Source: an uncultured Clostridia bacterium (GTDB taxonomy: Bacteria; Bacillota; Clostridia; Oscillospirales; Acutalibacteraceae). Taken from it: 44,904 nt of DNA. Both the position numbers and the translations under genes were made by a program. Within the stretch, counting starts at the first letter, position 1. The number at the start of each line of letters is the position of its first letter. The DNA lies in NCBI GenBank assembly GCA_944376265.1, contig CALWCD010000011.1, positions 1 through 44,904 of the forward strand. The letters run 5' to 3'. This document shows positions 1-44,904 of this stretch, one piece after another. Under the pieces are notes generated by a model. The model was not told where the DNA came from, did no database searches, and saw nothing but the letters and a program-made list of their open reading frames with translations.

Positions 1-462
1 GTCCTGATACAGGGACTAGATGGAGCTGAAATTGCACCGGGTGGCGGAAAACAGCCGGAACCGGTCCTCCTTGGCCTTGGAGAGAGTCTCCTCGTGGGGG
101 AGCACCACCCCGTTTGCAAAGTCCTCCAGCCGGACCCGGCACACCAGGCCCCGGACTTTTCTTGCCTCTCCCCGGTCCACCTGGGAGAGAAATTCCTCCT
201 CGTACAGGTAGAAGCCGGGCTCCAGATCCAGGCAAAGCACGCCCTCCTGCCGCCATTGGGCCAGCGTGCGGGCGGCTTCCTCATAGGGGTCCTCCCCCTC
301 CTTGGGAAGCTCCAAGCGGATCAGGTTGCAGCCGTTGCGGGAAAGGTACTCCTGCCGCTGCTCCTCGCTGATAATGTCGTAGGGCGGGCAGGTCAGGTCC
401 TGAATGTTCCCCGCCTTCTCCAAGTGGTAGCGCAGTGCCCGAAAGGGCCGGATGTCTGCCAT
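1..462 (-). pseudogene. DUF1015 family protein, interrupted by in-frame TAG and cut by window edge
   Basis: The N-terminal part reads MADIRPFRALRYH...CPPYDIIS...LPHEETLSKAKEDR...ATRCNFSSI, typical of the DUF1015 (SerC-adjacent, function unknown) family. The start at 462 is preceded by AAGGAAG. After residue 149 the frame meets TAG at 16-18 and then continues in the same frame as SLYQD to the window edge. Family members usually have a tyrosine here (NFS-x-IYSLY), so one base change of TAC or TAT to TAG explains the stop. I read this as one gene with a nonsense mutation or a sequence error, not as a natural 149-residue protein. The rest of the gene, normally a further 250 or more residues, lies outside the window. 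It is probably not functional as written. Confidence 0.75.
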
Positions 463-507
463 AGGGTCACTTCCTTTTCTGTGTTGCACAGGATTTCGGT
501 CCTCTTC

Positions 508-536
508 ATTGTACCGGTTTCCCGCCCCGCCGTCAA
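508..536 (-). promoter_or_regulatory. Promoter of the DUF1015 gene
   Basis: On the minus strand TTGACG (531-536) and TACAAT (508-513) are separated by 17 nt, 46 nt upstream of the ATG at 462. This is a good sigma-A type match. Confidence 0.6.
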
Positions 537-560
537 CAACCAAACCCGGGAAAACCCGAA

Positions 561-711
561 GAGAAAGCCGGCCTTTCGCTCCGCGAAAGCGAGGCCTTGC
601 ACCCCCCAAGTGGAAACGGCTACTGGGGAGAAGCTCGGTCTTTTAGGCCCCCAGAGTGGAAACGGGCACGGAGGAGAAAGCCGGCCTTTCGCTCCGCGAA
701 AGCGAGGCCTT
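561..711. repeat. 38-bp direct repeat with internal hairpin, two copies
   Basis: A 38-bp unit is present identically at 561-598 and 674-711. Each copy contains the hairpin CTTTCGC-tcc-GCGAAAG. The segment between copies also repeats AGTGGAAACGG (609 and 656). There is no coding evidence. The unit resembles the intergenic hairpin repeats elsewhere in the window only in general style; its sequence is different. Confidence 0.7.
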
Positions 712-740
712 TCAGGCCTCGGGGCTTTCTCTGGGAATTC

Positions 741-773
741 AAATCTCAGCCGCCCATCCGGCGGCTGAGATTT
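741..773. terminator. Perfect 14-bp hairpin, possible bidirectional terminator
   Basis: The arms at 741-754 and 760-773 are perfect reverse complements around the loop CATCC. The stem ends in AAAT/ATTT but no long T run follows, so termination is only probable. It lies between the divergent DUF1015 gene and the ABC cluster. Confidence 0.45.
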
Positions 774-846
774 CGCATTCCCGTCACAGGAACTTCACAA
801 AGCCCGGGTAAAATTAGGAAAACTGTGGTGCCAAAGGGGAAAACTC

Positions 847-875
847 TTGCAAATACGCCCATTTTGCGGTACTAT
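847..875 (+). promoter_or_regulatory. Promoter of the Gld-type ABC operon
   Basis: TTGCAA (847-852), a 17-nt spacer and TACTAT (870-875) lie about 75 nt upstream of the ATPase start at 951. Confidence 0.5.
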
Positions 876-950
876 GGTAAAGTTACAGACGCCGGAGGGC
901 CCAGGCAGGCCGCCGCCGGCGAAAAGACGGAAACAGGAGGAATCACGGAC

Positions 951-1997
951 ATGATAGAGGTCAAGAACCTCACCAAGCGCTACGGCCAGAACCTGGCGCT
1001 GGATCGCGTGAGTTTTAAAATCGAGGAGGGCACCATCGTCGGGTTCCTGGGACCCAACGGCGCGGGCAAATCCACCACGATGAACATCATCACCGGTTAC
1101 CTTTCCGCCACCTCCGGCGAGGTGACCGTCTCCGGGAAGAACACCCTGGAGGAGCCCAACGAGGTGAAAAAACAGATTGGCTACCTGCCCGAGCAGCCGC
1201 CCCTGTACATGGACATGACGGTGAAAGAGTACCTGAACTTCATGTACGACCTGAAAAAGACAAAGCTCCCCCGGGAGGAGCACATCAAGGAGATCTGCCG
1301 GCTGGTGAAGATTGAGAACGTGTATAACCGGCTCATCGGCAACCTGTCCAAGGGCTACAAGCAGCGCGTGGGCATTGCCCAGGCACTCATCGGCAATCCC
1401 CCGGTGCTCATTCTGGACGAGCCCACCGTGGGCCTGGACCCCAAGCAGATCATCGAGATCCGCACCCTCATCAAGAACCTGGGGAGAAACCACACGGTGA
1501 TTCTCTCCTCCCACATCCTGCCGGAAGTCCAGGCGGTGTGCGAGCGGATTCTGGTGATCAACAACGGCCGCATTGTGGCCGACGGCGCCACCGACACCCT
1601 GGCCCACGACCTGTCCCCCGACCACCGGCTGATTCTCCGGGCGGAAGGCCCCGAGAAGGAAATGGTCCACGCCCTGCAGAACGTGCCCGGCGTGGTGGAC
1701 ACCTACTCCCTGGGCGAGAAGGAGAAGGGCGTGTATGAGATCAGCGTGGAGTCCACCCCGGACAACGACATCCGCCGGGACGTGTTCGCCCTGATGGCCC
1801 GGAAGGGCTGGCCCATGGTGGCCCTGCGCAACACCGACCTGACCCTTGAGGACCTGTTCCTTCAGCTGACCAGCTCCGACGCCGCCCAGCTGCCCCAGCA
1901 GAAGGCAGCCGGTCTGGACCCGGACCAGGACCTGGAGTTTGACAGTGACCTGGCCCCGGAAAAGGATGAGGAAACCGAGAAAGGAGAGGAAGAGTAA
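951..1997 (+). CDS. ABC transporter ATP-binding protein, GldA-type
   Basis: This 348-residue cytoplasmic ATPase powers the ABC-2 exporter encoded downstream. Visible motifs are Walker A GPNGAGKST near residue 38, the signature LSKGYKQRVGIAQAL, Walker B PVLILDEPTVGLDP and the switch histidine in ILSSHIL. After the roughly 220-residue nucleotide-binding domain comes a C-terminal extension (about 225-315) of the kind found in GldA-like proteins, then an acidic tail. The start at 951 is chosen because AGGAGG lies at 935-940; the upstream in-frame extension is low-complexity repeat sequence. The stop overlaps the next start (TAATG), so the two are translationally coupled. The transported substrate is unknown. 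Gut Firmicutes carry this cluster without gliding motility. Confidence 0.9.
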   Translation: MIEVKNLTKRYGQNLALDRVSFKIEEGTIVGFLGPNGAGKSTTMNIITGYLSATSGEVTVSGKNTLEEPNEVKKQIGYLPEQPPLYMDMTVKEYLNFMYDLKKTKLPREEHIKEICRLVKIENVYNRLIGNLSKGYKQRVGIAQALIGNPPVLILDEPTVGLDPKQIIEIRTLIKNLGRNHTVILSSHILPEVQAVCERILVINNGRIVADGATDTLAHDLSPDHRLILRAEGPEKEMVHALQNVPGVVDTYSLGEKEKGVYEISVESTPDNDIRRDVFALMARKGWPMVALRNTDLTLEDLFLQLTSSDAAQLPQQKAAGLDPDQDLEFDSDLAPEKDEETEKGEEE

Positions 1998-2704
1998 TGA
2001 AGGCAATCTTCAAGCGGGAAGTCCGCTCCTATTTCAGCTCCCCCGTGGGCTATGTGTGCGTGGCCGCCCTGACGGCCCTGTACGGCTTCTACTACTACAA
2101 GGCCATGCTGATGAGCTCCTCCAGCTACATCTCCGCGGTGTTCTCCACCATGTTCAGCTTCAGCATGATGATCATCCCCATCATCACCATGCGCAGCATG
2201 ACCGACGACCAGAAGAACAAGACCGACCAGGCTCTTTTGACCGCCCCCGTGGGGGTGACCTCCATTGTGCTGGGCAAGTTTTTCGCCTGCTGGTGCGTGT
2301 ACTTCATCGCCACCACCCTGGGCGGCATTCTCCCCGCCATCGCCATGAGCTTCTTCTCCAACCCCGCCTGGGGAGAGATTATCGGCACCTACATCGGCGC
2401 TCTGCTCTACGGCGCCGCCATGATCTCCATCGGCGTGTTCATCTCCAGCCTGACGGTGAGCCAGATCATCGCGGCCATCGGCACCTTTATCATCTCGGTG
2501 CTTCTGATGTACATCGACAGCCTGGCGTCCGCCATTTCCAACCAGGTTATCAGCAAAATTGTCCAGTGGCTTTCCTTTAACGACCGGTACAGCACCTTCA
2601 CCCAGGGCATGTTCAGCATTTCCAGCGTGCTGTTCTTTGTGAGCGTGGCCGCTGTGTTCGTCTTTCTCACCGCCCGCAAGGTGGAAAGCCGCCGCTGGAG
2701 CTAA
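1997..2704 (+). CDS. ABC-2 type permease, GldF-like
   Basis: A 235-residue integral membrane protein with about six hydrophobic segments. It begins MKAIFKREVRSYFSSPVGYV, the typical amphipathic entry of GldF/ABC-2 permeases, and contains the conserved TDDQKNKTDQALLTAPV stretch. It should form the membrane channel of the exporter with the ATPase whose stop it overlaps. It is shorter than many ABC-2 permeases, but that is usual for this subfamily. The start ATG shares an A with the preceding TAA. Confidence 0.88.
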   Translation: MKAIFKREVRSYFSSPVGYVCVAALTALYGFYYYKAMLMSSSSYISAVFSTMFSFSMMIIPIITMRSMTDDQKNKTDQALLTAPVGVTSIVLGKFFACWCVYFIATTLGGILPAIAMSFFSNPAWGEIIGTYIGALLYGAAMISIGVFISSLTVSQIIAAIGTFIISVLLMYIDSLASAISNQVISKIVQWLSFNDRYSTFTQGMFSISSVLFFVSVAAVFVFLTARKVESRRWS

Positions 2705-2718
2705 GGAGGACACTGAAA

Positions 2719-4263
2719 ATGGAAACGAAACAGACGGAAATAAAGCAGCCCGAGGCCAACAAGCCTCAGGCCAAGAAGCCGGGGAAAAATCCCCTGAAGT
2801 CCACCCGGTTCAAGCGGGGAGGCATGGCCACCCTGCTGACGGTGGTGTTCATCGCCATTGTGGTGGTGCTGAACATTGTGGTCTCCGCTTTGACGGAACG
2901 GTTCCCCTCCATGGACATTGACCTGACCGCCCAGGGCCTGAACACCCTGTCCGAGCAGGCCCTGGACGTGGCCAAGAGCGTGGACCAGGACACCACCATC
3001 TACCTCATCGGCAGCGAGGACGCCTACGAGAAAAACCAGATCTATTCCTCCTACGGCCTGGAGTACAGCCAGGTGGCCAACCTGGCCAAGCGCCTGGCGG
3101 AAGCCAACTCCAAGATCAAGGTGGAATATATGGACCCGGACACCAACCCCACCTTCATCAGCGAGTACGCTGACGACAACCTGTCCACCGGCAAGGTGAT
3201 GGTGAAGACCGAGGCCCGCCATCGGGTGCTCACCGTGGACGACATGTTCGCCATGGAGCAGGACCAGACCACCGGCGCGGTGAACAGCTACTCCACCGTG
3301 GACAGCGCCCTGGCCGGCGCCCTGGAGCTGGTAAACCTGGAAGAGGTGCCCATTTTCACCATTGCCACCGGCCACAGCGAGATGCTCTCCAGCGACAACA
3401 TGGGGAGCTTCCTGGGGATGATTGAGGACCAGAACTTCGAGGTGCAGGAGATTGACCTGCTCACCGAGGAAATCCCCGAGGGCACCCAGGTGCTGATGCT
3501 TCCCACCCCCACCACGGACTACACCGCGGAAGAGGTGGACAAGCTGCGGGCCTTCCTGGACGACACCTCTCACGGGGACCCTGTTACCCTGCTGGTGTCC
3601 TGCTACCCCACCCAGGGCAGCCTGCCCAACTTCGCCGCCTTCCTGGAGGAGTGGGGCGTGAAGGTGGAGTCCGGCGTGGTGTATGAAAGCGACACCAGCC
3701 GCATGGTGCTGGCAAACGCCAGCGGCATTATTGTGAATGCCTCGGACGAGTACCTGTCTGACAAAACCTACAACCGGCTGGTCACCTACGGCAGCGCCCC
3801 CCTGACCATGGTCTTCGACGGCAACAGCAGCGTGGCCACCTACGAGCTGTGGACCACCGCCGATTCCGCCTATGTGGTCACCGAGAGCACCACCCAGGAG
3901 GATGTGGAGAACCCCAACACCGAAAGCCAGGTGGTGGCCTCCCTGTCCAGCAAGTACGTCCAGGTGGACGGCTCCTCCGTGGCCCGGAGCGTGGCGGTGT
4001 TCGGCTCCTCCAACGTGTTTACCGATACCTTTATGAACTCCACCTTCGGTGACGGCAACTACATCACCGACCTGATGCTCTACCTCACCAACAACGACGG
4101 CAGCAGCGTTACCGTCTCCACCGAGCGGGTGCAGACCAACACCGCCGACGTTTCCGCCACCCGCAGCACCATCGACATGCTGGGCATTCTCTTTGCCGCG
4201 GTAATCCCTGTGGTGATCCTGGCGGCCGGGCTGGTCATCTTCCTGAAGAGGAGGCACCTGTAA
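2719..4263 (+). CDS. GldG-like ABC auxiliary protein
   Basis: A 514-residue protein with a short basic cytoplasmic tail, a transmembrane helix at about 35-57, a large extracytoplasmic domain and a second helix at about 485-508 ending in KRRHL. The architecture matches the GldG/ABC-type uncharacterised transport domain family, which works with GldA and GldF. The extracytoplasmic part contains conserved-looking blocks TERFPSMDIDLT and FTIATGHSE. AGGAGG lies 10 nt upstream of the start, and the gene follows the permease by 14 nt. It is probably an assembly or substrate-engaging partner of the exporter; no catalytic activity is known. Confidence 0.85.
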   Translation: METKQTEIKQPEANKPQAKKPGKNPLKSTRFKRGGMATLLTVVFIAIVVVLNIVVSALTERFPSMDIDLTAQGLNTLSEQALDVAKSVDQDTTIYLIGSEDAYEKNQIYSSYGLEYSQVANLAKRLAEANSKIKVEYMDPDTNPTFISEYADDNLSTGKVMVKTEARHRVLTVDDMFAMEQDQTTGAVNSYSTVDSALAGALELVNLEEVPIFTIATGHSEMLSSDNMGSFLGMIEDQNFEVQEIDLLTEEIPEGTQVLMLPTPTTDYTAEEVDKLRAFLDDTSHGDPVTLLVSCYPTQGSLPNFAAFLEEWGVKVESGVVYESDTSRMVLANASGIIVNASDEYLSDKTYNRLVTYGSAPLTMVFDGNSSVATYELWTTADSAYVVTESTTQEDVENPNTESQVVASLSSKYVQVDGSSVARSVAVFGSSNVFTDTFMNSTFGDGNYITDLMLYLTNNDGSSVTVSTERVQTNTADVSATRSTIDMLGILFAAVIPVVILAAGLVIFLKRRHL

Positions 4264-4267
4264 GCCC

Positions 4268-5767
4268 ATGAAGAAGAACCTGCGCTATCTGATCATCATG
4301 CTGGCGGTGCTGGTGGTGCTGGGAGGCGGCGCGGCTTTGCTGCTGCTGACCCAGCCCACAGAAGCCGAGGAGGATTCCTCCTCCACCTCTTCCACCACCA
4401 CCGAAACGGTCATCGACCGGGAGGACAGCGAGATTGCCTCCATCCAGGTGGACAACCCCTCCGCCAGCTTCCAAATCCTGCCCCTGGAGCAGGAGGCCTC
4501 CCAGGAGGAGGACAGCCAGGAGTCGGTGCAGTTCACCATTGACGGCTACCAGGACTACGACCTGGACACCTCTGAGGTGACCGGCGCCGCCACCACGGTG
4601 GCCGCCATCACCGCCTCCAAGAACCTGGGAGAGCAGGAGGACCTGGAACAGTTCGGCCTTTCCGGGGAAGCCGCCACCCAGGTGACGGTCCGCTACACCG
4701 ACGGCACCACCGATGAATTTACGGTGGGCAATGAAGCGGGAGAGTCCTCCGGCCGGTACCTGCTGAAGGACGGGGTGGTGTATATCTCCTCCTCCTTCTC
4801 CGGCGCCCTGCTGGGCACCCCTCTGGACTTTATCCAGACCGAGGTCTACTCTGTGGATGACCTGGTGGAAGAGGTGACCGACGAGGAGGGCAACACCACG
4901 GAGAACACCCTCTCCGATGTGCTCTACCACGTGGAGCTTTCCGGCACCAACCTGGAAGAGCCCATTGTCATTGAATACGACGAGACCAAGATCAGCACCT
5001 ACCTGATCACTCAGCCGGTGATTGCCGAATCCGGCAGCAACCAGTTCACCGAGATGCTCTCCGCCCTCAAGAGCCTCACTGCCGATTCCGTGGCAGCGGT
5101 GGGCCGCACCCAGGAGAACCTGGAGGAGTACGGCCTGGCGGAGCCCTACGCCCAGATTGTGTTCAACATGAACGGCGAGGACCACACCCTGGCGGTCAGC
5201 GCCAAGAACTCCGACGGCAACCGGTATCTCATTGCCGATGACAAGGACATGATCTACGTGGTGTCCGCCGACACGGTGACCTCTTGGGCGGACGCGGACC
5301 TGATGTCCCTGCGGATGAGCTATGTGTGGCTGCCCAACATCAAGGACGTGAGCGTCATGACCCTCACCGTGGAAGGGGATATGGTGTACCGCTTCGACGT
5401 GGAGCAGGTGCTCAACGAGGAGGAATCCACCGAGGATTCTCCCTCCTACGACCTGGTGGTGACCAACGCCGGCGGGGAATCTGTGGAGTACGAGAACTAC
5501 CAGGACCTGTACCAGGCGGTGCTGTCTTTGGCGGTGCTCTCCGCCGACCAGTCCGACTATGACCAGGACGCCCCCGTGCTGGAAGTTACCTACGAGTACT
5601 TCGACGGCAGCGATCCGGACACCATTGTGTACTGCACGGTGGCGGACCAGACAGAGCGGTACGCCGCCCTGCTCAACAGCCAGTACAACGGCCTGGTGCG
5701 CCGCAGCGAGGTGGCCAAGGTGCTCACCTACGCGGAGCAGGTGAACCAGAACCAGGCCATCCAATGA
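4268..5767 (+). CDS. DUF4340 domain-containing membrane-anchored protein
   Basis: A 499-residue protein with one N-terminal membrane helix (about 5-27), a Ser/Thr/Glu-rich linker, then an extracytoplasmic DUF4340 domain. The repeated pattern of a glutamine- or leucine-led hydrophobic strand followed by YGL (EQFGLSGEAA, LEEYGLAEPYA) is typical of the family. It begins 4 nt after the GldG-like gene, as DUF4340 genes do in Gld-type clusters. It is the last gene of the operon, and an intrinsic terminator follows at 5868-5908. Its biochemical role is unknown; an accessory part of the same exporter is likely. Confidence 0.85.
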   Translation: MKKNLRYLIIMLAVLVVLGGGAALLLLTQPTEAEEDSSSTSSTTTETVIDREDSEIASIQVDNPSASFQILPLEQEASQEEDSQESVQFTIDGYQDYDLDTSEVTGAATTVAAITASKNLGEQEDLEQFGLSGEAATQVTVRYTDGTTDEFTVGNEAGESSGRYLLKDGVVYISSSFSGALLGTPLDFIQTEVYSVDDLVEEVTDEEGNTTENTLSDVLYHVELSGTNLEEPIVIEYDETKISTYLITQPVIAESGSNQFTEMLSALKSLTADSVAAVGRTQENLEEYGLAEPYAQIVFNMNGEDHTLAVSAKNSDGNRYLIADDKDMIYVVSADTVTSWADADLMSLRMSYVWLPNIKDVSVMTLTVEGDMVYRFDVEQVLNEEESTEDSPSYDLVVTNAGGESVEYENYQDLYQAVLSLAVLSADQSDYDQDAPVLEVTYEYFDGSDPDTIVYCTVADQTERYAALLNSQYNGLVRRSEVAKVLTYAEQVNQNQAIQ

Positions 5768-5774
5768 CCGGCAC

Positions 5775-5803
5775 TTGACAAAGAAAGCGGCCTGTGCTTT
5801 AAT
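5775..5803 (+). promoter_or_regulatory. Strong promoter upstream of the substrate-binding protein leader
   Basis: TTGACA (5775-5780), a 17-nt spacer and TTTAAT (5798-5803) start 7 nt after the stop codon of the DUF4340 gene. Confidence 0.7.
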
Positions 5804-5908
5804 GAAACAATCGAGGGGGAGCGGGATGGCCGCCCCTCACGGTTGGGACAGTGCCGCCAGCGGAATGTCCCTGCGGCCCCGGAAAAGGGCCGCAGGGATT
5901 TTGCTTTT
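5804..5908 (+). promoter_or_regulatory. Leader with terminator and competing hairpin (candidate attenuator or riboswitch)
   Basis: An intrinsic terminator has arms at 5868-5879 and 5887-5898 (12 bp, perfect), followed by TTTTGCTTTTT. It lies between a strong promoter and the lipoprotein gene. GGGACA at 5845-5850 can pair with TGTCCC at 5866-5871, which overlaps the first arm of the terminator, so the two structures are mutually exclusive. I do not recognise a known riboswitch class. The terminator could also serve only the upstream operon. Confidence 0.5.
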
Positions 5909-5949
5909 TCCCACACCACTCACATTTCGGAAGAAACGGGGGATTGGAC

Positions 5950-6954
5950 ATGAAAAAACTGCTTTGCGCCCTGCTTTGCGCCGGCCTGTGGGCCGCCGCC
6001 CTGGGGGGCTGCTCCAACGGGGAGGAACCTGCCCCCTCCCCCAGCCCTTCGCCGGAGGTATCCCAGACGGAGGAGAGCAGCTATAAGATCGGCCTGGTGC
6101 AGTACCAGGAGCACACCGCCCTGGACAACCTGCGGGAGGCCTTTATGGGCCGGCTGGAGGAATGGGGCTGCGACGAGACCCAGGTGGAGATTGACTACCA
6201 GAACGCCGGGGGAGACGCCGGCAAGGCGGAGGAGATCTGCCAGGGGTTTGTGGAGAAGGACGTGGACATGATCGTGGCCATCTCCACCCCCGCGGCCCAG
6301 GCAGCTTTGGAAGCCGCCCGGGGCAGCCAGGCTGCGGTGGTGTTTACCGGGGTGTCCAGCGGCGCCGCCCTGGACCTGACCGGGGTGACGGCCACCGGGG
6401 TGGTGTCCCCCCTGCCGGGTGAGGACCTGCTGGCTCTGGCACGCCAGGGGAACAGCTCCCTTGCCACCGTGGGCCTGCTGTACAACCCGGAGGAGCCCGG
6501 CGCCCGGGAAGAGGCCGACCGGCTGAAAACCCTCTGCACGGACCAGGGGTTGGAGGTGATCGAGTCCGCCGTCACCTCCCAGGAGGGGGCAGCGGAGGCC
6601 GCCACCAAGCTGTGCGCCCAGGTGGACGCCGTCTTTACCCCCGCGGACAACACCATCGCCCCGGCGGCCGCCCAGGTGGCGGAGGCAATGCGGGCCGCTG
6701 GAAAGCCCTGGTATGTGGGGTCCGACGCCATGGTCCAGGCAGGCGCCCTGGCCTCCATAGGCGTCACCGGCCGGGAGATGGGGGTGAAAGCCGCCGACAT
6801 GGCGGTGGAGCTGATCCAGGGCCGCCCCATCGACCAGGTTCCCCAGTACACCTTTGAAAGCTTCAGCACCTTTGTAAACCAGACCACTCTCACGGCGCTG
6901 GAGGGGTTCCCCTTCCCGGAGGAGACGCTCCAGGGGGCTTTTGTGTACCAATAA
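5950..6954 (+). CDS. ABC transporter substrate-binding lipoprotein (PF04392, TrpX-like)
   Basis: A 334-residue lipoprotein. It has a signal peptide with lipobox LGGC (Cys21), a Pro/Ser linker, then a two-lobed binding domain. Motifs IGLVQYQEHTALD, VDMIVAISTPAAQAAL, VFTPADNTIAP and GVTGREMGVKAADMAVELI identify the ABC_sub_bind family, which in Firmicutes often binds tryptophan or related compounds in TrpXYZ systems. No permease or ATPase follows: the gene ends at its own terminator (6967-6997) and the next gene is a recombinase. It must either share another transporter or act as a sensor. The start at 5950 is the only one that gives a signal peptide. The ligand cannot be told from the sequence. 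Confidence 0.85.
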   Translation: MKKLLCALLCAGLWAAALGGCSNGEEPAPSPSPSPEVSQTEESSYKIGLVQYQEHTALDNLREAFMGRLEEWGCDETQVEIDYQNAGGDAGKAEEICQGFVEKDVDMIVAISTPAAQAALEAARGSQAAVVFTGVSSGAALDLTGVTATGVVSPLPGEDLLALARQGNSSLATVGLLYNPEEPGAREEADRLKTLCTDQGLEVIESAVTSQEGAAEAATKLCAQVDAVFTPADNTIAPAAAQVAEAMRAAGKPWYVGSDAMVQAGALASIGVTGREMGVKAADMAVELIQGRPIDQVPQYTFESFSTFVNQTTLTALEGFPFPEETLQGAFVYQ

Positions 6955-6966
6955 ACAGCGTTTCAG

Positions 6967-6997
6967 GACTGCTTCCCCAGGGAGGCAGTCTTTTTTT
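6967..6997 (+). terminator. Intrinsic terminator of the substrate-binding protein gene
   Basis: A 10-bp stem (6967-6976 with 6981-6990, one G-T pair) around CCAG is followed by seven T. From here to the next promoter at 7207 I see no gene. Confidence 0.85.
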
Positions 6998-7206
6998 GCG
7001 AAAACCGGTTTCCAGCCAACCAGCGGGAGAGGAACCTGTCTGAGTAGGTCTCCGCCCTGAGAAACGGCTGGAATCCCCTTTTTGCCCCTTCTCCGAAATT
7101 TCCCGGAAAACCGCCAGCTTGCCCCGCCTGTTCCCCTGGCCCCGTTTCTTTTCGCCGGGCGGGAGGTTGAAAAAAAGTTGAACGAAAAAAAGCAAAAAAG
7201 AAGGGT

Positions 7207-7236
7207 TTGACACCGTGGGTTTTCCTGGCCTATTCT
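7207..7236 (+). promoter_or_regulatory. Promoter of the tyrosine recombinase
   Basis: TTGACA (7207-7212), an 18-nt spacer and TATTCT (7231-7236) lie 55 nt upstream of the start at 7292. Confidence 0.6.
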
Positions 7237-7291
7237 AAAGGAAAAATTTCCAAAAAAAGCGGTGTCGAGAAGCCGCGGGAAGGAGCAAGAA

Positions 7292-8752
7292 ATGGCGTAT
7301 TTGCAGTCACGGAAAAACAAAGAGGGAGAAGTGGTTTCTTACAGCATTCGGGTGTACAAAGGGCGGGACCCCCGCACAGGCAAGCAGCTGACCCCCTACA
7401 CCATGACCTGGCACGTGCCGGAGGGCTGGAGCGAAAAGCGGGCCCGGAAAGAAGCGGAAAAGCAAGCGGCCGTGTTCGAGCGCCAGTGCCGGGAAGGATA
7501 CCTCACCGACAGCCGCCAGACCTTCGCCCAGTATGCGGAGTACGTGCTGGAGCTGAAGGAGCGCACGGGGCTGAAGCACCTCACCCTGATCCACTACCGG
7601 CAGAGCCTGAAGCGGGTGCTCCCCTTTCTGGGCCACCTGCGGCTGGGGGAGATCCGCCCCCAGCACCTGAACTACGTGTACCAGCAGCTCTCCCTCCCCG
7701 AGGCCCGGGAGGACAACGAGAAGGCCTTGGCCCGCCAGGCCCTGTGGCAGGTGGTGGAAGCCCGGGGGTTGGGCAGCTGTGTCGCCGGAAAGGACGGCCG
7801 GCGCATCAGCCTGGAGCGGCTGCGAAAAGGGGAACCGGTAAAGCCCGCCACCGCCCGCCGGGTGGCGGAAGCGCTGGACCTGCCCTATTCCCTGCTGTTT
7901 TCCACCCAGCGGGAGGAGAAATGCCTCAGCGGCCGGACCATTATGAACTGCCACCTGGTGATCTCCATCATTCTGGGCCAGGCGGAAAAGGAAATGCGCA
8001 TCCCTTTGAACCCGGCCCACCGGGCCAGCCCGCCCAAGCGGGAAACCTCGGACCCCAACTATTTCCAGATGGAGGAGGTGGCGAAGATCCTGAAAGCGGC
8101 GGAGGCGGAACCTATCAAGTGGAAAACGGCAGTGCACCTGCTGTTGGTGTCCGGCTGCCGGCGGGGAGAACTGCTGGGACTGAAGTGGGACCACGTGGAC
8201 TGGGAAAACGGCCAGATCCACATTGACTGCACCCTGCTTTACGCCGGGGACCGGGGCGTGTACGAGGGCACCCCCAAAACCCGGGATTCGGTGCGCACCA
8301 TCAAGCTGCCGGAGGAGACCATGTGCCTGCTGCGGGAGTATCAGCTGTGGCAGGAGGCTCAGCGCCGGGAGCAGGGAGACCGGTGGGAGGAATCCCCCTA
8401 TGTGTTTCCCGGGGAGCGGGGCGGCCGTATGAATCCCAGTCAGCTGGGAAACTGGCTGGTGCGGTTCCAGCGGCGCCACCAGCTCCCCCACCTGAACCCC
8501 CACGCCTTCCGCCACACCATGACCAGCATGCTGTTCTTCCACGGGGTGGACAGCGTGAGCATCAGCCACCGGCTGGGCCACTCCAGCGTGTCCACCACCA
8601 CCAGCATTTACAGTCATGTGATGCAGCAGGCGGAGAGCCGCATCAGCGACTGTATGGCGGATGTTCTCCTCACCACCAGAGAGGGGGGGAAAGAGCCTTT
8701 TCCCCCCTCTTCAGAGGGCGACAACAGCGGGGAAAAAACAGGGGAAAGTTGA
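7292..8752 (+). CDS. Tyrosine recombinase/integrase with HTH-like insertion
   Basis: A 486-residue site-specific recombinase. An N-terminal arm-binding region (about 1-60) is followed by a SAM-like core-binding domain (about 70-235) and the catalytic domain (about 255-450). Catalytic residues visible are Arg290 (SGCRRGELLGL), the lysine in GTPKTRDSVRTIK, His404 and Arg407 (HAFRHT), His430 (LGHSS) and nucleophile Tyr440 (SIYSH). The core-binding domain is split by a segment at about 165-210 (ISLERLRKGEPVKPATARRV, then AEAL) that reads like an XRE-type helix-turn-helix; related Clostridia integrases carry the same kind of insert. The start at 7292 has AAGGAG 6 nt upstream. No phage or conjugation genes lie nearby. 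A symmetric candidate crossover site follows 76 nt after the stop, with related copies flanking the SLH genes, so an invertase role is plausible. Confidence 0.88.
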   Translation: MAYLQSRKNKEGEVVSYSIRVYKGRDPRTGKQLTPYTMTWHVPEGWSEKRARKEAEKQAAVFERQCREGYLTDSRQTFAQYAEYVLELKERTGLKHLTLIHYRQSLKRVLPFLGHLRLGEIRPQHLNYVYQQLSLPEAREDNEKALARQALWQVVEARGLGSCVAGKDGRRISLERLRKGEPVKPATARRVAEALDLPYSLLFSTQREEKCLSGRTIMNCHLVISIILGQAEKEMRIPLNPAHRASPPKRETSDPNYFQMEEVAKILKAAEAEPIKWKTAVHLLLVSGCRRGELLGLKWDHVDWENGQIHIDCTLLYAGDRGVYEGTPKTRDSVRTIKLPEETMCLLREYQLWQEAQRREQGDRWEESPYVFPGERGGRMNPSQLGNWLVRFQRRHQLPHLNPHAFRHTMTSMLFFHGVDSVSISHRLGHSSVSTTTSIYSHVMQQAESRISDCMADVLLTTREGGKEPFPPSSEGDNSGEKTGES

Positions 8753-8827
8753 ACAAATGTTGATATTTTTCGCCTGATTCCCGGAAAAAACCACCCTCTT
8801 CCCCCGATTTTTCCACAGGTTTCCCCT

Positions 8828-8932
8828 CCCCTGTTGAAGTTTATCTATAACTTCAACAGGGGGATGGAGGTCCCGTTTCCCCAGGATTTGACTGGGTTTT
8901 TACTCTTTTTTGATGGTGGGGAGGGTTGAACT
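8828..8932 (+). repeat. Copy 1 of the S-layer upstream repeat, with symmetric 14-7-14 core
   Basis: The core is CCCCTGTTGAAGTT (8828-8841), spacer TATCTAT (8842-8848) and AACTTCAACAGGGG (8849-8862), a perfect inverted repeat shaped like a tyrosine-recombinase crossover site. It is followed by about 70 bp that match, with only a few mismatches, sequence upstream of both SLH genes. 8833-8932 aligns without gaps in length to 19734-19833 in the same orientation, and to the reverse complement of the 11911-12010 region. Weaker similarity to the SLH leader continues left to about 8802 (the ACCCTCTT and CACAGG blocks). The copy therefore contains a diverged SLH-gene leader without the gene. Confidence 0.8.
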
Positions 8933-9031
8933 TTCACGGCTGGGCGGCAAACGCAAAGAGGCGGGAACAGGTGCTGGCCGCACAGAATGAATAAAGATTT
9001 GGCCAAACGGAGAGGGAATTCAGGGACAGTC

Positions 9032-9075
9032 TTGACAAAAGGAATCGTTGTGGGCTAAAATACGATTGAATCGTA
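9032..9075 (+). promoter_or_regulatory. Promoter and operator palindrome of the AAA/DUF4143 gene
   Basis: TTGACA (9032-9037), an 18-nt spacer and TAAAAT (9056-9061) are followed at once by the perfect palindrome TACGATTGAATCGTA (9061-9075), which would cover the transcription start. The half-site AATCGTA recurs at 9098-9104, overlapping the start codon, and a near copy AATCGTT lies in the spacer at 9043-9049. A repressor-binding array is likely. Confidence 0.65.
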
Positions 9076-9103
9076 GATTGGCCAAAGGAGGTGCCGCAAT
9101 CGT

Positions 9104-10327
9104 ATGGCATTTATCAAGCGGGACATGGCAGGGAAAATCCTGGAGCTTTCCAAGGAGTATGCCTGCCTGCTGGTTACAGGGCCCAGGCAGGTGGGCAAAA
9201 CCACGCTGCTCCGGGAGCTGATGGAGCCCCGGCGGAACTATGTGACTCTGGACGATCTGGAGGAGCGGCGTCTGGCCAAGGAAGATCCTGCATTGTTTTT
9301 GCAGCTTCACGACCTTCCCCTGTTTATCGACGAAGTGCAGTATGCCCCCCAGCTGTTTTCCTATATCAAAATCGCCATTGACAACGGAGCGCCGGCAGGG
9401 TCCTTCTGGCTTACCGGGTCCCAGGCTTTCCGCATGATGGAGCTTGCCCAGGAATCCCTGGCGGGCCGCACGGCAATTCTCCACATGCCCAGCCTCTCCC
9501 AGCACGAGATCTACGGCACCGGGGAGAATGTTCCCTTTTCCCTGGACCTGCCCTCGCTGAAAGCCAGAAGGGAGCGGGGAGCTCCCGTCACCCTGGAGGG
9601 GATCTACCAGCGGATCTGGCAGGGCTCGCTGCCCGGCCATGTGAGCGGGAAATACTCCGACCGCAGCGTCTTTTACTCCAGCTACCTTCAGACCTATATT
9701 GACCGGGATGTAAGCGAACTGGTGGCGGTCACCGACAAGCTGCTGTTTCAGGATTTCATCCGGGCGGCGGCCTGCCGGGCAGGGCAGATGCTCAACGTCC
9801 ACGACATCGCCCAGGATGTGGGGGTTTCCGACGACACTGCCAGGCGGTGGCTTCAGGTGCTGGAAAAGTCCGACATTATCTTCTATCTGCGGCCCTATTC
9901 CAACAACCTGCTGAAACGGACCGTGAAAACCCCCAAGATGTATTTCTTTGACACCGGCCTGGTGGCCTATCTCACCCGGTACAGCTCCCCGGAGATCCTC
10001 CAGAACGGGGCCATCAACGGGGCGATTCTGGAAAATTATGTGGTGGGCGAGATTTTGAAAAGCTATCAGAACGCCGCCCAGGACTGCCTTTTGTGGTATT
10101 ACCGGGACAAGAGCAGTCACGAGATCGACCTGGTGATGGAAGGCGATGGCCAGCTTCACCCTCTGGAGATCAAACGCTCGGTCAACCCTGGTTCGGAACT
10201 GGTGGGGACCTTTTCCATCCTGGACAAGGGAGCGGTCCCCCGAGGAACGGGAGCCGTCCTCTGCATGAGGCCCCAGCTTTCCGCCATAGATTCCCAAAAT
10301 TTTATCGTGCCTATCTGGACCATCTGA
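9104..10327 (+). CDS. AAA family ATPase with DUF4143 domain
   Basis: A 407-residue cytoplasmic protein. Walker A GPRQVGKTT (26-34), Walker B-like LPLFIDEVQ and the sensor-like GSFWLTGSQAF mark the AAA_14 domain. The C-terminal half is DUF4143, with the helix-turn-helix-like stretch VHDIAQDVGVSDDTARRWL and a terminal block (HEIDLVMEGDG...PLEIKRS) resembling a restriction-endonuclease-like fold. The family is widespread as solitary, often horizontally moved genes of unknown function. AAAGGAGG stands upstream of the ATG. The gene has its own promoter, operator and terminator, so it is a monocistronic unit between the recombinase and the surface-protein locus. Confidence 0.9.
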   Translation: MAFIKRDMAGKILELSKEYACLLVTGPRQVGKTTLLRELMEPRRNYVTLDDLEERRLAKEDPALFLQLHDLPLFIDEVQYAPQLFSYIKIAIDNGAPAGSFWLTGSQAFRMMELAQESLAGRTAILHMPSLSQHEIYGTGENVPFSLDLPSLKARRERGAPVTLEGIYQRIWQGSLPGHVSGKYSDRSVFYSSYLQTYIDRDVSELVAVTDKLLFQDFIRAAACRAGQMLNVHDIAQDVGVSDDTARRWLQVLEKSDIIFYLRPYSNNLLKRTVKTPKMYFFDTGLVAYLTRYSSPEILQNGAINGAILENYVVGEILKSYQNAAQDCLLWYYRDKSSHEIDLVMEGDGQLHPLEIKRSVNPGSELVGTFSILDKGAVPRGTGAVLCMRPQLSAIDSQNFIVPIWTI

Positions 10328-10333
10328 ACCCAT

Positions 10334-10368
10334 CCCTTCGCCTGCGCCTGCCGGGCGGAGGGTTTTTT
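10334..10368 (+). terminator. Terminator of the AAA/DUF4143 gene
   Basis: A 9-bp stem (10334-10342 with 10354-10362, one G-T pair) is followed by six T. Confidence 0.75.
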
Positions 10369-10431
10369 CTGTCCTTTTTCCAAAAAACGGCTCAGAGACA
10401 GCCCCTGGGGCTGGCGTCCGCCATGAGATAA

Positions 10432-10465
10432 GAAAAAAAGACTGCCGCGGTTTCCCGCAGCAGTC
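10432..10465 (-). terminator. Terminator of the antiporter gene
   Basis: On the minus strand an 11-bp stem (10455-10465 with 10440-10450, one wobble) and a GAAA loop are followed by a run of T (10433-10439). It faces the terminator of the convergent ATPase gene. Confidence 0.85.
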
Positions 10466-10485
10466 CGTTTCTATGTTGCAGCCTG

Positions 10486-11784
10486 TCATTTCCCGGAGGG
10501 CTTCCCGGCCTTGGCAGCCATCACAGCCTGGGCGTCCTCGTCCTTCATGTCTCCCAGCTTTTCCGCCATGACGTACCGGTCCACCAAGGGGGTGGCAGGT
10601 TCCGTTTCGGGGGTTCCCCGCCTGGTGCGGAAGGCAAGCTTCAGGGCAATGGGGGTGAACACCGCGCAGCACACCACCATAATGATCACCGGCCCAAAGT
10701 ACTCATCGGGCATAAGCCCCATGGACGCGCCCCGGTTGGCCACGATCAGGGCCACCTCTCCCCGGCAGGCCATGCCCAGGCCCACCTGGAGGCTCTCCTG
10801 CCAGTTGAAGCCGTAGGCCTTGGCACCCAGGCCGCAGCCCACCAGCTTGGAGAGAATGGCCACCAGCACCAGCAGCACCGCGAAGACCACAATCTGCCAG
10901 TTCATGGAGGGAATGGCCACCTTCAGCCCGATGTTGGCAAAGAACACCGGGGTCAGCAGCAGGTAGGAAAGGGGCTGGAACTTGGACTCGATGTAAGCAC
11001 CACGGGGGGTGTTAGCCACAATGACGCCGGCGGCAAAAGCGCCGATAATGTCCGCCACCCCAAAGACCTCCTCCGCCAGGAAGGCCATGCCAAGGCACAG
11101 CACAAAGGCCAGCAGGGGGAACCGGTGAAGGTTTTTCTGAAAGCGGTTCTCATACCAGGTGAACAGCTTCACGCCCAGGAAGGCCACCACCGCCACAAAC
11201 AGGAAGAACAGCAGGATCTTCAGCAGCACCAGAGCCACGTTCACCGAATCCCCTGCCAGGCTGGTGACGATGGTCAGCACCACCAGGCCCAGCACGTCGT
11301 CAATAAGGGCGGCAGCCAGAATGGTGTTGCCCACTTTGGTGTTCAGCTTGCCGATCTCTTTGAGGGTCTCCACTGTGATGGACACGGAGGTGGCAGTGAG
11401 GATGGTGCCGATAAACACATGCTGGAGGATCTTGCTGGGATCGCTCTCTCCCGGGGAGAACAGGAACCCCAGCAAGGTACCCATGCCCAAAGGCACCAGC
11501 ACGCCGATAAGGGCCACCAGAAAGCCGGAGGTGCCGGCGTGTTTCAGCTCTTTGATGTCAGTGGACATGCCTGCCCCGAACATGATGACGATCACGCCGA
11601 TTTCCGACAGGCTGCTTAAAAAGTCCGTGGGCTGGATGATGTTCAGCACTGCCGGCCCAAAGATCAACCCCGCCAGCAGGGCGCCCACCACCTGGGGCAG
11701 CTGAAGCTGACGGGTGATCAGTCCCAGCACCTTGGTGCTCAGCAGGATCAGTGCCACGTCCAGTAAAAACTTGTAGGTTTCCAT
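10486..11784 (-). CDS. Cation:proton antiporter, CPA2 family
   Basis: A 432-residue membrane protein with about 12 transmembrane helices. It is predicted to exchange Na+ or K+ for H+ across the cytoplasmic membrane. The paired aspartates Asp162-Asp163 in ALIDDVLGL are the ion-binding residues of CPA2 exchangers (NapA/KefB-like). The conserved LPQVVGALLAGLIFGP near the N-terminus and GMACRGEVALIVA near the C-terminus also fit. A hydrophilic tail of about 50 residues follows, with no TrkA-N domain. It has its own minus-strand promoter and terminator and is divergent from SLH gene A. Nothing here links it functionally to the surface proteins. Confidence 0.9.
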   Translation of the reverse strand: METYKFLLDVALILLSTKVLGLITRQLQLPQVVGALLAGLIFGPAVLNIIQPTDFLSSLSEIGVIVIMFGAGMSTDIKELKHAGTSGFLVALIGVLVPLGMGTLLGFLFSPGESDPSKILQHVFIGTILTATSVSITVETLKEIGKLNTKVGNTILAAALIDDVLGLVVLTIVTSLAGDSVNVALVLLKILLFFLFVAVVAFLGVKLFTWYENRFQKNLHRFPLLAFVLCLGMAFLAEEVFGVADIIGAFAAGVIVANTPRGAYIESKFQPLSYLLLTPVFFANIGLKVAIPSMNWQIVVFAVLLVLVAILSKLVGCGLGAKAYGFNWQESLQVGLGMACRGEVALIVANRGASMGLMPDEYFGPVIIMVVCCAVFTPIALKLAFRTRRGTPETEPATPLVDRYVMAEKLGDMKDEDAQAVMAAKAGKPSGK

Positions 11785-11816
11785 GTTTCAAAACCCCTTT
11801 TCGCAATTCTACTCCT

Positions 11817-11844
11817 ATTATACCAGCCCCCTTCCAGATTGCAA
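11817..11844 (-). promoter_or_regulatory. Promoter of the antiporter gene
   Basis: On the minus strand TTGCAA (11839-11844), a 16-nt spacer and TATAAT (11817-11822) lie 33 nt upstream of the ATG. Confidence 0.65.
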
Positions 11845-11896
11845 GAAAAAGTCCCGCAGATGGTCCCCTAGCCTCCCCGCCGCCACCCTGAGGGAG

Positions 11897-12143
11897 TTTT
11901 TCCAGAAAGCAGTTCAACCCTCCCCACCGGCAAAAAAGAGTAAAAACCCAGTCAAATCCTGGGGAAACGGGGCCTCCATCCCCCGGTGGGAGTTTATAGA
12001 TAACTTCAACTCACGGGGAAAGAGCCCTGTGAGAATCTAAAATTTAAGAGGGTTGAAATTATGAAGAAAAGCAAGTTTCTGAAGAAATCACTTGCGATGC
12101 TTCTGGCCTTGATGCTGGTCGTCGCAATGATTCCGCTCAGCGC
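11897..12143 (+). repeat. 247-bp perfect inverted repeat, left arm (SLH gene A upstream and signal peptide)
   Basis: I compared this segment base by base with the reverse complement of 19601-19847 and found no mismatch. It spans 164 bp upstream of the ATG and the first 83 bp of coding sequence. The counterpart of the crossover core is at about 11985-12013, with spacer TATAGAT at 11995-12001 and right arm AACTTCAAC at 12002-12010. No convincing -35/-10 pair reading toward the gene was found in it; TATAGA at 11995-12000 is the best -10 candidate but has no -35. Confidence 0.95.
12010..12033 (+). promoter_or_regulatory. 5'-UTR stem-loop shared by both SLH genes
   Basis: CTCACGGGG (12010-12018) pairs with CCCTGTGAG (12025-12033), 9 bp with one G-T pair, 27 nt before the ATG. 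The same structure precedes gene B on the minus strand (19711-19734). Long structured leaders that stabilise mRNA are known for S-layer genes; that function here is inferred. GAGGG 8 nt before the ATG is the likely ribosome site. Confidence 0.55.
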
Positions 12144-15100
12144 GTCTGCCTCTGCGCTGCCGAACTTGACAAAGCTTTACATTGATGGCAAAGCTACCGA
12201 TGTAAATGGCACCACTTTTGCGGGTGAAGTCAAGTTCGACAGTTCTCAGGTGGAGCTCAAAGTGGCAGCCGGAAGCCTTGGAACGGCGGATGGTCCTGCT
12301 ACTCTGTCTGTGATCAAGGAAAATGTCTCTGACAGCTTTCCCATTAACGAAAGCGGTAATCCTCTTATGGATCTGAAGAAATGGGGAACTGAGACCGATG
12401 ATTCCTGGACTCTGACTCTGCAGCTTCTGGGCAACGATAAAGACCAGGCTGATGCCCAGATCTTTACTGTTGTTTTGGCTAAGGTTGAGTATGGTACCAC
12501 TGCCAGCTTGGATCCTGATGTAAAAGAGGCCGGTACTGGCGTCTACACCGTTGCAATCAACAATGCCGACCATGTTGTGGACATTGAAGTTCCCAAGGGC
12601 GTATTTAACGGTAGGAGAGAAGCCACCTTTACTGTGGCCCCTCAGGACAATGCTAGTATCGAAAGCGGTACTGCGTCTGCCACGAACAACGGTGACGGCA
12701 CCTATAACATTTCCGTGACTAAGGATGACCAGACCTTTACCATCACTTCTGAGTCTAAGAAGAATGTTGCCACCTACACCGTGAATGTCACTGAGAAGAA
12801 CGGCCTGAATTCCTTTGCCATGGGCAAATATGAGGGCAAGATTGATCAGGACAATGAGACCGTCACAGTGGAAGTGGACAAGGCTGATCTGTACAATGAG
12901 TTTGGCAAGATGCTTTCCTCTCTGTCTCTGAAGTTGGAGTATGAAACCTATCATCTGCAGTCCACTGTCAAAATTGGTACCGCAAACTATTTCACTGGCG
13001 ATACCTTTACCATGACCGTTCCTACAAATGTTTTGACTTCTAACCAGATTTACACTGGTAAAATCGCTCTTACTTGCGCCGGTGTGGCAAACGTGCAGAG
13101 ATACACTCTGAACGTGAAGGTGAAGACCAGCTCCAACACTGCTATCACCTACGCTCAGTTTGACGATGAGATTTCTGATGTGGCTGAGGATAACATTTCT
13201 GCTGTGCTGCCTGTCGTAAAGGCCGACGGTAAACAAACAAGACTGACAGCGGTGAAGGTTACTCTTCGCACTAGCACCTATGAAGAGATCAAGAGCATTT
13301 CTTACACCAAGGCAAACAATGTTGGTGCAAACTTTAAGAAAGATGGCACTAACGGGTCTGACGACGTATGGACCGCCTCTCTGGACCTCTCCACTGACAA
13401 GCTGATCACTGTGGCTGCTGAAGATGGCACCACCCAGATCTACACTTTGTCTGCTTCTCTGGCCGAGGATAAGGAGACCGCCTATCTTGACGCGATCTAT
13501 CTCAGCGGCGACGGTTATAAGTCTGAGGGCAACATCAACGGTAATACCATTACCTTTAAGGTGCCCTACATGACTTTGAATGTTGCCGAGTGGAAAGTGT
13601 ACGCCACCCCCAATTCCAGTGCTCGTGTGACTGCCTCCAATAATGGCGGTACCACTTCCACTGCTGTTGTGAACGGCACCAGCACTGCTGCTGTTATGGG
13701 CCTGGGCAATCTGGCGGTCACCACTACCAAGGTGAAGAAGGCTATTTCTGCCGTCAATAAGAACGATTCCTCCGTGTTCCAGACTTACGATGTGGTTGTT
13801 GAGCTGATCACTCCCGCTCAGATGGGCAAGACTCTCACCGATCTGGAAATTTCCATCCAGAACGTGAACCCTGCTAGCGGTCAGACCAACGCCGAAGTAA
13901 TGTCCCGCGTCAATCCCTACAATACCATCAAGGCCTCTGAAACCATTTCCATTACCGACAAGGGCAAGGCTACCAACAATACTGGCACCATCACTCTGAA
14001 GCCCGCAAAGAGCCTGAGTGGCGCTACCGACATTTGGGACGACGATCTCTATGCGATTATCACTGAGATTGAAACCGCCAACGGTGGTGTGGCGTTCTTC
14101 GCACAGAAGAGCAACTATGGCTACATGGTAAATGCTATTAAACTGAATAGTTTGGTCGAGAATTCTTCTACCTTCGATGATGACTTTGGTCTTGAGGGCT
14201 TTGACTTGGCAGACCTTAATACCGTTGCAAAAAATTATCGAATTGTGGTTCTGCCCGAGGACAAGGCTCGCGATGTCTTGGTCAGAAACACAGGCGCCAT
14301 TCTTCCTGATGAGTTTGCAACCGGTACGGAATATTCCTTCAAGGTTTCTGCTCAGACCGCTAATCCCGATGCTACCATCAGCAATATTTCTGTCAAGGAC
14401 AATGCTCTGAAGGTTGAGAACAGCACTACCATTACCGGTGAACTGGCTTATGGTGTGACTGCCGGCGGTCCCGGGGAGACTGCTAAGGGTACCTTTATGG
14501 ACTTTGAGCTCTCTCCCCATGCCCGTGTTCAGGGCTCTTGGAGATCTGGAACTGCTGGAACTGGTTATATCCGCGCTGGTGGTGACACCGACGGCGACGG
14601 TGAAGCTAATGTTGTTGGTGAAGACAACTGGAGCCTGCTGTTTGTCCGTGACAATGATCATAAAGTGAATGTGTTTGTTAATTCACTGGACATCAATCCT
14701 TCCTATGTTCCTCTGACCGGCAACAAGTTGACTGTAATTGCCGAGAATGGCAGCAAGAAGACCTATACCTTCGATCTGACCTGGGCCGATCCCAACACCG
14801 AGGCTGAGTTTACTTCCTTCAGCATTGGCAATTCTACCGGCCGTATCTCCGGTGATAAGATTGATGTGGTTGTTCCTTATGGCACCGATCTCACCGGTCT
14901 GATTCCCACCTTTACTACCTCCACTGGTGCTACTGTCACCTTGAGCGATACCAGTGTGATCAGCGGCAAGACCTTTGTGAACTTCAGCCGTCCCGTGCAG
15001 CTTCTCGTTACCTCTGAAGACGGCAAGAAGACCAATCCTTACACGGTAACCGTGAAGACTTCTGAGGCTTTCACTGATGTGCAGCCCGGTGCTTGGTACT

Positions 15101-15594
15101 ATGATAATGTGATGCAGGCTGCTGCTGCCGGTATCGTCAGCGGCCGTGGTGATGGCACCTTCGCTCCTCTGGCCAACGTGACCCGCCGCGACTTCGCCAT
15201 CATGCTGACCCAGATGATGGGTATCAGCAATGACGGCACTGCTGTGAGCCCCTTCATTGACGTGGAGGATGACGACTACGGTGTTGTTGCAATTGATTAT
15301 TGTTCTGCTCACGGAATTGTTTCTGGTTATACCGACGGTACCTTCCAGCCTAACAAGACCATTACCCGTCAGGAAGCCGCCAGCATGATCGTGAAGGCCA
15401 TGGGCGTTTCCAAGGCTTCTGAGGAACTGTATCCCGATGACTCCACCATTGCTGGCTGGGCTAAGGATGCTGTTTATAAGGCCAAAGCTGCCGGCCTGAT
15501 GAAGGGCGACGCCGGAACCGGTAACTTCCGTCCTACCGCTACGATTACAAGAGCTGAAGCTGCGTCCATCATGGTGAACGCACTGAATCAATAA
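12061..15594 (+). CDS. SLH-domain surface (S-layer-like) protein A
   Basis: A 1177-residue secreted protein. The signal peptide MKKSKFLKKSLAMLLALMLV continues to an ASASA cleavage region near residue 30. Residues of about 35-1000 are Thr/Ser/Asp-rich beta-sandwich modules. The last of these (SFSIGNSTGRISGDKIDVVV...) resembles the cadherin-like/DUF5018 type. Three SLH domains follow at about 1003-1055, 1063-1115 and 1122-1177 (FTDVQPGAWYYDNV, IDYCSAHGIVSGYTDGTFQP, TITRAEAASIMV); SLH domains bind pyruvylated secondary cell-wall polymer. Codons such as GCT and GTT are much commoner than in flanking genes, as expected for a very highly expressed gene. The ATG lies inside the perfect 247-bp inverted repeat shared with gene B. 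A terminator follows at 15637. Confidence 0.92.
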   Translation: MKKSKFLKKSLAMLLALMLVVAMIPLSASASALPNLTKLYIDGKATDVNGTTFAGEVKFDSSQVELKVAAGSLGTADGPATLSVIKENVSDSFPINESGNPLMDLKKWGTETDDSWTLTLQLLGNDKDQADAQIFTVVLAKVEYGTTASLDPDVKEAGTGVYTVAINNADHVVDIEVPKGVFNGRREATFTVAPQDNASIESGTASATNNGDGTYNISVTKDDQTFTITSESKKNVATYTVNVTEKNGLNSFAMGKYEGKIDQDNETVTVEVDKADLYNEFGKMLSSLSLKLEYETYHLQSTVKIGTANYFTGDTFTMTVPTNVLTSNQIYTGKIALTCAGVANVQRYTLNVKVKTSSNTAITYAQFDDEISDVAEDNISAVLPVVKADGKQTRLTAVKVTLRTSTYEEIKSISYTKANNVGANFKKDGTNGSDDVWTASLDLSTDKLITVAAEDGTTQIYTLSASLAEDKETAYLDAIYLSGDGYKSEGNINGNTITFKVPYMTLNVAEWKVYATPNSSARVTASNNGGTTSTAVVNGTSTAAVMGLGNLAVTTTKVKKAISAVNKNDSSVFQTYDVVVELITPAQMGKTLTDLEISIQNVNPASGQTNAEVMSRVNPYNTIKASETISITDKGKATNNTGTITLKPAKSLSGATDIWDDDLYAIITEIETANGGVAFFAQKSNYGYMVNAIKLNSLVENSSTFDDDFGLEGFDLADLNTVAKNYRIVVLPEDKARDVLVRNTGAILPDEFATGTEYSFKVSAQTANPDATISNISVKDNALKVENSTTITGELAYGVTAGGPGETAKGTFMDFELSPHARVQGSWRSGTAGTGYIRAGGDTDGDGEANVVGEDNWSLLFVRDNDHKVNVFVNSLDINPSYVPLTGNKLTVIAENGSKKTYTFDLTWADPNTEAEFTSFSIGNSTGRISGDKIDVVVPYGTDLTGLIPTFTTSTGATVTLSDTSVISGKTFVNFSRPVQLLVTSEDGKKTNPYTVTVKTSEAFTDVQPGAWYYDNVMQAAAAGIVSGRGDGTFAPLANVTRRDFAIMLTQMMGISNDGTAVSPFIDVEDDDYGVVAIDYCSAHGIVSGYTDGTFQPNKTITRQEAASMIVKAMGVSKASEELYPDDSTIAGWAKDAVYKAKAAGLMKGDAGTGNFRPTATITRAEAASIMVNALNQ

Positions 15595-15632
15595 GGTTTC
15601 AACTCTACTTAATTTTATGATTACCCCATAGG
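15590..15632 (+). repeat. 43-bp perfect inverted repeat, left arm (3' end of SLH gene A)
   Basis: This segment, starting at the stop codon of gene A, is the exact reverse complement of 15908-15950 at the stop codon of gene B. It contains GGTTTCAACTC, which resembles the GTTGAA motifs of the upstream repeat. Confidence 0.95.
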
Positions 15633-15636
15633 CAGG

Positions 15637-15662
15637 AGGGACAGCGCGAGCTGTCCCTTTTG
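15637..15662 (+). terminator. Terminator of SLH gene A
   Basis: The stem AGGGACAGC/GCTGTCCCT (15637-15645 with 15650-15658), loop GCGA, is followed by TTTTGT. Confidence 0.8.
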
Positions 15663-15722
15663 TCTGTTTCATCAGAGTTTGACTCACCCCATTTTCAGCT
15701 GATTATCTTTTAACAACAAGAA

Positions 15723-15777
15723 AAGGCCCCTCGCCAATCCGCTTTGACGGTATGCAGCAAGGGGCCTTATTTTTTTG
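15723..15777 (+). terminator. Second hairpin between the SLH genes
   Basis: AAGGCCCCT (15723-15731) pairs with AGGGGCCTT (15760-15768) across a 28-nt loop and is followed by ATTTTTTT. It is probably a back-up terminator. The remainder of 15663-15864 shows no gene. Confidence 0.6.
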
Positions 15778-15864
15778 CGATGGACAGGGGTTTTCTAAAA
15801 AGACGTAGGGCTCTGCCCCATGTCTCCAGTCCCTAATAAAGGTTTTCTCGAACCTAATGTTTAT

Positions 15865-15903
15865 CCCAAAATAAAGAACAAGGGCGCCGCCGAAGCAGCG
15901 CCC
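15865..15903 (-). terminator. Terminator of SLH gene B
   Basis: On the minus strand GGGCGCTGC-TTCG-GCGGCGCCC (15903 to 15882, UUCG tetraloop) is followed by a T-rich run (TTGTTCTTTATTTT). Confidence 0.8.
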
Positions 15904-15907
15904 TCAT

Positions 15908-15950
15908 CCTATGGGGTAATCATAAAATTAAGTAGAGTTGAAACCTTATT
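15908..15950 (-). repeat. 43-bp perfect inverted repeat, right arm (3' end of SLH gene B)
   Basis: Exact reverse complement of 15590-15632. It includes the last codon bases and stop of gene B and the 35 nt that follow. Confidence 0.95.
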
Positions 15951-18900
15951 TAATCAGGCCTTCGCGATTCGCATGCATGAGAATGGAAGCGGCCTCAGCT
16001 CTAATAATCGTATCAGTGGGACGGAACATACCCGTGCCAGCGTCGCCCTTCATCAGGCCGGCAGCCTTGGCAGCGTACACATGATCCGCAGCCCAGCCGG
16101 CGATCTTACCGTTATCGGAATACAGATCAGAGGAGGTACCGTACCGCTCAGCCAGTTCGAAAGCGTTGTTCAGGATGGCAGCAGCCTCCTGACGGGTGAT
16201 GGCCTTGTTGGGCTGGAAGGTGCCATCTTCGTAACCGGAGATGATGCCGTTCTGAGCGCAGAAATTGATAGCAGCCTTGCCCCAGAAATCATCAGCCACG
16301 TCCGGGAACATAGAATTCACATCGGGATCGGATTCATAGCCCATAGCGTTGGCAATCATGGCAGCAAACTCAGCACGAGTGGTAGCCTTCTTGGGAGCGA
16401 AGGTGCCGTCGCCCATACCGGAAACATATCCGTTGTTAGCAGCATCCATCACGTTCTCATAGTACCAGTCATTTTCGGAAATATCGCTGAAGTGCATGCC
16501 CTGCTCCACCGTCACAGTGTACTCCACCGTATTGTTTCCGGACTCAGAGGTCACATACAGCTTCACAGGATTGGTATAGTTGACAGAAGTCACACCGCTG
16601 ACCAGATCCACACCGCCCACACGGTCATTCACCTTAATGGTGGAGCCAAGGGACTTGTCGAAGGTAGCGATCAGACCGGTCACGTCGGTACCGTAGGGCA
16701 CATTTACGGTGATGTTGTGTCCATTCACAGTACCAGTGTACTTGCCCAGCTTAAAGTTGCTGATAACAGTCTCGTTGGAAGGCTGAGCATACTTCAGCTC
16801 GAAGGTGTAAGTGGTGGAAGAATATTCTGTATCAGTCAGACGGTTTTCACCCTTGACAATGATAGCGCTGTCTACCAACGCAGAGGCTCTGGAATCGGTA
16901 GCTGCATACACAATTACCTTGTCGCTGCTGGTATCACGGACAAACAGGAATTTACGGTTAGCAAAGGTACTAACAGCTACAGGATGGCCAATGGGATCTT
17001 CCTTTCCGTCGCCATTCCAGTCGCCCTTGGAGAAGTAGGCGCGGTCATCTTTATCGCTGAGGAGAGCATAATCACTCATGGTGAACTCAGCAAACTTGGC
17101 ATCAGAGTAGCTGGTGTTCTCCTTAACCGTGTAGCTCCAGGGCAGAGTTCCGGTGATAGTCTTGTCAGCGTTGATGGTCAGGGACACATCGCCGATCTTG
17201 ATGGTCTTCAGTTCAGCCTCGGTTTCAGCGGTCTTCTTGTTCAGAACCACATCATACAGCAGGCCCTTGCCAGTCAGCTGGCTGGTCTGCATTACAAAAG
17301 CCTGATTACCAGAATCCAACTGGCCCAGTTCCAACTGACGAGCGTACTGCTCAGGCAGGACCACGATCTCAGCATAACCATTGCCAGCAGCGGTCCCAAC
17401 AGTATAAGGAGATTTAAATGTATTACTGTAGTTTACCAGCTTCTTGCCGGTCAGCTTGCTGGAATCATCGTTGGTAGTAGCGGTAAGCCGATCCAACACA
17501 AGAGAAAGATTCGTACGCTCCTTGACAACATATACCACAGCGCCATCCTGAGCCTGGAAGCCAGTGACGACATTTTCATAAGTGATGCCCAGATCATTGC
17601 CGTTCGCGCCGTTGGTCAGGCTGGGAGCGATTTCCAGATTGATCTCGCCCACGGACATGGATCCGTTGGTAGCCTGATCCACGTTGGCATGGAAGGTGTT
17701 AGCAGTAGTCTTGGAACGGTACACGATCTTGTCACCCTGCTGGGTGTTTTTGTAAGACTGGACAGTGAAATCCACACCCTGGAGCAGCTTGCCGTTCTTT
17801 GCAGTCTCCAGAATCACCTTCACAGTGTAGGTGGTCTTAATGGTATCGTCGTTCTTGGAAACAGCCTGAATGCGGCCCTCAGAAGCAACCGCAGTCTTGG
17901 AGGTAGCAGCGGCAATGTTATCCAAATCAATGGCAGAAGCAGTGGTGGAGCCGTTCATCACGTCAATGGGGTTGGTCAGAACAACGTCCATAGAACCGTT
18001 GGGGCCAGGCTTAGTCGTGTAAGCCTCAGCGCCAACCACCTTGGAGTAGGCGGAAGGAGTGGCGAACATGGTCCAAGTGCCCACGTTGGTGGTCATGTAG
18101 GGAACGCGAACCAGAATTTCATTGTTGGAAATAGACTCGGCATCATAGGTGTTGCCAGCCTCATCCTTCAGGTAGAAGGAAGTGATGGAAGCGGAGGAAA
18201 CATCCTCGGCCACAGTGGCAACGATGCCGGTCTGGGTCATGGTGGTGCCATCCTCGGCAAACACACTGAGGATGCGCTCGGCGGACAGATCAACATCGGT
18301 GAAGTCCCAAGTCTTAGCAGACTTATCGCTGTTAAGAGCGCCCTTCTTTGGGCCGTCAGCTTCTTTACCATTCAGAACCACTTTAGTAACGGTGGGATCA
18401 GTGGTAATGGTGACAGCCAAGTTCTTGGTGTCGGTATTTTCCTTATTACCAGCGGCGCTGTAATAAGTCTTGGGCAGTTCCACAGCGATGGGATCTGTGG
18501 TGAGATCTTCCACCATGGTGTTGTTCACCTGAATAGACTTGATAGCAGTGCTGCTGCTCTTCTCCATGGAAACCTTCAGGGTGTACTCCTGCTCGGCCTT
18601 TTTGTTGTCAGCAACAGAAGCATCAGCAGACAAACGAGTGACAATCACAGACTTAGAGTAGCCAGCATCGGTGGTCAGGCCTACCAGCTTCAGCTTGTCG
18701 CCATTTTTATAAGCTTTCCTATTAATGGTGAGAGTATCCTCCAGGTTGCCATTGACAGCATAGTTGATCTTCAGTTCGGGCTCAGTGATGGTGTCGCCCC
18801 AAGGAGCTTCCACAATGGCCTTGTCAGGCAGCACCACGTTGATGGTGTCAGGAATGTCGTCCTGGTTTGTGTCAACGGGAGTGGCGGTGTATTCCACGCC

Positions 18901-19683
18901 GTCCAGACCGGTAATGGTGAAGCTCTCCAGAGCATCCAGGTACTCAGCTTCCACGGTGAACTTGCTCACGTTGGTGCCGGAAGCGGACTTCACTTCAAAG
19001 CTGTCGCCTTCGTTGGCGTTGGCCTCGCCATCGTCAGTAACACCCTGGAGGGTAGCGCCGTTAGCAGCGGTCACGAAAATCGTAGCCTGGAGATCATCCT
19101 GGTCCTCAGTGGAAGAAGAAAACTTGAAGTTACGGGCAACCAGAACCTTGATGGTCTTGGTCTCGTTGATCTCTTCCAGGCTGTTCAGAATTTCGTAAAC
19201 GCCAGTACCGGGCTTCACAGAAGCCAGATCGGTCTGAGTGTTAGCTTGGGTACGAGTGACATTCATGGTGATGGTCTTTTCCAATTTGCCCGTGGGCTTG
19301 TTGGTGGTCATATCATACAGCTTGAACGTGACCTTGCCATCCACCATGTAGGTGTCCAGATCGATCCCGGTACCCTGATCATTGTCAGTATCCCACTGAT
19401 CGACGGGAAGCTCATTCAGGCTGTCAGGCTCCACAACGCGCAGTTGATGCTCATTGCCTGTCCAACCAGACAAGTCTTCGTTGGTATCCACTTCCACAGT
19501 CTTCGCAGTGGTATATACACCCACAGAGAAGCTGTCCCCATCGATCTTAACCTTGTTTCCATCCACATAGATGGAGTCAAGGTTGATCGCAGAGGCGGAA
19601 GCGCTGAGCGGAATCATTGCGACGACCAGCATCAAGGCCAGAAGCATCGCAAGTGATTTCTTCAGAAACTTGCTTTTCTTCAT
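15946..19683 (-). CDS. SLH-domain surface (S-layer-like) protein B
   Basis: A 1245-residue secreted protein with the same architecture as protein A. The signal peptide is identical (MKKSKFLKKSLAMLLALMLV..., then ASASA), followed by about 1000 residues of beta-sandwich modules and three C-terminal SLH domains from about residue 1063 (FSDISENDWYYENVMDAANN, INFCAQNGIISGYEDGTFQP, TIIRAEAASILM). The mature regions of A and B are clearly paralogous but diverged: both contain an EDGTT block and a VPYMT-N-V-W block at matching places. Identity at DNA level is confined to the leader/signal segment and the 43-bp 3' segment, with strong similarity in the SLH part. The gene converges on A, 351 bp apart. 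Upstream on the same strand is the terminator of xylB. Confidence 0.92.
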   Translation of the reverse strand: MKKSKFLKKSLAMLLALMLVVAMIPLSASASAINLDSIYVDGNKVKIDGDSFSVGVYTTAKTVEVDTNEDLSGWTGNEHQLRVVEPDSLNELPVDQWDTDNDQGTGIDLDTYMVDGKVTFKLYDMTTNKPTGKLEKTITMNVTRTQANTQTDLASVKPGTGVYEILNSLEEINETKTIKVLVARNFKFSSSTEDQDDLQATIFVTAANGATLQGVTDDGEANANEGDSFEVKSASGTNVSKFTVEAEYLDALESFTITGLDGVEYTATPVDTNQDDIPDTINVVLPDKAIVEAPWGDTITEPELKINYAVNGNLEDTLTINRKAYKNGDKLKLVGLTTDAGYSKSVIVTRLSADASVADNKKAEQEYTLKVSMEKSSSTAIKSIQVNNTMVEDLTTDPIAVELPKTYYSAAGNKENTDTKNLAVTITTDPTVTKVVLNGKEADGPKKGALNSDKSAKTWDFTDVDLSAERILSVFAEDGTTMTQTGIVATVAEDVSSASITSFYLKDEAGNTYDAESISNNEILVRVPYMTTNVGTWTMFATPSAYSKVVGAEAYTTKPGPNGSMDVVLTNPIDVMNGSTTASAIDLDNIAAATSKTAVASEGRIQAVSKNDDTIKTTYTVKVILETAKNGKLLQGVDFTVQSYKNTQQGDKIVYRSKTTANTFHANVDQATNGSMSVGEINLEIAPSLTNGANGNDLGITYENVVTGFQAQDGAVVYVVKERTNLSLVLDRLTATTNDDSSKLTGKKLVNYSNTFKSPYTVGTAAGNGYAEIVVLPEQYARQLELGQLDSGNQAFVMQTSQLTGKGLLYDVVLNKKTAETEAELKTIKIGDVSLTINADKTITGTLPWSYTVKENTSYSDAKFAEFTMSDYALLSDKDDRAYFSKGDWNGDGKEDPIGHPVAVSTFANRKFLFVRDTSSDKVIVYAATDSRASALVDSAIIVKGENRLTDTEYSSTTYTFELKYAQPSNETVISNFKLGKYTGTVNGHNITVNVPYGTDVTGLIATFDKSLGSTIKVNDRVGGVDLVSGVTSVNYTNPVKLYVTSESGNNTVEYTVTVEQGMHFSDISENDWYYENVMDAANNGYVSGMGDGTFAPKKATTRAEFAAMIANAMGYESDPDVNSMFPDVADDFWGKAAINFCAQNGIISGYEDGTFQPNKAITRQEAAAILNNAFELAERYGTSSDLYSDNGKIAGWAADHVYAAKAAGLMKGDAGTGMFRPTDTIIRAEAASILMHANREGLIK

Positions 19684-19847
19684 AATTTCAACCCTCTTAA
19701 ATTTTAGATTCTCACAGGGCTCTTTCCCCGTGAGTTGAAGTTATCTATAAACTCCCACCGGGGGATGGAGGCCCCGTTTCCCCAGGATTTGACTGGGTTT
19801 TTACTCTTTTTTGCCGGTGGGGAGGGTTGAACTGCTTTCTGGAAAAA
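19601..19847 (-). repeat. 247-bp perfect inverted repeat, right arm (SLH gene B upstream and signal peptide)
   Basis: Exact reverse complement of 11897-12143. Identity stops inside codon 28 on the gene side. On the outer side it ends at a run of five A; 47 bp further out is the xylB terminator. Confidence 0.95.
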
Positions 19848-19893
19848 GTGATGTTCGGGAGGCGGCGGGGGCTCCTCCGTCTGGGGCGGGGGC

Positions 19894-19933
19894 AAAAAAA
19901 CTCCCCGGCTGGGGGGATGCCCTAGCCGGGGAG
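19894..19933 (-). terminator. Terminator of xylB
   Basis: On the minus strand CTCCCCGGCT (19933-19924) pairs with AGCCGGGGAG (19910-19901), followed by seven T (19900-19894). Confidence 0.9.
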
Positions 19934-19993
19934 GAGATCTTGTGGGCGGTGTCCCTGTTCAGGGGGGAGGACACGCGGCCCGAAATACGCGGT

Positions 19994-21520
19994 TTATTCG
20001 GCCTTGGCCAGGAGCTTGTAGTTCTCCTTCAAGGCGGGATACAGGCTCTTGTAGACCTGGTAGAAGCTCTCGTACTTGGGAACGTTCTCGGCGATGGGAG
20101 GCTGAGGATCGTTGGTCTTGATCATGGCGTCGCAGGCCTCCTGCACGGATGGATACAGCCCGGCGCCAACACCGGCCAGAATTGCCACGCCCAGGGCGGG
20201 GCCTTCCTTGGACTTCACGGTCTTCACAGGGCAGTTGTAGGCGTCTGCCAGCATCTGCCGCCACAGGGGGGAGCTGCCGCCGCCGCCGCAGGCCAGCATC
20301 TCGCCGATGTCGATGCCCATGCCCCGGAGAATCTCCATGCAGTCACGGAGAGAGTAGGTCACGCCTTCCATGACGGCCCGGAGCATATCCCACTTGGTGT
20401 GCATGGCGGACAGGCCGAAGAACACGCCGCGGCAGTCGGGGTCCAGGTGAGGAGTGCGCTCGCCCATCAGGTAGGGCAGGTACAGCAGACGGTTGCAGCC
20501 AATGGGAGAACGGTCCGCTTCCTTGTCCATCAGGTAGTAGGGGTCCACGCCCATGCCCAGAGCGGTTTCCTTCTCGGCGGAGCAGAAGTTGTCCCTAAAC
20601 CACTTCAGGGACAGGCCCGCGCCCTGGGTGACGCCCATCACGTGCCAGGCGCCGGGAACGGCGCAGCAGAAGGTATGTACCCGGCCCTTGGGGTCGATGG
20701 AGATCTTGTCGGTGTGGGCGAACACCACGCCGGAGGTGCCAATGGTGGTGAAGGCCTTGCCGTCACGGACCACGCCGGTGCCCACAGCGGCAGCAGCGTT
20801 GTCGCCGGCGCCGCCCACCACGGGAGTGCCGGCCTTCAGGCCGGTAAGGGCAGCGGCTTCGGGGGTGACTTCGCCGGTGACCTCGGGGGACTCGTACACC
20901 TTGGCCAGCAGGGCGGGATCGATGTCCAGCTTTTCCAGAACTTCCTGGCTCCAGCAGCGGCCGGGCACGTCCAGCAGCTGCATGCCGGAGGCGTCGGACA
21001 CCTCGGTGGCGAACTCGCCGGTGAGCTCATAGCGGACGTAGTCCTTGGGCAGCAGGATGTGGGCGCACTGGGCGTAGATCTCGGGCTGGTGGTTCCGAAC
21101 CCAGAGGATCTTGGAGGCGGTAAAGCCGGTAAGGGCGGGGTTGGCGGTGATCTCAATGAGCCGCTGGGCCCCTACCCGCTGGGTGATCTCCTCGCACTCG
21201 GCGGCGGTGCGCTGGTCCGCCCAGATGATGGAACGGCGCAGCACGTTGCCCTGTTTGTCCAGCATCACCAGGCCGTGCATCTGGCCGGAAATGCCCACGG
21301 CCTTGATGTCGCCGTTGTCCACGCCGCTCTTCTCAATCACGGTCTTAATGGTGCGGCAGGCGGCGTCCCACCAGTGGGCGGGCTCCTGCTCGGCCCAGCC
21401 GTTGTGCTCCTGGAACAGGGGGTATTCCACGGTGGCGCTGGCCATCACATGACCTTCCCGGTCGAACAGCACGGTTTTGGTACCGCTGGTGCCAAGGTCA
21501 ATGCCAATTAAATATTCCAT
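19994..21520 (-). CDS. xylB: Xylulokinase
   Basis: A 508-residue FGGY-family sugar kinase that phosphorylates D-xylulose with ATP to xylulose-5-phosphate, feeding the pentose phosphate pathway. IGIDLGTSGTK (5-15) is the N-terminal phosphate loop, ISGQMHGLV (78-86) is the XylB signature, and the catalytic aspartate is Asp240 in GGAGDNAAAAVG. The late CGGGGSSPLWRQMLAD block is the adenosine-binding region. Length is normal. No xylose isomerase or transporter lies nearby. The gene is divergent from the GlpA-like operon, and no clear promoter could be assigned to it in 21521-21600. AAAGGACG precedes the ATG. A glycerol kinase was considered but the signature is of XylB. Confidence 0.92.
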   Translation of the reverse strand: MEYLIGIDLGTSGTKTVLFDREGHVMASATVEYPLFQEHNGWAEQEPAHWWDAACRTIKTVIEKSGVDNGDIKAVGISGQMHGLVMLDKQGNVLRRSIIWADQRTAAECEEITQRVGAQRLIEITANPALTGFTASKILWVRNHQPEIYAQCAHILLPKDYVRYELTGEFATEVSDASGMQLLDVPGRCWSQEVLEKLDIDPALLAKVYESPEVTGEVTPEAAALTGLKAGTPVVGGAGDNAAAAVGTGVVRDGKAFTTIGTSGVVFAHTDKISIDPKGRVHTFCCAVPGAWHVMGVTQGAGLSLKWFRDNFCSAEKETALGMGVDPYYLMDKEADRSPIGCNRLLYLPYLMGERTPHLDPDCRGVFFGLSAMHTKWDMLRAVMEGVTYSLRDCMEILRGMGIDIGEMLACGGGGSSPLWRQMLADAYNCPVKTVKSKEGPALGVAILAGVGAGLYPSVQEACDAMIKTNDPQPPIAENVPKYESFYQVYKSLYPALKENYKLLAKAE

Positions 21521-21645
21521 TACAACTCGCGTCCTTTCTCTGCTCCCCCAGGGGGGGGGAATTTGTCGGTATCACTAATTACTATTTTCCCCGATTTTGA
21601 GGGGCATGTCAAGGGAGAAGGCGCCTTTTTTCACGATTTCTTTTC

Positions 21646-21674
21646 TTGCGGCAGGGAGGAGTTTGTGCTATTCT
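21646..21674 (+). promoter_or_regulatory. Promoter of the GlpA-like operon
   Basis: TTGCGG (21646-21651), a 17-nt spacer and TATTCT (21669-21674) lie about 75 nt upstream of the first gene. Confidence 0.5.
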
Positions 21675-21724
21675 AATACTGTGGGTTGTAATAAGGAACT
21701 CTTCGTAATTTTTCAAGGAGAGAT

Positions 21725-21745
21725 ATGGACAAACATAGGCGGTGA
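21725..21745 (+). CDS. Possible six-codon leader ORF before the GlpA-like gene
   Basis: ATG at 21725 reads MDKHRR and stops with TGA at 21743-21745, 4 nt before the ATG of the next gene. AAGGAG (21715-21720) lies only 4 nt upstream, a rather short spacing. If translated, it would couple initiation of the main gene, whose own site (GGCGGTGAG) is weak. This may be chance. Confidence 0.25.
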   Translation: MDKHRR

Positions 21746-21749
21746 GAAC

Positions 21750-23192
21750 ATGGAACAGTACGATGTAATTGTGGTGGGAGCCGGTGTTGTGGGCTCTGGC
21801 GTTGCCCGGGAGCTTGCCCGCAGGAAGGGCCGCTTCCTGGTGGTGGAGCGTGCCCCGGATGTGTGCGAGGGCACCAGCAAGGCCAACTCCGCCATTATCC
21901 ACGCCGGGTTCGACGCGGAGCCCGGCACCATGAAAGCAAAGATGAACGTAAAAGGCAACCGGATGATGGACCAGCTCTCGGAGGAGCTGGACATCCCCTT
22001 CAAGCGGGTGGGGGCTTTTGTGGTGTGTTTTGCCAAGGAGGAGCTGCCCAAGCTTCAGGAGCTCTACGACCGGGGGGTGAAAAACGGGGTCACCGGCATG
22101 CGCCTGCTCACCGGGGAGGAGGCCCGGGCCCTGGAGCCCAACCTTTCGGAAGAGGTGGAAGGCGCCCTGCTGGCGGAGACCTCCGGCATTGTGTGCCCCT
22201 TTGAGCTGACCCTGGGCATGGCGGAGAGCGCCTCCAAAAACGGGGTGGAGTTCTCCTTTGACACAGAGGTCACCGGCCTGGAGAGACAGGGGGAGGACTG
22301 GGTCCTCCACACCAGCAAGGGCGACTTGGAAGCCCGGGCAGTGGTGAACGCCGCCGGGGTGTACGCCGACTGGCTCCACAACCTGGTGTGTGAGAAGAAG
22401 CTGCACATCACTCCCCGCCGGGGGGAGTACTGCCTGCTGGACCGGACCGCCGGGGGCCATGTGTCCCGCACCGTGTTCCAGCTGCCTGGAAAGTACGGCA
22501 AGGGGGTGCTGGTCTCCCCCACGGTCCACGGGAACCTGCTTTTGGGCCCCACTGCCAAGGATATTGAGGAGAAGGAGGACACCGCCACCACGGCGGCGGG
22601 CCTGGCGGAGGTGCTGGAAAAGTCCGCCCTGGGGGTGAAGAACATCCCCGCCCGGCAGGTGATCACCTCCTTTTCCGGCCTGCGTGCCCACGAGGATGGG
22701 GACGACTTTGTCCTGGGAGAGAGCGCGCCCGGGTTCTTCGACGCGGCGGGCATTGAGTCCCCCGGACTTACCAGCGCCCCGGCTATCGGGGAGTATCTGG
22801 CGGAGCTGATTGGGGAGAAGCTGGGCCTGCCGGAAAACCCGGACTTTGACCCCATCCGCAAAGGGGTGCCCAAGCTGAAGGAGATGGAGCCGGAGCAACG
22901 GGCGGAGATGATCCGGGAGAACCCGGCCTACGGGCAGATTGTCTGCCGGTGCGAGGAGGTGTCCCAGGGAGAGATTCTGGACGCCATCCACGGCATTCTG
23001 GGAGCCAAGACCCTGGACGGGGTGAAGCGCCGCACCCGGGCCGGCATGGGAAGATGCCAGGCGGGCTTCTGCTCGCCCCGGGTGATGGACCTGCTCTCCA
23101 AGGAGCTGGGGCTGGATTTGACCCAGGTGCGCAAAAGCGGAAATCAGGCACAGATCGTGCTGGAAAAGACCCGGGGGGAGGACCAAGCATGA
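21750..23192 (+). CDS. FAD-dependent glycerol-3-phosphate dehydrogenase-like protein (GlpA type)
   Basis: A 480-residue flavoprotein of the DAO family. The FAD-binding motif GAGVVGSGVARELAR is at 10-24, followed by the substrate-domain block NSAIIHAGFD. The C-terminus carries a BFD-like [2Fe-2S] domain with cysteines in VCRCEEVSQGEI and MGRCQAGFC. This is the GlpA-like arrangement of Clostridia, expected to oxidise glycerol-3-phosphate to dihydroxyacetone phosphate with electrons passed to the partner proteins encoded downstream. The start at 21750 matches the family N-terminus. The stop overlaps the next start (ATGA). The substrate is inferred from family and operon; other 2-hydroxyacids are possible. 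Confidence 0.82.
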   Translation: MEQYDVIVVGAGVVGSGVARELARRKGRFLVVERAPDVCEGTSKANSAIIHAGFDAEPGTMKAKMNVKGNRMMDQLSEELDIPFKRVGAFVVCFAKEELPKLQELYDRGVKNGVTGMRLLTGEEARALEPNLSEEVEGALLAETSGIVCPFELTLGMAESASKNGVEFSFDTEVTGLERQGEDWVLHTSKGDLEARAVVNAAGVYADWLHNLVCEKKLHITPRRGEYCLLDRTAGGHVSRTVFQLPGKYGKGVLVSPTVHGNLLLGPTAKDIEEKEDTATTAAGLAEVLEKSALGVKNIPARQVITSFSGLRAHEDGDDFVLGESAPGFFDAAGIESPGLTSAPAIGEYLAELIGEKLGLPENPDFDPIRKGVPKLKEMEPEQRAEMIRENPAYGQIVCRCEEVSQGEILDAIHGILGAKTLDGVKRRTRAGMGRCQAGFCSPRVMDLLSKELGLDLTQVRKSGNQAQIVLEKTRGEDQA

Positions 23193-24463
23193 AGCATGAC
23201 ATTGTGATCATCGGCGGAGGCCCGGCAGGCCTGGCCGCTGCTGAGGCCGCCCGGGAAAGCGGCGCCCAGGACGTGCTGATTTTGGAGCGGGAACCGGAGC
23301 TGGGAGGCATTCTCAACCAGTGCATTCACAGCGGCTTCGGCCTGCACACCTTCAAGGAAGAGCTCACCGGGCCGGAATACGCCGCCCGGTTTATCGAGAA
23401 AGCGGAACAGCTGGAGATTCCCCACTGGCTTTCCACCACCGTGGTGGATCTCAGCCGCCAGGGGGACAGCCTGTTTGTCACCTGCGTCAGCCGGGAGCGG
23501 GGCCTTCAGGTGGTGGAGGCGGGGGCCGTGGTCCTTGCCATGGGCTGCCGGGAGCGCCCCAGAGGGGCCCTGAACATCCCCGGCACCCGGCCCGCAGGCA
23601 TCTTCTCCGCCGGCACCGCCCAGCGGCTGGTGAACCTGGAGGGCTACCTCCCCGGCCGGGAAGTGGTCATCCTGGGCAGCGGCGACATCGGCCTGATCAT
23701 GGCCCGGCGCATGACCCTGGAAGGGGCAAAGGTCAAGTGCGTGGCGGAACTGATGCCCTACTCCGGGGGCTTGAAGCGGAACATCGTCCAGTGTCTTGAC
23801 GACTACGGCATCCCCCTGAAGCTGAGCCACACCGTCATTGACATCCAGGGCAAGGAGCGGGTCACCGGGGTGACCATCGCCCAGGTGGATGAGCACATGA
23901 AGCCCATCCCCGGCACGGAGGAACAGATCCCCTGCGACACCCTGCTGCTCTCCGTGGGCCTGATCCCGGAGAACGAGCTTTCCAAGGCGGTGGGAGTGGA
24001 ACTCTCCCCCGTGACCAACGGCCCCAAGGTAAACGAGAGCCTGGAGACCAGCATTCCCGGGGTGTTCGCCTGCGGCAACGTGCTCCACGTCCACGACCTG
24101 GTGGACTACGTCTCCGAGGAGGCGGAGCAGGCGGGCCGCCACGCGGCAGCCTTTGTGGCCGCCGGTGGCAGGGAGCAGGCGGCGGAGGAACTGCCTGTAA
24201 AGCCCGAGGGCGCCGCCCGGTACACGGTGCCGGTGACCATCAGCCCCCAGCGGATGGAGGACCAGGTGGTCATCCGGTTCCGGGTGGGGCGGAATATCCG
24301 AAAAGGCGTGGTGAAGGTGTACGCCGACGACAAACTGCTCTACTCCCGGAAGCGGCCTGTGATGGCTCCCGGGGAAATGGAGCAGGTGGTGTTTCAAAAA
24401 GCCTGGCTCGCCGGCGGGGAAACCGTGATCCGAGTGGTGGCCGAAGAAGAGGAGGCGCAGTGA
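23189..24463 (+). CDS. NAD(P)/FAD-dependent oxidoreductase, partner of the GlpA-like protein
   Basis: A 424-residue flavoprotein of the pyridine nucleotide-disulfide oxidoreductase class. FAD is bound by IIGGGPAGLAAAEAAR (7-22) and NAD(P) by VVILGSGDIGLIMARRM. GVFACGNVLHVHDLVDYVS is the second FAD-binding block. No redox-active CxxC pair of the thioredoxin-reductase type is seen. A C-terminal domain of about 90 residues with TISPQRMEDQVVIRFRV is typical of this GlpB-position subfamily. It overlaps the previous gene by 4 nt and precedes DUF1667 by 1 nt. It probably transfers electrons from the GlpA-like subunit to NAD(P) or another carrier. Confidence 0.82.
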   Translation: MKHDIVIIGGGPAGLAAAEAARESGAQDVLILEREPELGGILNQCIHSGFGLHTFKEELTGPEYAARFIEKAEQLEIPHWLSTTVVDLSRQGDSLFVTCVSRERGLQVVEAGAVVLAMGCRERPRGALNIPGTRPAGIFSAGTAQRLVNLEGYLPGREVVILGSGDIGLIMARRMTLEGAKVKCVAELMPYSGGLKRNIVQCLDDYGIPLKLSHTVIDIQGKERVTGVTIAQVDEHMKPIPGTEEQIPCDTLLLSVGLIPENELSKAVGVELSPVTNGPKVNESLETSIPGVFACGNVLHVHDLVDYVSEEAEQAGRHAAAFVAAGGREQAAEELPVKPEGAARYTVPVTISPQRMEDQVVIRFRVGRNIRKGVVKVYADDKLLYSRKRPVMAPGEMEQVVFQKAWLAGGETVIRVVAEEEEAQ

Positions 24464-24464
24464 T

Positions 24465-24827
24465 ATGGCAGTGATCGAGCTTACCTGCATCAGCTGTCCC
24501 CTGGGCTGTCCCCTGAAGGTGGAGACCGACCAGGCGGGCCAGGTGGTCCGGGTGACGGGGAACACCTGCAAGCGGGGAGAACTGTACGGCAAGAAGGAAG
24601 TCACCGCCCCGGAGCGGATGGTGGCCTCCACGGTGAAAGTGGAAGGCGGCAGCGCGCCCCTGGTGAGCGTGCGCACCCAGGGACCCATCCCCAAGGGGAA
24701 GATCTGGGACTGCATGGCGGACATCCGCCGGGCAGTGGTGAAAGCCCCGGTGAAATTGGGGGACGTGGTGGTGGAGAACGCCGGGGGCACCGGCGTGGAT
24801 GTGATCGCCACGAAAACAGTGGACTAA
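24465..24827 (+). CDS. DUF1667 domain protein
   Basis: A 120-residue cytoplasmic protein. It begins MAVIELTCISCPLGCPLKVE, with three cysteines in a C-x2-C-x3-C pattern, and has a fourth in GNTCKRGELYGKKE. This is the DUF1667 signature and likely binds an iron-sulfur cluster. DUF1667 genes regularly follow the two flavoprotein genes found here, so a small electron-transfer subunit of the same dehydrogenase is inferred. The start is set by the family N-terminus; the ribosome site GAGGCG lies inside the preceding gene. Confidence 0.85.
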   Translation: MAVIELTCISCPLGCPLKVETDQAGQVVRVTGNTCKRGELYGKKEVTAPERMVASTVKVEGGSAPLVSVRTQGPIPKGKIWDCMADIRRAVVKAPVKLGDVVVENAGGTGVDVIATKTVD

Positions 24828-24837
24828 AAACGAACTG

Positions 24838-25163
24838 CGCCGAAGGCGGATGAAAGTTTCGCCAGCCTTTTCAAAGGCTGCGGGGTGTGGGGCAGCGCCC
24901 CACGACCTTACCCCGGCGCAGCCGAAAAGAGAAACCAGGGAAACAGCGAAGCGCCTTTCCCGGCCGCCCAGAAGAGGCCAAACCTAGAAGTGGAAGACCA
25001 GAAATCGCCGAAGGCGGATAAAAGTTTCGCCAGCCTTTTCAAAGGCTGCGGGGTGTGGGGCAGCGCCCCACGACCTTACCCCGGCGCAGCCGAAAGAAAA
25101 AAACCAGGGAAACAGCGAAGCGCCTTTCCCGGCCGCCCAGAAGGTGCCAAACCCAGAAGGGCA
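24838..25163 (+). repeat. 168-bp tandem duplication of a two-hairpin intergenic repeat
   Basis: Copy 1 is 24838-25005 and copy 2 is 25006 to about 25163, nearly identical. Each holds stem 1 AGCCTTTTCAAAGGCT (24864-24879) and stem 2 GTGGGGCAGCGCCCCAC (24887-24903), preceded by AAAGTTTCG. Related elements with different but still complementary stems occur at 25334-25392, 29592-29655 and, in part, at 29886-29925 and 32486-32510. There is no coding evidence. Confidence 0.9.
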
Positions 25164-25226
25164 AGATTCCCAGCTTATTGAAAACACGATGTTCCTTTAG
25201 GAAACAGCACAAAATGCCGGCACATA

Positions 25227-25282
25227 GGGGAAACCCCCGACGAGGGTTTCCCCTCAAAAACAGTCCACCGGACTGTTTTTTC
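25227..25282 (+). terminator. Two adjacent hairpins, the second a terminator
   Basis: The first is GGGGAAACCC (25227-25236) with GGGTTTCCCC (25244-25253). The second is AAAAACAGTCC (25256-25266) with GGACTGTTTTT (25270-25280), loop ACC, with T on both sides so it could work in either direction. Confidence 0.65.
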
Positions 25283-25333
25283 ACCCCTTCCTGCGTTCTC
25301 TGACGCAAAAAGATTCCGCTTTCTGCGGAAAGC

Positions 25334-25392
25334 GGCCAAAGGCTCTGCCTTTGGAAACCGCAAACCTTTGAAAAGGTTTGATCGAAACTTTT
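25334..25392 (-). repeat. Two-hairpin intergenic repeat, reverse orientation
   Basis: Same layout as 24838-25163 on the minus strand: AAAAGTTTCGAT, stem CAAACCTTTTCAAAGGTTTG, then stem CCAAAGGCAGAGCCTTTGG. Confidence 0.75.
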
Positions 25393-25481
25393 ATGTTTGT
25401 GCTTTTTACGCAGGAGAGATTTTACGACAGATCGAGCAGCCCGCCCCGGAAAGCCGGGCCGCCAAACCTAAGGAGGAACCT

Positions 25482-26204
25482 ATGCTGGACCCACAGATCA
25501 CCACGGTGCTGTTCGACCTGGACGGCACCCTGCTTCCCATGGATACCGACGTCTTTACCAAAACCTATTTCGGGCTGCTGTGCAAGAAGGCGGCCCCCTT
25601 CGGCTACCAGCCGGAGCCCCTGGTGGCGGCGGTGTGGAAGGGCACCAAGGCCATGGTGAAAAACGACGGCTCCCGACCCAATGACCAGGCCTTCTGGGAC
25701 GCCTTCGCTCAGGAGCTGGGAGAGGGCGTGAAAGCTCTCCGGCCGGAGTTCGACGACTTTTACGCCCGGGAATTCCACGGGGCCAGAGCCGCCTGCGGGG
25801 AGAATCCCCTGGCGAAACAGGCGGTTCAGGGGCTGAAGGCCAAGGGATATGACGTGATTCTGGCCACCAACCCCATCTTCCCCCTGGTGGCGGTGGAGAC
25901 CAGGCTCTCCTGGCTGGGACTGTCCCTGGAGGACTTCTCCCACGTCACTTCCTACGAGAATTGCACCACCTGCAAGCCCAATCCCGCCTACTATGGGGAG
26001 ATCCTCCAAAAGACCGGGAAAGGGCCCCAGGAGTGCCTGATGGTGGGCAACGACGCTTTGGAGGATACCGCCGCGATGGAACAGGGCGTTTCCGTGTACC
26101 TGATCACCGACTGCCTGTTAAACCCCGCCGGACGGGATCTGGGCGGCGTGCCCCAGGGCAGCTTCCGGGACTTCCTGGCGTTTGCTGGGCTTTCAGGCTC
26201 CTGA
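25482..26204 (+). CDS. HAD family hydrolase
   Basis: A 240-residue cytoplasmic phosphatase-type HAD protein. The nucleophile motif is FDLDGTLLPMD (Asp12 nucleophile, Asp14 acid/base). Motif II is LATNP, motif III the lysine in CTTCKPNPAYY, and motif IV MVGNDALEDTAAM. The helical cap between motifs I and II is of the phosphoglycolate-phosphatase kind. AAGGAGG (25470-25476) fixes the ATG at 25482 rather than the upstream in-frame ATG, which would start within the repeat. The substrate is unknown. An AT-rich hairpin lies at its stop, and the thioredoxin genes downstream are a separate unit. Confidence 0.88.
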   Translation: MLDPQITTVLFDLDGTLLPMDTDVFTKTYFGLLCKKAAPFGYQPEPLVAAVWKGTKAMVKNDGSRPNDQAFWDAFAQELGEGVKALRPEFDDFYAREFHGARAACGENPLAKQAVQGLKAKGYDVILATNPIFPLVAVETRLSWLGLSLEDFSHVTSYENCTTCKPNPAYYGEILQKTGKGPQECLMVGNDALEDTAAMEQGVSVYLITDCLLNPAGRDLGGVPQGSFRDFLAFAGLSGS

Positions 26205-26219
26205 AAAAAATTTTTTCAG
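26195..26219 (+). terminator. Short AT-rich hairpin at the stop of the HAD gene
   Basis: TTTCAG-GCTC-CTGAAA, or alternatively CTGAAAAAA/TTTTTTCAG (26201-26219), is followed by T. It is a weak terminator candidate. Confidence 0.4.
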
Positions 26220-26318
26220 ATTGTGGCATTTGCAACAGCGAAACGCCTTTCTTTGGGGTATCATAAAGCCACAGACCGAATATAACCCTACTAGTGAACC
26301 AGGAAAGGATGATTGAAT

Positions 26319-26630
26319 ATGGCAGTTCTCACCATTACCAAAAACAATTTTCAGCAGGAAGTATTGAATTCCAGCGTGCCCGTGCTGGTGGATTTCTGGG
26401 CCAGCTGGTGCGGCCCCTGCAAAATGTTCTCCCCCATTGTGGATGAGTTCGCGGAGGAGAATGTGGGCAAGGTGAAAGTGGGCAAGATCAACATCGACGA
26501 GGAGCCGGACCTGGCGGCCCAGTTCCGGGTGATGAGCATCCCCACCGCCATGCTGTTTGAAAACGGCCAGCCCAAGGAGGTCCTGGTGGGCGTGCAGCCC
26601 AAGGCCCGGCTGGAAGCCATGCTGAAGTAA
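26319..26630 (+). CDS. trxA: Thioredoxin
   Basis: A 103-residue cytoplasmic disulfide reductase. The active site is WCGPC (Trp30, Cys31, Cys34) within VDFWASWCGPCK, and the cis-proline lies in MSIPTAM. Length and fold are standard. ATG at 26319 is preferred to the TTG two codons earlier; AGGAAAGG lies about 10 nt upstream. It is followed 20 nt later by thioredoxin reductase, its electron donor, so the pair forms a complete thioredoxin system. Confidence 0.95.
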   Translation: MAVLTITKNNFQQEVLNSSVPVLVDFWASWCGPCKMFSPIVDEFAEENVGKVKVGKINIDEEPDLAAQFRVMSIPTAMLFENGQPKEVLVGVQPKARLEAMLK

Positions 26631-26650
26631 CAGAAAGTAGCTGATTGTTT

Positions 26651-27583
26651 ATGGCCGAAAAACTCTACGACGTAATCGTTATCGGCGGCGGGCCGGGAGG
26701 CTATACCGCGGCCCTGTACGCCGCCCGGGCCAACCTGTCGGTGCTGGTGCTGGAAAAGCTGACCCCCGGGGGCCAGATGGGCACCACCGACGTGATCGAC
26801 AACTACCCCGGGTTTCCCGAGGGCATTGGGGGCTTCGACCTGGCCATGCAGATGAAGCAGGGCGCCGAACGGTTCGGGGCCGAGACAAAGCTCAGCGAGG
26901 TGACCCAGGTGGAGCTGAAGGGCTCCCCCAAGCGGGTGGTCACCCCGGAGGGGACATACCAGGCCCACACCGTGGTGCTGGCAAGCGGCGCCCATCCCCG
27001 GGAGCTGGGGCTTCCCGGAGAGCGGGAGCTGCGGGGCCGGGGGGTGTCCTACTGCGCCACCTGCGACGGCATGTTCTACCGGAACAGGACCGTGGCCGTG
27101 GTGGGGGGAGGCAACACCGCCGTGGCCGATGTGCTGTACCTGTCCCGGATCTGCAAGAAGGTGTACCTGATCCACCGCCGGGAGGAGCTTCGGGCCTCCA
27201 AGGTGTACCTGGACCCCCTGCAGAAAGCGGAGAACGTGGAGTTCGTCTGGGACAGCGAGGTGAAGGAGATCCTCTACAGGGAGACGGTCACCGGGGTGAA
27301 GGTGAAGCACAAGCGCACCGGCGACATCCGGGAACTGGCTGTGGACGGGCTGTTCGTGGCCGTGGGGCACATCCCCAACACAGAGCTGGTAAAGGGCCAG
27401 GTGGACCTGGACGAGGCGGGCTACGTGCTGGCGGGAGAGACCACCCGCACCAATCTGCCCGGGGTGTTCGCCGTGGGAGACCTGCGGAAAAAGCCCCTGC
27501 GCCAGGTGGTCACCGCCGCCTCGGACGGAGCTGTGGCAGCCCACTTTATCGAGGAGTACTTCACCGCCAGCATCGGCGGATGA
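26651..27583 (+). CDS. trxB: Thioredoxin reductase
   Basis: A 310-residue low-molecular-weight thioredoxin reductase that moves electrons from NADPH through FAD to thioredoxin. FAD is bound by VIGGGPGGYTAALYAARA, the redox-active pair is CATC (Cys135, Cys138), NADPH is bound by VVGGGNTAVADVLYLSRI with the following HRREELRASK, and the C-terminal FAD block is GVFAVGDLRKKPLRQVVTA. The ATG at 26651 gives the normal N-terminus; a TTG two codons upstream is the alternative. The ribosome site is weak, so coupling to trxA is likely. A strong terminator follows. Confidence 0.95.
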   Translation: MAEKLYDVIVIGGGPGGYTAALYAARANLSVLVLEKLTPGGQMGTTDVIDNYPGFPEGIGGFDLAMQMKQGAERFGAETKLSEVTQVELKGSPKRVVTPEGTYQAHTVVLASGAHPRELGLPGERELRGRGVSYCATCDGMFYRNRTVAVVGGGNTAVADVLYLSRICKKVYLIHRREELRASKVYLDPLQKAENVEFVWDSEVKEILYRETVTGVKVKHKRTGDIRELAVDGLFVAVGHIPNTELVKGQVDLDEAGYVLAGETTRTNLPGVFAVGDLRKKPLRQVVTAASDGAVAAHFIEEYFTASIGG

Positions 27584-27603
27584 CCCCCTGAATATGGAAC
27601 AAG

Positions 27604-27636
27604 AAAACCGCCGGGAGCGCTCCCGGCGGTTTTTTC
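27604..27636. terminator. Bidirectional terminator after trxB
   Basis: A perfect stem AACCGCCGGGAGC/GCTCCCGGCGGTT has A before and six T after. It serves trxB and the convergent F420-ligase-like gene. Confidence 0.9.
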
Positions 27637-27648
27637 GTCTGTTCTGGT

Positions 27649-28374
27649 TCAGGCCTGGGCCTTCTTCTCCCGGAGAAGCACAAAAGGCGTCATCTCCTTG
27701 CCGTTGCCGGCGGGATTGTCCTTCAGCAGAGCCTGGAGCAGCTCCTTGGAGAAGGGCGCCTTGGGGGAAATGGCCAGCACGTCCCCGCCAAAGTCGTTGA
27801 TGTCCGCAATGCAGCAGTGGACCCCGGTGTCCTCCTCCACCTGGGCAGCAGCCTTGTCAGGCTCCTTGGGGGTCATAATGCCGAACTGCTTGTACTCCGG
27901 GAAATAGGTGCTGTAAAAGCCGTCCAGCCCCGCCACCTGGGGGCCGGTGATCTGGTAGAACACCCCCCGCTTGCCAAACACTCTGCCCACGCCCGCCGCC
28001 AAGGAGGCGAACACCACCTTGGGCTTGCCGCACAGCATAATGGCCACCTGCATCTTGTACACGTTGTGCACGCCAATGCCGGCGGAGTCGTTGGTGCTGG
28101 CGAAGCGGGACAAGAATTTGGCGGTGCGGGAGATCTTCAAGGTCTCCTTGGGAATAATGTCCTTCTGGCACAGAGAGACGATTTTCTCGCTGATGTACAC
28201 CACGTCGCCCTCCTGGAAATAGGGCTTCACGTACTGTCCCACCAGCTCCGAAAGGTTTTCCCCGGGCTTGATGAAGTGGGTGTGGATGGGGCAGCGGTAG
28301 TACTGCTTCCCCTCTACCTCCAGCACCAAGGGCTTTTCCGGGTTTGTTTTGGATATGTCCTGGATGGAGCGCAT
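27649..28374 (-). CDS. Coenzyme F420-0:L-glutamate ligase-fold protein
   Basis: A 241-residue cytoplasmic protein. The blocks GDVVYISEKIVSLCQ, STNDSAGIGVHNVYKMQVAI and DINDFGGDVLAISP resemble the F420_ligase (CofE/FbiB) fold. In F420 producers this enzyme adds glutamate to coenzyme F420-0. Clostridia of this type are not known to make F420, and no other F420 gene is present, so the true substrate is uncertain; amino-acid ligation to another cofactor or wall precursor is possible. It is monocistronic with an extended -10 promoter and shares the terminator at 27604-27636. Confidence 0.75.
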   Translation of the reverse strand: MRSIQDISKTNPEKPLVLEVEGKQYYRCPIHTHFIKPGENLSELVGQYVKPYFQEGDVVYISEKIVSLCQKDIIPKETLKISRTAKFLSRFASTNDSAGIGVHNVYKMQVAIMLCGKPKVVFASLAAGVGRVFGKRGVFYQITGPQVAGLDGFYSTYFPEYKQFGIMTPKEPDKAAAQVEEDTGVHCCIADINDFGGDVLAISPKAPFSKELLQALLKDNPAGNGKEMTPFVLLREKKAQA

Positions 28375-28421
28375 GAAATAATCACCTTTCCTTTTGGTCT
28401 CTCTCCCTATCCTCTTTCAGT

Positions 28422-28430
28422 ATTATAACA
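28422..28430 (-). promoter_or_regulatory. Extended -10 promoter of the F420-ligase-like gene
   Basis: On the minus strand TGTTATAAT (28430-28422) is a TG-N-TATAAT extended -10 about 50 nt upstream of the start. No clear -35 is present. Confidence 0.5.
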
Positions 28431-28659
28431 CAGTTCTCCCTCCTGGGACGAATTTTTTTCCCGGCATGTTTCTTCCCCTCAAGGACAAAATGAATACATA
28501 TCCTGGAAAATCCCGGGAAATGTGCATATATTCTCGAAAAAACAGGGGGTTTTGTGTGTTTTCAGAGCGGAATAATTCGGTAAATTTCCCAAAATCTCCC
28601 GGAGGGGAAGGACGGAATTTCTAACGCCGGGCAGGTCATTTCCCCCGGGAAAGAGGCAT

Positions 28660-29130
28660 ATGCATGAAGGAGACCAAGCGGAAGGGAGGGATCGGGTGGC
28701 CTATTCCGATCTGGAGCTTTTGGCGCGCATCATCGAGTGCGAGGCCGGGGGCGAGGGGGATACAGGCATGCGGGCGGTGGCCTGCGTGGTGATGAACCGG
28801 GTGCAGGTGGACTACGGGGAGTACGGCAGGCTTCACACCATCCGGGAGGTGGTGTACCAGAAGGGGCAGTTCACCTGCGCCATGGAGACGGTGGGGGGCC
28901 AGTACAACTACCAGAACATCTACAACATGCGTCCCACCCAGGTGCACTACGACATTGCCAACTGGGCCATTGCCGGGAACCGGCTGACCAACCTGGGGTT
29001 TGCCCTGTGGTTTTACAACCCCTTTTCGGTGACCTGCCGGGACAATTTCCCCTCGAAAGTGGGGGAGCTGGTGATCCGCCTGGGGGACCACTGTTTTTAC
29101 AACCCCACCGAAGCCTACGCCCTGACCTGA
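28660..29130 (+). CDS. cwlJ: Spore cortex-lytic cell wall hydrolase
   Basis: A 156-residue protein of the SleB/CwlJ hydrolase family, which cleaves spore cortex peptidoglycan during germination. The catalytic glutamate region is LARIIECEAGGEGDTGMRAV, and the C-terminal FALWFYNP...DHCFYNPTEAYA matches the end of Bacillus CwlJ. It has no signal peptide or peptidoglycan-binding domain, which fits CwlJ rather than SleB. The next gene is gerQ, the usual partner needed for CwlJ placement in the coat. AAAGAGG precedes the ATG. The upstream gap (28396-28659) is AT-rich; CATATATT near 28533 is a weak candidate for a sporulation sigma-E -10, with no convincing -35. Confidence 0.82.
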   Translation: MHEGDQAEGRDRVAYSDLELLARIIECEAGGEGDTGMRAVACVVMNRVQVDYGEYGRLHTIREVVYQKGQFTCAMETVGGQYNYQNIYNMRPTQVHYDIANWAIAGNRLTNLGFALWFYNPFSVTCRDNFPSKVGELVIRLGDHCFYNPTEAYALT

Positions 29131-29146
29131 ACGAAGGAGGGATCCT

Positions 29147-29584
29147 ATGGAAGAGCGAAGAAGATACCAGCCCGAAACCTGTCACAGCCAGATGGACCGG
29201 CTGCGCAGCCGCAGTGATTTTTCCGAGGATGCGGACGGCAGCCGCCGCATGGACAATTTCAACACCCCGCCCCAGCCTGTATTCGACTCGGAGGAGATGA
29301 AGGGGTCCATGCAGGCCATTTTGTCCCAGAACATCGGGGCGTATGTGGTCATTGAGTTTCTCATCGGCACGGAGCAGATGATCCGCAAGCAGGGGATGCT
29401 GTACTTTGTGGGCCGGAGCTTTGTGACGCTGTACGACGAGAACGTGAACAACTTTATCGTCTGCGACATATTCTCGGTGAAGTTTGTGTACTTCTACATG
29501 CCCGGGGACCGTCCCCGGTACAACTACAACGTGCTGTCGCCGGTAAGCGGAGAGCCGGGCATGGGCGCCGGCAGGATGCGGTAA
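29147..29584 (+). CDS. gerQ: Spore coat protein GerQ
   Basis: A 145-residue protein. The first 50 residues are polar and probably disordered. The rest (MQAILSQNIGAYVVIEFLIG, then FVGRSFVTLYDE and the FIVCDIFSVKFVYFY end) fits the GerQ/YwdL family. In Bacillus, GerQ is a cross-linked coat protein required for CwlJ localisation and calcium-dipicolinate-triggered germination. It lies 16 nt after cwlJ with a good ribosome site (GAAGGAGG), so the pair is an operon. The sequence is divergent, so the name rests partly on context. Confidence 0.75.
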   Translation: MEERRRYQPETCHSQMDRLRSRSDFSEDADGSRRMDNFNTPPQPVFDSEEMKGSMQAILSQNIGAYVVIEFLIGTEQMIRKQGMLYFVGRSFVTLYDENVNNFIVCDIFSVKFVYFYMPGDRPRYNYNVLSPVSGEPGMGAGRMR

Positions 29585-29591
29585 GCAAACG

Positions 29592-29655
29592 AAAAAGTTT
29601 TTGATCAAACTTTTTTCAAAAAGTTTGCGGGTTGCAGGGCAGAGCCCTGCGGTCC
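29592..29655 (+). repeat. Two-hairpin intergenic repeat
   Basis: AAAGTTTTTGAT, then stem CAAACTTTTTTC/AAAAAGTTTG, then stem GCAGGGCAGAGCCCTGC. Same family as 24838-25163, with compensating stem changes. A partial copy lies in reverse at 29886-29925. The rest of 29656-29934 shows only a hairpin (29753-29789) and no gene. Confidence 0.8.
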
Positions 29656-29752
29656 TAACCGGCGTTAGCCGGAAAAAGAAAAACCAGGCCCCCCAGCCGC
29701 ACGCTGCCCCAGGCAGATAGGCTGGGGAGCCGGCCGTCTCGCACCGTGCCAA

Positions 29753-29789
29753 AAAAGGACACCCGGGTTATATGCCTGGGTGTCCTTTT
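29753..29789. terminator. Long hairpin, probable bidirectional terminator
   Basis: AAAAGGACACCCGGG pairs with CCTGGGTGTCCTTTT around a short loop (one G-T pair), with A before and T after. It lies between gerQ and the convergent pgsA. Confidence 0.75.
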
Positions 29790-29934
29790 GTACGGCTTAC
29801 GCCGTTTAAGGCCGCGAGACGCTGTCTCGCGCTCTGCTTCTCGCCTACCGGCTCGGTCAGTCGTTGGGCAGCGTGCCACCGGCACGCAGCGACCCTTTGA
29901 AAAGGCGGGCGAAACTTTTACACGCCTTCGGCGT

Positions 29935-30492
29935 TCAGCCTTTCATCACGTCTTTGTTGTCCTTGATATAGATGGCCCCGGAAATCACCGTGAACACCGT
30001 GGCAATCACCACCAGCACGTGGCCGCTCACCGTGGCAGGGAACAGAAACGCCGGCAGGAAGGTGGCCAGATACTGGAAAAACAGAATGGCGATAATGGCC
30101 ACCATCTGGGAGATGGTCTTCAGCTTGCCCCAGTTGTTGGCGGCGATCACCCGCCCCTGCTCCACCGCCAGCAGACGGATGGAGGTGATGGCAAACTCCC
30201 GGATCATGATCAGCAGCACGCACACCGTGAAGGCCAGGTCCAGCTTCACCAGGCAGATCAGGGCGGAGATCACCAGGATCTTGTCCGCCAGAGGGTCCAT
30301 CAGCTTGCCGAAATTGGTGATGAGATGGTCCCGCCGGGCGATCTTCCCGTCCAGGTGGTCCGTGTAGGAGGCGGCGCAGAACAGGATCAGGGCAAAGAGG
30401 AACCGGTGGGGCACAAACTCCGCCAGCATGAAGAACACAAAGGGCGGCACCATGCACACCCGGAGAATGGTCAGTTTGTTGGGCAGATTCAT
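29935..30492 (-). CDS. pgsA: CDP-diacylglycerol--glycerol-3-phosphate 3-phosphatidyltransferase
   Basis: A 185-residue membrane enzyme making phosphatidylglycerol phosphate from CDP-diacylglycerol and glycerol-3-phosphate. The CDP-alcohol phosphotransferase motif D-x2-DG-x2-AR-x8-G-x3-D-x3-D is complete (Asp45, Asp48, Gly49, Ala52, Arg53, Gly62, Asp66, Asp70). About five membrane helices are visible. It lies 16 nt downstream of rimO, a conserved arrangement in Firmicutes. Confidence 0.92.
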   Translation of the reverse strand: MNLPNKLTILRVCMVPPFVFFMLAEFVPHRFLFALILFCAASYTDHLDGKIARRDHLITNFGKLMDPLADKILVISALICLVKLDLAFTVCVLLIMIREFAITSIRLLAVEQGRVIAANNWGKLKTISQMVAIIAILFFQYLATFLPAFLFPATVSGHVLVVIATVFTVISGAIYIKDNKDVMKG

Positions 30493-30508
30493 ACAGGCTC
30501 CCCCTTTC

Positions 30509-31843
30509 TCAGTCCAGCAGCTGTCCGGTCAGGTCGGCGTCCATGCAGTCGGTGATCTCCACCTGCACAAAGCTGCCCAGCCGGGGACGTTTGCCGCCGG
30601 TGGTGAAGAACACCTTGCCGTCAATGTCCGGGGCGTCCCGGTAGCTGCGGCCGAACCAGCACTCGGCGTACCGGTCGAAGCCCTCCACCAGCACTTCCAG
30701 GGTCTGGCCGATGAGCTCCTGGCCCTGGGCGTCCATCAGGTCCATCTGGTCCCCCAGAAGGATCTCCGCCCGGCGCTCCTTCACGTCCTCGTCGATCTGG
30801 TCGGGAAGCTCCGCGGCGGGGGTGTCCTCCTCCTGGGAGTAGGCAAAGCAGCCCATCCGCTCGAACTGCACATCTTTCAAAAACTCCGCCACCTGGGTGA
30901 AGTCCTCCTCCGTCTCCCCCGGGAACCCGGTGATGATGGTGATCCGCAGCACCACCCCGGGCACCTTCTCCCGGATCTTCTTCATCAGGGCGGTAAGGCT
31001 CTCCCGGTCCCCCCGGCGGTTCATGGCCTTGAGGATGGGCCCGGAGGCGTGCTGCAGGGGCAGGTCCATGTATTTCACAATCTTCTCCTCCCGGGCCATC
31101 ACCTCCAGCAGCTCGTCGGTGATGGAATCGGGATAGCAGTAGAGCACCCGCAGCCAGTGGAGCTTTTCGATCTTGCACAGCCGCTCCATCAGCTTTGCCA
31201 GGGAGTACTCCCCGTACAGGTCGATGCCGTAGCGGCTGGTGTCCTGAGCGATGAGCACCAGTTCCCGGGCGCCGTTCTCCACCAGGGCCTTACATTCCTC
31301 CTCAATGCTCTCCATGGTCCGGCTGCGGTAGCCGCCCCGGATGAGGGGGATGGCGCAGTAGGTGCACCGGTTGTCGCAGCCCTCGGCGATCTTCACGTAG
31401 GCGAAGTAGCTGGGGGTGGTCAGCTCCCGCTGGCCGCACAGGGGCATGCTGCTCTTTTCCGGGAAGGACTCCACAAAGCGGTTTTCCTCCATCATCTTGG
31501 TGAGAAGCTCTCCGATCTCCCCGTTGGCGCCAATGCCGATGACCGCGTCCAGCTCGGGGAGCTCCTTGTGGATCTCCTGCTGGTAGCGCTCTCCCAGGCA
31601 GCCGGTGACCACCAGCTTTTGGATCTTCCCCTCTTTTTTCAGCTGGGCCAGCTCCAGGATCTCCTCAATGGACTCCTTCTTGGCGCTCTCGATGAAGCCG
31701 CAGGTGTTTACAATGGCGATGTCCGCACGTGCGGCGTCGTCCACGGTTTCAAACCCGGCGCTTTTCAGGGAGGCCATCAGCACTTCCCCGTCCACTTGGT
31801 TTTTGGCGCAGCCCAGGCTGACCATTCCCACTTTGTATGCCAT
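30509..31843 (-). CDS. rimO: Ribosomal protein S12 methylthiotransferase
   Basis: A 444-residue radical-SAM enzyme that methylthiolates an aspartate of ribosomal protein S12. The N-terminal cluster cysteines are Cys12, Cys48 and Cys82. The radical-SAM CxxxCxxC is Cys156, Cys160 and Cys163 in EGCDNRCTYCAIP. A C-terminal TRAM domain follows. The start MAYKVGMVSLGCAKNQVD is the family standard. It lies between a NUDIX gene (15 nt upstream) and pgsA in one operon. Confidence 0.95.
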   Translation of the reverse strand: MAYKVGMVSLGCAKNQVDGEVLMASLKSAGFETVDDAARADIAIVNTCGFIESAKKESIEEILELAQLKKEGKIQKLVVTGCLGERYQQEIHKELPELDAVIGIGANGEIGELLTKMMEENRFVESFPEKSSMPLCGQRELTTPSYFAYVKIAEGCDNRCTYCAIPLIRGGYRSRTMESIEEECKALVENGARELVLIAQDTSRYGIDLYGEYSLAKLMERLCKIEKLHWLRVLYCYPDSITDELLEVMAREEKIVKYMDLPLQHASGPILKAMNRRGDRESLTALMKKIREKVPGVVLRITIITGFPGETEEDFTQVAEFLKDVQFERMGCFAYSQEEDTPAAELPDQIDEDVKERRAEILLGDQMDLMDAQGQELIGQTLEVLVEGFDRYAECWFGRSYRDAPDIDGKVFFTTGGKRPRLGSFVQVEITDCMDADLTGQLLD

Positions 31844-31858
31844 GTGTCTCTTCCTTCC

Positions 31859-32398
31859 TTATTTTTCAGAAAACTCCCGCCTGCCCTGGAGGTATTCCTC
31901 CAGCCGGCGGTACAGTTCTTGTTTGTATTCCTCCCGCCAGGCGGGGCACAGGGTGGTGCCGGTGCCGGCAATGGCTTCCCAGACCCGGCGGTCCTCCCAC
32001 CGGGCGGCGTCGGTCTCCTCCGGCTGGAAGCGGATGTCCTCCACGGCCGCGTCCCGGGTGAGGGCGAAAATGTCGAAGTGGCAGTCCATGCGGCAGTCCT
32101 CCCGCAGAAGCAGGGTGAACTCCTCCGGGGCCGCAGTCAGGCCGGTTTCCTCCCGCAGCTCCCGGCAGACGGCCTGTAAGGGCGTTTCCCCTGCCTGCAC
32201 CGCGCCGCCGGTGTTCTCCCACCAGCCGGGGCAGGCGGCTTTCGCCGGGGCCCGCCGGGTGAGGAGCACCTCTCCCCTGCTGTTCACAATGACCACCACC
32301 ACCGCCAGATGGTAAGTCCCCTCCGGCACTGGTACGCCCCGTGGATGGGTGCGGCCCAGCGGGCGGCGGTGTTCGTCGTATAGATCCCAAAGTTCCAT
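31859..32398 (-). CDS. NUDIX hydrolase
   Basis: A 179-residue cytoplasmic hydrolase. The NUDIX box G-x5-E-x7-REUxEE-x-GU is complete: GAVQAGETPLQAVCRELREE followed by TGL. The N-terminal MELWDLYDEHRRPLGR resembles isopentenyl-diphosphate isomerase-like NUDIX proteins (YfcD-type), but isomerase active-site residues cannot be confirmed. The start at 32398 has AAGGACGG upstream; longer in-frame starts would read through repeat DNA. It is probably the first gene of the NUDIX-rimO-pgsA operon. The substrate is unknown. Confidence 0.88.
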   Translation of the reverse strand: MELWDLYDEHRRPLGRTHPRGVPVPEGTYHLAVVVVIVNSRGEVLLTRRAPAKAACPGWWENTGGAVQAGETPLQAVCRELREETGLTAAPEEFTLLLREDCRMDCHFDIFALTRDAAVEDIRFQPEETDAARWEDRRVWEAIAGTGTTLCPAWREEYKQELYRRLEEYLQGRREFSEK

Positions 32399-32646
32399 GA
32401 TGACCGTCCTTGTTTCAAGAGGTATACCGCGAAGCGCCTTCTCCGGCCCTCCCCAAGGTGGGAGACCTAGAACAGAAAAGCCTCCGCTGAAAAGGCAAAA
32501 ACTTTTACGCCCCGTTTCCGCATCCTTAATTAAACCATAAAACCCAGAAAACCGCAAGCGGTTTCCCGCCTGCGGCCCGGTTGGAACTCCTTTTTCCTCT
32601 TATAAGACGTTTCAGAGAGGAAAGTGTTACAGCTTTTGGAAAAAAG
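32399..32646. other. Intergenic gap with a repeat fragment
   Basis: It contains a fragment of the two-hairpin repeat in reverse (GCTGAAAAGGC and AAAACTTTT, 32486-32510) and a piece resembling the GCGAAGCGCCTT segment of the 24.8-kb repeat (32428 on). No gene or clear promoter was seen. Confidence 0.5.
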
Positions 32647-33075
32647 TTAGGTCTCTTCCCCGGCAAGCAGGGCGGCCGCCTCCTGGACCGCCAGCCGTAC
32701 GTACTCCCCCAAGGGGAGCTGGCTGACCCCCACCACGGTGACCGAGCACCGGTTTACCGGGATGAGCAGCTTTTGGGCGGGGCTCTCCGACACGGCCGCC
32801 GCCATGGCCGGGGTGATCTCCCCCAAAAGGGCGTTGGCGGTGAGGATGCCCATAGGCCCGGCGATGATGTCCGCGGTCCGGGCGTTGACCACCACCGGGT
32901 TCTCTCCCGTGGCGGCGGCGTCGGCCCCGGCTTTCAGCATGGCGGTGGTGGCGGCGGAGTTGGCCCCCACGGCCAGGATCTGGGCGGGGAGGCCGGCGGC
33001 CTTGCACTGGCCCACCAGCGCCGCCCCCATGCGGCCCCCCTGGCCGTCTATGACGAGAATGCGTTTCTGCTTCAT
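32647..33075 (-). CDS. DUF3842 family protein
   Basis: A 142-residue protein beginning MKQKRILVIDGQGGRMGAAL, a Rossmann-like glycine-rich start. It continues with ANSAATTAMLKAGADAAATG and NRCSVTVVGV, characteristic of DUF3842, a small Clostridia family of unknown function. It follows the sigma-like/GerMN gene by 39 nt and is likely its operon partner. A nucleotide-binding role is suggested only by the glycine-rich start. Confidence 0.8.
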   Translation of the reverse strand: MKQKRILVIDGQGGRMGAALVGQCKAAGLPAQILAVGANSAATTAMLKAGADAAATGENPVVVNARTADIIAGPMGILTANALLGEITPAMAAAVSESPAQKLLIPVNRCSVTVVGVSQLPLGEYVRLAVQEAAALLAGEET

Positions 33076-33114
33076 AAAACAACTGCCTTCCTTATCTATG
33101 TTAAAACGATAATC

Positions 33115-34308
33115 TTACTCCCGGTAGTCCGTCTGGGCGGTGCGGGTGATGGTCAGCTCCCGGCCCAGAAATTCCTGAGCGGTGTGTCCCTCCACGGTCA
33201 GCTCTTCCCCGCCGCAGCGGAAGGAGAGCTCATCGGCCTGGGAATATTTCCCAAAGGTGGCCGCCATGGCCTGGAGCATGGCCACCCCCTCTTCCCCGGA
33301 CAGGGACGCCGCCTGCTCCGACAGCTCCACCGTCAGGGTGAGGGTGTCCCCCAGTGTGTAGGTGACGGTGCTGCCTTCCCGGGTCTCTGTGCCGTGGTTA
33401 TCCAGCTGGGAAGAGAGCAGGGTCACCCCTTCCGGAGCGCCCCCCAGGTACACCATCTGCCGGAGGATGTCCTCCAGGCTCCCCGGGGTGTTGTGGACCA
33501 CATATTCCGCAAAGCCCCCCTCTTCCGGCACAAACACGGACACGTCCCCCACCCATTGGGCCGTTTCCACGGAGGAGGAGACGGGGATCTGGGCGGAGGG
33601 GTCGCTGCCGAACCAGCCGTACTCCACCCCGAAATAGGCGGTCACCGCCAACGCCACCACGCACAGGGCCAAAAAGGGCATGGCCGTGTCCATGGTCCGG
33701 CGGACCCGGCGGAACCGCTGCCGCAGGGCAAAGCCCCCCTGGCGCTGCTGGGCGAGGAACTCCTCCCAGACAGCCTCCAGAAGCTCCTGCCCCGGGGCCA
33801 GCATCTCCAAATTGGCCCGGACCTGACCGGAGGTGACCCCCGCCTGCTTCAGGCCGGCCTCCGCCAGCCGCTGGAACCGGGCGGGAGAGGTGCCCATGAG
33901 CCGGGCTCCCTCCTGAGGGGAAAGTCCCAGCCGCTCCCGGCAGAACAGGGCTGTCCGGGGGGAAATGGGCAGTTTCATCACCTTGCGCAAGGGGTCCGTC
34001 ATGGAAAAGGGAAGCTTGGTCCCCGGGCTCCGGGCGCCCTCTTCCCCCTTTTTCCGCTTCACCCGCTTGGGGCGGCGGAGGGAGGCGTCCACGCAGTTGA
34101 GGTGGGCCACCCGCAAAAAGCCCTCCCTGCCGCTGACGGCCAGCTCCCACAGCCGGGGGCTGGCGGCCATGTCGCACAGGGCGGTGACCATCAGGTTCTG
34201 GGCAAAGACGGGGCGGCCCGCCTGTAAGTAACACAGGGCGAACAAGTCCGCCCCGAATTGGTCGTACACCTCTTTCAGCTGGGAAAGATCCGGTGTGAAA
34301 GCAGCCAC
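33115..34308 (-). CDS. Membrane-anchored protein: sigma-factor-like N-terminus, TM helix, GerMN-like C-terminus
   Basis: 397 residues from a GTG at 34308 with GGAG 8 nt upstream; no better ATG is available. Residues of about 8-80 (YDQFGADLFALCYLQAGRPV...FLRVAHLNCVDASLRR) and 112-156 (PISPRTALFCRERLGLSPQE...) look like degenerate regions 2 and 4 of an ECF sigma factor joined by a basic linker. A single membrane helix spans about 207-228. The outer part (about 255-390) resembles the GerMN domain found in sporulation and germination lipoproteins. The gene starts 5 nt after yihY, so the two are translationally linked. Function is unknown; a membrane-tethered regulator is a guess. Confidence 0.6.
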   Translation of the reverse strand: MAAFTPDLSQLKEVYDQFGADLFALCYLQAGRPVFAQNLMVTALCDMAASPRLWELAVSGREGFLRVAHLNCVDASLRRPKRVKRKKGEEGARSPGTKLPFSMTDPLRKVMKLPISPRTALFCRERLGLSPQEGARLMGTSPARFQRLAEAGLKQAGVTSGQVRANLEMLAPGQELLEAVWEEFLAQQRQGGFALRQRFRRVRRTMDTAMPFLALCVVALAVTAYFGVEYGWFGSDPSAQIPVSSSVETAQWVGDVSVFVPEEGGFAEYVVHNTPGSLEDILRQMVYLGGAPEGVTLLSSQLDNHGTETREGSTVTYTLGDTLTLTVELSEQAASLSGEEGVAMLQAMAATFGKYSQADELSFRCGGEELTVEGHTAQEFLGRELTITRTAQTDYRE

Positions 34309-34313
34309 AAGGC

Positions 34314-35222
34314 TCACTCCTTTTTCTGGGAAGAATGCTGGGCGCGGCGCTGGGCCCGCTCCCGTTTTCTGCGCTGGCGATGCTTTTTTTCCTTTTTCCG
34401 CAGGTTGTGCAGGTCCATGCCGATGCCGCTGGTCTCCAGCCACATGCTCACCTCAGCCCCCAAAAACATGATGTACATGCAGAAGAACAGCCAGAACATG
34501 AGGATGACCAGGGTGGCCAAACTGCCGTAAATGGAGAAGTCGGAAAAGTTCTCCACAAAGATGGAGAAGAAGTAGGAAAACAGCACCCAGCCCGCGGCGC
34601 TGAAGGCCGCCCCCGCCAGGTTGTGGAGAAATTTGGCGCGGCGGCGGGGCACGCCGGTGTACAGCAGGGTGAAAAAGAGGAACAGCATCACAAACCCTGC
34701 CAGGGATTTGAAATTGATCAGGATATTCGCCACAAAGGCGGAGGAGTGCTCCAGCAAAAACCGGTAGATGGTGGTGCCGAACACCAGCAGGGCCGCCGCC
34801 ACAATGAGCACCGCCGCGAAGATGAGCACGTAGATCACGGCGATCACCCGCAGGTGGATGTAGCCCCGGGTCTCCTTTACCTGGAAGATCTGGTCCAGCC
34901 CCTTGATGACGGCCAGCATGCCCATGGAGGAGGACCACACCGCGGCGATCACCGCCACAGGCACCACCCCGCTGGAGTGGATGGGGTCCGGCAGCAGGGT
35001 GGCCAGGTACTGGGCCACGCTGTCCGGGAAGATCCGCAGGGCCGCCTCTATCAGGGACACCCCGTCGGAAAAGTGGATCTGCTGCATCAGGGTCAGCAGC
35101 AGGGCCACAAAGGGCAGAAAGGAGATCAGCAGGAAAAACGCGCCGTGGGCCGCGGTGGAGTCCAGCCTGTCTTGGTCCACCCGCTTCAGGAACCAGCCCA
35201 GATGCTTTCTCAACAGCTTCAC
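34314..35222 (-). CDS. YihY/BrkB family membrane protein
   Basis: A 302-residue membrane protein with about six helices. The family signature is the N-terminal AHGAFFLLISFLPFVALLLT, plus AVWSSSMGMLAVIKGLDQIF and the late RAKFLHNLAGAAFSAAGWVL. It was once called ribonuclease BN by mistake; members are membrane proteins of unclear function, some linked to export or virulence. The C-terminal tail is very basic (KKEKKHRQRRKRERAQRR). It has its own extended -10 promoter and is the first gene of the unit reading through DUF3842. Confidence 0.88.
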   Translation of the reverse strand: MKLLRKHLGWFLKRVDQDRLDSTAAHGAFFLLISFLPFVALLLTLMQQIHFSDGVSLIEAALRIFPDSVAQYLATLLPDPIHSSGVVPVAVIAAVWSSSMGMLAVIKGLDQIFQVKETRGYIHLRVIAVIYVLIFAAVLIVAAALLVFGTTIYRFLLEHSSAFVANILINFKSLAGFVMLFLFFTLLYTGVPRRRAKFLHNLAGAAFSAAGWVLFSYFFSIFVENFSDFSIYGSLATLVILMFWLFFCMYIMFLGAEVSMWLETSGIGMDLHNLRKKEKKHRQRRKRERAQRRAQHSSQKKE

Positions 35223-35299
35223 GGAGCTTTCCCCCTTTGCCAGAGCCCCTAAAAAAAGGGCACTTATTTTCCCGCCCCCAGGGCGGCCGGTTTACAGCT

Positions 35300-35308
35300 A
35301 TTATACCA
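35300..35308 (-). promoter_or_regulatory. Extended -10 promoter of the yihY unit
   Basis: On the minus strand TGGTATAAT is a TG-N-TATAAT element about 80 nt upstream of the ATG. The -35 region is poor. Confidence 0.5.
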
Positions 35309-35585
35309 CAGAGAGGCCCTGTTTACCAGGGAGGGGAAGGGGGAAAGTTGCGATTCGCAAAACGTGAAATTGGAAGTTGCAAAAAGCAGGACAAAAAGAC
35401 GTTTGTCCTCCCGCTATGGAATTGTGGAAAACGCTTGAATAAAGAGGAAATATTTCCATTGGGCCCGCAAAAAATGGTTACAAATCTGAGATATTTTCCA
35501 GCCTTCATTGCCTGAATTTGGGAAATGATAGTCACAAAGCACAAAAAGGTTCCAAAAGGAAATGTGAATTTTTCGTAAATAACGG

Positions 35586-35614
35586 TTGCAAAATTTACAG
35601 ATTTGGCTTATAAT
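35586..35614 (+). promoter_or_regulatory. Promoter of the oligopeptide transporter operon
   Basis: TTGCAA (35586-35591), a 17-nt spacer and TATAAT (35609-35614) give a leader of about 70 nt. The leader holds ATTACTCTGAAAATC (35661-35675), which matches 11 of 15 positions of the CodY box; this is a weak candidate. The rest of 35329-35585 shows no gene. Confidence 0.7.
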
Positions 35615-35689
35615 TACGACATTGTGAGTCGATGGTGGCCCCACCGGCTCACAAAATTTTATTACTCTGAAAATCAGGGGGAATTTGGA

Positions 35690-37471
35690 ATGAAGCTCAG
35701 AAAGATCCTGGCTGTCGTTCTGGCTCTGGCCCTGGTGTGCGCCACCTTCGGCGCCTGCGGCAACGATGCCGGCACCAGCTCTGCCAGCGGAACCACCAGC
35801 ACCACCAGCGAGACCGAGACTGGGGAAGAATCTTCCAGCGAGGCCGAGACCGACAGCACCGGCGACGCCACGCTGAACATCCGCGTGGGCATGGAGCCCA
35901 CCAGCCTGAACACTTTGAAGGCTACTTACTCTCAGGAGTTCTCCACCTTCAAGCATCTGTACGAGAACCTGTACATGCTGGACGAGAACGACGTGCCCCA
36001 GCCGGCTGCCGCCGAGACTGTGGACGTGTCTGAGGACGGCATGACCTACACCTTCCACCTGCGTGACGACGGCGTTTGGTCCAACGGTGATCCCGTTACC
36101 GCCAACGACTTCGCCTTCGCTTGGCAGCAGGCTTTGGATGTGAACGTGGCCGCCGATTACGCTTACTTCCTGTTCTTCATCAAGAACGCCGAGGCTTACC
36201 TGAACTATCAGGGCTACGCTCTGGATCCCGCTGCATGGGAAGAAGCTAACCCCGATGCTGAGGTTCCCGCTGAAGTGACTTGGGAAGATGTGGGCGTGAA
36301 GGTCATCGACGACCTGACCCTGGAAGTGCAGCTGGAGAACCCCACTCCCTATGCTCCCTTCCTGTTCACCTTCGGCACCCTGTGCCCCGTGAACCAGAAG
36401 TTCTATGAGGAAGTGGGCGCCGACAACTACGGCACCGAGGCTGAGTACTTCTGCACCAACGGCGCTTACACTCTGACCAGCTGGTCTCACGACAGCGAGA
36501 TCGTGCTGCAGAAGAACCCCAACTTCCATGGGGCTGACAGCGTCGCTATCGACACTCTGAACATGAAGATTATCTCCGACGGCCAGGCCGCTCTGACCTC
36601 CTTCCTGGCAGGCGAGCTGGACGTGACCGAGCTGGGCACCGCTGAGATCCTGAAGCAGGCAGAGGACGCCGGCTACGAAGTGAAGAGCTACAACGACGGT
36701 TCTTCCTTCTATCTGATGGTCAACTGCTCCGATCCTCAGCTGAGCAACGTGAACCTGCGCCGCGCTCTGGCTTTGGGTTACAGCAAGCAGGGCTTCATCG
36801 ATGTTGCCATCGGCCTGCCCTACTCTCCCATGACCTCCTTCACCAACCCCGCTGTCTACGGTTTTGACGACACCTCCTTCGCGGAGGCTCTCATTGCTGA
36901 GAACGGCGGCGAGCTGGCTCCCGCCGAGGGCGACGTGGAAGCTGCTAAGGGTTACCTGGAGACTGCTCTCAGCGAGCTGGGCATCACTGCTGATCAGCTG
37001 ACCCTGTCCATCGACTGCGGCGACTCTCCTGCTGCTCAGACTCAGGCTGCTTTCCTGCAGAACCAGTGGCTGGAGAACCTGGGCATCGACGTGACCATCA
37101 ATCCCAAGGTGACCAAGCAGGGTTCCTCTGACCGTAAGAACGGCAACTATCAGATGTCCATCACCGGCTGGGGCCCCGACTACAACGATCCCATGACCTT
37201 CCTGGATCTGTGGGTTTCCGACGGCGGCAACAACGACACCCGCTGGAGCAGCGAAGAGTATGACGCTCTGATCGATCAGGCTACTGTGGAGACCGATCTG
37301 GAAGCTCGTCAGAAGCTGTTCTATGAGGCTGAGAAGATCATCTTCGATCAGTACATGATCCTGCCTCTGTACAACCGCACTCAGTCCTACATCACCAGCG
37401 AGCGCGTGGGCACCGATCCTCTCCGCTCCACCTTCCAGGACTTCAACTACACTTACGCCACTCTGGCCTAA
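35690..37471 (+). CDS. oppA: Oligopeptide ABC transporter substrate-binding lipoprotein
   Basis: A 593-residue SBP_bac_5 family lipoprotein. The signal peptide MKLRKILAVVLALALVCATF leads to Cys23 (FGAC, a slightly unusual lipobox with Phe at -3). A Ser/Thr/Glu linker follows (about 24-60), then the peptide-binding domain with MEPTSLNTLKATY, the DGMTYTFHLRDDGVWSNGDP signature and GWGPDYNDPMTFLDL. It captures peptides for the permease encoded downstream. A terminator-like hairpin after the gene should make it more abundant than the other components. Codons such as GCT and TAC are enriched, suggesting high expression. Dipeptide or oligopeptide specificity cannot be decided. Confidence 0.92.
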   Translation: MKLRKILAVVLALALVCATFGACGNDAGTSSASGTTSTTSETETGEESSSEAETDSTGDATLNIRVGMEPTSLNTLKATYSQEFSTFKHLYENLYMLDENDVPQPAAAETVDVSEDGMTYTFHLRDDGVWSNGDPVTANDFAFAWQQALDVNVAADYAYFLFFIKNAEAYLNYQGYALDPAAWEEANPDAEVPAEVTWEDVGVKVIDDLTLEVQLENPTPYAPFLFTFGTLCPVNQKFYEEVGADNYGTEAEYFCTNGAYTLTSWSHDSEIVLQKNPNFHGADSVAIDTLNMKIISDGQAALTSFLAGELDVTELGTAEILKQAEDAGYEVKSYNDGSSFYLMVNCSDPQLSNVNLRRALALGYSKQGFIDVAIGLPYSPMTSFTNPAVYGFDDTSFAEALIAENGGELAPAEGDVEAAKGYLETALSELGITADQLTLSIDCGDSPAAQTQAAFLQNQWLENLGIDVTINPKVTKQGSSDRKNGNYQMSITGWGPDYNDPMTFLDLWVSDGGNNDTRWSSEEYDALIDQATVETDLEARQKLFYEAEKIIFDQYMILPLYNRTQSYITSERVGTDPLRSTFQDFNYTYATLA

Positions 37472-37480
37472 GCTGTTAGT

Positions 37481-37541
37481 AAAATACCGAGAATAAGCGC
37501 TGGCGAGGGCGTTTGTCGTCCTCGCCGCCTTGGTATTTTTA
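37481..37541 (+). terminator. Partial terminator between oppA and oppB
   Basis: AAAATACC (37481-37488) pairs with GGTATTTT, and an inner stem GGCGAGG/CCTCGCC (37502-37508 with 37520-37526) sits within. TTTTT follows. The 225 nt from here to oppB contain no gene and no clear promoter. Confidence 0.65.
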
Positions 37542-37765
37542 TCCCTTTTTCTCTCTGCGATTCGGGGAAGAATGGAAATGGGAACAGGGGCACGGTCCCC
37601 CGAAACCATACTTTTTAATTTCGACCATCCAAAGACCCGGGCTCCCGCAGCCTTTAGACCCGGTGCGCCGGGAACCCGCGTCTTTCTTATTATTATAAGG
37701 GAGGTTCCCTTTTCGGGAACATTTTCCGCCTGTATCACATTTTTTGGAAAGGAGGAAATTGCCAT

Positions 37766-38722
37766 ATGCAGATGTTAAAATACGTGCTCAAGCGTGTTGG
37801 CTACTCCATCGTCACGCTGTTTGTGCTGGTGGCTCTCACGTTTTTCCTGCAGCGCATGCTCCCCGGCGATCCCTTTATCGGAGACAAGGCTCTGCCTCAG
37901 GCCACCATGGACGCTCTCAACGCCAAATACGGCCTGGACAAGTCTGTGGGAGAGCAGTTTTTGATCTATCTTGGCAATTGCCTGCATGGCGATCTGGGTC
38001 TTTCCCTGCAAACCAACCGTCCCGTCGCCACCATCATTGCTGATTCCTTCGTGGTTTCCTTTGACCTGGGCATTCGGGCCATTATCTTCGCCTTTGTCCT
38101 GGGTGTTCTTCTGGGCACCGTGGCCGCTATCAAGCGGGGCAAAGCCACCGATACCATCTGCATGTTCATCGCCCTGGTGGGCGTGTCTGTGCCCAGCTTC
38201 ATTGTGGCGTCCATCCTTCAGTATTTCTTGGGCCTGCAGCTGACTCAGACCCTGAAGGGCGCCGGCATGGGCGCCATGTTCGCCGCCACCGGCTGGGACA
38301 GCTGGAACTCCAAGATCCTCCCTGTGCTGGCTTTGGGCTTCGGCTCCCTGGCGCAGATCTCCCGTCTCACCAGAACCTCCATGCTGGATGTTCTGGGCCA
38401 GGACTACATCAAGACCGCGAAGGCCAAAGGCCTTTCCCAGCCCGCCATCATCTGGAAGCATGCCCTGCGCAACGCCATCACTCCGGTGGTCACCGTGCTG
38501 GGCCCCATCGCCGCCGCTGTTCTCACCGGCGCCTTCGTGGTGGAGAACATCTTCTCCATCCCCGGTTTGGGCCGCTACTTTGTGCAGAGCATCCAGACCA
38601 TGGACTACACCATGATCTCCGGCACCACCATTTTCTACGGCGCGTTCCTGATTGCCGCCAACTTGGTGGTAGACCTGGTGTATGGCGTCATCGACCCGAG
38701 AGTCAAGCTGGAGGAGGGCTGA
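37766..38722 (+). CDS. oppB: Oligopeptide ABC transporter permease, OppB type
   Basis: A 318-residue membrane protein with six helices. The N-terminus MLKYVLKRVGYSIVTLFVLV and the GKALPQATMDALNAKYGLDK-like block are typical of DppB/OppB. The EAA loop is ARTTSMLDVLGQDYIKTAKAKG-like (TRTSMLDVLGQDYIKTAKAK). It forms the membrane pore with OppC. AAAGGAGG precedes the start. Confidence 0.92.
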   Translation: MQMLKYVLKRVGYSIVTLFVLVALTFFLQRMLPGDPFIGDKALPQATMDALNAKYGLDKSVGEQFLIYLGNCLHGDLGLSLQTNRPVATIIADSFVVSFDLGIRAIIFAFVLGVLLGTVAAIKRGKATDTICMFIALVGVSVPSFIVASILQYFLGLQLTQTLKGAGMGAMFAATGWDSWNSKILPVLALGFGSLAQISRLTRTSMLDVLGQDYIKTAKAKGLSQPAIIWKHALRNAITPVVTVLGPIAAAVLTGAFVVENIFSIPGLGRYFVQSIQTMDYTMISGTTIFYGAFLIAANLVVDLVYGVIDPRVKLEEG

Positions 38723-38725
38723 TTT

Positions 38726-39673
38726 ATGGAAAAAATCGACAAGAGCAGGTTTGCCTGGGTGGGCGCCGACCCGGAAAAGCGGGAGAGCATGGCCCGGCCC
38801 AGCATTACCTACTGGAAAGACGCCATGGGCCGCTTGATGAAAAACAAGGTGGCCGTGGTATGTCTGATGATTATTGTTGTGCTGATTCTCGCCTGCGCGC
38901 TGGTTCCCATGTTTTCCCCCTATACCAGCCGTGAGCAGCATTTGAGCGAACTGAACAAGGGCTTTTTCACCGTCTGCAACGACGGGGAGCATGCCGGCAC
39001 CATGCACGTGTTCGGCACCGACAAGCTGGGCCGCGACCTGCTGACCCGCGCCTTTGAGGGCGGCCGTGTGTCCCTGATGATTGCCTTTGCCGCCGTGAGC
39101 GTCAACCTGATCATCGGCATGATCTACGGCGGTATCTCCGGCTACTTCGGCGGCATGGTGGACAACATCATGATGCGCATCGTGGAAGTGGTCAACGGCA
39201 TTCCCTACCTGATCGTTGTGGTGCTTTTGATGATGGTGCTGCCCAAGGGCATCTTCACCATGGTGGTGGCCTACGCCACCGTGGGCTGGACGGGCATGGC
39301 CCGGCTGGTGCGGGGCCAGTGCCTCTCCCTGAAGAACCAGGAATTCGTGGTGGCGGCGGAAGCCATGGGCGCCAAGGCCAGCCGGATCATTGCCCGGCAC
39401 CTGCTGCCCAACACCCTGTCTGTCATCATCATCAACGTGACTTTGGCAGTTCCCAGCGCCATCTTCACCGAGGCGTTCCTGTCTTATATCGGCATGGGCG
39501 TGCCTGTGCCCCAGCCCTCTTGGGGCATGCTGGCTCAGGAAGGCGCCGGCATGTTCCAGCTGTATCCCTCTCAGCTGTGGATCCCGGCTATCGCCATCAG
39601 CCTGACCATGCTTTCCTTCAACCTGCTGGGCGACGGCCTGCGGGATGCCTTTGACCCGCGCTTGAGGAGGTGA
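38726..39673 (+). CDS. oppC: Oligopeptide ABC transporter permease, OppC type
   Basis: A 315-residue membrane protein. After an N-terminal helix (VAVVCLMIIVVLILACALV) comes the OppC extracytoplasmic segment with HVFGTDKLGRDLLTRAFEGG, the hallmark of the subfamily. The EAA loop is SLKNQEFVVAAEAMGAKASR. It starts 3 nt after oppB and ends 5 nt before oppD, so the genes are tightly coupled. Confidence 0.92.
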   Translation: MEKIDKSRFAWVGADPEKRESMARPSITYWKDAMGRLMKNKVAVVCLMIIVVLILACALVPMFSPYTSREQHLSELNKGFFTVCNDGEHAGTMHVFGTDKLGRDLLTRAFEGGRVSLMIAFAAVSVNLIIGMIYGGISGYFGGMVDNIMMRIVEVVNGIPYLIVVVLLMMVLPKGIFTMVVAYATVGWTGMARLVRGQCLSLKNQEFVVAAEAMGAKASRIIARHLLPNTLSVIIINVTLAVPSAIFTEAFLSYIGMGVPVPQPSWGMLAQEGAGMFQLYPSQLWIPAIAISLTMLSFNLLGDGLRDAFDPRLRR

Positions 39674-39678
39674 CCACC

Positions 39679-40696
<1,018 letters not shown>

Positions 40697-40707
<11 letters not shown>

Positions 40708-41674
40708 ATCCAACGAGGTGCTCCTCTCCCTGGAGGACATCTGCAAATACTTCAAAGTGTCCGGCGGTACCCTGAAGGCTGTGGACCATGTGTCCTTTGA
40801 GATCCACAAGGGCGAGACCATGGGCCTGGTGGGCGAGTCCGGCTGCGGCAAGTCCACCCTGGGCCGTGTGGCCATGGGCATTTACCCGCCCACCTCCGGC
40901 AAGCTGAGCTACAAGGGCAAGGCGGTGAACCTGAAGCACGGAAGCGACCGGTTCAACTACTCCAAGGTGGCCCAGATCATTTTCCAGGACCCCTACGCCT
41001 CTCTGGACCCCCGTATGACCGTTTCCTCCATCATCGAGGAGGGCATGGTCATCCACAACATGTACGACGAGAAGCGCCGCAAGGAGCGGGTGTACGAGCT
41101 GCTGGAGATGGTGGGCCTGAACCGTGAGCACGCCAACCGCTTCCCCCACGAGTTCTCCGGCGGCCAGCGCCAGCGTATCGGCATTGCCCGGGCCCTGGCC
41201 ATCGAGCCGGAATTCATCGTCTGCGACGAGCCCATCTCCGCTCTGGACGTGTCCATCCAGTCCCAGGTCATCAATCTGCTTTCTGACCTTCAGGACCGCC
41301 TGGGCCTGACCTACCTGTTCATTGCCCACGACCTGAACATCGTCAAGTACATCTCCGACCGCATCGCCGTGATGTACCTGGGCAATGTGGTGGAGCTTGC
41401 CAGTTCCGACGAGCTGTACAAGAACACCCTGCATCCCTATTCCAAGGCGCTGCTCTCCGCGGTGCCCATTCCGGACCCCAATGAGGAGGCCCAGAAGAAG
41501 CGGATCATCATTTCCGGCGACGTGCCCAGCCCCATCAATACCCCCAAGGGCTGCAACTTTGCCGGCCGCTGCCCTCAGGTCTGCGACCAGTGCAAGGAGT
41601 CCAAGCCCAAGCTGCAGGAGATCACTCCCGGCCATTTCGTGGCCTGCCACCTGGTGCAGCCCCAGAAAAAGTAA
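40697..41674 (+). CDS. oppF: Oligopeptide ABC transporter ATPase, OppF type
   Basis: A 325-residue ATPase that pairs with OppD. Walker A GESGCGKST, signature FSGGQRQRIGIARAL, Walker B IVCDEPISALD. The family-specific LDPRMTVSSIIEEGM and the C-terminal GCNFAGRCPQVCDQC cysteine block are present. Start MSTKSNEVLL at 40697 has GGGGAG upstream. It is the last gene of the operon; a terminator follows at 41687. Confidence 0.92.
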
Positions 41675-41686
41675 TCGATCCCAAGA

Positions 41687-41716
41687 AAAGGCCGTCCCAA
41701 GGGGGGCGGCTTTTTT
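41687..41716 (+). terminator. Terminator of the opp operon
   Basis: The stem GCCGTCCC (41691-41698) with GGGGCGGC (41703-41710), loop AAGG, is followed by six T. A-rich flanks may let it serve the convergent small gene as well. Confidence 0.85.
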
Positions 41717-41724
41717 GCGTGGGG

Positions 41725-41922
41725 TTACAGCAGAATTCCCAGGACGCCCACCACCAGCATAAAGAGGCTTAGACCGGCCAGCGCGCCGTAGGTGACGTCC
41801 CTCTCCCCTCCCCGGACCACCTCCCGGACGGTGTGGGCCAGAAAGAACACAAAAGTAAACGGGGTCAGCCAGATCAGCCAGCTGCAAAGTGTGAGGAAGA
41901 GCTCTGTGAGATTCAAAACCAT
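41725..41922 (-). CDS. Small two-helix membrane protein, unknown
   Basis: 65 residues with two hydrophobic helices (about 5-30 and 45-65) joined by a charged loop (HTVREVVRGGERDVTYG). I recognise no family. It is supported as a gene by GGGAGG 8 nt before the ATG, a 17-nt-spaced promoter and a palindromic operator directly upstream. It stands alone between the opp operon and the GH42 gene. Confidence 0.65.
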   Translation of the reverse strand: MVLNLTELFLTLCSWLIWLTPFTFVFFLAHTVREVVRGGERDVTYGALAGLSLFMLVVGVLGILL

Positions 41923-41940
41923 CGAAAGGCCTCCCGTGAG

Positions 41941-41987
41941 TTAGTTTTAACTAATTTCATAATAGCACACGCTCCCCTGCTTTGCAA
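41941..41987 (-). promoter_or_regulatory. Promoter with palindromic operator for the small membrane protein
   Basis: On the minus strand TTGCAA (41987-41982), a 17-nt spacer and TATTAT (41964-41959) are followed by the perfect palindrome TTAGTTTTAACTAA (41954-41941) at the expected transcription start. The TTAGTT/AACTAA form is typical of MarR-family operators; no such regulator gene lies in the window. Confidence 0.65.
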
Positions 41988-42030
41988 GGAAATGTGTAGT
42001 TTTTAAAAGAGAAAAAGCGATTTTCCCCAT

Positions 42031-42058
42031 TTTCAAAGGGGGGACGGAAGAGTACAAT
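42031..42058 (+). promoter_or_regulatory. Possible promoter of the GH42 gene
   Basis: TTTCAA (42031-42036), a 16-nt spacer and TACAAT (42053-42058) lie about 50 nt upstream of the start. Confidence 0.4.
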
Positions 42059-42109
42059 AGACGCGAACGCCCGGTGGGAAGCCGGGCCTTTCAGAAGGGA
42101 GAAGCTGCT

Positions 42110-43171
42110 ATGAAATCATTGACCCCCAAATACCCCCACATGCTCCACGGCGGGGACTACAACCCGGACCAGTGGCTGGACCGGCCGGACATTCTGGAGG
42201 AGGACATCCGCCTGATGAAAGAGGCCCGCATCAACTGTGTGTCCGTGGGCATTTTCGCCTGGGCCCAGCTGGAGCCGGAAGAGGGCGTGTATCACTTTGA
42301 CTGGCTGGAACAGATTGTGGACCGGCTGTACCACCAGGGCATTTACACCATTCTGGCCACCCCCTCCGGGGCAAAGCCAGTGTGGATGAGCGAGAAGTAC
42401 CCGGAAATCCGCCGGGTGCGGCCGGACCTGCGGCGGGAGGAGACCGGCGGCCGGCACAACCACTGTTACACCTCTCCTCTGTACCGGGAGAAGGTGCGGG
42501 CCATGGACTCGGCCCTGGCCCAGCGGCTGGGGAACCATCCCGGGGTAATTCTGTGGCACCTGTCCAACGAGTACGGCGGGGAGTGCTACTGCCCCCAGTG
42601 CCAGGCGGCCTTCCGGGAGTGGCTGAAGAGGAAGTACGGCACTCTGGACAACCTGAACCACCAGTGGTGGACCACCTTCTGGAGCCACACCTACACCGAC
42701 TGGGAGCAGATCCATGCCCCAGTGCCCCACGGGGAGACCAGCGTCCACGGCCTGACGCTGGACTGGAAGAGGTTTGTCACAGACCAGGTGGTGGACTTCC
42801 TGAAGGTGGAGCGGGACGCGGTGAAGGCGGTAAACCCGGAGCTTCCGGTGACCACCAACTTTATGTACGACTTCTACCAGTACAACTACTTTAAATTCAA
42901 GGACCAGCTGGACGTGATCTCCTGGGACGCCTACCCCCAGTGGCGCAATGAGGGCAACGAGCCCATGGCGGCGGACTTCGCCCTGTGGCACGACGTGATG
43001 CGCTCCCTGAAGGGACAGCCCTTCCTGTTTTTGCAGAACTTTTCCGGGAAGGAACAGACCGTGGACCTGCCCGCGGGGTATGAGGATCTCCAGGGGAAAC
43101 CGGTGAAGCAGGGGGTCCTGGCGGCCTATGACAGCCAGGTGTTTTGCAGGAGAAAGCCGGAAAAGGCCTGA
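42110..43171 (+). pseudogene. GH42 beta-galactosidase with internal in-frame deletion
   Basis: 353 residues, about half the usual 650-700. Residues 1-305 match the GH42 TIM barrel (MLHGGDYNPDQW, FAWAQLEPEEGVYHFDWL, acid/base Glu154 in HLSNEYGGECYC, DVISWDAYPQW, ALWHDVMRSLKGQPF). At about residue 305 the sequence jumps to LQNFSGKEQTVDLPAGYEDL and the rest of the C-terminal beta domain (about 45 residues). The expected continuation after GQPF (a MEST-P stretch holding the nucleophile glutamate), the rest of the barrel and the trimerisation domain are missing. The frame is kept. AGAAGGGAGAAG precedes the ATG. Hydrolytic activity on beta-galactosides is not expected. A genuine deletion or an assembly collapse could explain it. 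Confidence 0.8.
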
Positions 43172-43377
43172 GAATACCAGGGGGGAAGCACAAAACTGGG
43201 TAGGGAAACCGGGTAAAAATTGTTCGGTACGGCAAAAATACAAAAAGGCAAGACTTTTTGTAGAAAAGCGCCGGGATCTATGTTAAGATTTTATTAAGAG
43301 AGCGGGCGCGGCGGTTTCGTCAGCGCCCAATACCCTGTTGTGTAAAAAGATGGGATAAGAAAGGAAAGGCCTGCATT

Positions 43378-44556
43378 ATGGAACAATCGGCTCAGTCTTT
43401 TTTCAGCCCTGAAAACCGCGTAGCCCCTCTGGGAATTGTGGCCATGGAAGGCGCCCAGGAGCTGGCGGACAAGATCGAAACGTACCTGGTGCGGTGGGCA
43501 AACCAGGCCGGCATGGACGTGGAAAGCTTTCGCATTGGCTGCAGCTGCCCCCGGTTCTCCTCCGGAGACGGCAAGGGCATTCTCAGCAGCTCCGTCCGGG
43601 GGTACGACCTGTACTTCGTGGTGGACGTGGGCAATTACAGCTGCACCTACAAGTATTTCGGCAAGGAAAACCACATGTCCCCCGACGACCACTACCAAGA
43701 CCTGAAGCGGCTGATCCAGGCCGCCATGGGCAAGGCTCACCGGATTAACGTGGTGATGCCCCTGCTGTACGGCGGGCGCCAGCACCGGAGAAGCTACCGG
43801 GAGTCCTTGGACTGCGCCTTCGCTCTCCAGGAGCTGCAGCAGATGGGCGTGGACAACGTGGTCACCTTCGACGCTCACGATCCCCGGGTGCAGAACGCCG
43901 TGCCCCTGATGAGCTTTGACAACCTGATGCCCTCCTACCAGGTGCTCAAGGCCATGTTCCGCAACTTCCCCGACCTGTCCACCGACCGGGAGGACTTTAT
44001 GGTGGTGAGCCCCGACGAGGGCGCTCTGAACCGGAACATGTACTACGCTTCCGTGCTGGGCTGCGAACTGGGCATGTTCTACAAGCGCCGGGATTACTCC
44101 CGCATTGTGGACGGCCGCAATCCCATTGTGGCCCACGAGTACCTGGGCTCCGATGTGGCCGGCAAGGATGTGTTCGTCTCCGACGACATCATCTCCTCCG
44201 GCGACTCCATGCTGGACATCGCCTACAACCTGAAGGCCCGCAAGGCCAAGCGGATCTTTACCTACGCCACCTACGCCATCTTCACCAACGGTCTGGACGC
44301 TTTCGACAAGGCCTACCAGGATGGGCTTATCGACGGCGTGTTCGGCTCCAACCTGACCTACCGCACCGAGGAGCTGAAGAACCGGCCCTGGTTCTACGAG
44401 GTGGACGTGTCCAAGTATATCGCCTACTTTATCTCCGCCATGAACCACGATATGTCTGTCAGCGCCATGATCGACCCCCACGAGAAGATTAAGGCCCTCT
44501 TGGAGCGCCGCCGCCGCGAGCGCAGTCTCCAGCAAGGCGCCCAGCTGACCTTCTAG
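43378..44556 (+). CDS. prs: Ribose-phosphate pyrophosphokinase
   Basis: A 392-residue cytoplasmic enzyme making PRPP from ribose-5-phosphate and ATP. Recognisable are the RQHRRSYRESL catalytic-loop region, TFDAHDPRVQNAVP, the VVSPDEGALNR block and the PRPP-binding loop FVSDDIISSGDSMLD. It is longer than the classical 315-residue Prs, with an extended N-terminus (ESFRIGCSCPRFSSGDGKGI) and a basic C-terminal tail; this long variant is common in Clostridia. AAGGA precedes the ATG. The upstream gap (43172-43377) holds only a weak promoter candidate near 43258-43290. A terminator follows. Confidence 0.88.
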   Translation: MEQSAQSFFSPENRVAPLGIVAMEGAQELADKIETYLVRWANQAGMDVESFRIGCSCPRFSSGDGKGILSSSVRGYDLYFVVDVGNYSCTYKYFGKENHMSPDDHYQDLKRLIQAAMGKAHRINVVMPLLYGGRQHRRSYRESLDCAFALQELQQMGVDNVVTFDAHDPRVQNAVPLMSFDNLMPSYQVLKAMFRNFPDLSTDREDFMVVSPDEGALNRNMYYASVLGCELGMFYKRRDYSRIVDGRNPIVAHEYLGSDVAGKDVFVSDDIISSGDSMLDIAYNLKARKAKRIFTYATYAIFTNGLDAFDKAYQDGLIDGVFGSNLTYRTEELKNRPWFYEVDVSKYIAYFISAMNHDMSVSAMIDPHEKIKALLERRRRERSLQQGAQLTF

Positions 44557-44630
44557 CCAGCGTGACGCTGGACCCAAGTCGCGCCATGGGCGGTGGGCTT
44601 ACGCCCACGCTGAAAAGGACGTAAATGCAC

Positions 44631-44686
44631 GTCCGCGCCGATGGACATGTTCGCAGAGAACTCCCGGCGCGGACGCGAGCTTTTTT
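44631..44686 (+). terminator. Terminator downstream of prs
   Basis: GTCCGCGCCG (44631-44640) pairs perfectly with CGGCGCGGAC (44665-44674); six T follow at 44681-44686. Confidence 0.7.
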
Positions 44687-44723
44687 CTTCCACAGGCGCG
44701 GCGTTAAGCCGCCGCCCCAAAGC

Positions 44724-44904
44724 GCGACTTGTCCCGCGGGGTCACCCGCCGCCCAGGGCCGCTCGCTGCGCTCGGGCTGTGGTAGGCGTAAACGCACGTC
44801 CGCGCCAAGGATTACCCCGCGGACCGCTAGGTGCTTATTCCCTGCGCTGGGAGTAAGCGAAGCGCACGCCCCCGCGACTTGTCCTGCGGGGTCACCCGCC
44901 GCCC
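44724..44904. repeat. GC-rich direct repeats at the window end
   Basis: A 31-bp unit containing CTTGTCC, GCGGGGTCACCC and GCCGCCC occurs at 44724-44754 and again at 44874-44904, with one mismatch. A second element (GCACGTCCGCGCC) occurs near 44627 and 44791. No gene is supported after 44556; the repeat may continue past the window. Confidence 0.7.

Follow-up and report, generated by a model that had tools for sequence, protein, structure and literature searches.

The DNA analysed here (the window, 44,904 nucleotides from an uncultured Clostridia bacterium) most likely holds two stored cassettes and the recombinase of an S-layer switching system that works from one promoter. To judge by its genomes, this gut-bacterial group seems to store several silent versions of a coat-protein gene around the chromosome; inversions at a short shared site would bring them singly under one promoter. 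The window genes A and B are probably two of the stored versions. The parts of the system, one promoter locus per genome where it was found, the linkage of recombinase and core site, and the re-pairing of flanks are established.

An earlier note had described a perfect 247-bp inverted repeat bounding two convergent SLH genes. Letter-by-letter comparison bore this out, 11897-12143 being the exact reverse complement of 19601-19847. With mismatches allowed the arms extend to 260 nt at 99% identity, far above chance.

11897-12156, + strand: left repeat arm, exact over 11897-12143
19588-19847, - strand: right repeat arm, 260-nt match at 99%
12061-15594, + strand: SLH protein gene A, 1177 aa, a cassette without the conserved promoter (SLH matches, promoter comparison)
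15946-19683, - strand: SLH protein gene B, 1245 aa, a cassette without the conserved promoter (SLH matches, promoter comparison)
15583-15632, + strand: repeat at the 3' end of gene A, matching 15908-15957 in inverted orientation at 96%
15908-15957, - strand: 3' end repeat of gene B, 96% inverted match to 15583-15632

The repeat spans the upstream DNA, leader and signal peptide of both genes, and the genes are otherwise diverged, in agreement with the same note. Proteins A and B have the same N-terminus and three SLH matches each at the C-terminus, and are 32% identical over the BLASTP alignment. In 200-nt steps along A, nucleotide identity starts at 0.68, then stays within 0.45-0.62 and rises to 0.76 in the last block. 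From their SLH domains, the two proteins would be expected to form an S-layer. Several repeats are additional to those noted earlier: the second inverted repeat at both stop codons and just 3' of them, a further one in the C-terminal coding part (15424-15569 and 15983-16128, 77%), a third, partial copy of the main repeat at 8833-8932 adjoining the recombinase gene, and one further copy each on contigs C41 and C95 of the same genome. Phage records searched with the repeat gave no match, and an Rfam scan of the whole window gave no family reaching its gathering score.

The repeat matches five places only in its own genome, while SLH matches occur on 16 contigs; the leader is thus no general feature of SLH genes. 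Eight stretches with other SLH genes were searched for the gene behind the promoter copy on C95; the leader was on none of the N-termini covered, some of the frames starting outside the part covered. This distribution bears on a reading without present-day switching, in which an old SLH family had its leaders spread by duplication and the perfect repeat marks a recent duplication. The upstream DNA that A and B have in common is what duplication would leave. The confinement of the repeat to five places argues against it, as do three observations detailed below: one promoter locus per genome, which is unexpected for ordinary duplicates, an unbroken recombinase frame in every genome that has it, and flanks re-paired at the cassette genes. 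Duplication alone is considered very improbable.

Comparison of cores and leaders located a shared core at the start of the leader. It consists of a half-site, the 7-bp spacer TATAGAT and an AACTTC half-site, and reads TATAGATAACTTCAACTC in the window.

11995-12012, + strand: core A, TATAGATAACTTCAACTC, with 7-bp spacer at 11995-12001 and left half-site at 11984-11994
19732-19749, - strand: core B, TATAGATAACTTCAACTC (core pattern match)
8831-8859, no strand assigned: core-like site, a perfect dyad with 11-bp arms and 7-bp spacer TATCTAT on the + strand (from the sequence; 2-mismatch core match, 9/9 arm matches)
8849-8932, - strand: the upstream block that also precedes cores A, B and (partly) C41, here as a copy joined to the recombinase-side site (repeat comparison)
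12010-12033, + strand: 5'-leader hairpin (folding; similar folds, made of different bases, in the leaders of other species)

The degenerate core pattern TATANNYAACTTCMACTC gave 74 exact matches in 24 of the 29 genomes of the genus, and its reversed control gave none. At cores without a promoter, the dyad arms match at a mean of 5.38 of 9 positions against 2.08 at control offsets, the sites not being independent of each other; promoter copies, without a left half-site, have 2.72 of 9 matches against 2.39 in the control. The spacer 7-mer is constant among all listed copies within a genome, except at site 8842, and varies between species. Since MAFFT alignment of the leaders did not align the 5' stem, leaders were folded one by one, and the hairpin was formed in 16/16. 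Recombination would take place at these leader cores. What matters is the short core at 11995-12012 (and at 8842 and 19749) with the recombinase gene at 7292-8752, rather than the whole 247-bp repeat. If the system operates as proposed, it would help to account for the frequent breaks of draft assemblies at core sites, 29 of the 71 listed sites lying within 300 nt of a contig end. Exact core matches were also seen in three viral contigs; none was followed by the leader, and they were taken as chance. The identity of A and B upstream of the core exceeds the need of an enzyme that acts on the core only.

Upstream of some cores lies a conserved block with a -35 element of TTGCAT, TTGCTT or TTGCAA, 17 nt, and a -10 element that is mostly TATTAT; it ends at the spacer. 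The block would act as a promoter, and the gene behind it would be on. Among 68 core sites whose upstream DNA was long enough, the block is present at 18, in 17 genomes, with an identity of 0.76-1.00, and the other 50 reach at most 0.48, identity being the best match to seven promoter copies chosen by eye with the own genome left out. There is one promoter locus in each of the 17 genomes, with a 228-bp tandem copy in Neglectibacter timonensis (G008). G011 was added later as the 18th genome with a promoter copy. None was found in G002, G006, G018, G023 and G024, which are draft genomes with cores. A search pattern for the promoter without the core as anchor was noisy and mis-spaced by one base, and gave leads only (G011:C155 and G014:C76). 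The genome of the window has its promoter copy on contig C95, where it meets the same leader at the same core and lies beside what is presumably a ribulose-phosphate 3-epimerase gene; the gene behind this promoter is absent from the assembly.

Both A and B are of the promoterless kind, and the outer flanks of the pair show an identity of 0.29 each to the promoter block.

9104-10327, + strand: AAA_14/DUF4143 ATPase gene, with the recombinase site on one side and the antiporter on the other (profile match)
10486-11784, - strand: left outer flank of the A/B pair, a gene of the sodium/hydrogen exchanger family (PF00999, 3.6e-72; TIGR00932 below cut-off)
19902-19917, - strand: terminator-like hairpin in the interval from xylB to gene B, directed at B (by consensus match alone; 2 such hairpins against a mean of 0.8 in shuffles)
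19994-21520, - strand: xylulokinase gene, right outer flank of the A/B pair (TIGR01312, over cut-off)

These flanks bear on the proposal that A and B form a two-state invertible pair, with a local promoter outside the repeat choosing between them. The convergent layout and the exact inverted repeat are what such a switch would have, and Neglectibacter timonensis does have a convergent pair flanked on one side by the promoter (cores 60192+ and 67282-). In the window, however, the promoter block is missing from both flanks, and a terminator-like hairpin stands before B. A simple promoter scan toward A or B also found nothing, a weak result since the scan misses the conserved C95 promoter as well. 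Because neither outer flank has the conserved promoter, flipping 11.9-19.8 kb alone would exchange two promoterless genes. A self-contained two-state switch in the window is very improbable. The reading of the earlier note is supported in part: recombination-driven S-layer switching, without a promoter inside the repeat, fits the findings, but not as a slpA/slpB switch of the pair's own. The slpA/slpB-like layout extends to the convergent genes, and a promoter on one outer side is seen in G008 and not in the window.

The gene proposed to encode the switch enzyme lies to the left of the pair.

7292-8752, + strand: tyrosine recombinase, 486 aa from a conserved ATG, proposed switch enzyme (Pfam Phage_integrase PF00589, 3.2e-26)

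The frame is open from GTG 7262. Numbered from this codon, R301, K339, H414, R417, H440 and Y450 are invariant in the 13 aligned orthologs of 18; we take these residues to be catalytic, and with the profile match they place the protein in the tyrosine recombinase family. Orthologs of at least 60% identity were found in 18 of the 29 genomes, all with an unbroken frame of 467-492 aa; in G005, G021 and G023 a stop codon precedes the conserved start, and the frame is whole from there. The stop codon is 90 bp from a core site in the window, and 79-350 bp before a same-strand core in 16/18 genomes. Of the two exceptions, G005 has a core 594 bp upstream of the recombinase start, with the gene pointing away from it, and in G024 the contig ends. 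At least two leader matches occur in 16/18 genomes with an ortholog against 2/11 without (Fisher p 2.5e-4). Several cores without an ortholog at this identity are present in G018 (2 cores) and G025 (3 cores; 85% complete). The recombinase, encoded beside the shared site, probably cuts the cores.

The recombinase could instead be part of an integrated mobile element, with site 8842 as its attachment site. Many integrative elements have their attachment site just 3' of the integrase gene, and the site is directly 3' of the recombinase gene here. The AlphaFold model, of modest quality (mean pLDDT 70.9) and used for fold class only, also has the Tn1549 integrase among its fold neighbours. Against this reading, a comparison by eye places the recombinase 21-39 kb from dnaA in all ten genomes where one contig carries both; its direct neighbour belongs to the same family, F4, in 11/18 genomes, and the window left of it is collinear with G019, G003 and G021. 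Hardly any weight is given to a mobile element.

In the proposed one-promoter system, a cassette would be an SLH protein gene behind a shared leader that starts at the core, and at one locus per genome a promoter ending at the spacer would turn on the gene behind it. The recombinase would cross two cores over at the spacer. Where the cores are inverted, the DNA between them would invert, joining the promoter flank to another leader and gene and parking the old gene behind a promoterless flank. A flip of a convergent pair such as A/B would turn both genes and change which of them lies inverted to the promoter. The enzyme would act on the cores, and switching would be expected in living populations. 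The system offers a defined enzyme and an 18-bp core. Homologous recombination through repeats of 170-260 bp would yield many of the same junctions.

In Campylobacter fetus, the genes of the surface-layer family sap are alike in their 5' regions and share a single promoter that inversion moves among them, and this inversion is RecA-dependent homologous recombination. It serves as the model for a reading in which the same one-promoter system with silent cassettes works by RecA-dependent recombination or gene conversion through the long leaders, the recombinase being incidental. The arms, exact over 247 bp and reaching 98 nt upstream of the core, would suit such an exchange, as would the upstream blocks common to promoterless copies within a genome (G000, G008, G028) and the likeness of the 3' ends of A and B. 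Unlike sap, with which it has the gene family, 5' regions and single promoter in common, the system described here points to a tyrosine recombinase encoded nearby and to a dyad site of short length. The recombinase gene ends close before a core in most genomes, co-occurs with several cassettes and lies at a similar distance from dnaA wherever one contig carries both, and homology between promoter copies and other copies begins exactly at the spacer of the dyad site. RecA-dependent exchange is rated unlikely, and recombinase-driven inversion is preferred.

The plan would be that of the Mycoplasma vpma genes with dispersed cassettes and inversion driven by the recombinase. The tyrosine recombinases of vpma and vsp are Xer1 and Mbr, respectively. 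For M. agalactiae vpma and M. bovis vsp, the available part of one report describes a unique promoter, several silent surface-protein genes, a nearby tyrosine recombinase gene, and proposed recombination sites in the 5' untranslated region (PMC2268961). Here too there is one promoter copy with several promoterless copies of surface-protein genes per genome (17 genomes, later also G011) and a linked tyrosine recombinase gene. The core shared by the copies stands at the start of the leader and would be the recombination site. In contrast to the mycoplasmas, the genes here are SLH protein genes from a Clostridia genus, with cassettes dispersed across tens of kb and over several contigs. If the proposal is true, single-promoter antigen switching exists outside the mycoplasmas, and a gut Clostridia genus changes its surface coat through a dedicated recombinase on chromosome-wide sites.

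Boot et al. (1996), going by the title, reportedly described the slpA/slpB inversion. The S-layer genes slpA and slpB of Lactobacillus acidophilus, one with and one without a promoter, and with an expression site (PMC6015585, in the part available), resemble the present system in having the promoter on one gene and not the other, and the window has their feature of convergent SLH genes with a common 5' region. The differences are that more than two cassettes exist here, that the window pair has no conserved promoter on either side, and that recombinase and site are linked. In Clostridioides difficile, cwpV and other Cdi switches put clostridial cell-surface genes under inversion control (PMC2784873 and PMC5903667, in the parts available); short invertible regions control adjacent genes there, whereas alternative whole genes would share a promoter here. 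No report of such a system in the genus was found in the literature searched, whose coverage leaves out most subscription journals.

Comparison of gene order in relatives, a check proposed earlier for the pair, showed that flanks joined through cassettes are re-paired between species (for example G000 against G019). In G017 and G022, one cassette is alike over 1249 nt (75%) behind different upstream flanks. Gene bodies diverge too fast for any other cassette pair to be compared across species. The genome of G022 is a single contig and was treated as a circle; its cores lie at -35.6, +21.3, +36.5 and +40.5 kb from the record start, where dnaA is located. Unlike in vpma, the genes are therefore not in one contiguous locus, and dnaA separates the promoter core from the other cores. 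The promoter core at -35.6 kb and the cores at +21.3 and +40.5 kb all face away from dnaA, so that any productive switch would invert 57-76 kb that include the origin region. S-layer identity may thus be switched by programmed inversions of the segment containing the replication origin, a suggestion that we make tentatively, as possible rather than probable. If true, the chromosome would be rearranged by antigenic variation itself, and in one genome this would happen around the origin. A gene that we take to be accA-like adjoins a cassette in both G022 and G005; its position is +45 kb in the former and about -25 kb, in mirror orientation, in the latter, with the recombinase side unchanged, as an origin-region flip predicts. 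A single origin flip was also considered for the promoters downstream of dnaA in G028, G007 and G008; this idea was dropped because such a flip leaves the side of the promoter relative to dnaA unchanged.

The inverted repeat that the earlier note described over upstream DNA, leader and signal-peptide codons proved exact: 11897-12143 and 19601-19847 are perfect reverse complements, and the match runs to 260 nt when mismatches are allowed. Each arm spans 98 nt 5' of the core (a half-site, a 7-bp spacer and an AACTTC half-site), the core itself, the 5' leader and signal-peptide codons. The SLH genes behind the arms, A and B, are indeed convergent and otherwise diverged (32% protein identity), and their 3' ends carry additional inverted repeats. 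The window makes up the entire contig C11 of its own genome (G000, 116 contigs). Although this genome holds 50 SLH-domain matches over 16 contigs, a search with the repeat found only five places, at A, B, C41, C95 and 8833-8932.

Features of the window and copies of the repeat elsewhere in its genome
7292-8752, + strand, tyrosine recombinase gene, probable start at 7292
8833-8932, recombinase-side copy, a 100-nt piece
12061-15594, gene A, converging with gene B, three SLH matches at its end
15946-19683, gene B, converging with gene A, three SLH matches at its end
Contig C41, copy with a third SLH gene (1263 aa)
End of contig C95, copy of 77 nt

Alignment of the copies revealed an upstream block common to A, B and 8833-8932, of which the C41 copy has the core-side part. 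At the C95 copy the upstream DNA differs: a -35 (TTGCAT) is separated by 17 nt from a -10 (TATTAT) running into the core. Genes A and B are both without the conserved promoter in the assembled arrangement. These sequences are best read as a switch in which the linked recombinase would bring SLH cassettes in turn under a single predicted promoter. Owing to the convergent layout, an A/B flip would turn each gene round; the window contig and C95 are separate in the assembly, so either gene may be the one that lies inverted to the C95 promoter.

The leader was present in 27 of 60 genomes searched: 26 of the 29 genus members (the window's genome counted) and one of 31 outside, the latter a weak 34-bp match in G046. 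The core pattern gave 74 exact matches in 24 of the 29 genus genomes and the reversed pattern none. Fetched loci contained 71 core-like sites in 23 genomes, three of which were dropped for too little upstream DNA. Scored against seven promoter copies picked by eye, with the own genome left out, 18 of the 68 sites carried the conserved promoter block (best identity 0.76-1.00); the other 50 reached at most 0.48. These 18 fall in 17 genomes, at one locus per genome. In G008 (Neglectibacter timonensis; locus L050, contig C11, ~67282-67510) promoter and leader stand in two tandem copies 228 bp apart, either a duplication or an assembly fault. A promoter copy in G011 was found additionally, outside the 18 sites, and one contig of G014 terminates inside a promoter resembling that of G005; no copy was seen in G002, G006, G018, G023 or G024. 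For 29 of the 71 listed sites a contig end is no more than 300 nt away, as would be expected from repeats and from mixed arrangements alike.

At promoterless copies, the AACTTC half-site is mirrored to the left of the spacer, with a mean of 5.38 of 9 matches vs 2.08 at shifted control positions of the same sites; the p-value of this comparison calls for caution, since copies within a genome are related. At promoter copies the values were 2.72 vs 2.39. The spacer is identical across all listed copies within a genome, site 8842 beside the recombinase gene excepted, and varies between species (TATAGAT, TATAAAT, TATAGTT, TATAGGT and others). Around site 8842, 8831-8859 is a perfect 11-7-11 dyad in which the recombinase side meets the upstream block that precedes promoterless cores elsewhere, i.e. 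two upstream halves joined without leader or gene; in the relatives G003 and G019, unlike here, the recombinase side continues into a normal leader.

All 16 leaders folded form a hairpin (-12 to -18 kcal/mol vs shuffle means of -2.3 to -7.8) whose bases differ from species to species. The promoter-linked leader of G019 (L060, contig C6, ~187650-187702) has lost the hairpin, and its core is changed to TATAGATATCTTCAACTC. At L095, L099, L101, L114 and L121 (G001, G027, G011) a different GC-rich stretch follows the core and the usual GAATCTAAA is absent from the 72 nt shown; the leader thus has a second form.

The 3' end of the recombinase gene adjoins 8833, and its start is likely the conserved ATG at 7292. 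Orthologs (at least 60% identity) occur in 18 of the 29 genus genomes, own included, each with an intact reading frame of 467-492 aa from the conserved start. Apparent breaks in G005, G021 and G023 were rejected, as their single stops precede this start. Recombinase matches in named records position the genus near Neglectibacter, Neglecta and Acutalibacter. Residues R, K, H, R, H, Y, which we take to be catalytic, are invariant in the 13 orthologs aligned (of 18), and the fold of the predicted model is similar to that of lambda-type and Tn1549 integrases. Within 7262-8752, residues ~150-218 form a well-modelled extra segment between SAM-like and catalytic parts, a possible XRE-type helix-turn-helix by its resemblance.

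A same-strand core follows the stop codon at a distance of 79-350 bp in 16 of 18 orthologs. In G005 (L059, contig C3, ~304200-306229) the recombinase is reversed relative to its neighbours' usual order and points away from a core 594 bp upstream of the start codon; the G024 contig ends ~80 bases past the gene. Of the 18 genomes with an ortholog, 16 have at least two leader matches, as do 2 of the 11 lacking one (Fisher p 2.5e-4). These two are G025 (85% complete) and G004, whose matches are weak (32-36 nt); by core count they are G018 and G025.

The comparison of gene order in relatives proposed earlier showed flanks re-paired between species. On the left of the recombinase core, G000 and G019 align collinearly over 1287-6954 and 7206-8667, and on the right they do so from xylulokinase onward (19994-24802). 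Between these, G019 has a single SLH gene, and G000 an ATPase gene, an exchanger gene and the A/B pair; in G019 the exchanger gene instead follows the promoter-linked SLH gene on its 3' side. One SLH gene separates the glycerol-phosphate-oxidase flank from the promoter in G009 (xylulokinase also between) and G025 (no xylulokinase between), and likewise from the recombinase in G019; in G000 the A/B pair separates it from the exchanger. Cassettes of G017 and G022, the only pair of at least 1200 nt with both flanks available, are alike over 1249 nt at 75% and have different upstream flanks. Such junction changes are what inversion at the cores would predict; many of them would also be expected from homologous recombination.

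Single-promoter switching has parallels in published work: at vpma, vsp and vsa, inversions place silent genes behind a unique promoter, and recombinase genes lie in the neighbourhood (PMC2268961), and slpB is promoterless, with an slp expression site described (PMC6015585). Other clostridial and gut inversions are reported (PMC5903667, PMC11892184); by term counts, S-layer and SLH have no occurrence in the main text of either. A literature search, for the most part outside subscription journals, found no report of such an SLH switching system for the genus.

In all ten genomes with dnaA and the recombinase-side core on one contig (G001, G005, G010, G011, G017, G019, G020, G021, G022, G023; of 18 with an ortholog, compared by eye), this core faces away from dnaA at a distance of 21-39 kb downstream of the gene's start. 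In G022, a single contig taken as circular, the promoter core at -35.6 kb also faces away, so that recombination with the +21.3 or +40.5 kb cores would invert the origin region. This origin-flanking geometry is not general, because the promoter is downstream of dnaA in G028, G007 and G008. A gene we take to be accA-like is downstream of dnaA and 3' of a cassette in G022, and upstream of dnaA, on the upstream side of a core, in G005; in G019 and G007 it is on the dnaA contig with no core among the listed sites beside it. Elsewhere in the window, a ~168 bp repeat stands in two tandem copies at 24838-25166, with a weaker copy at 32408-32480.
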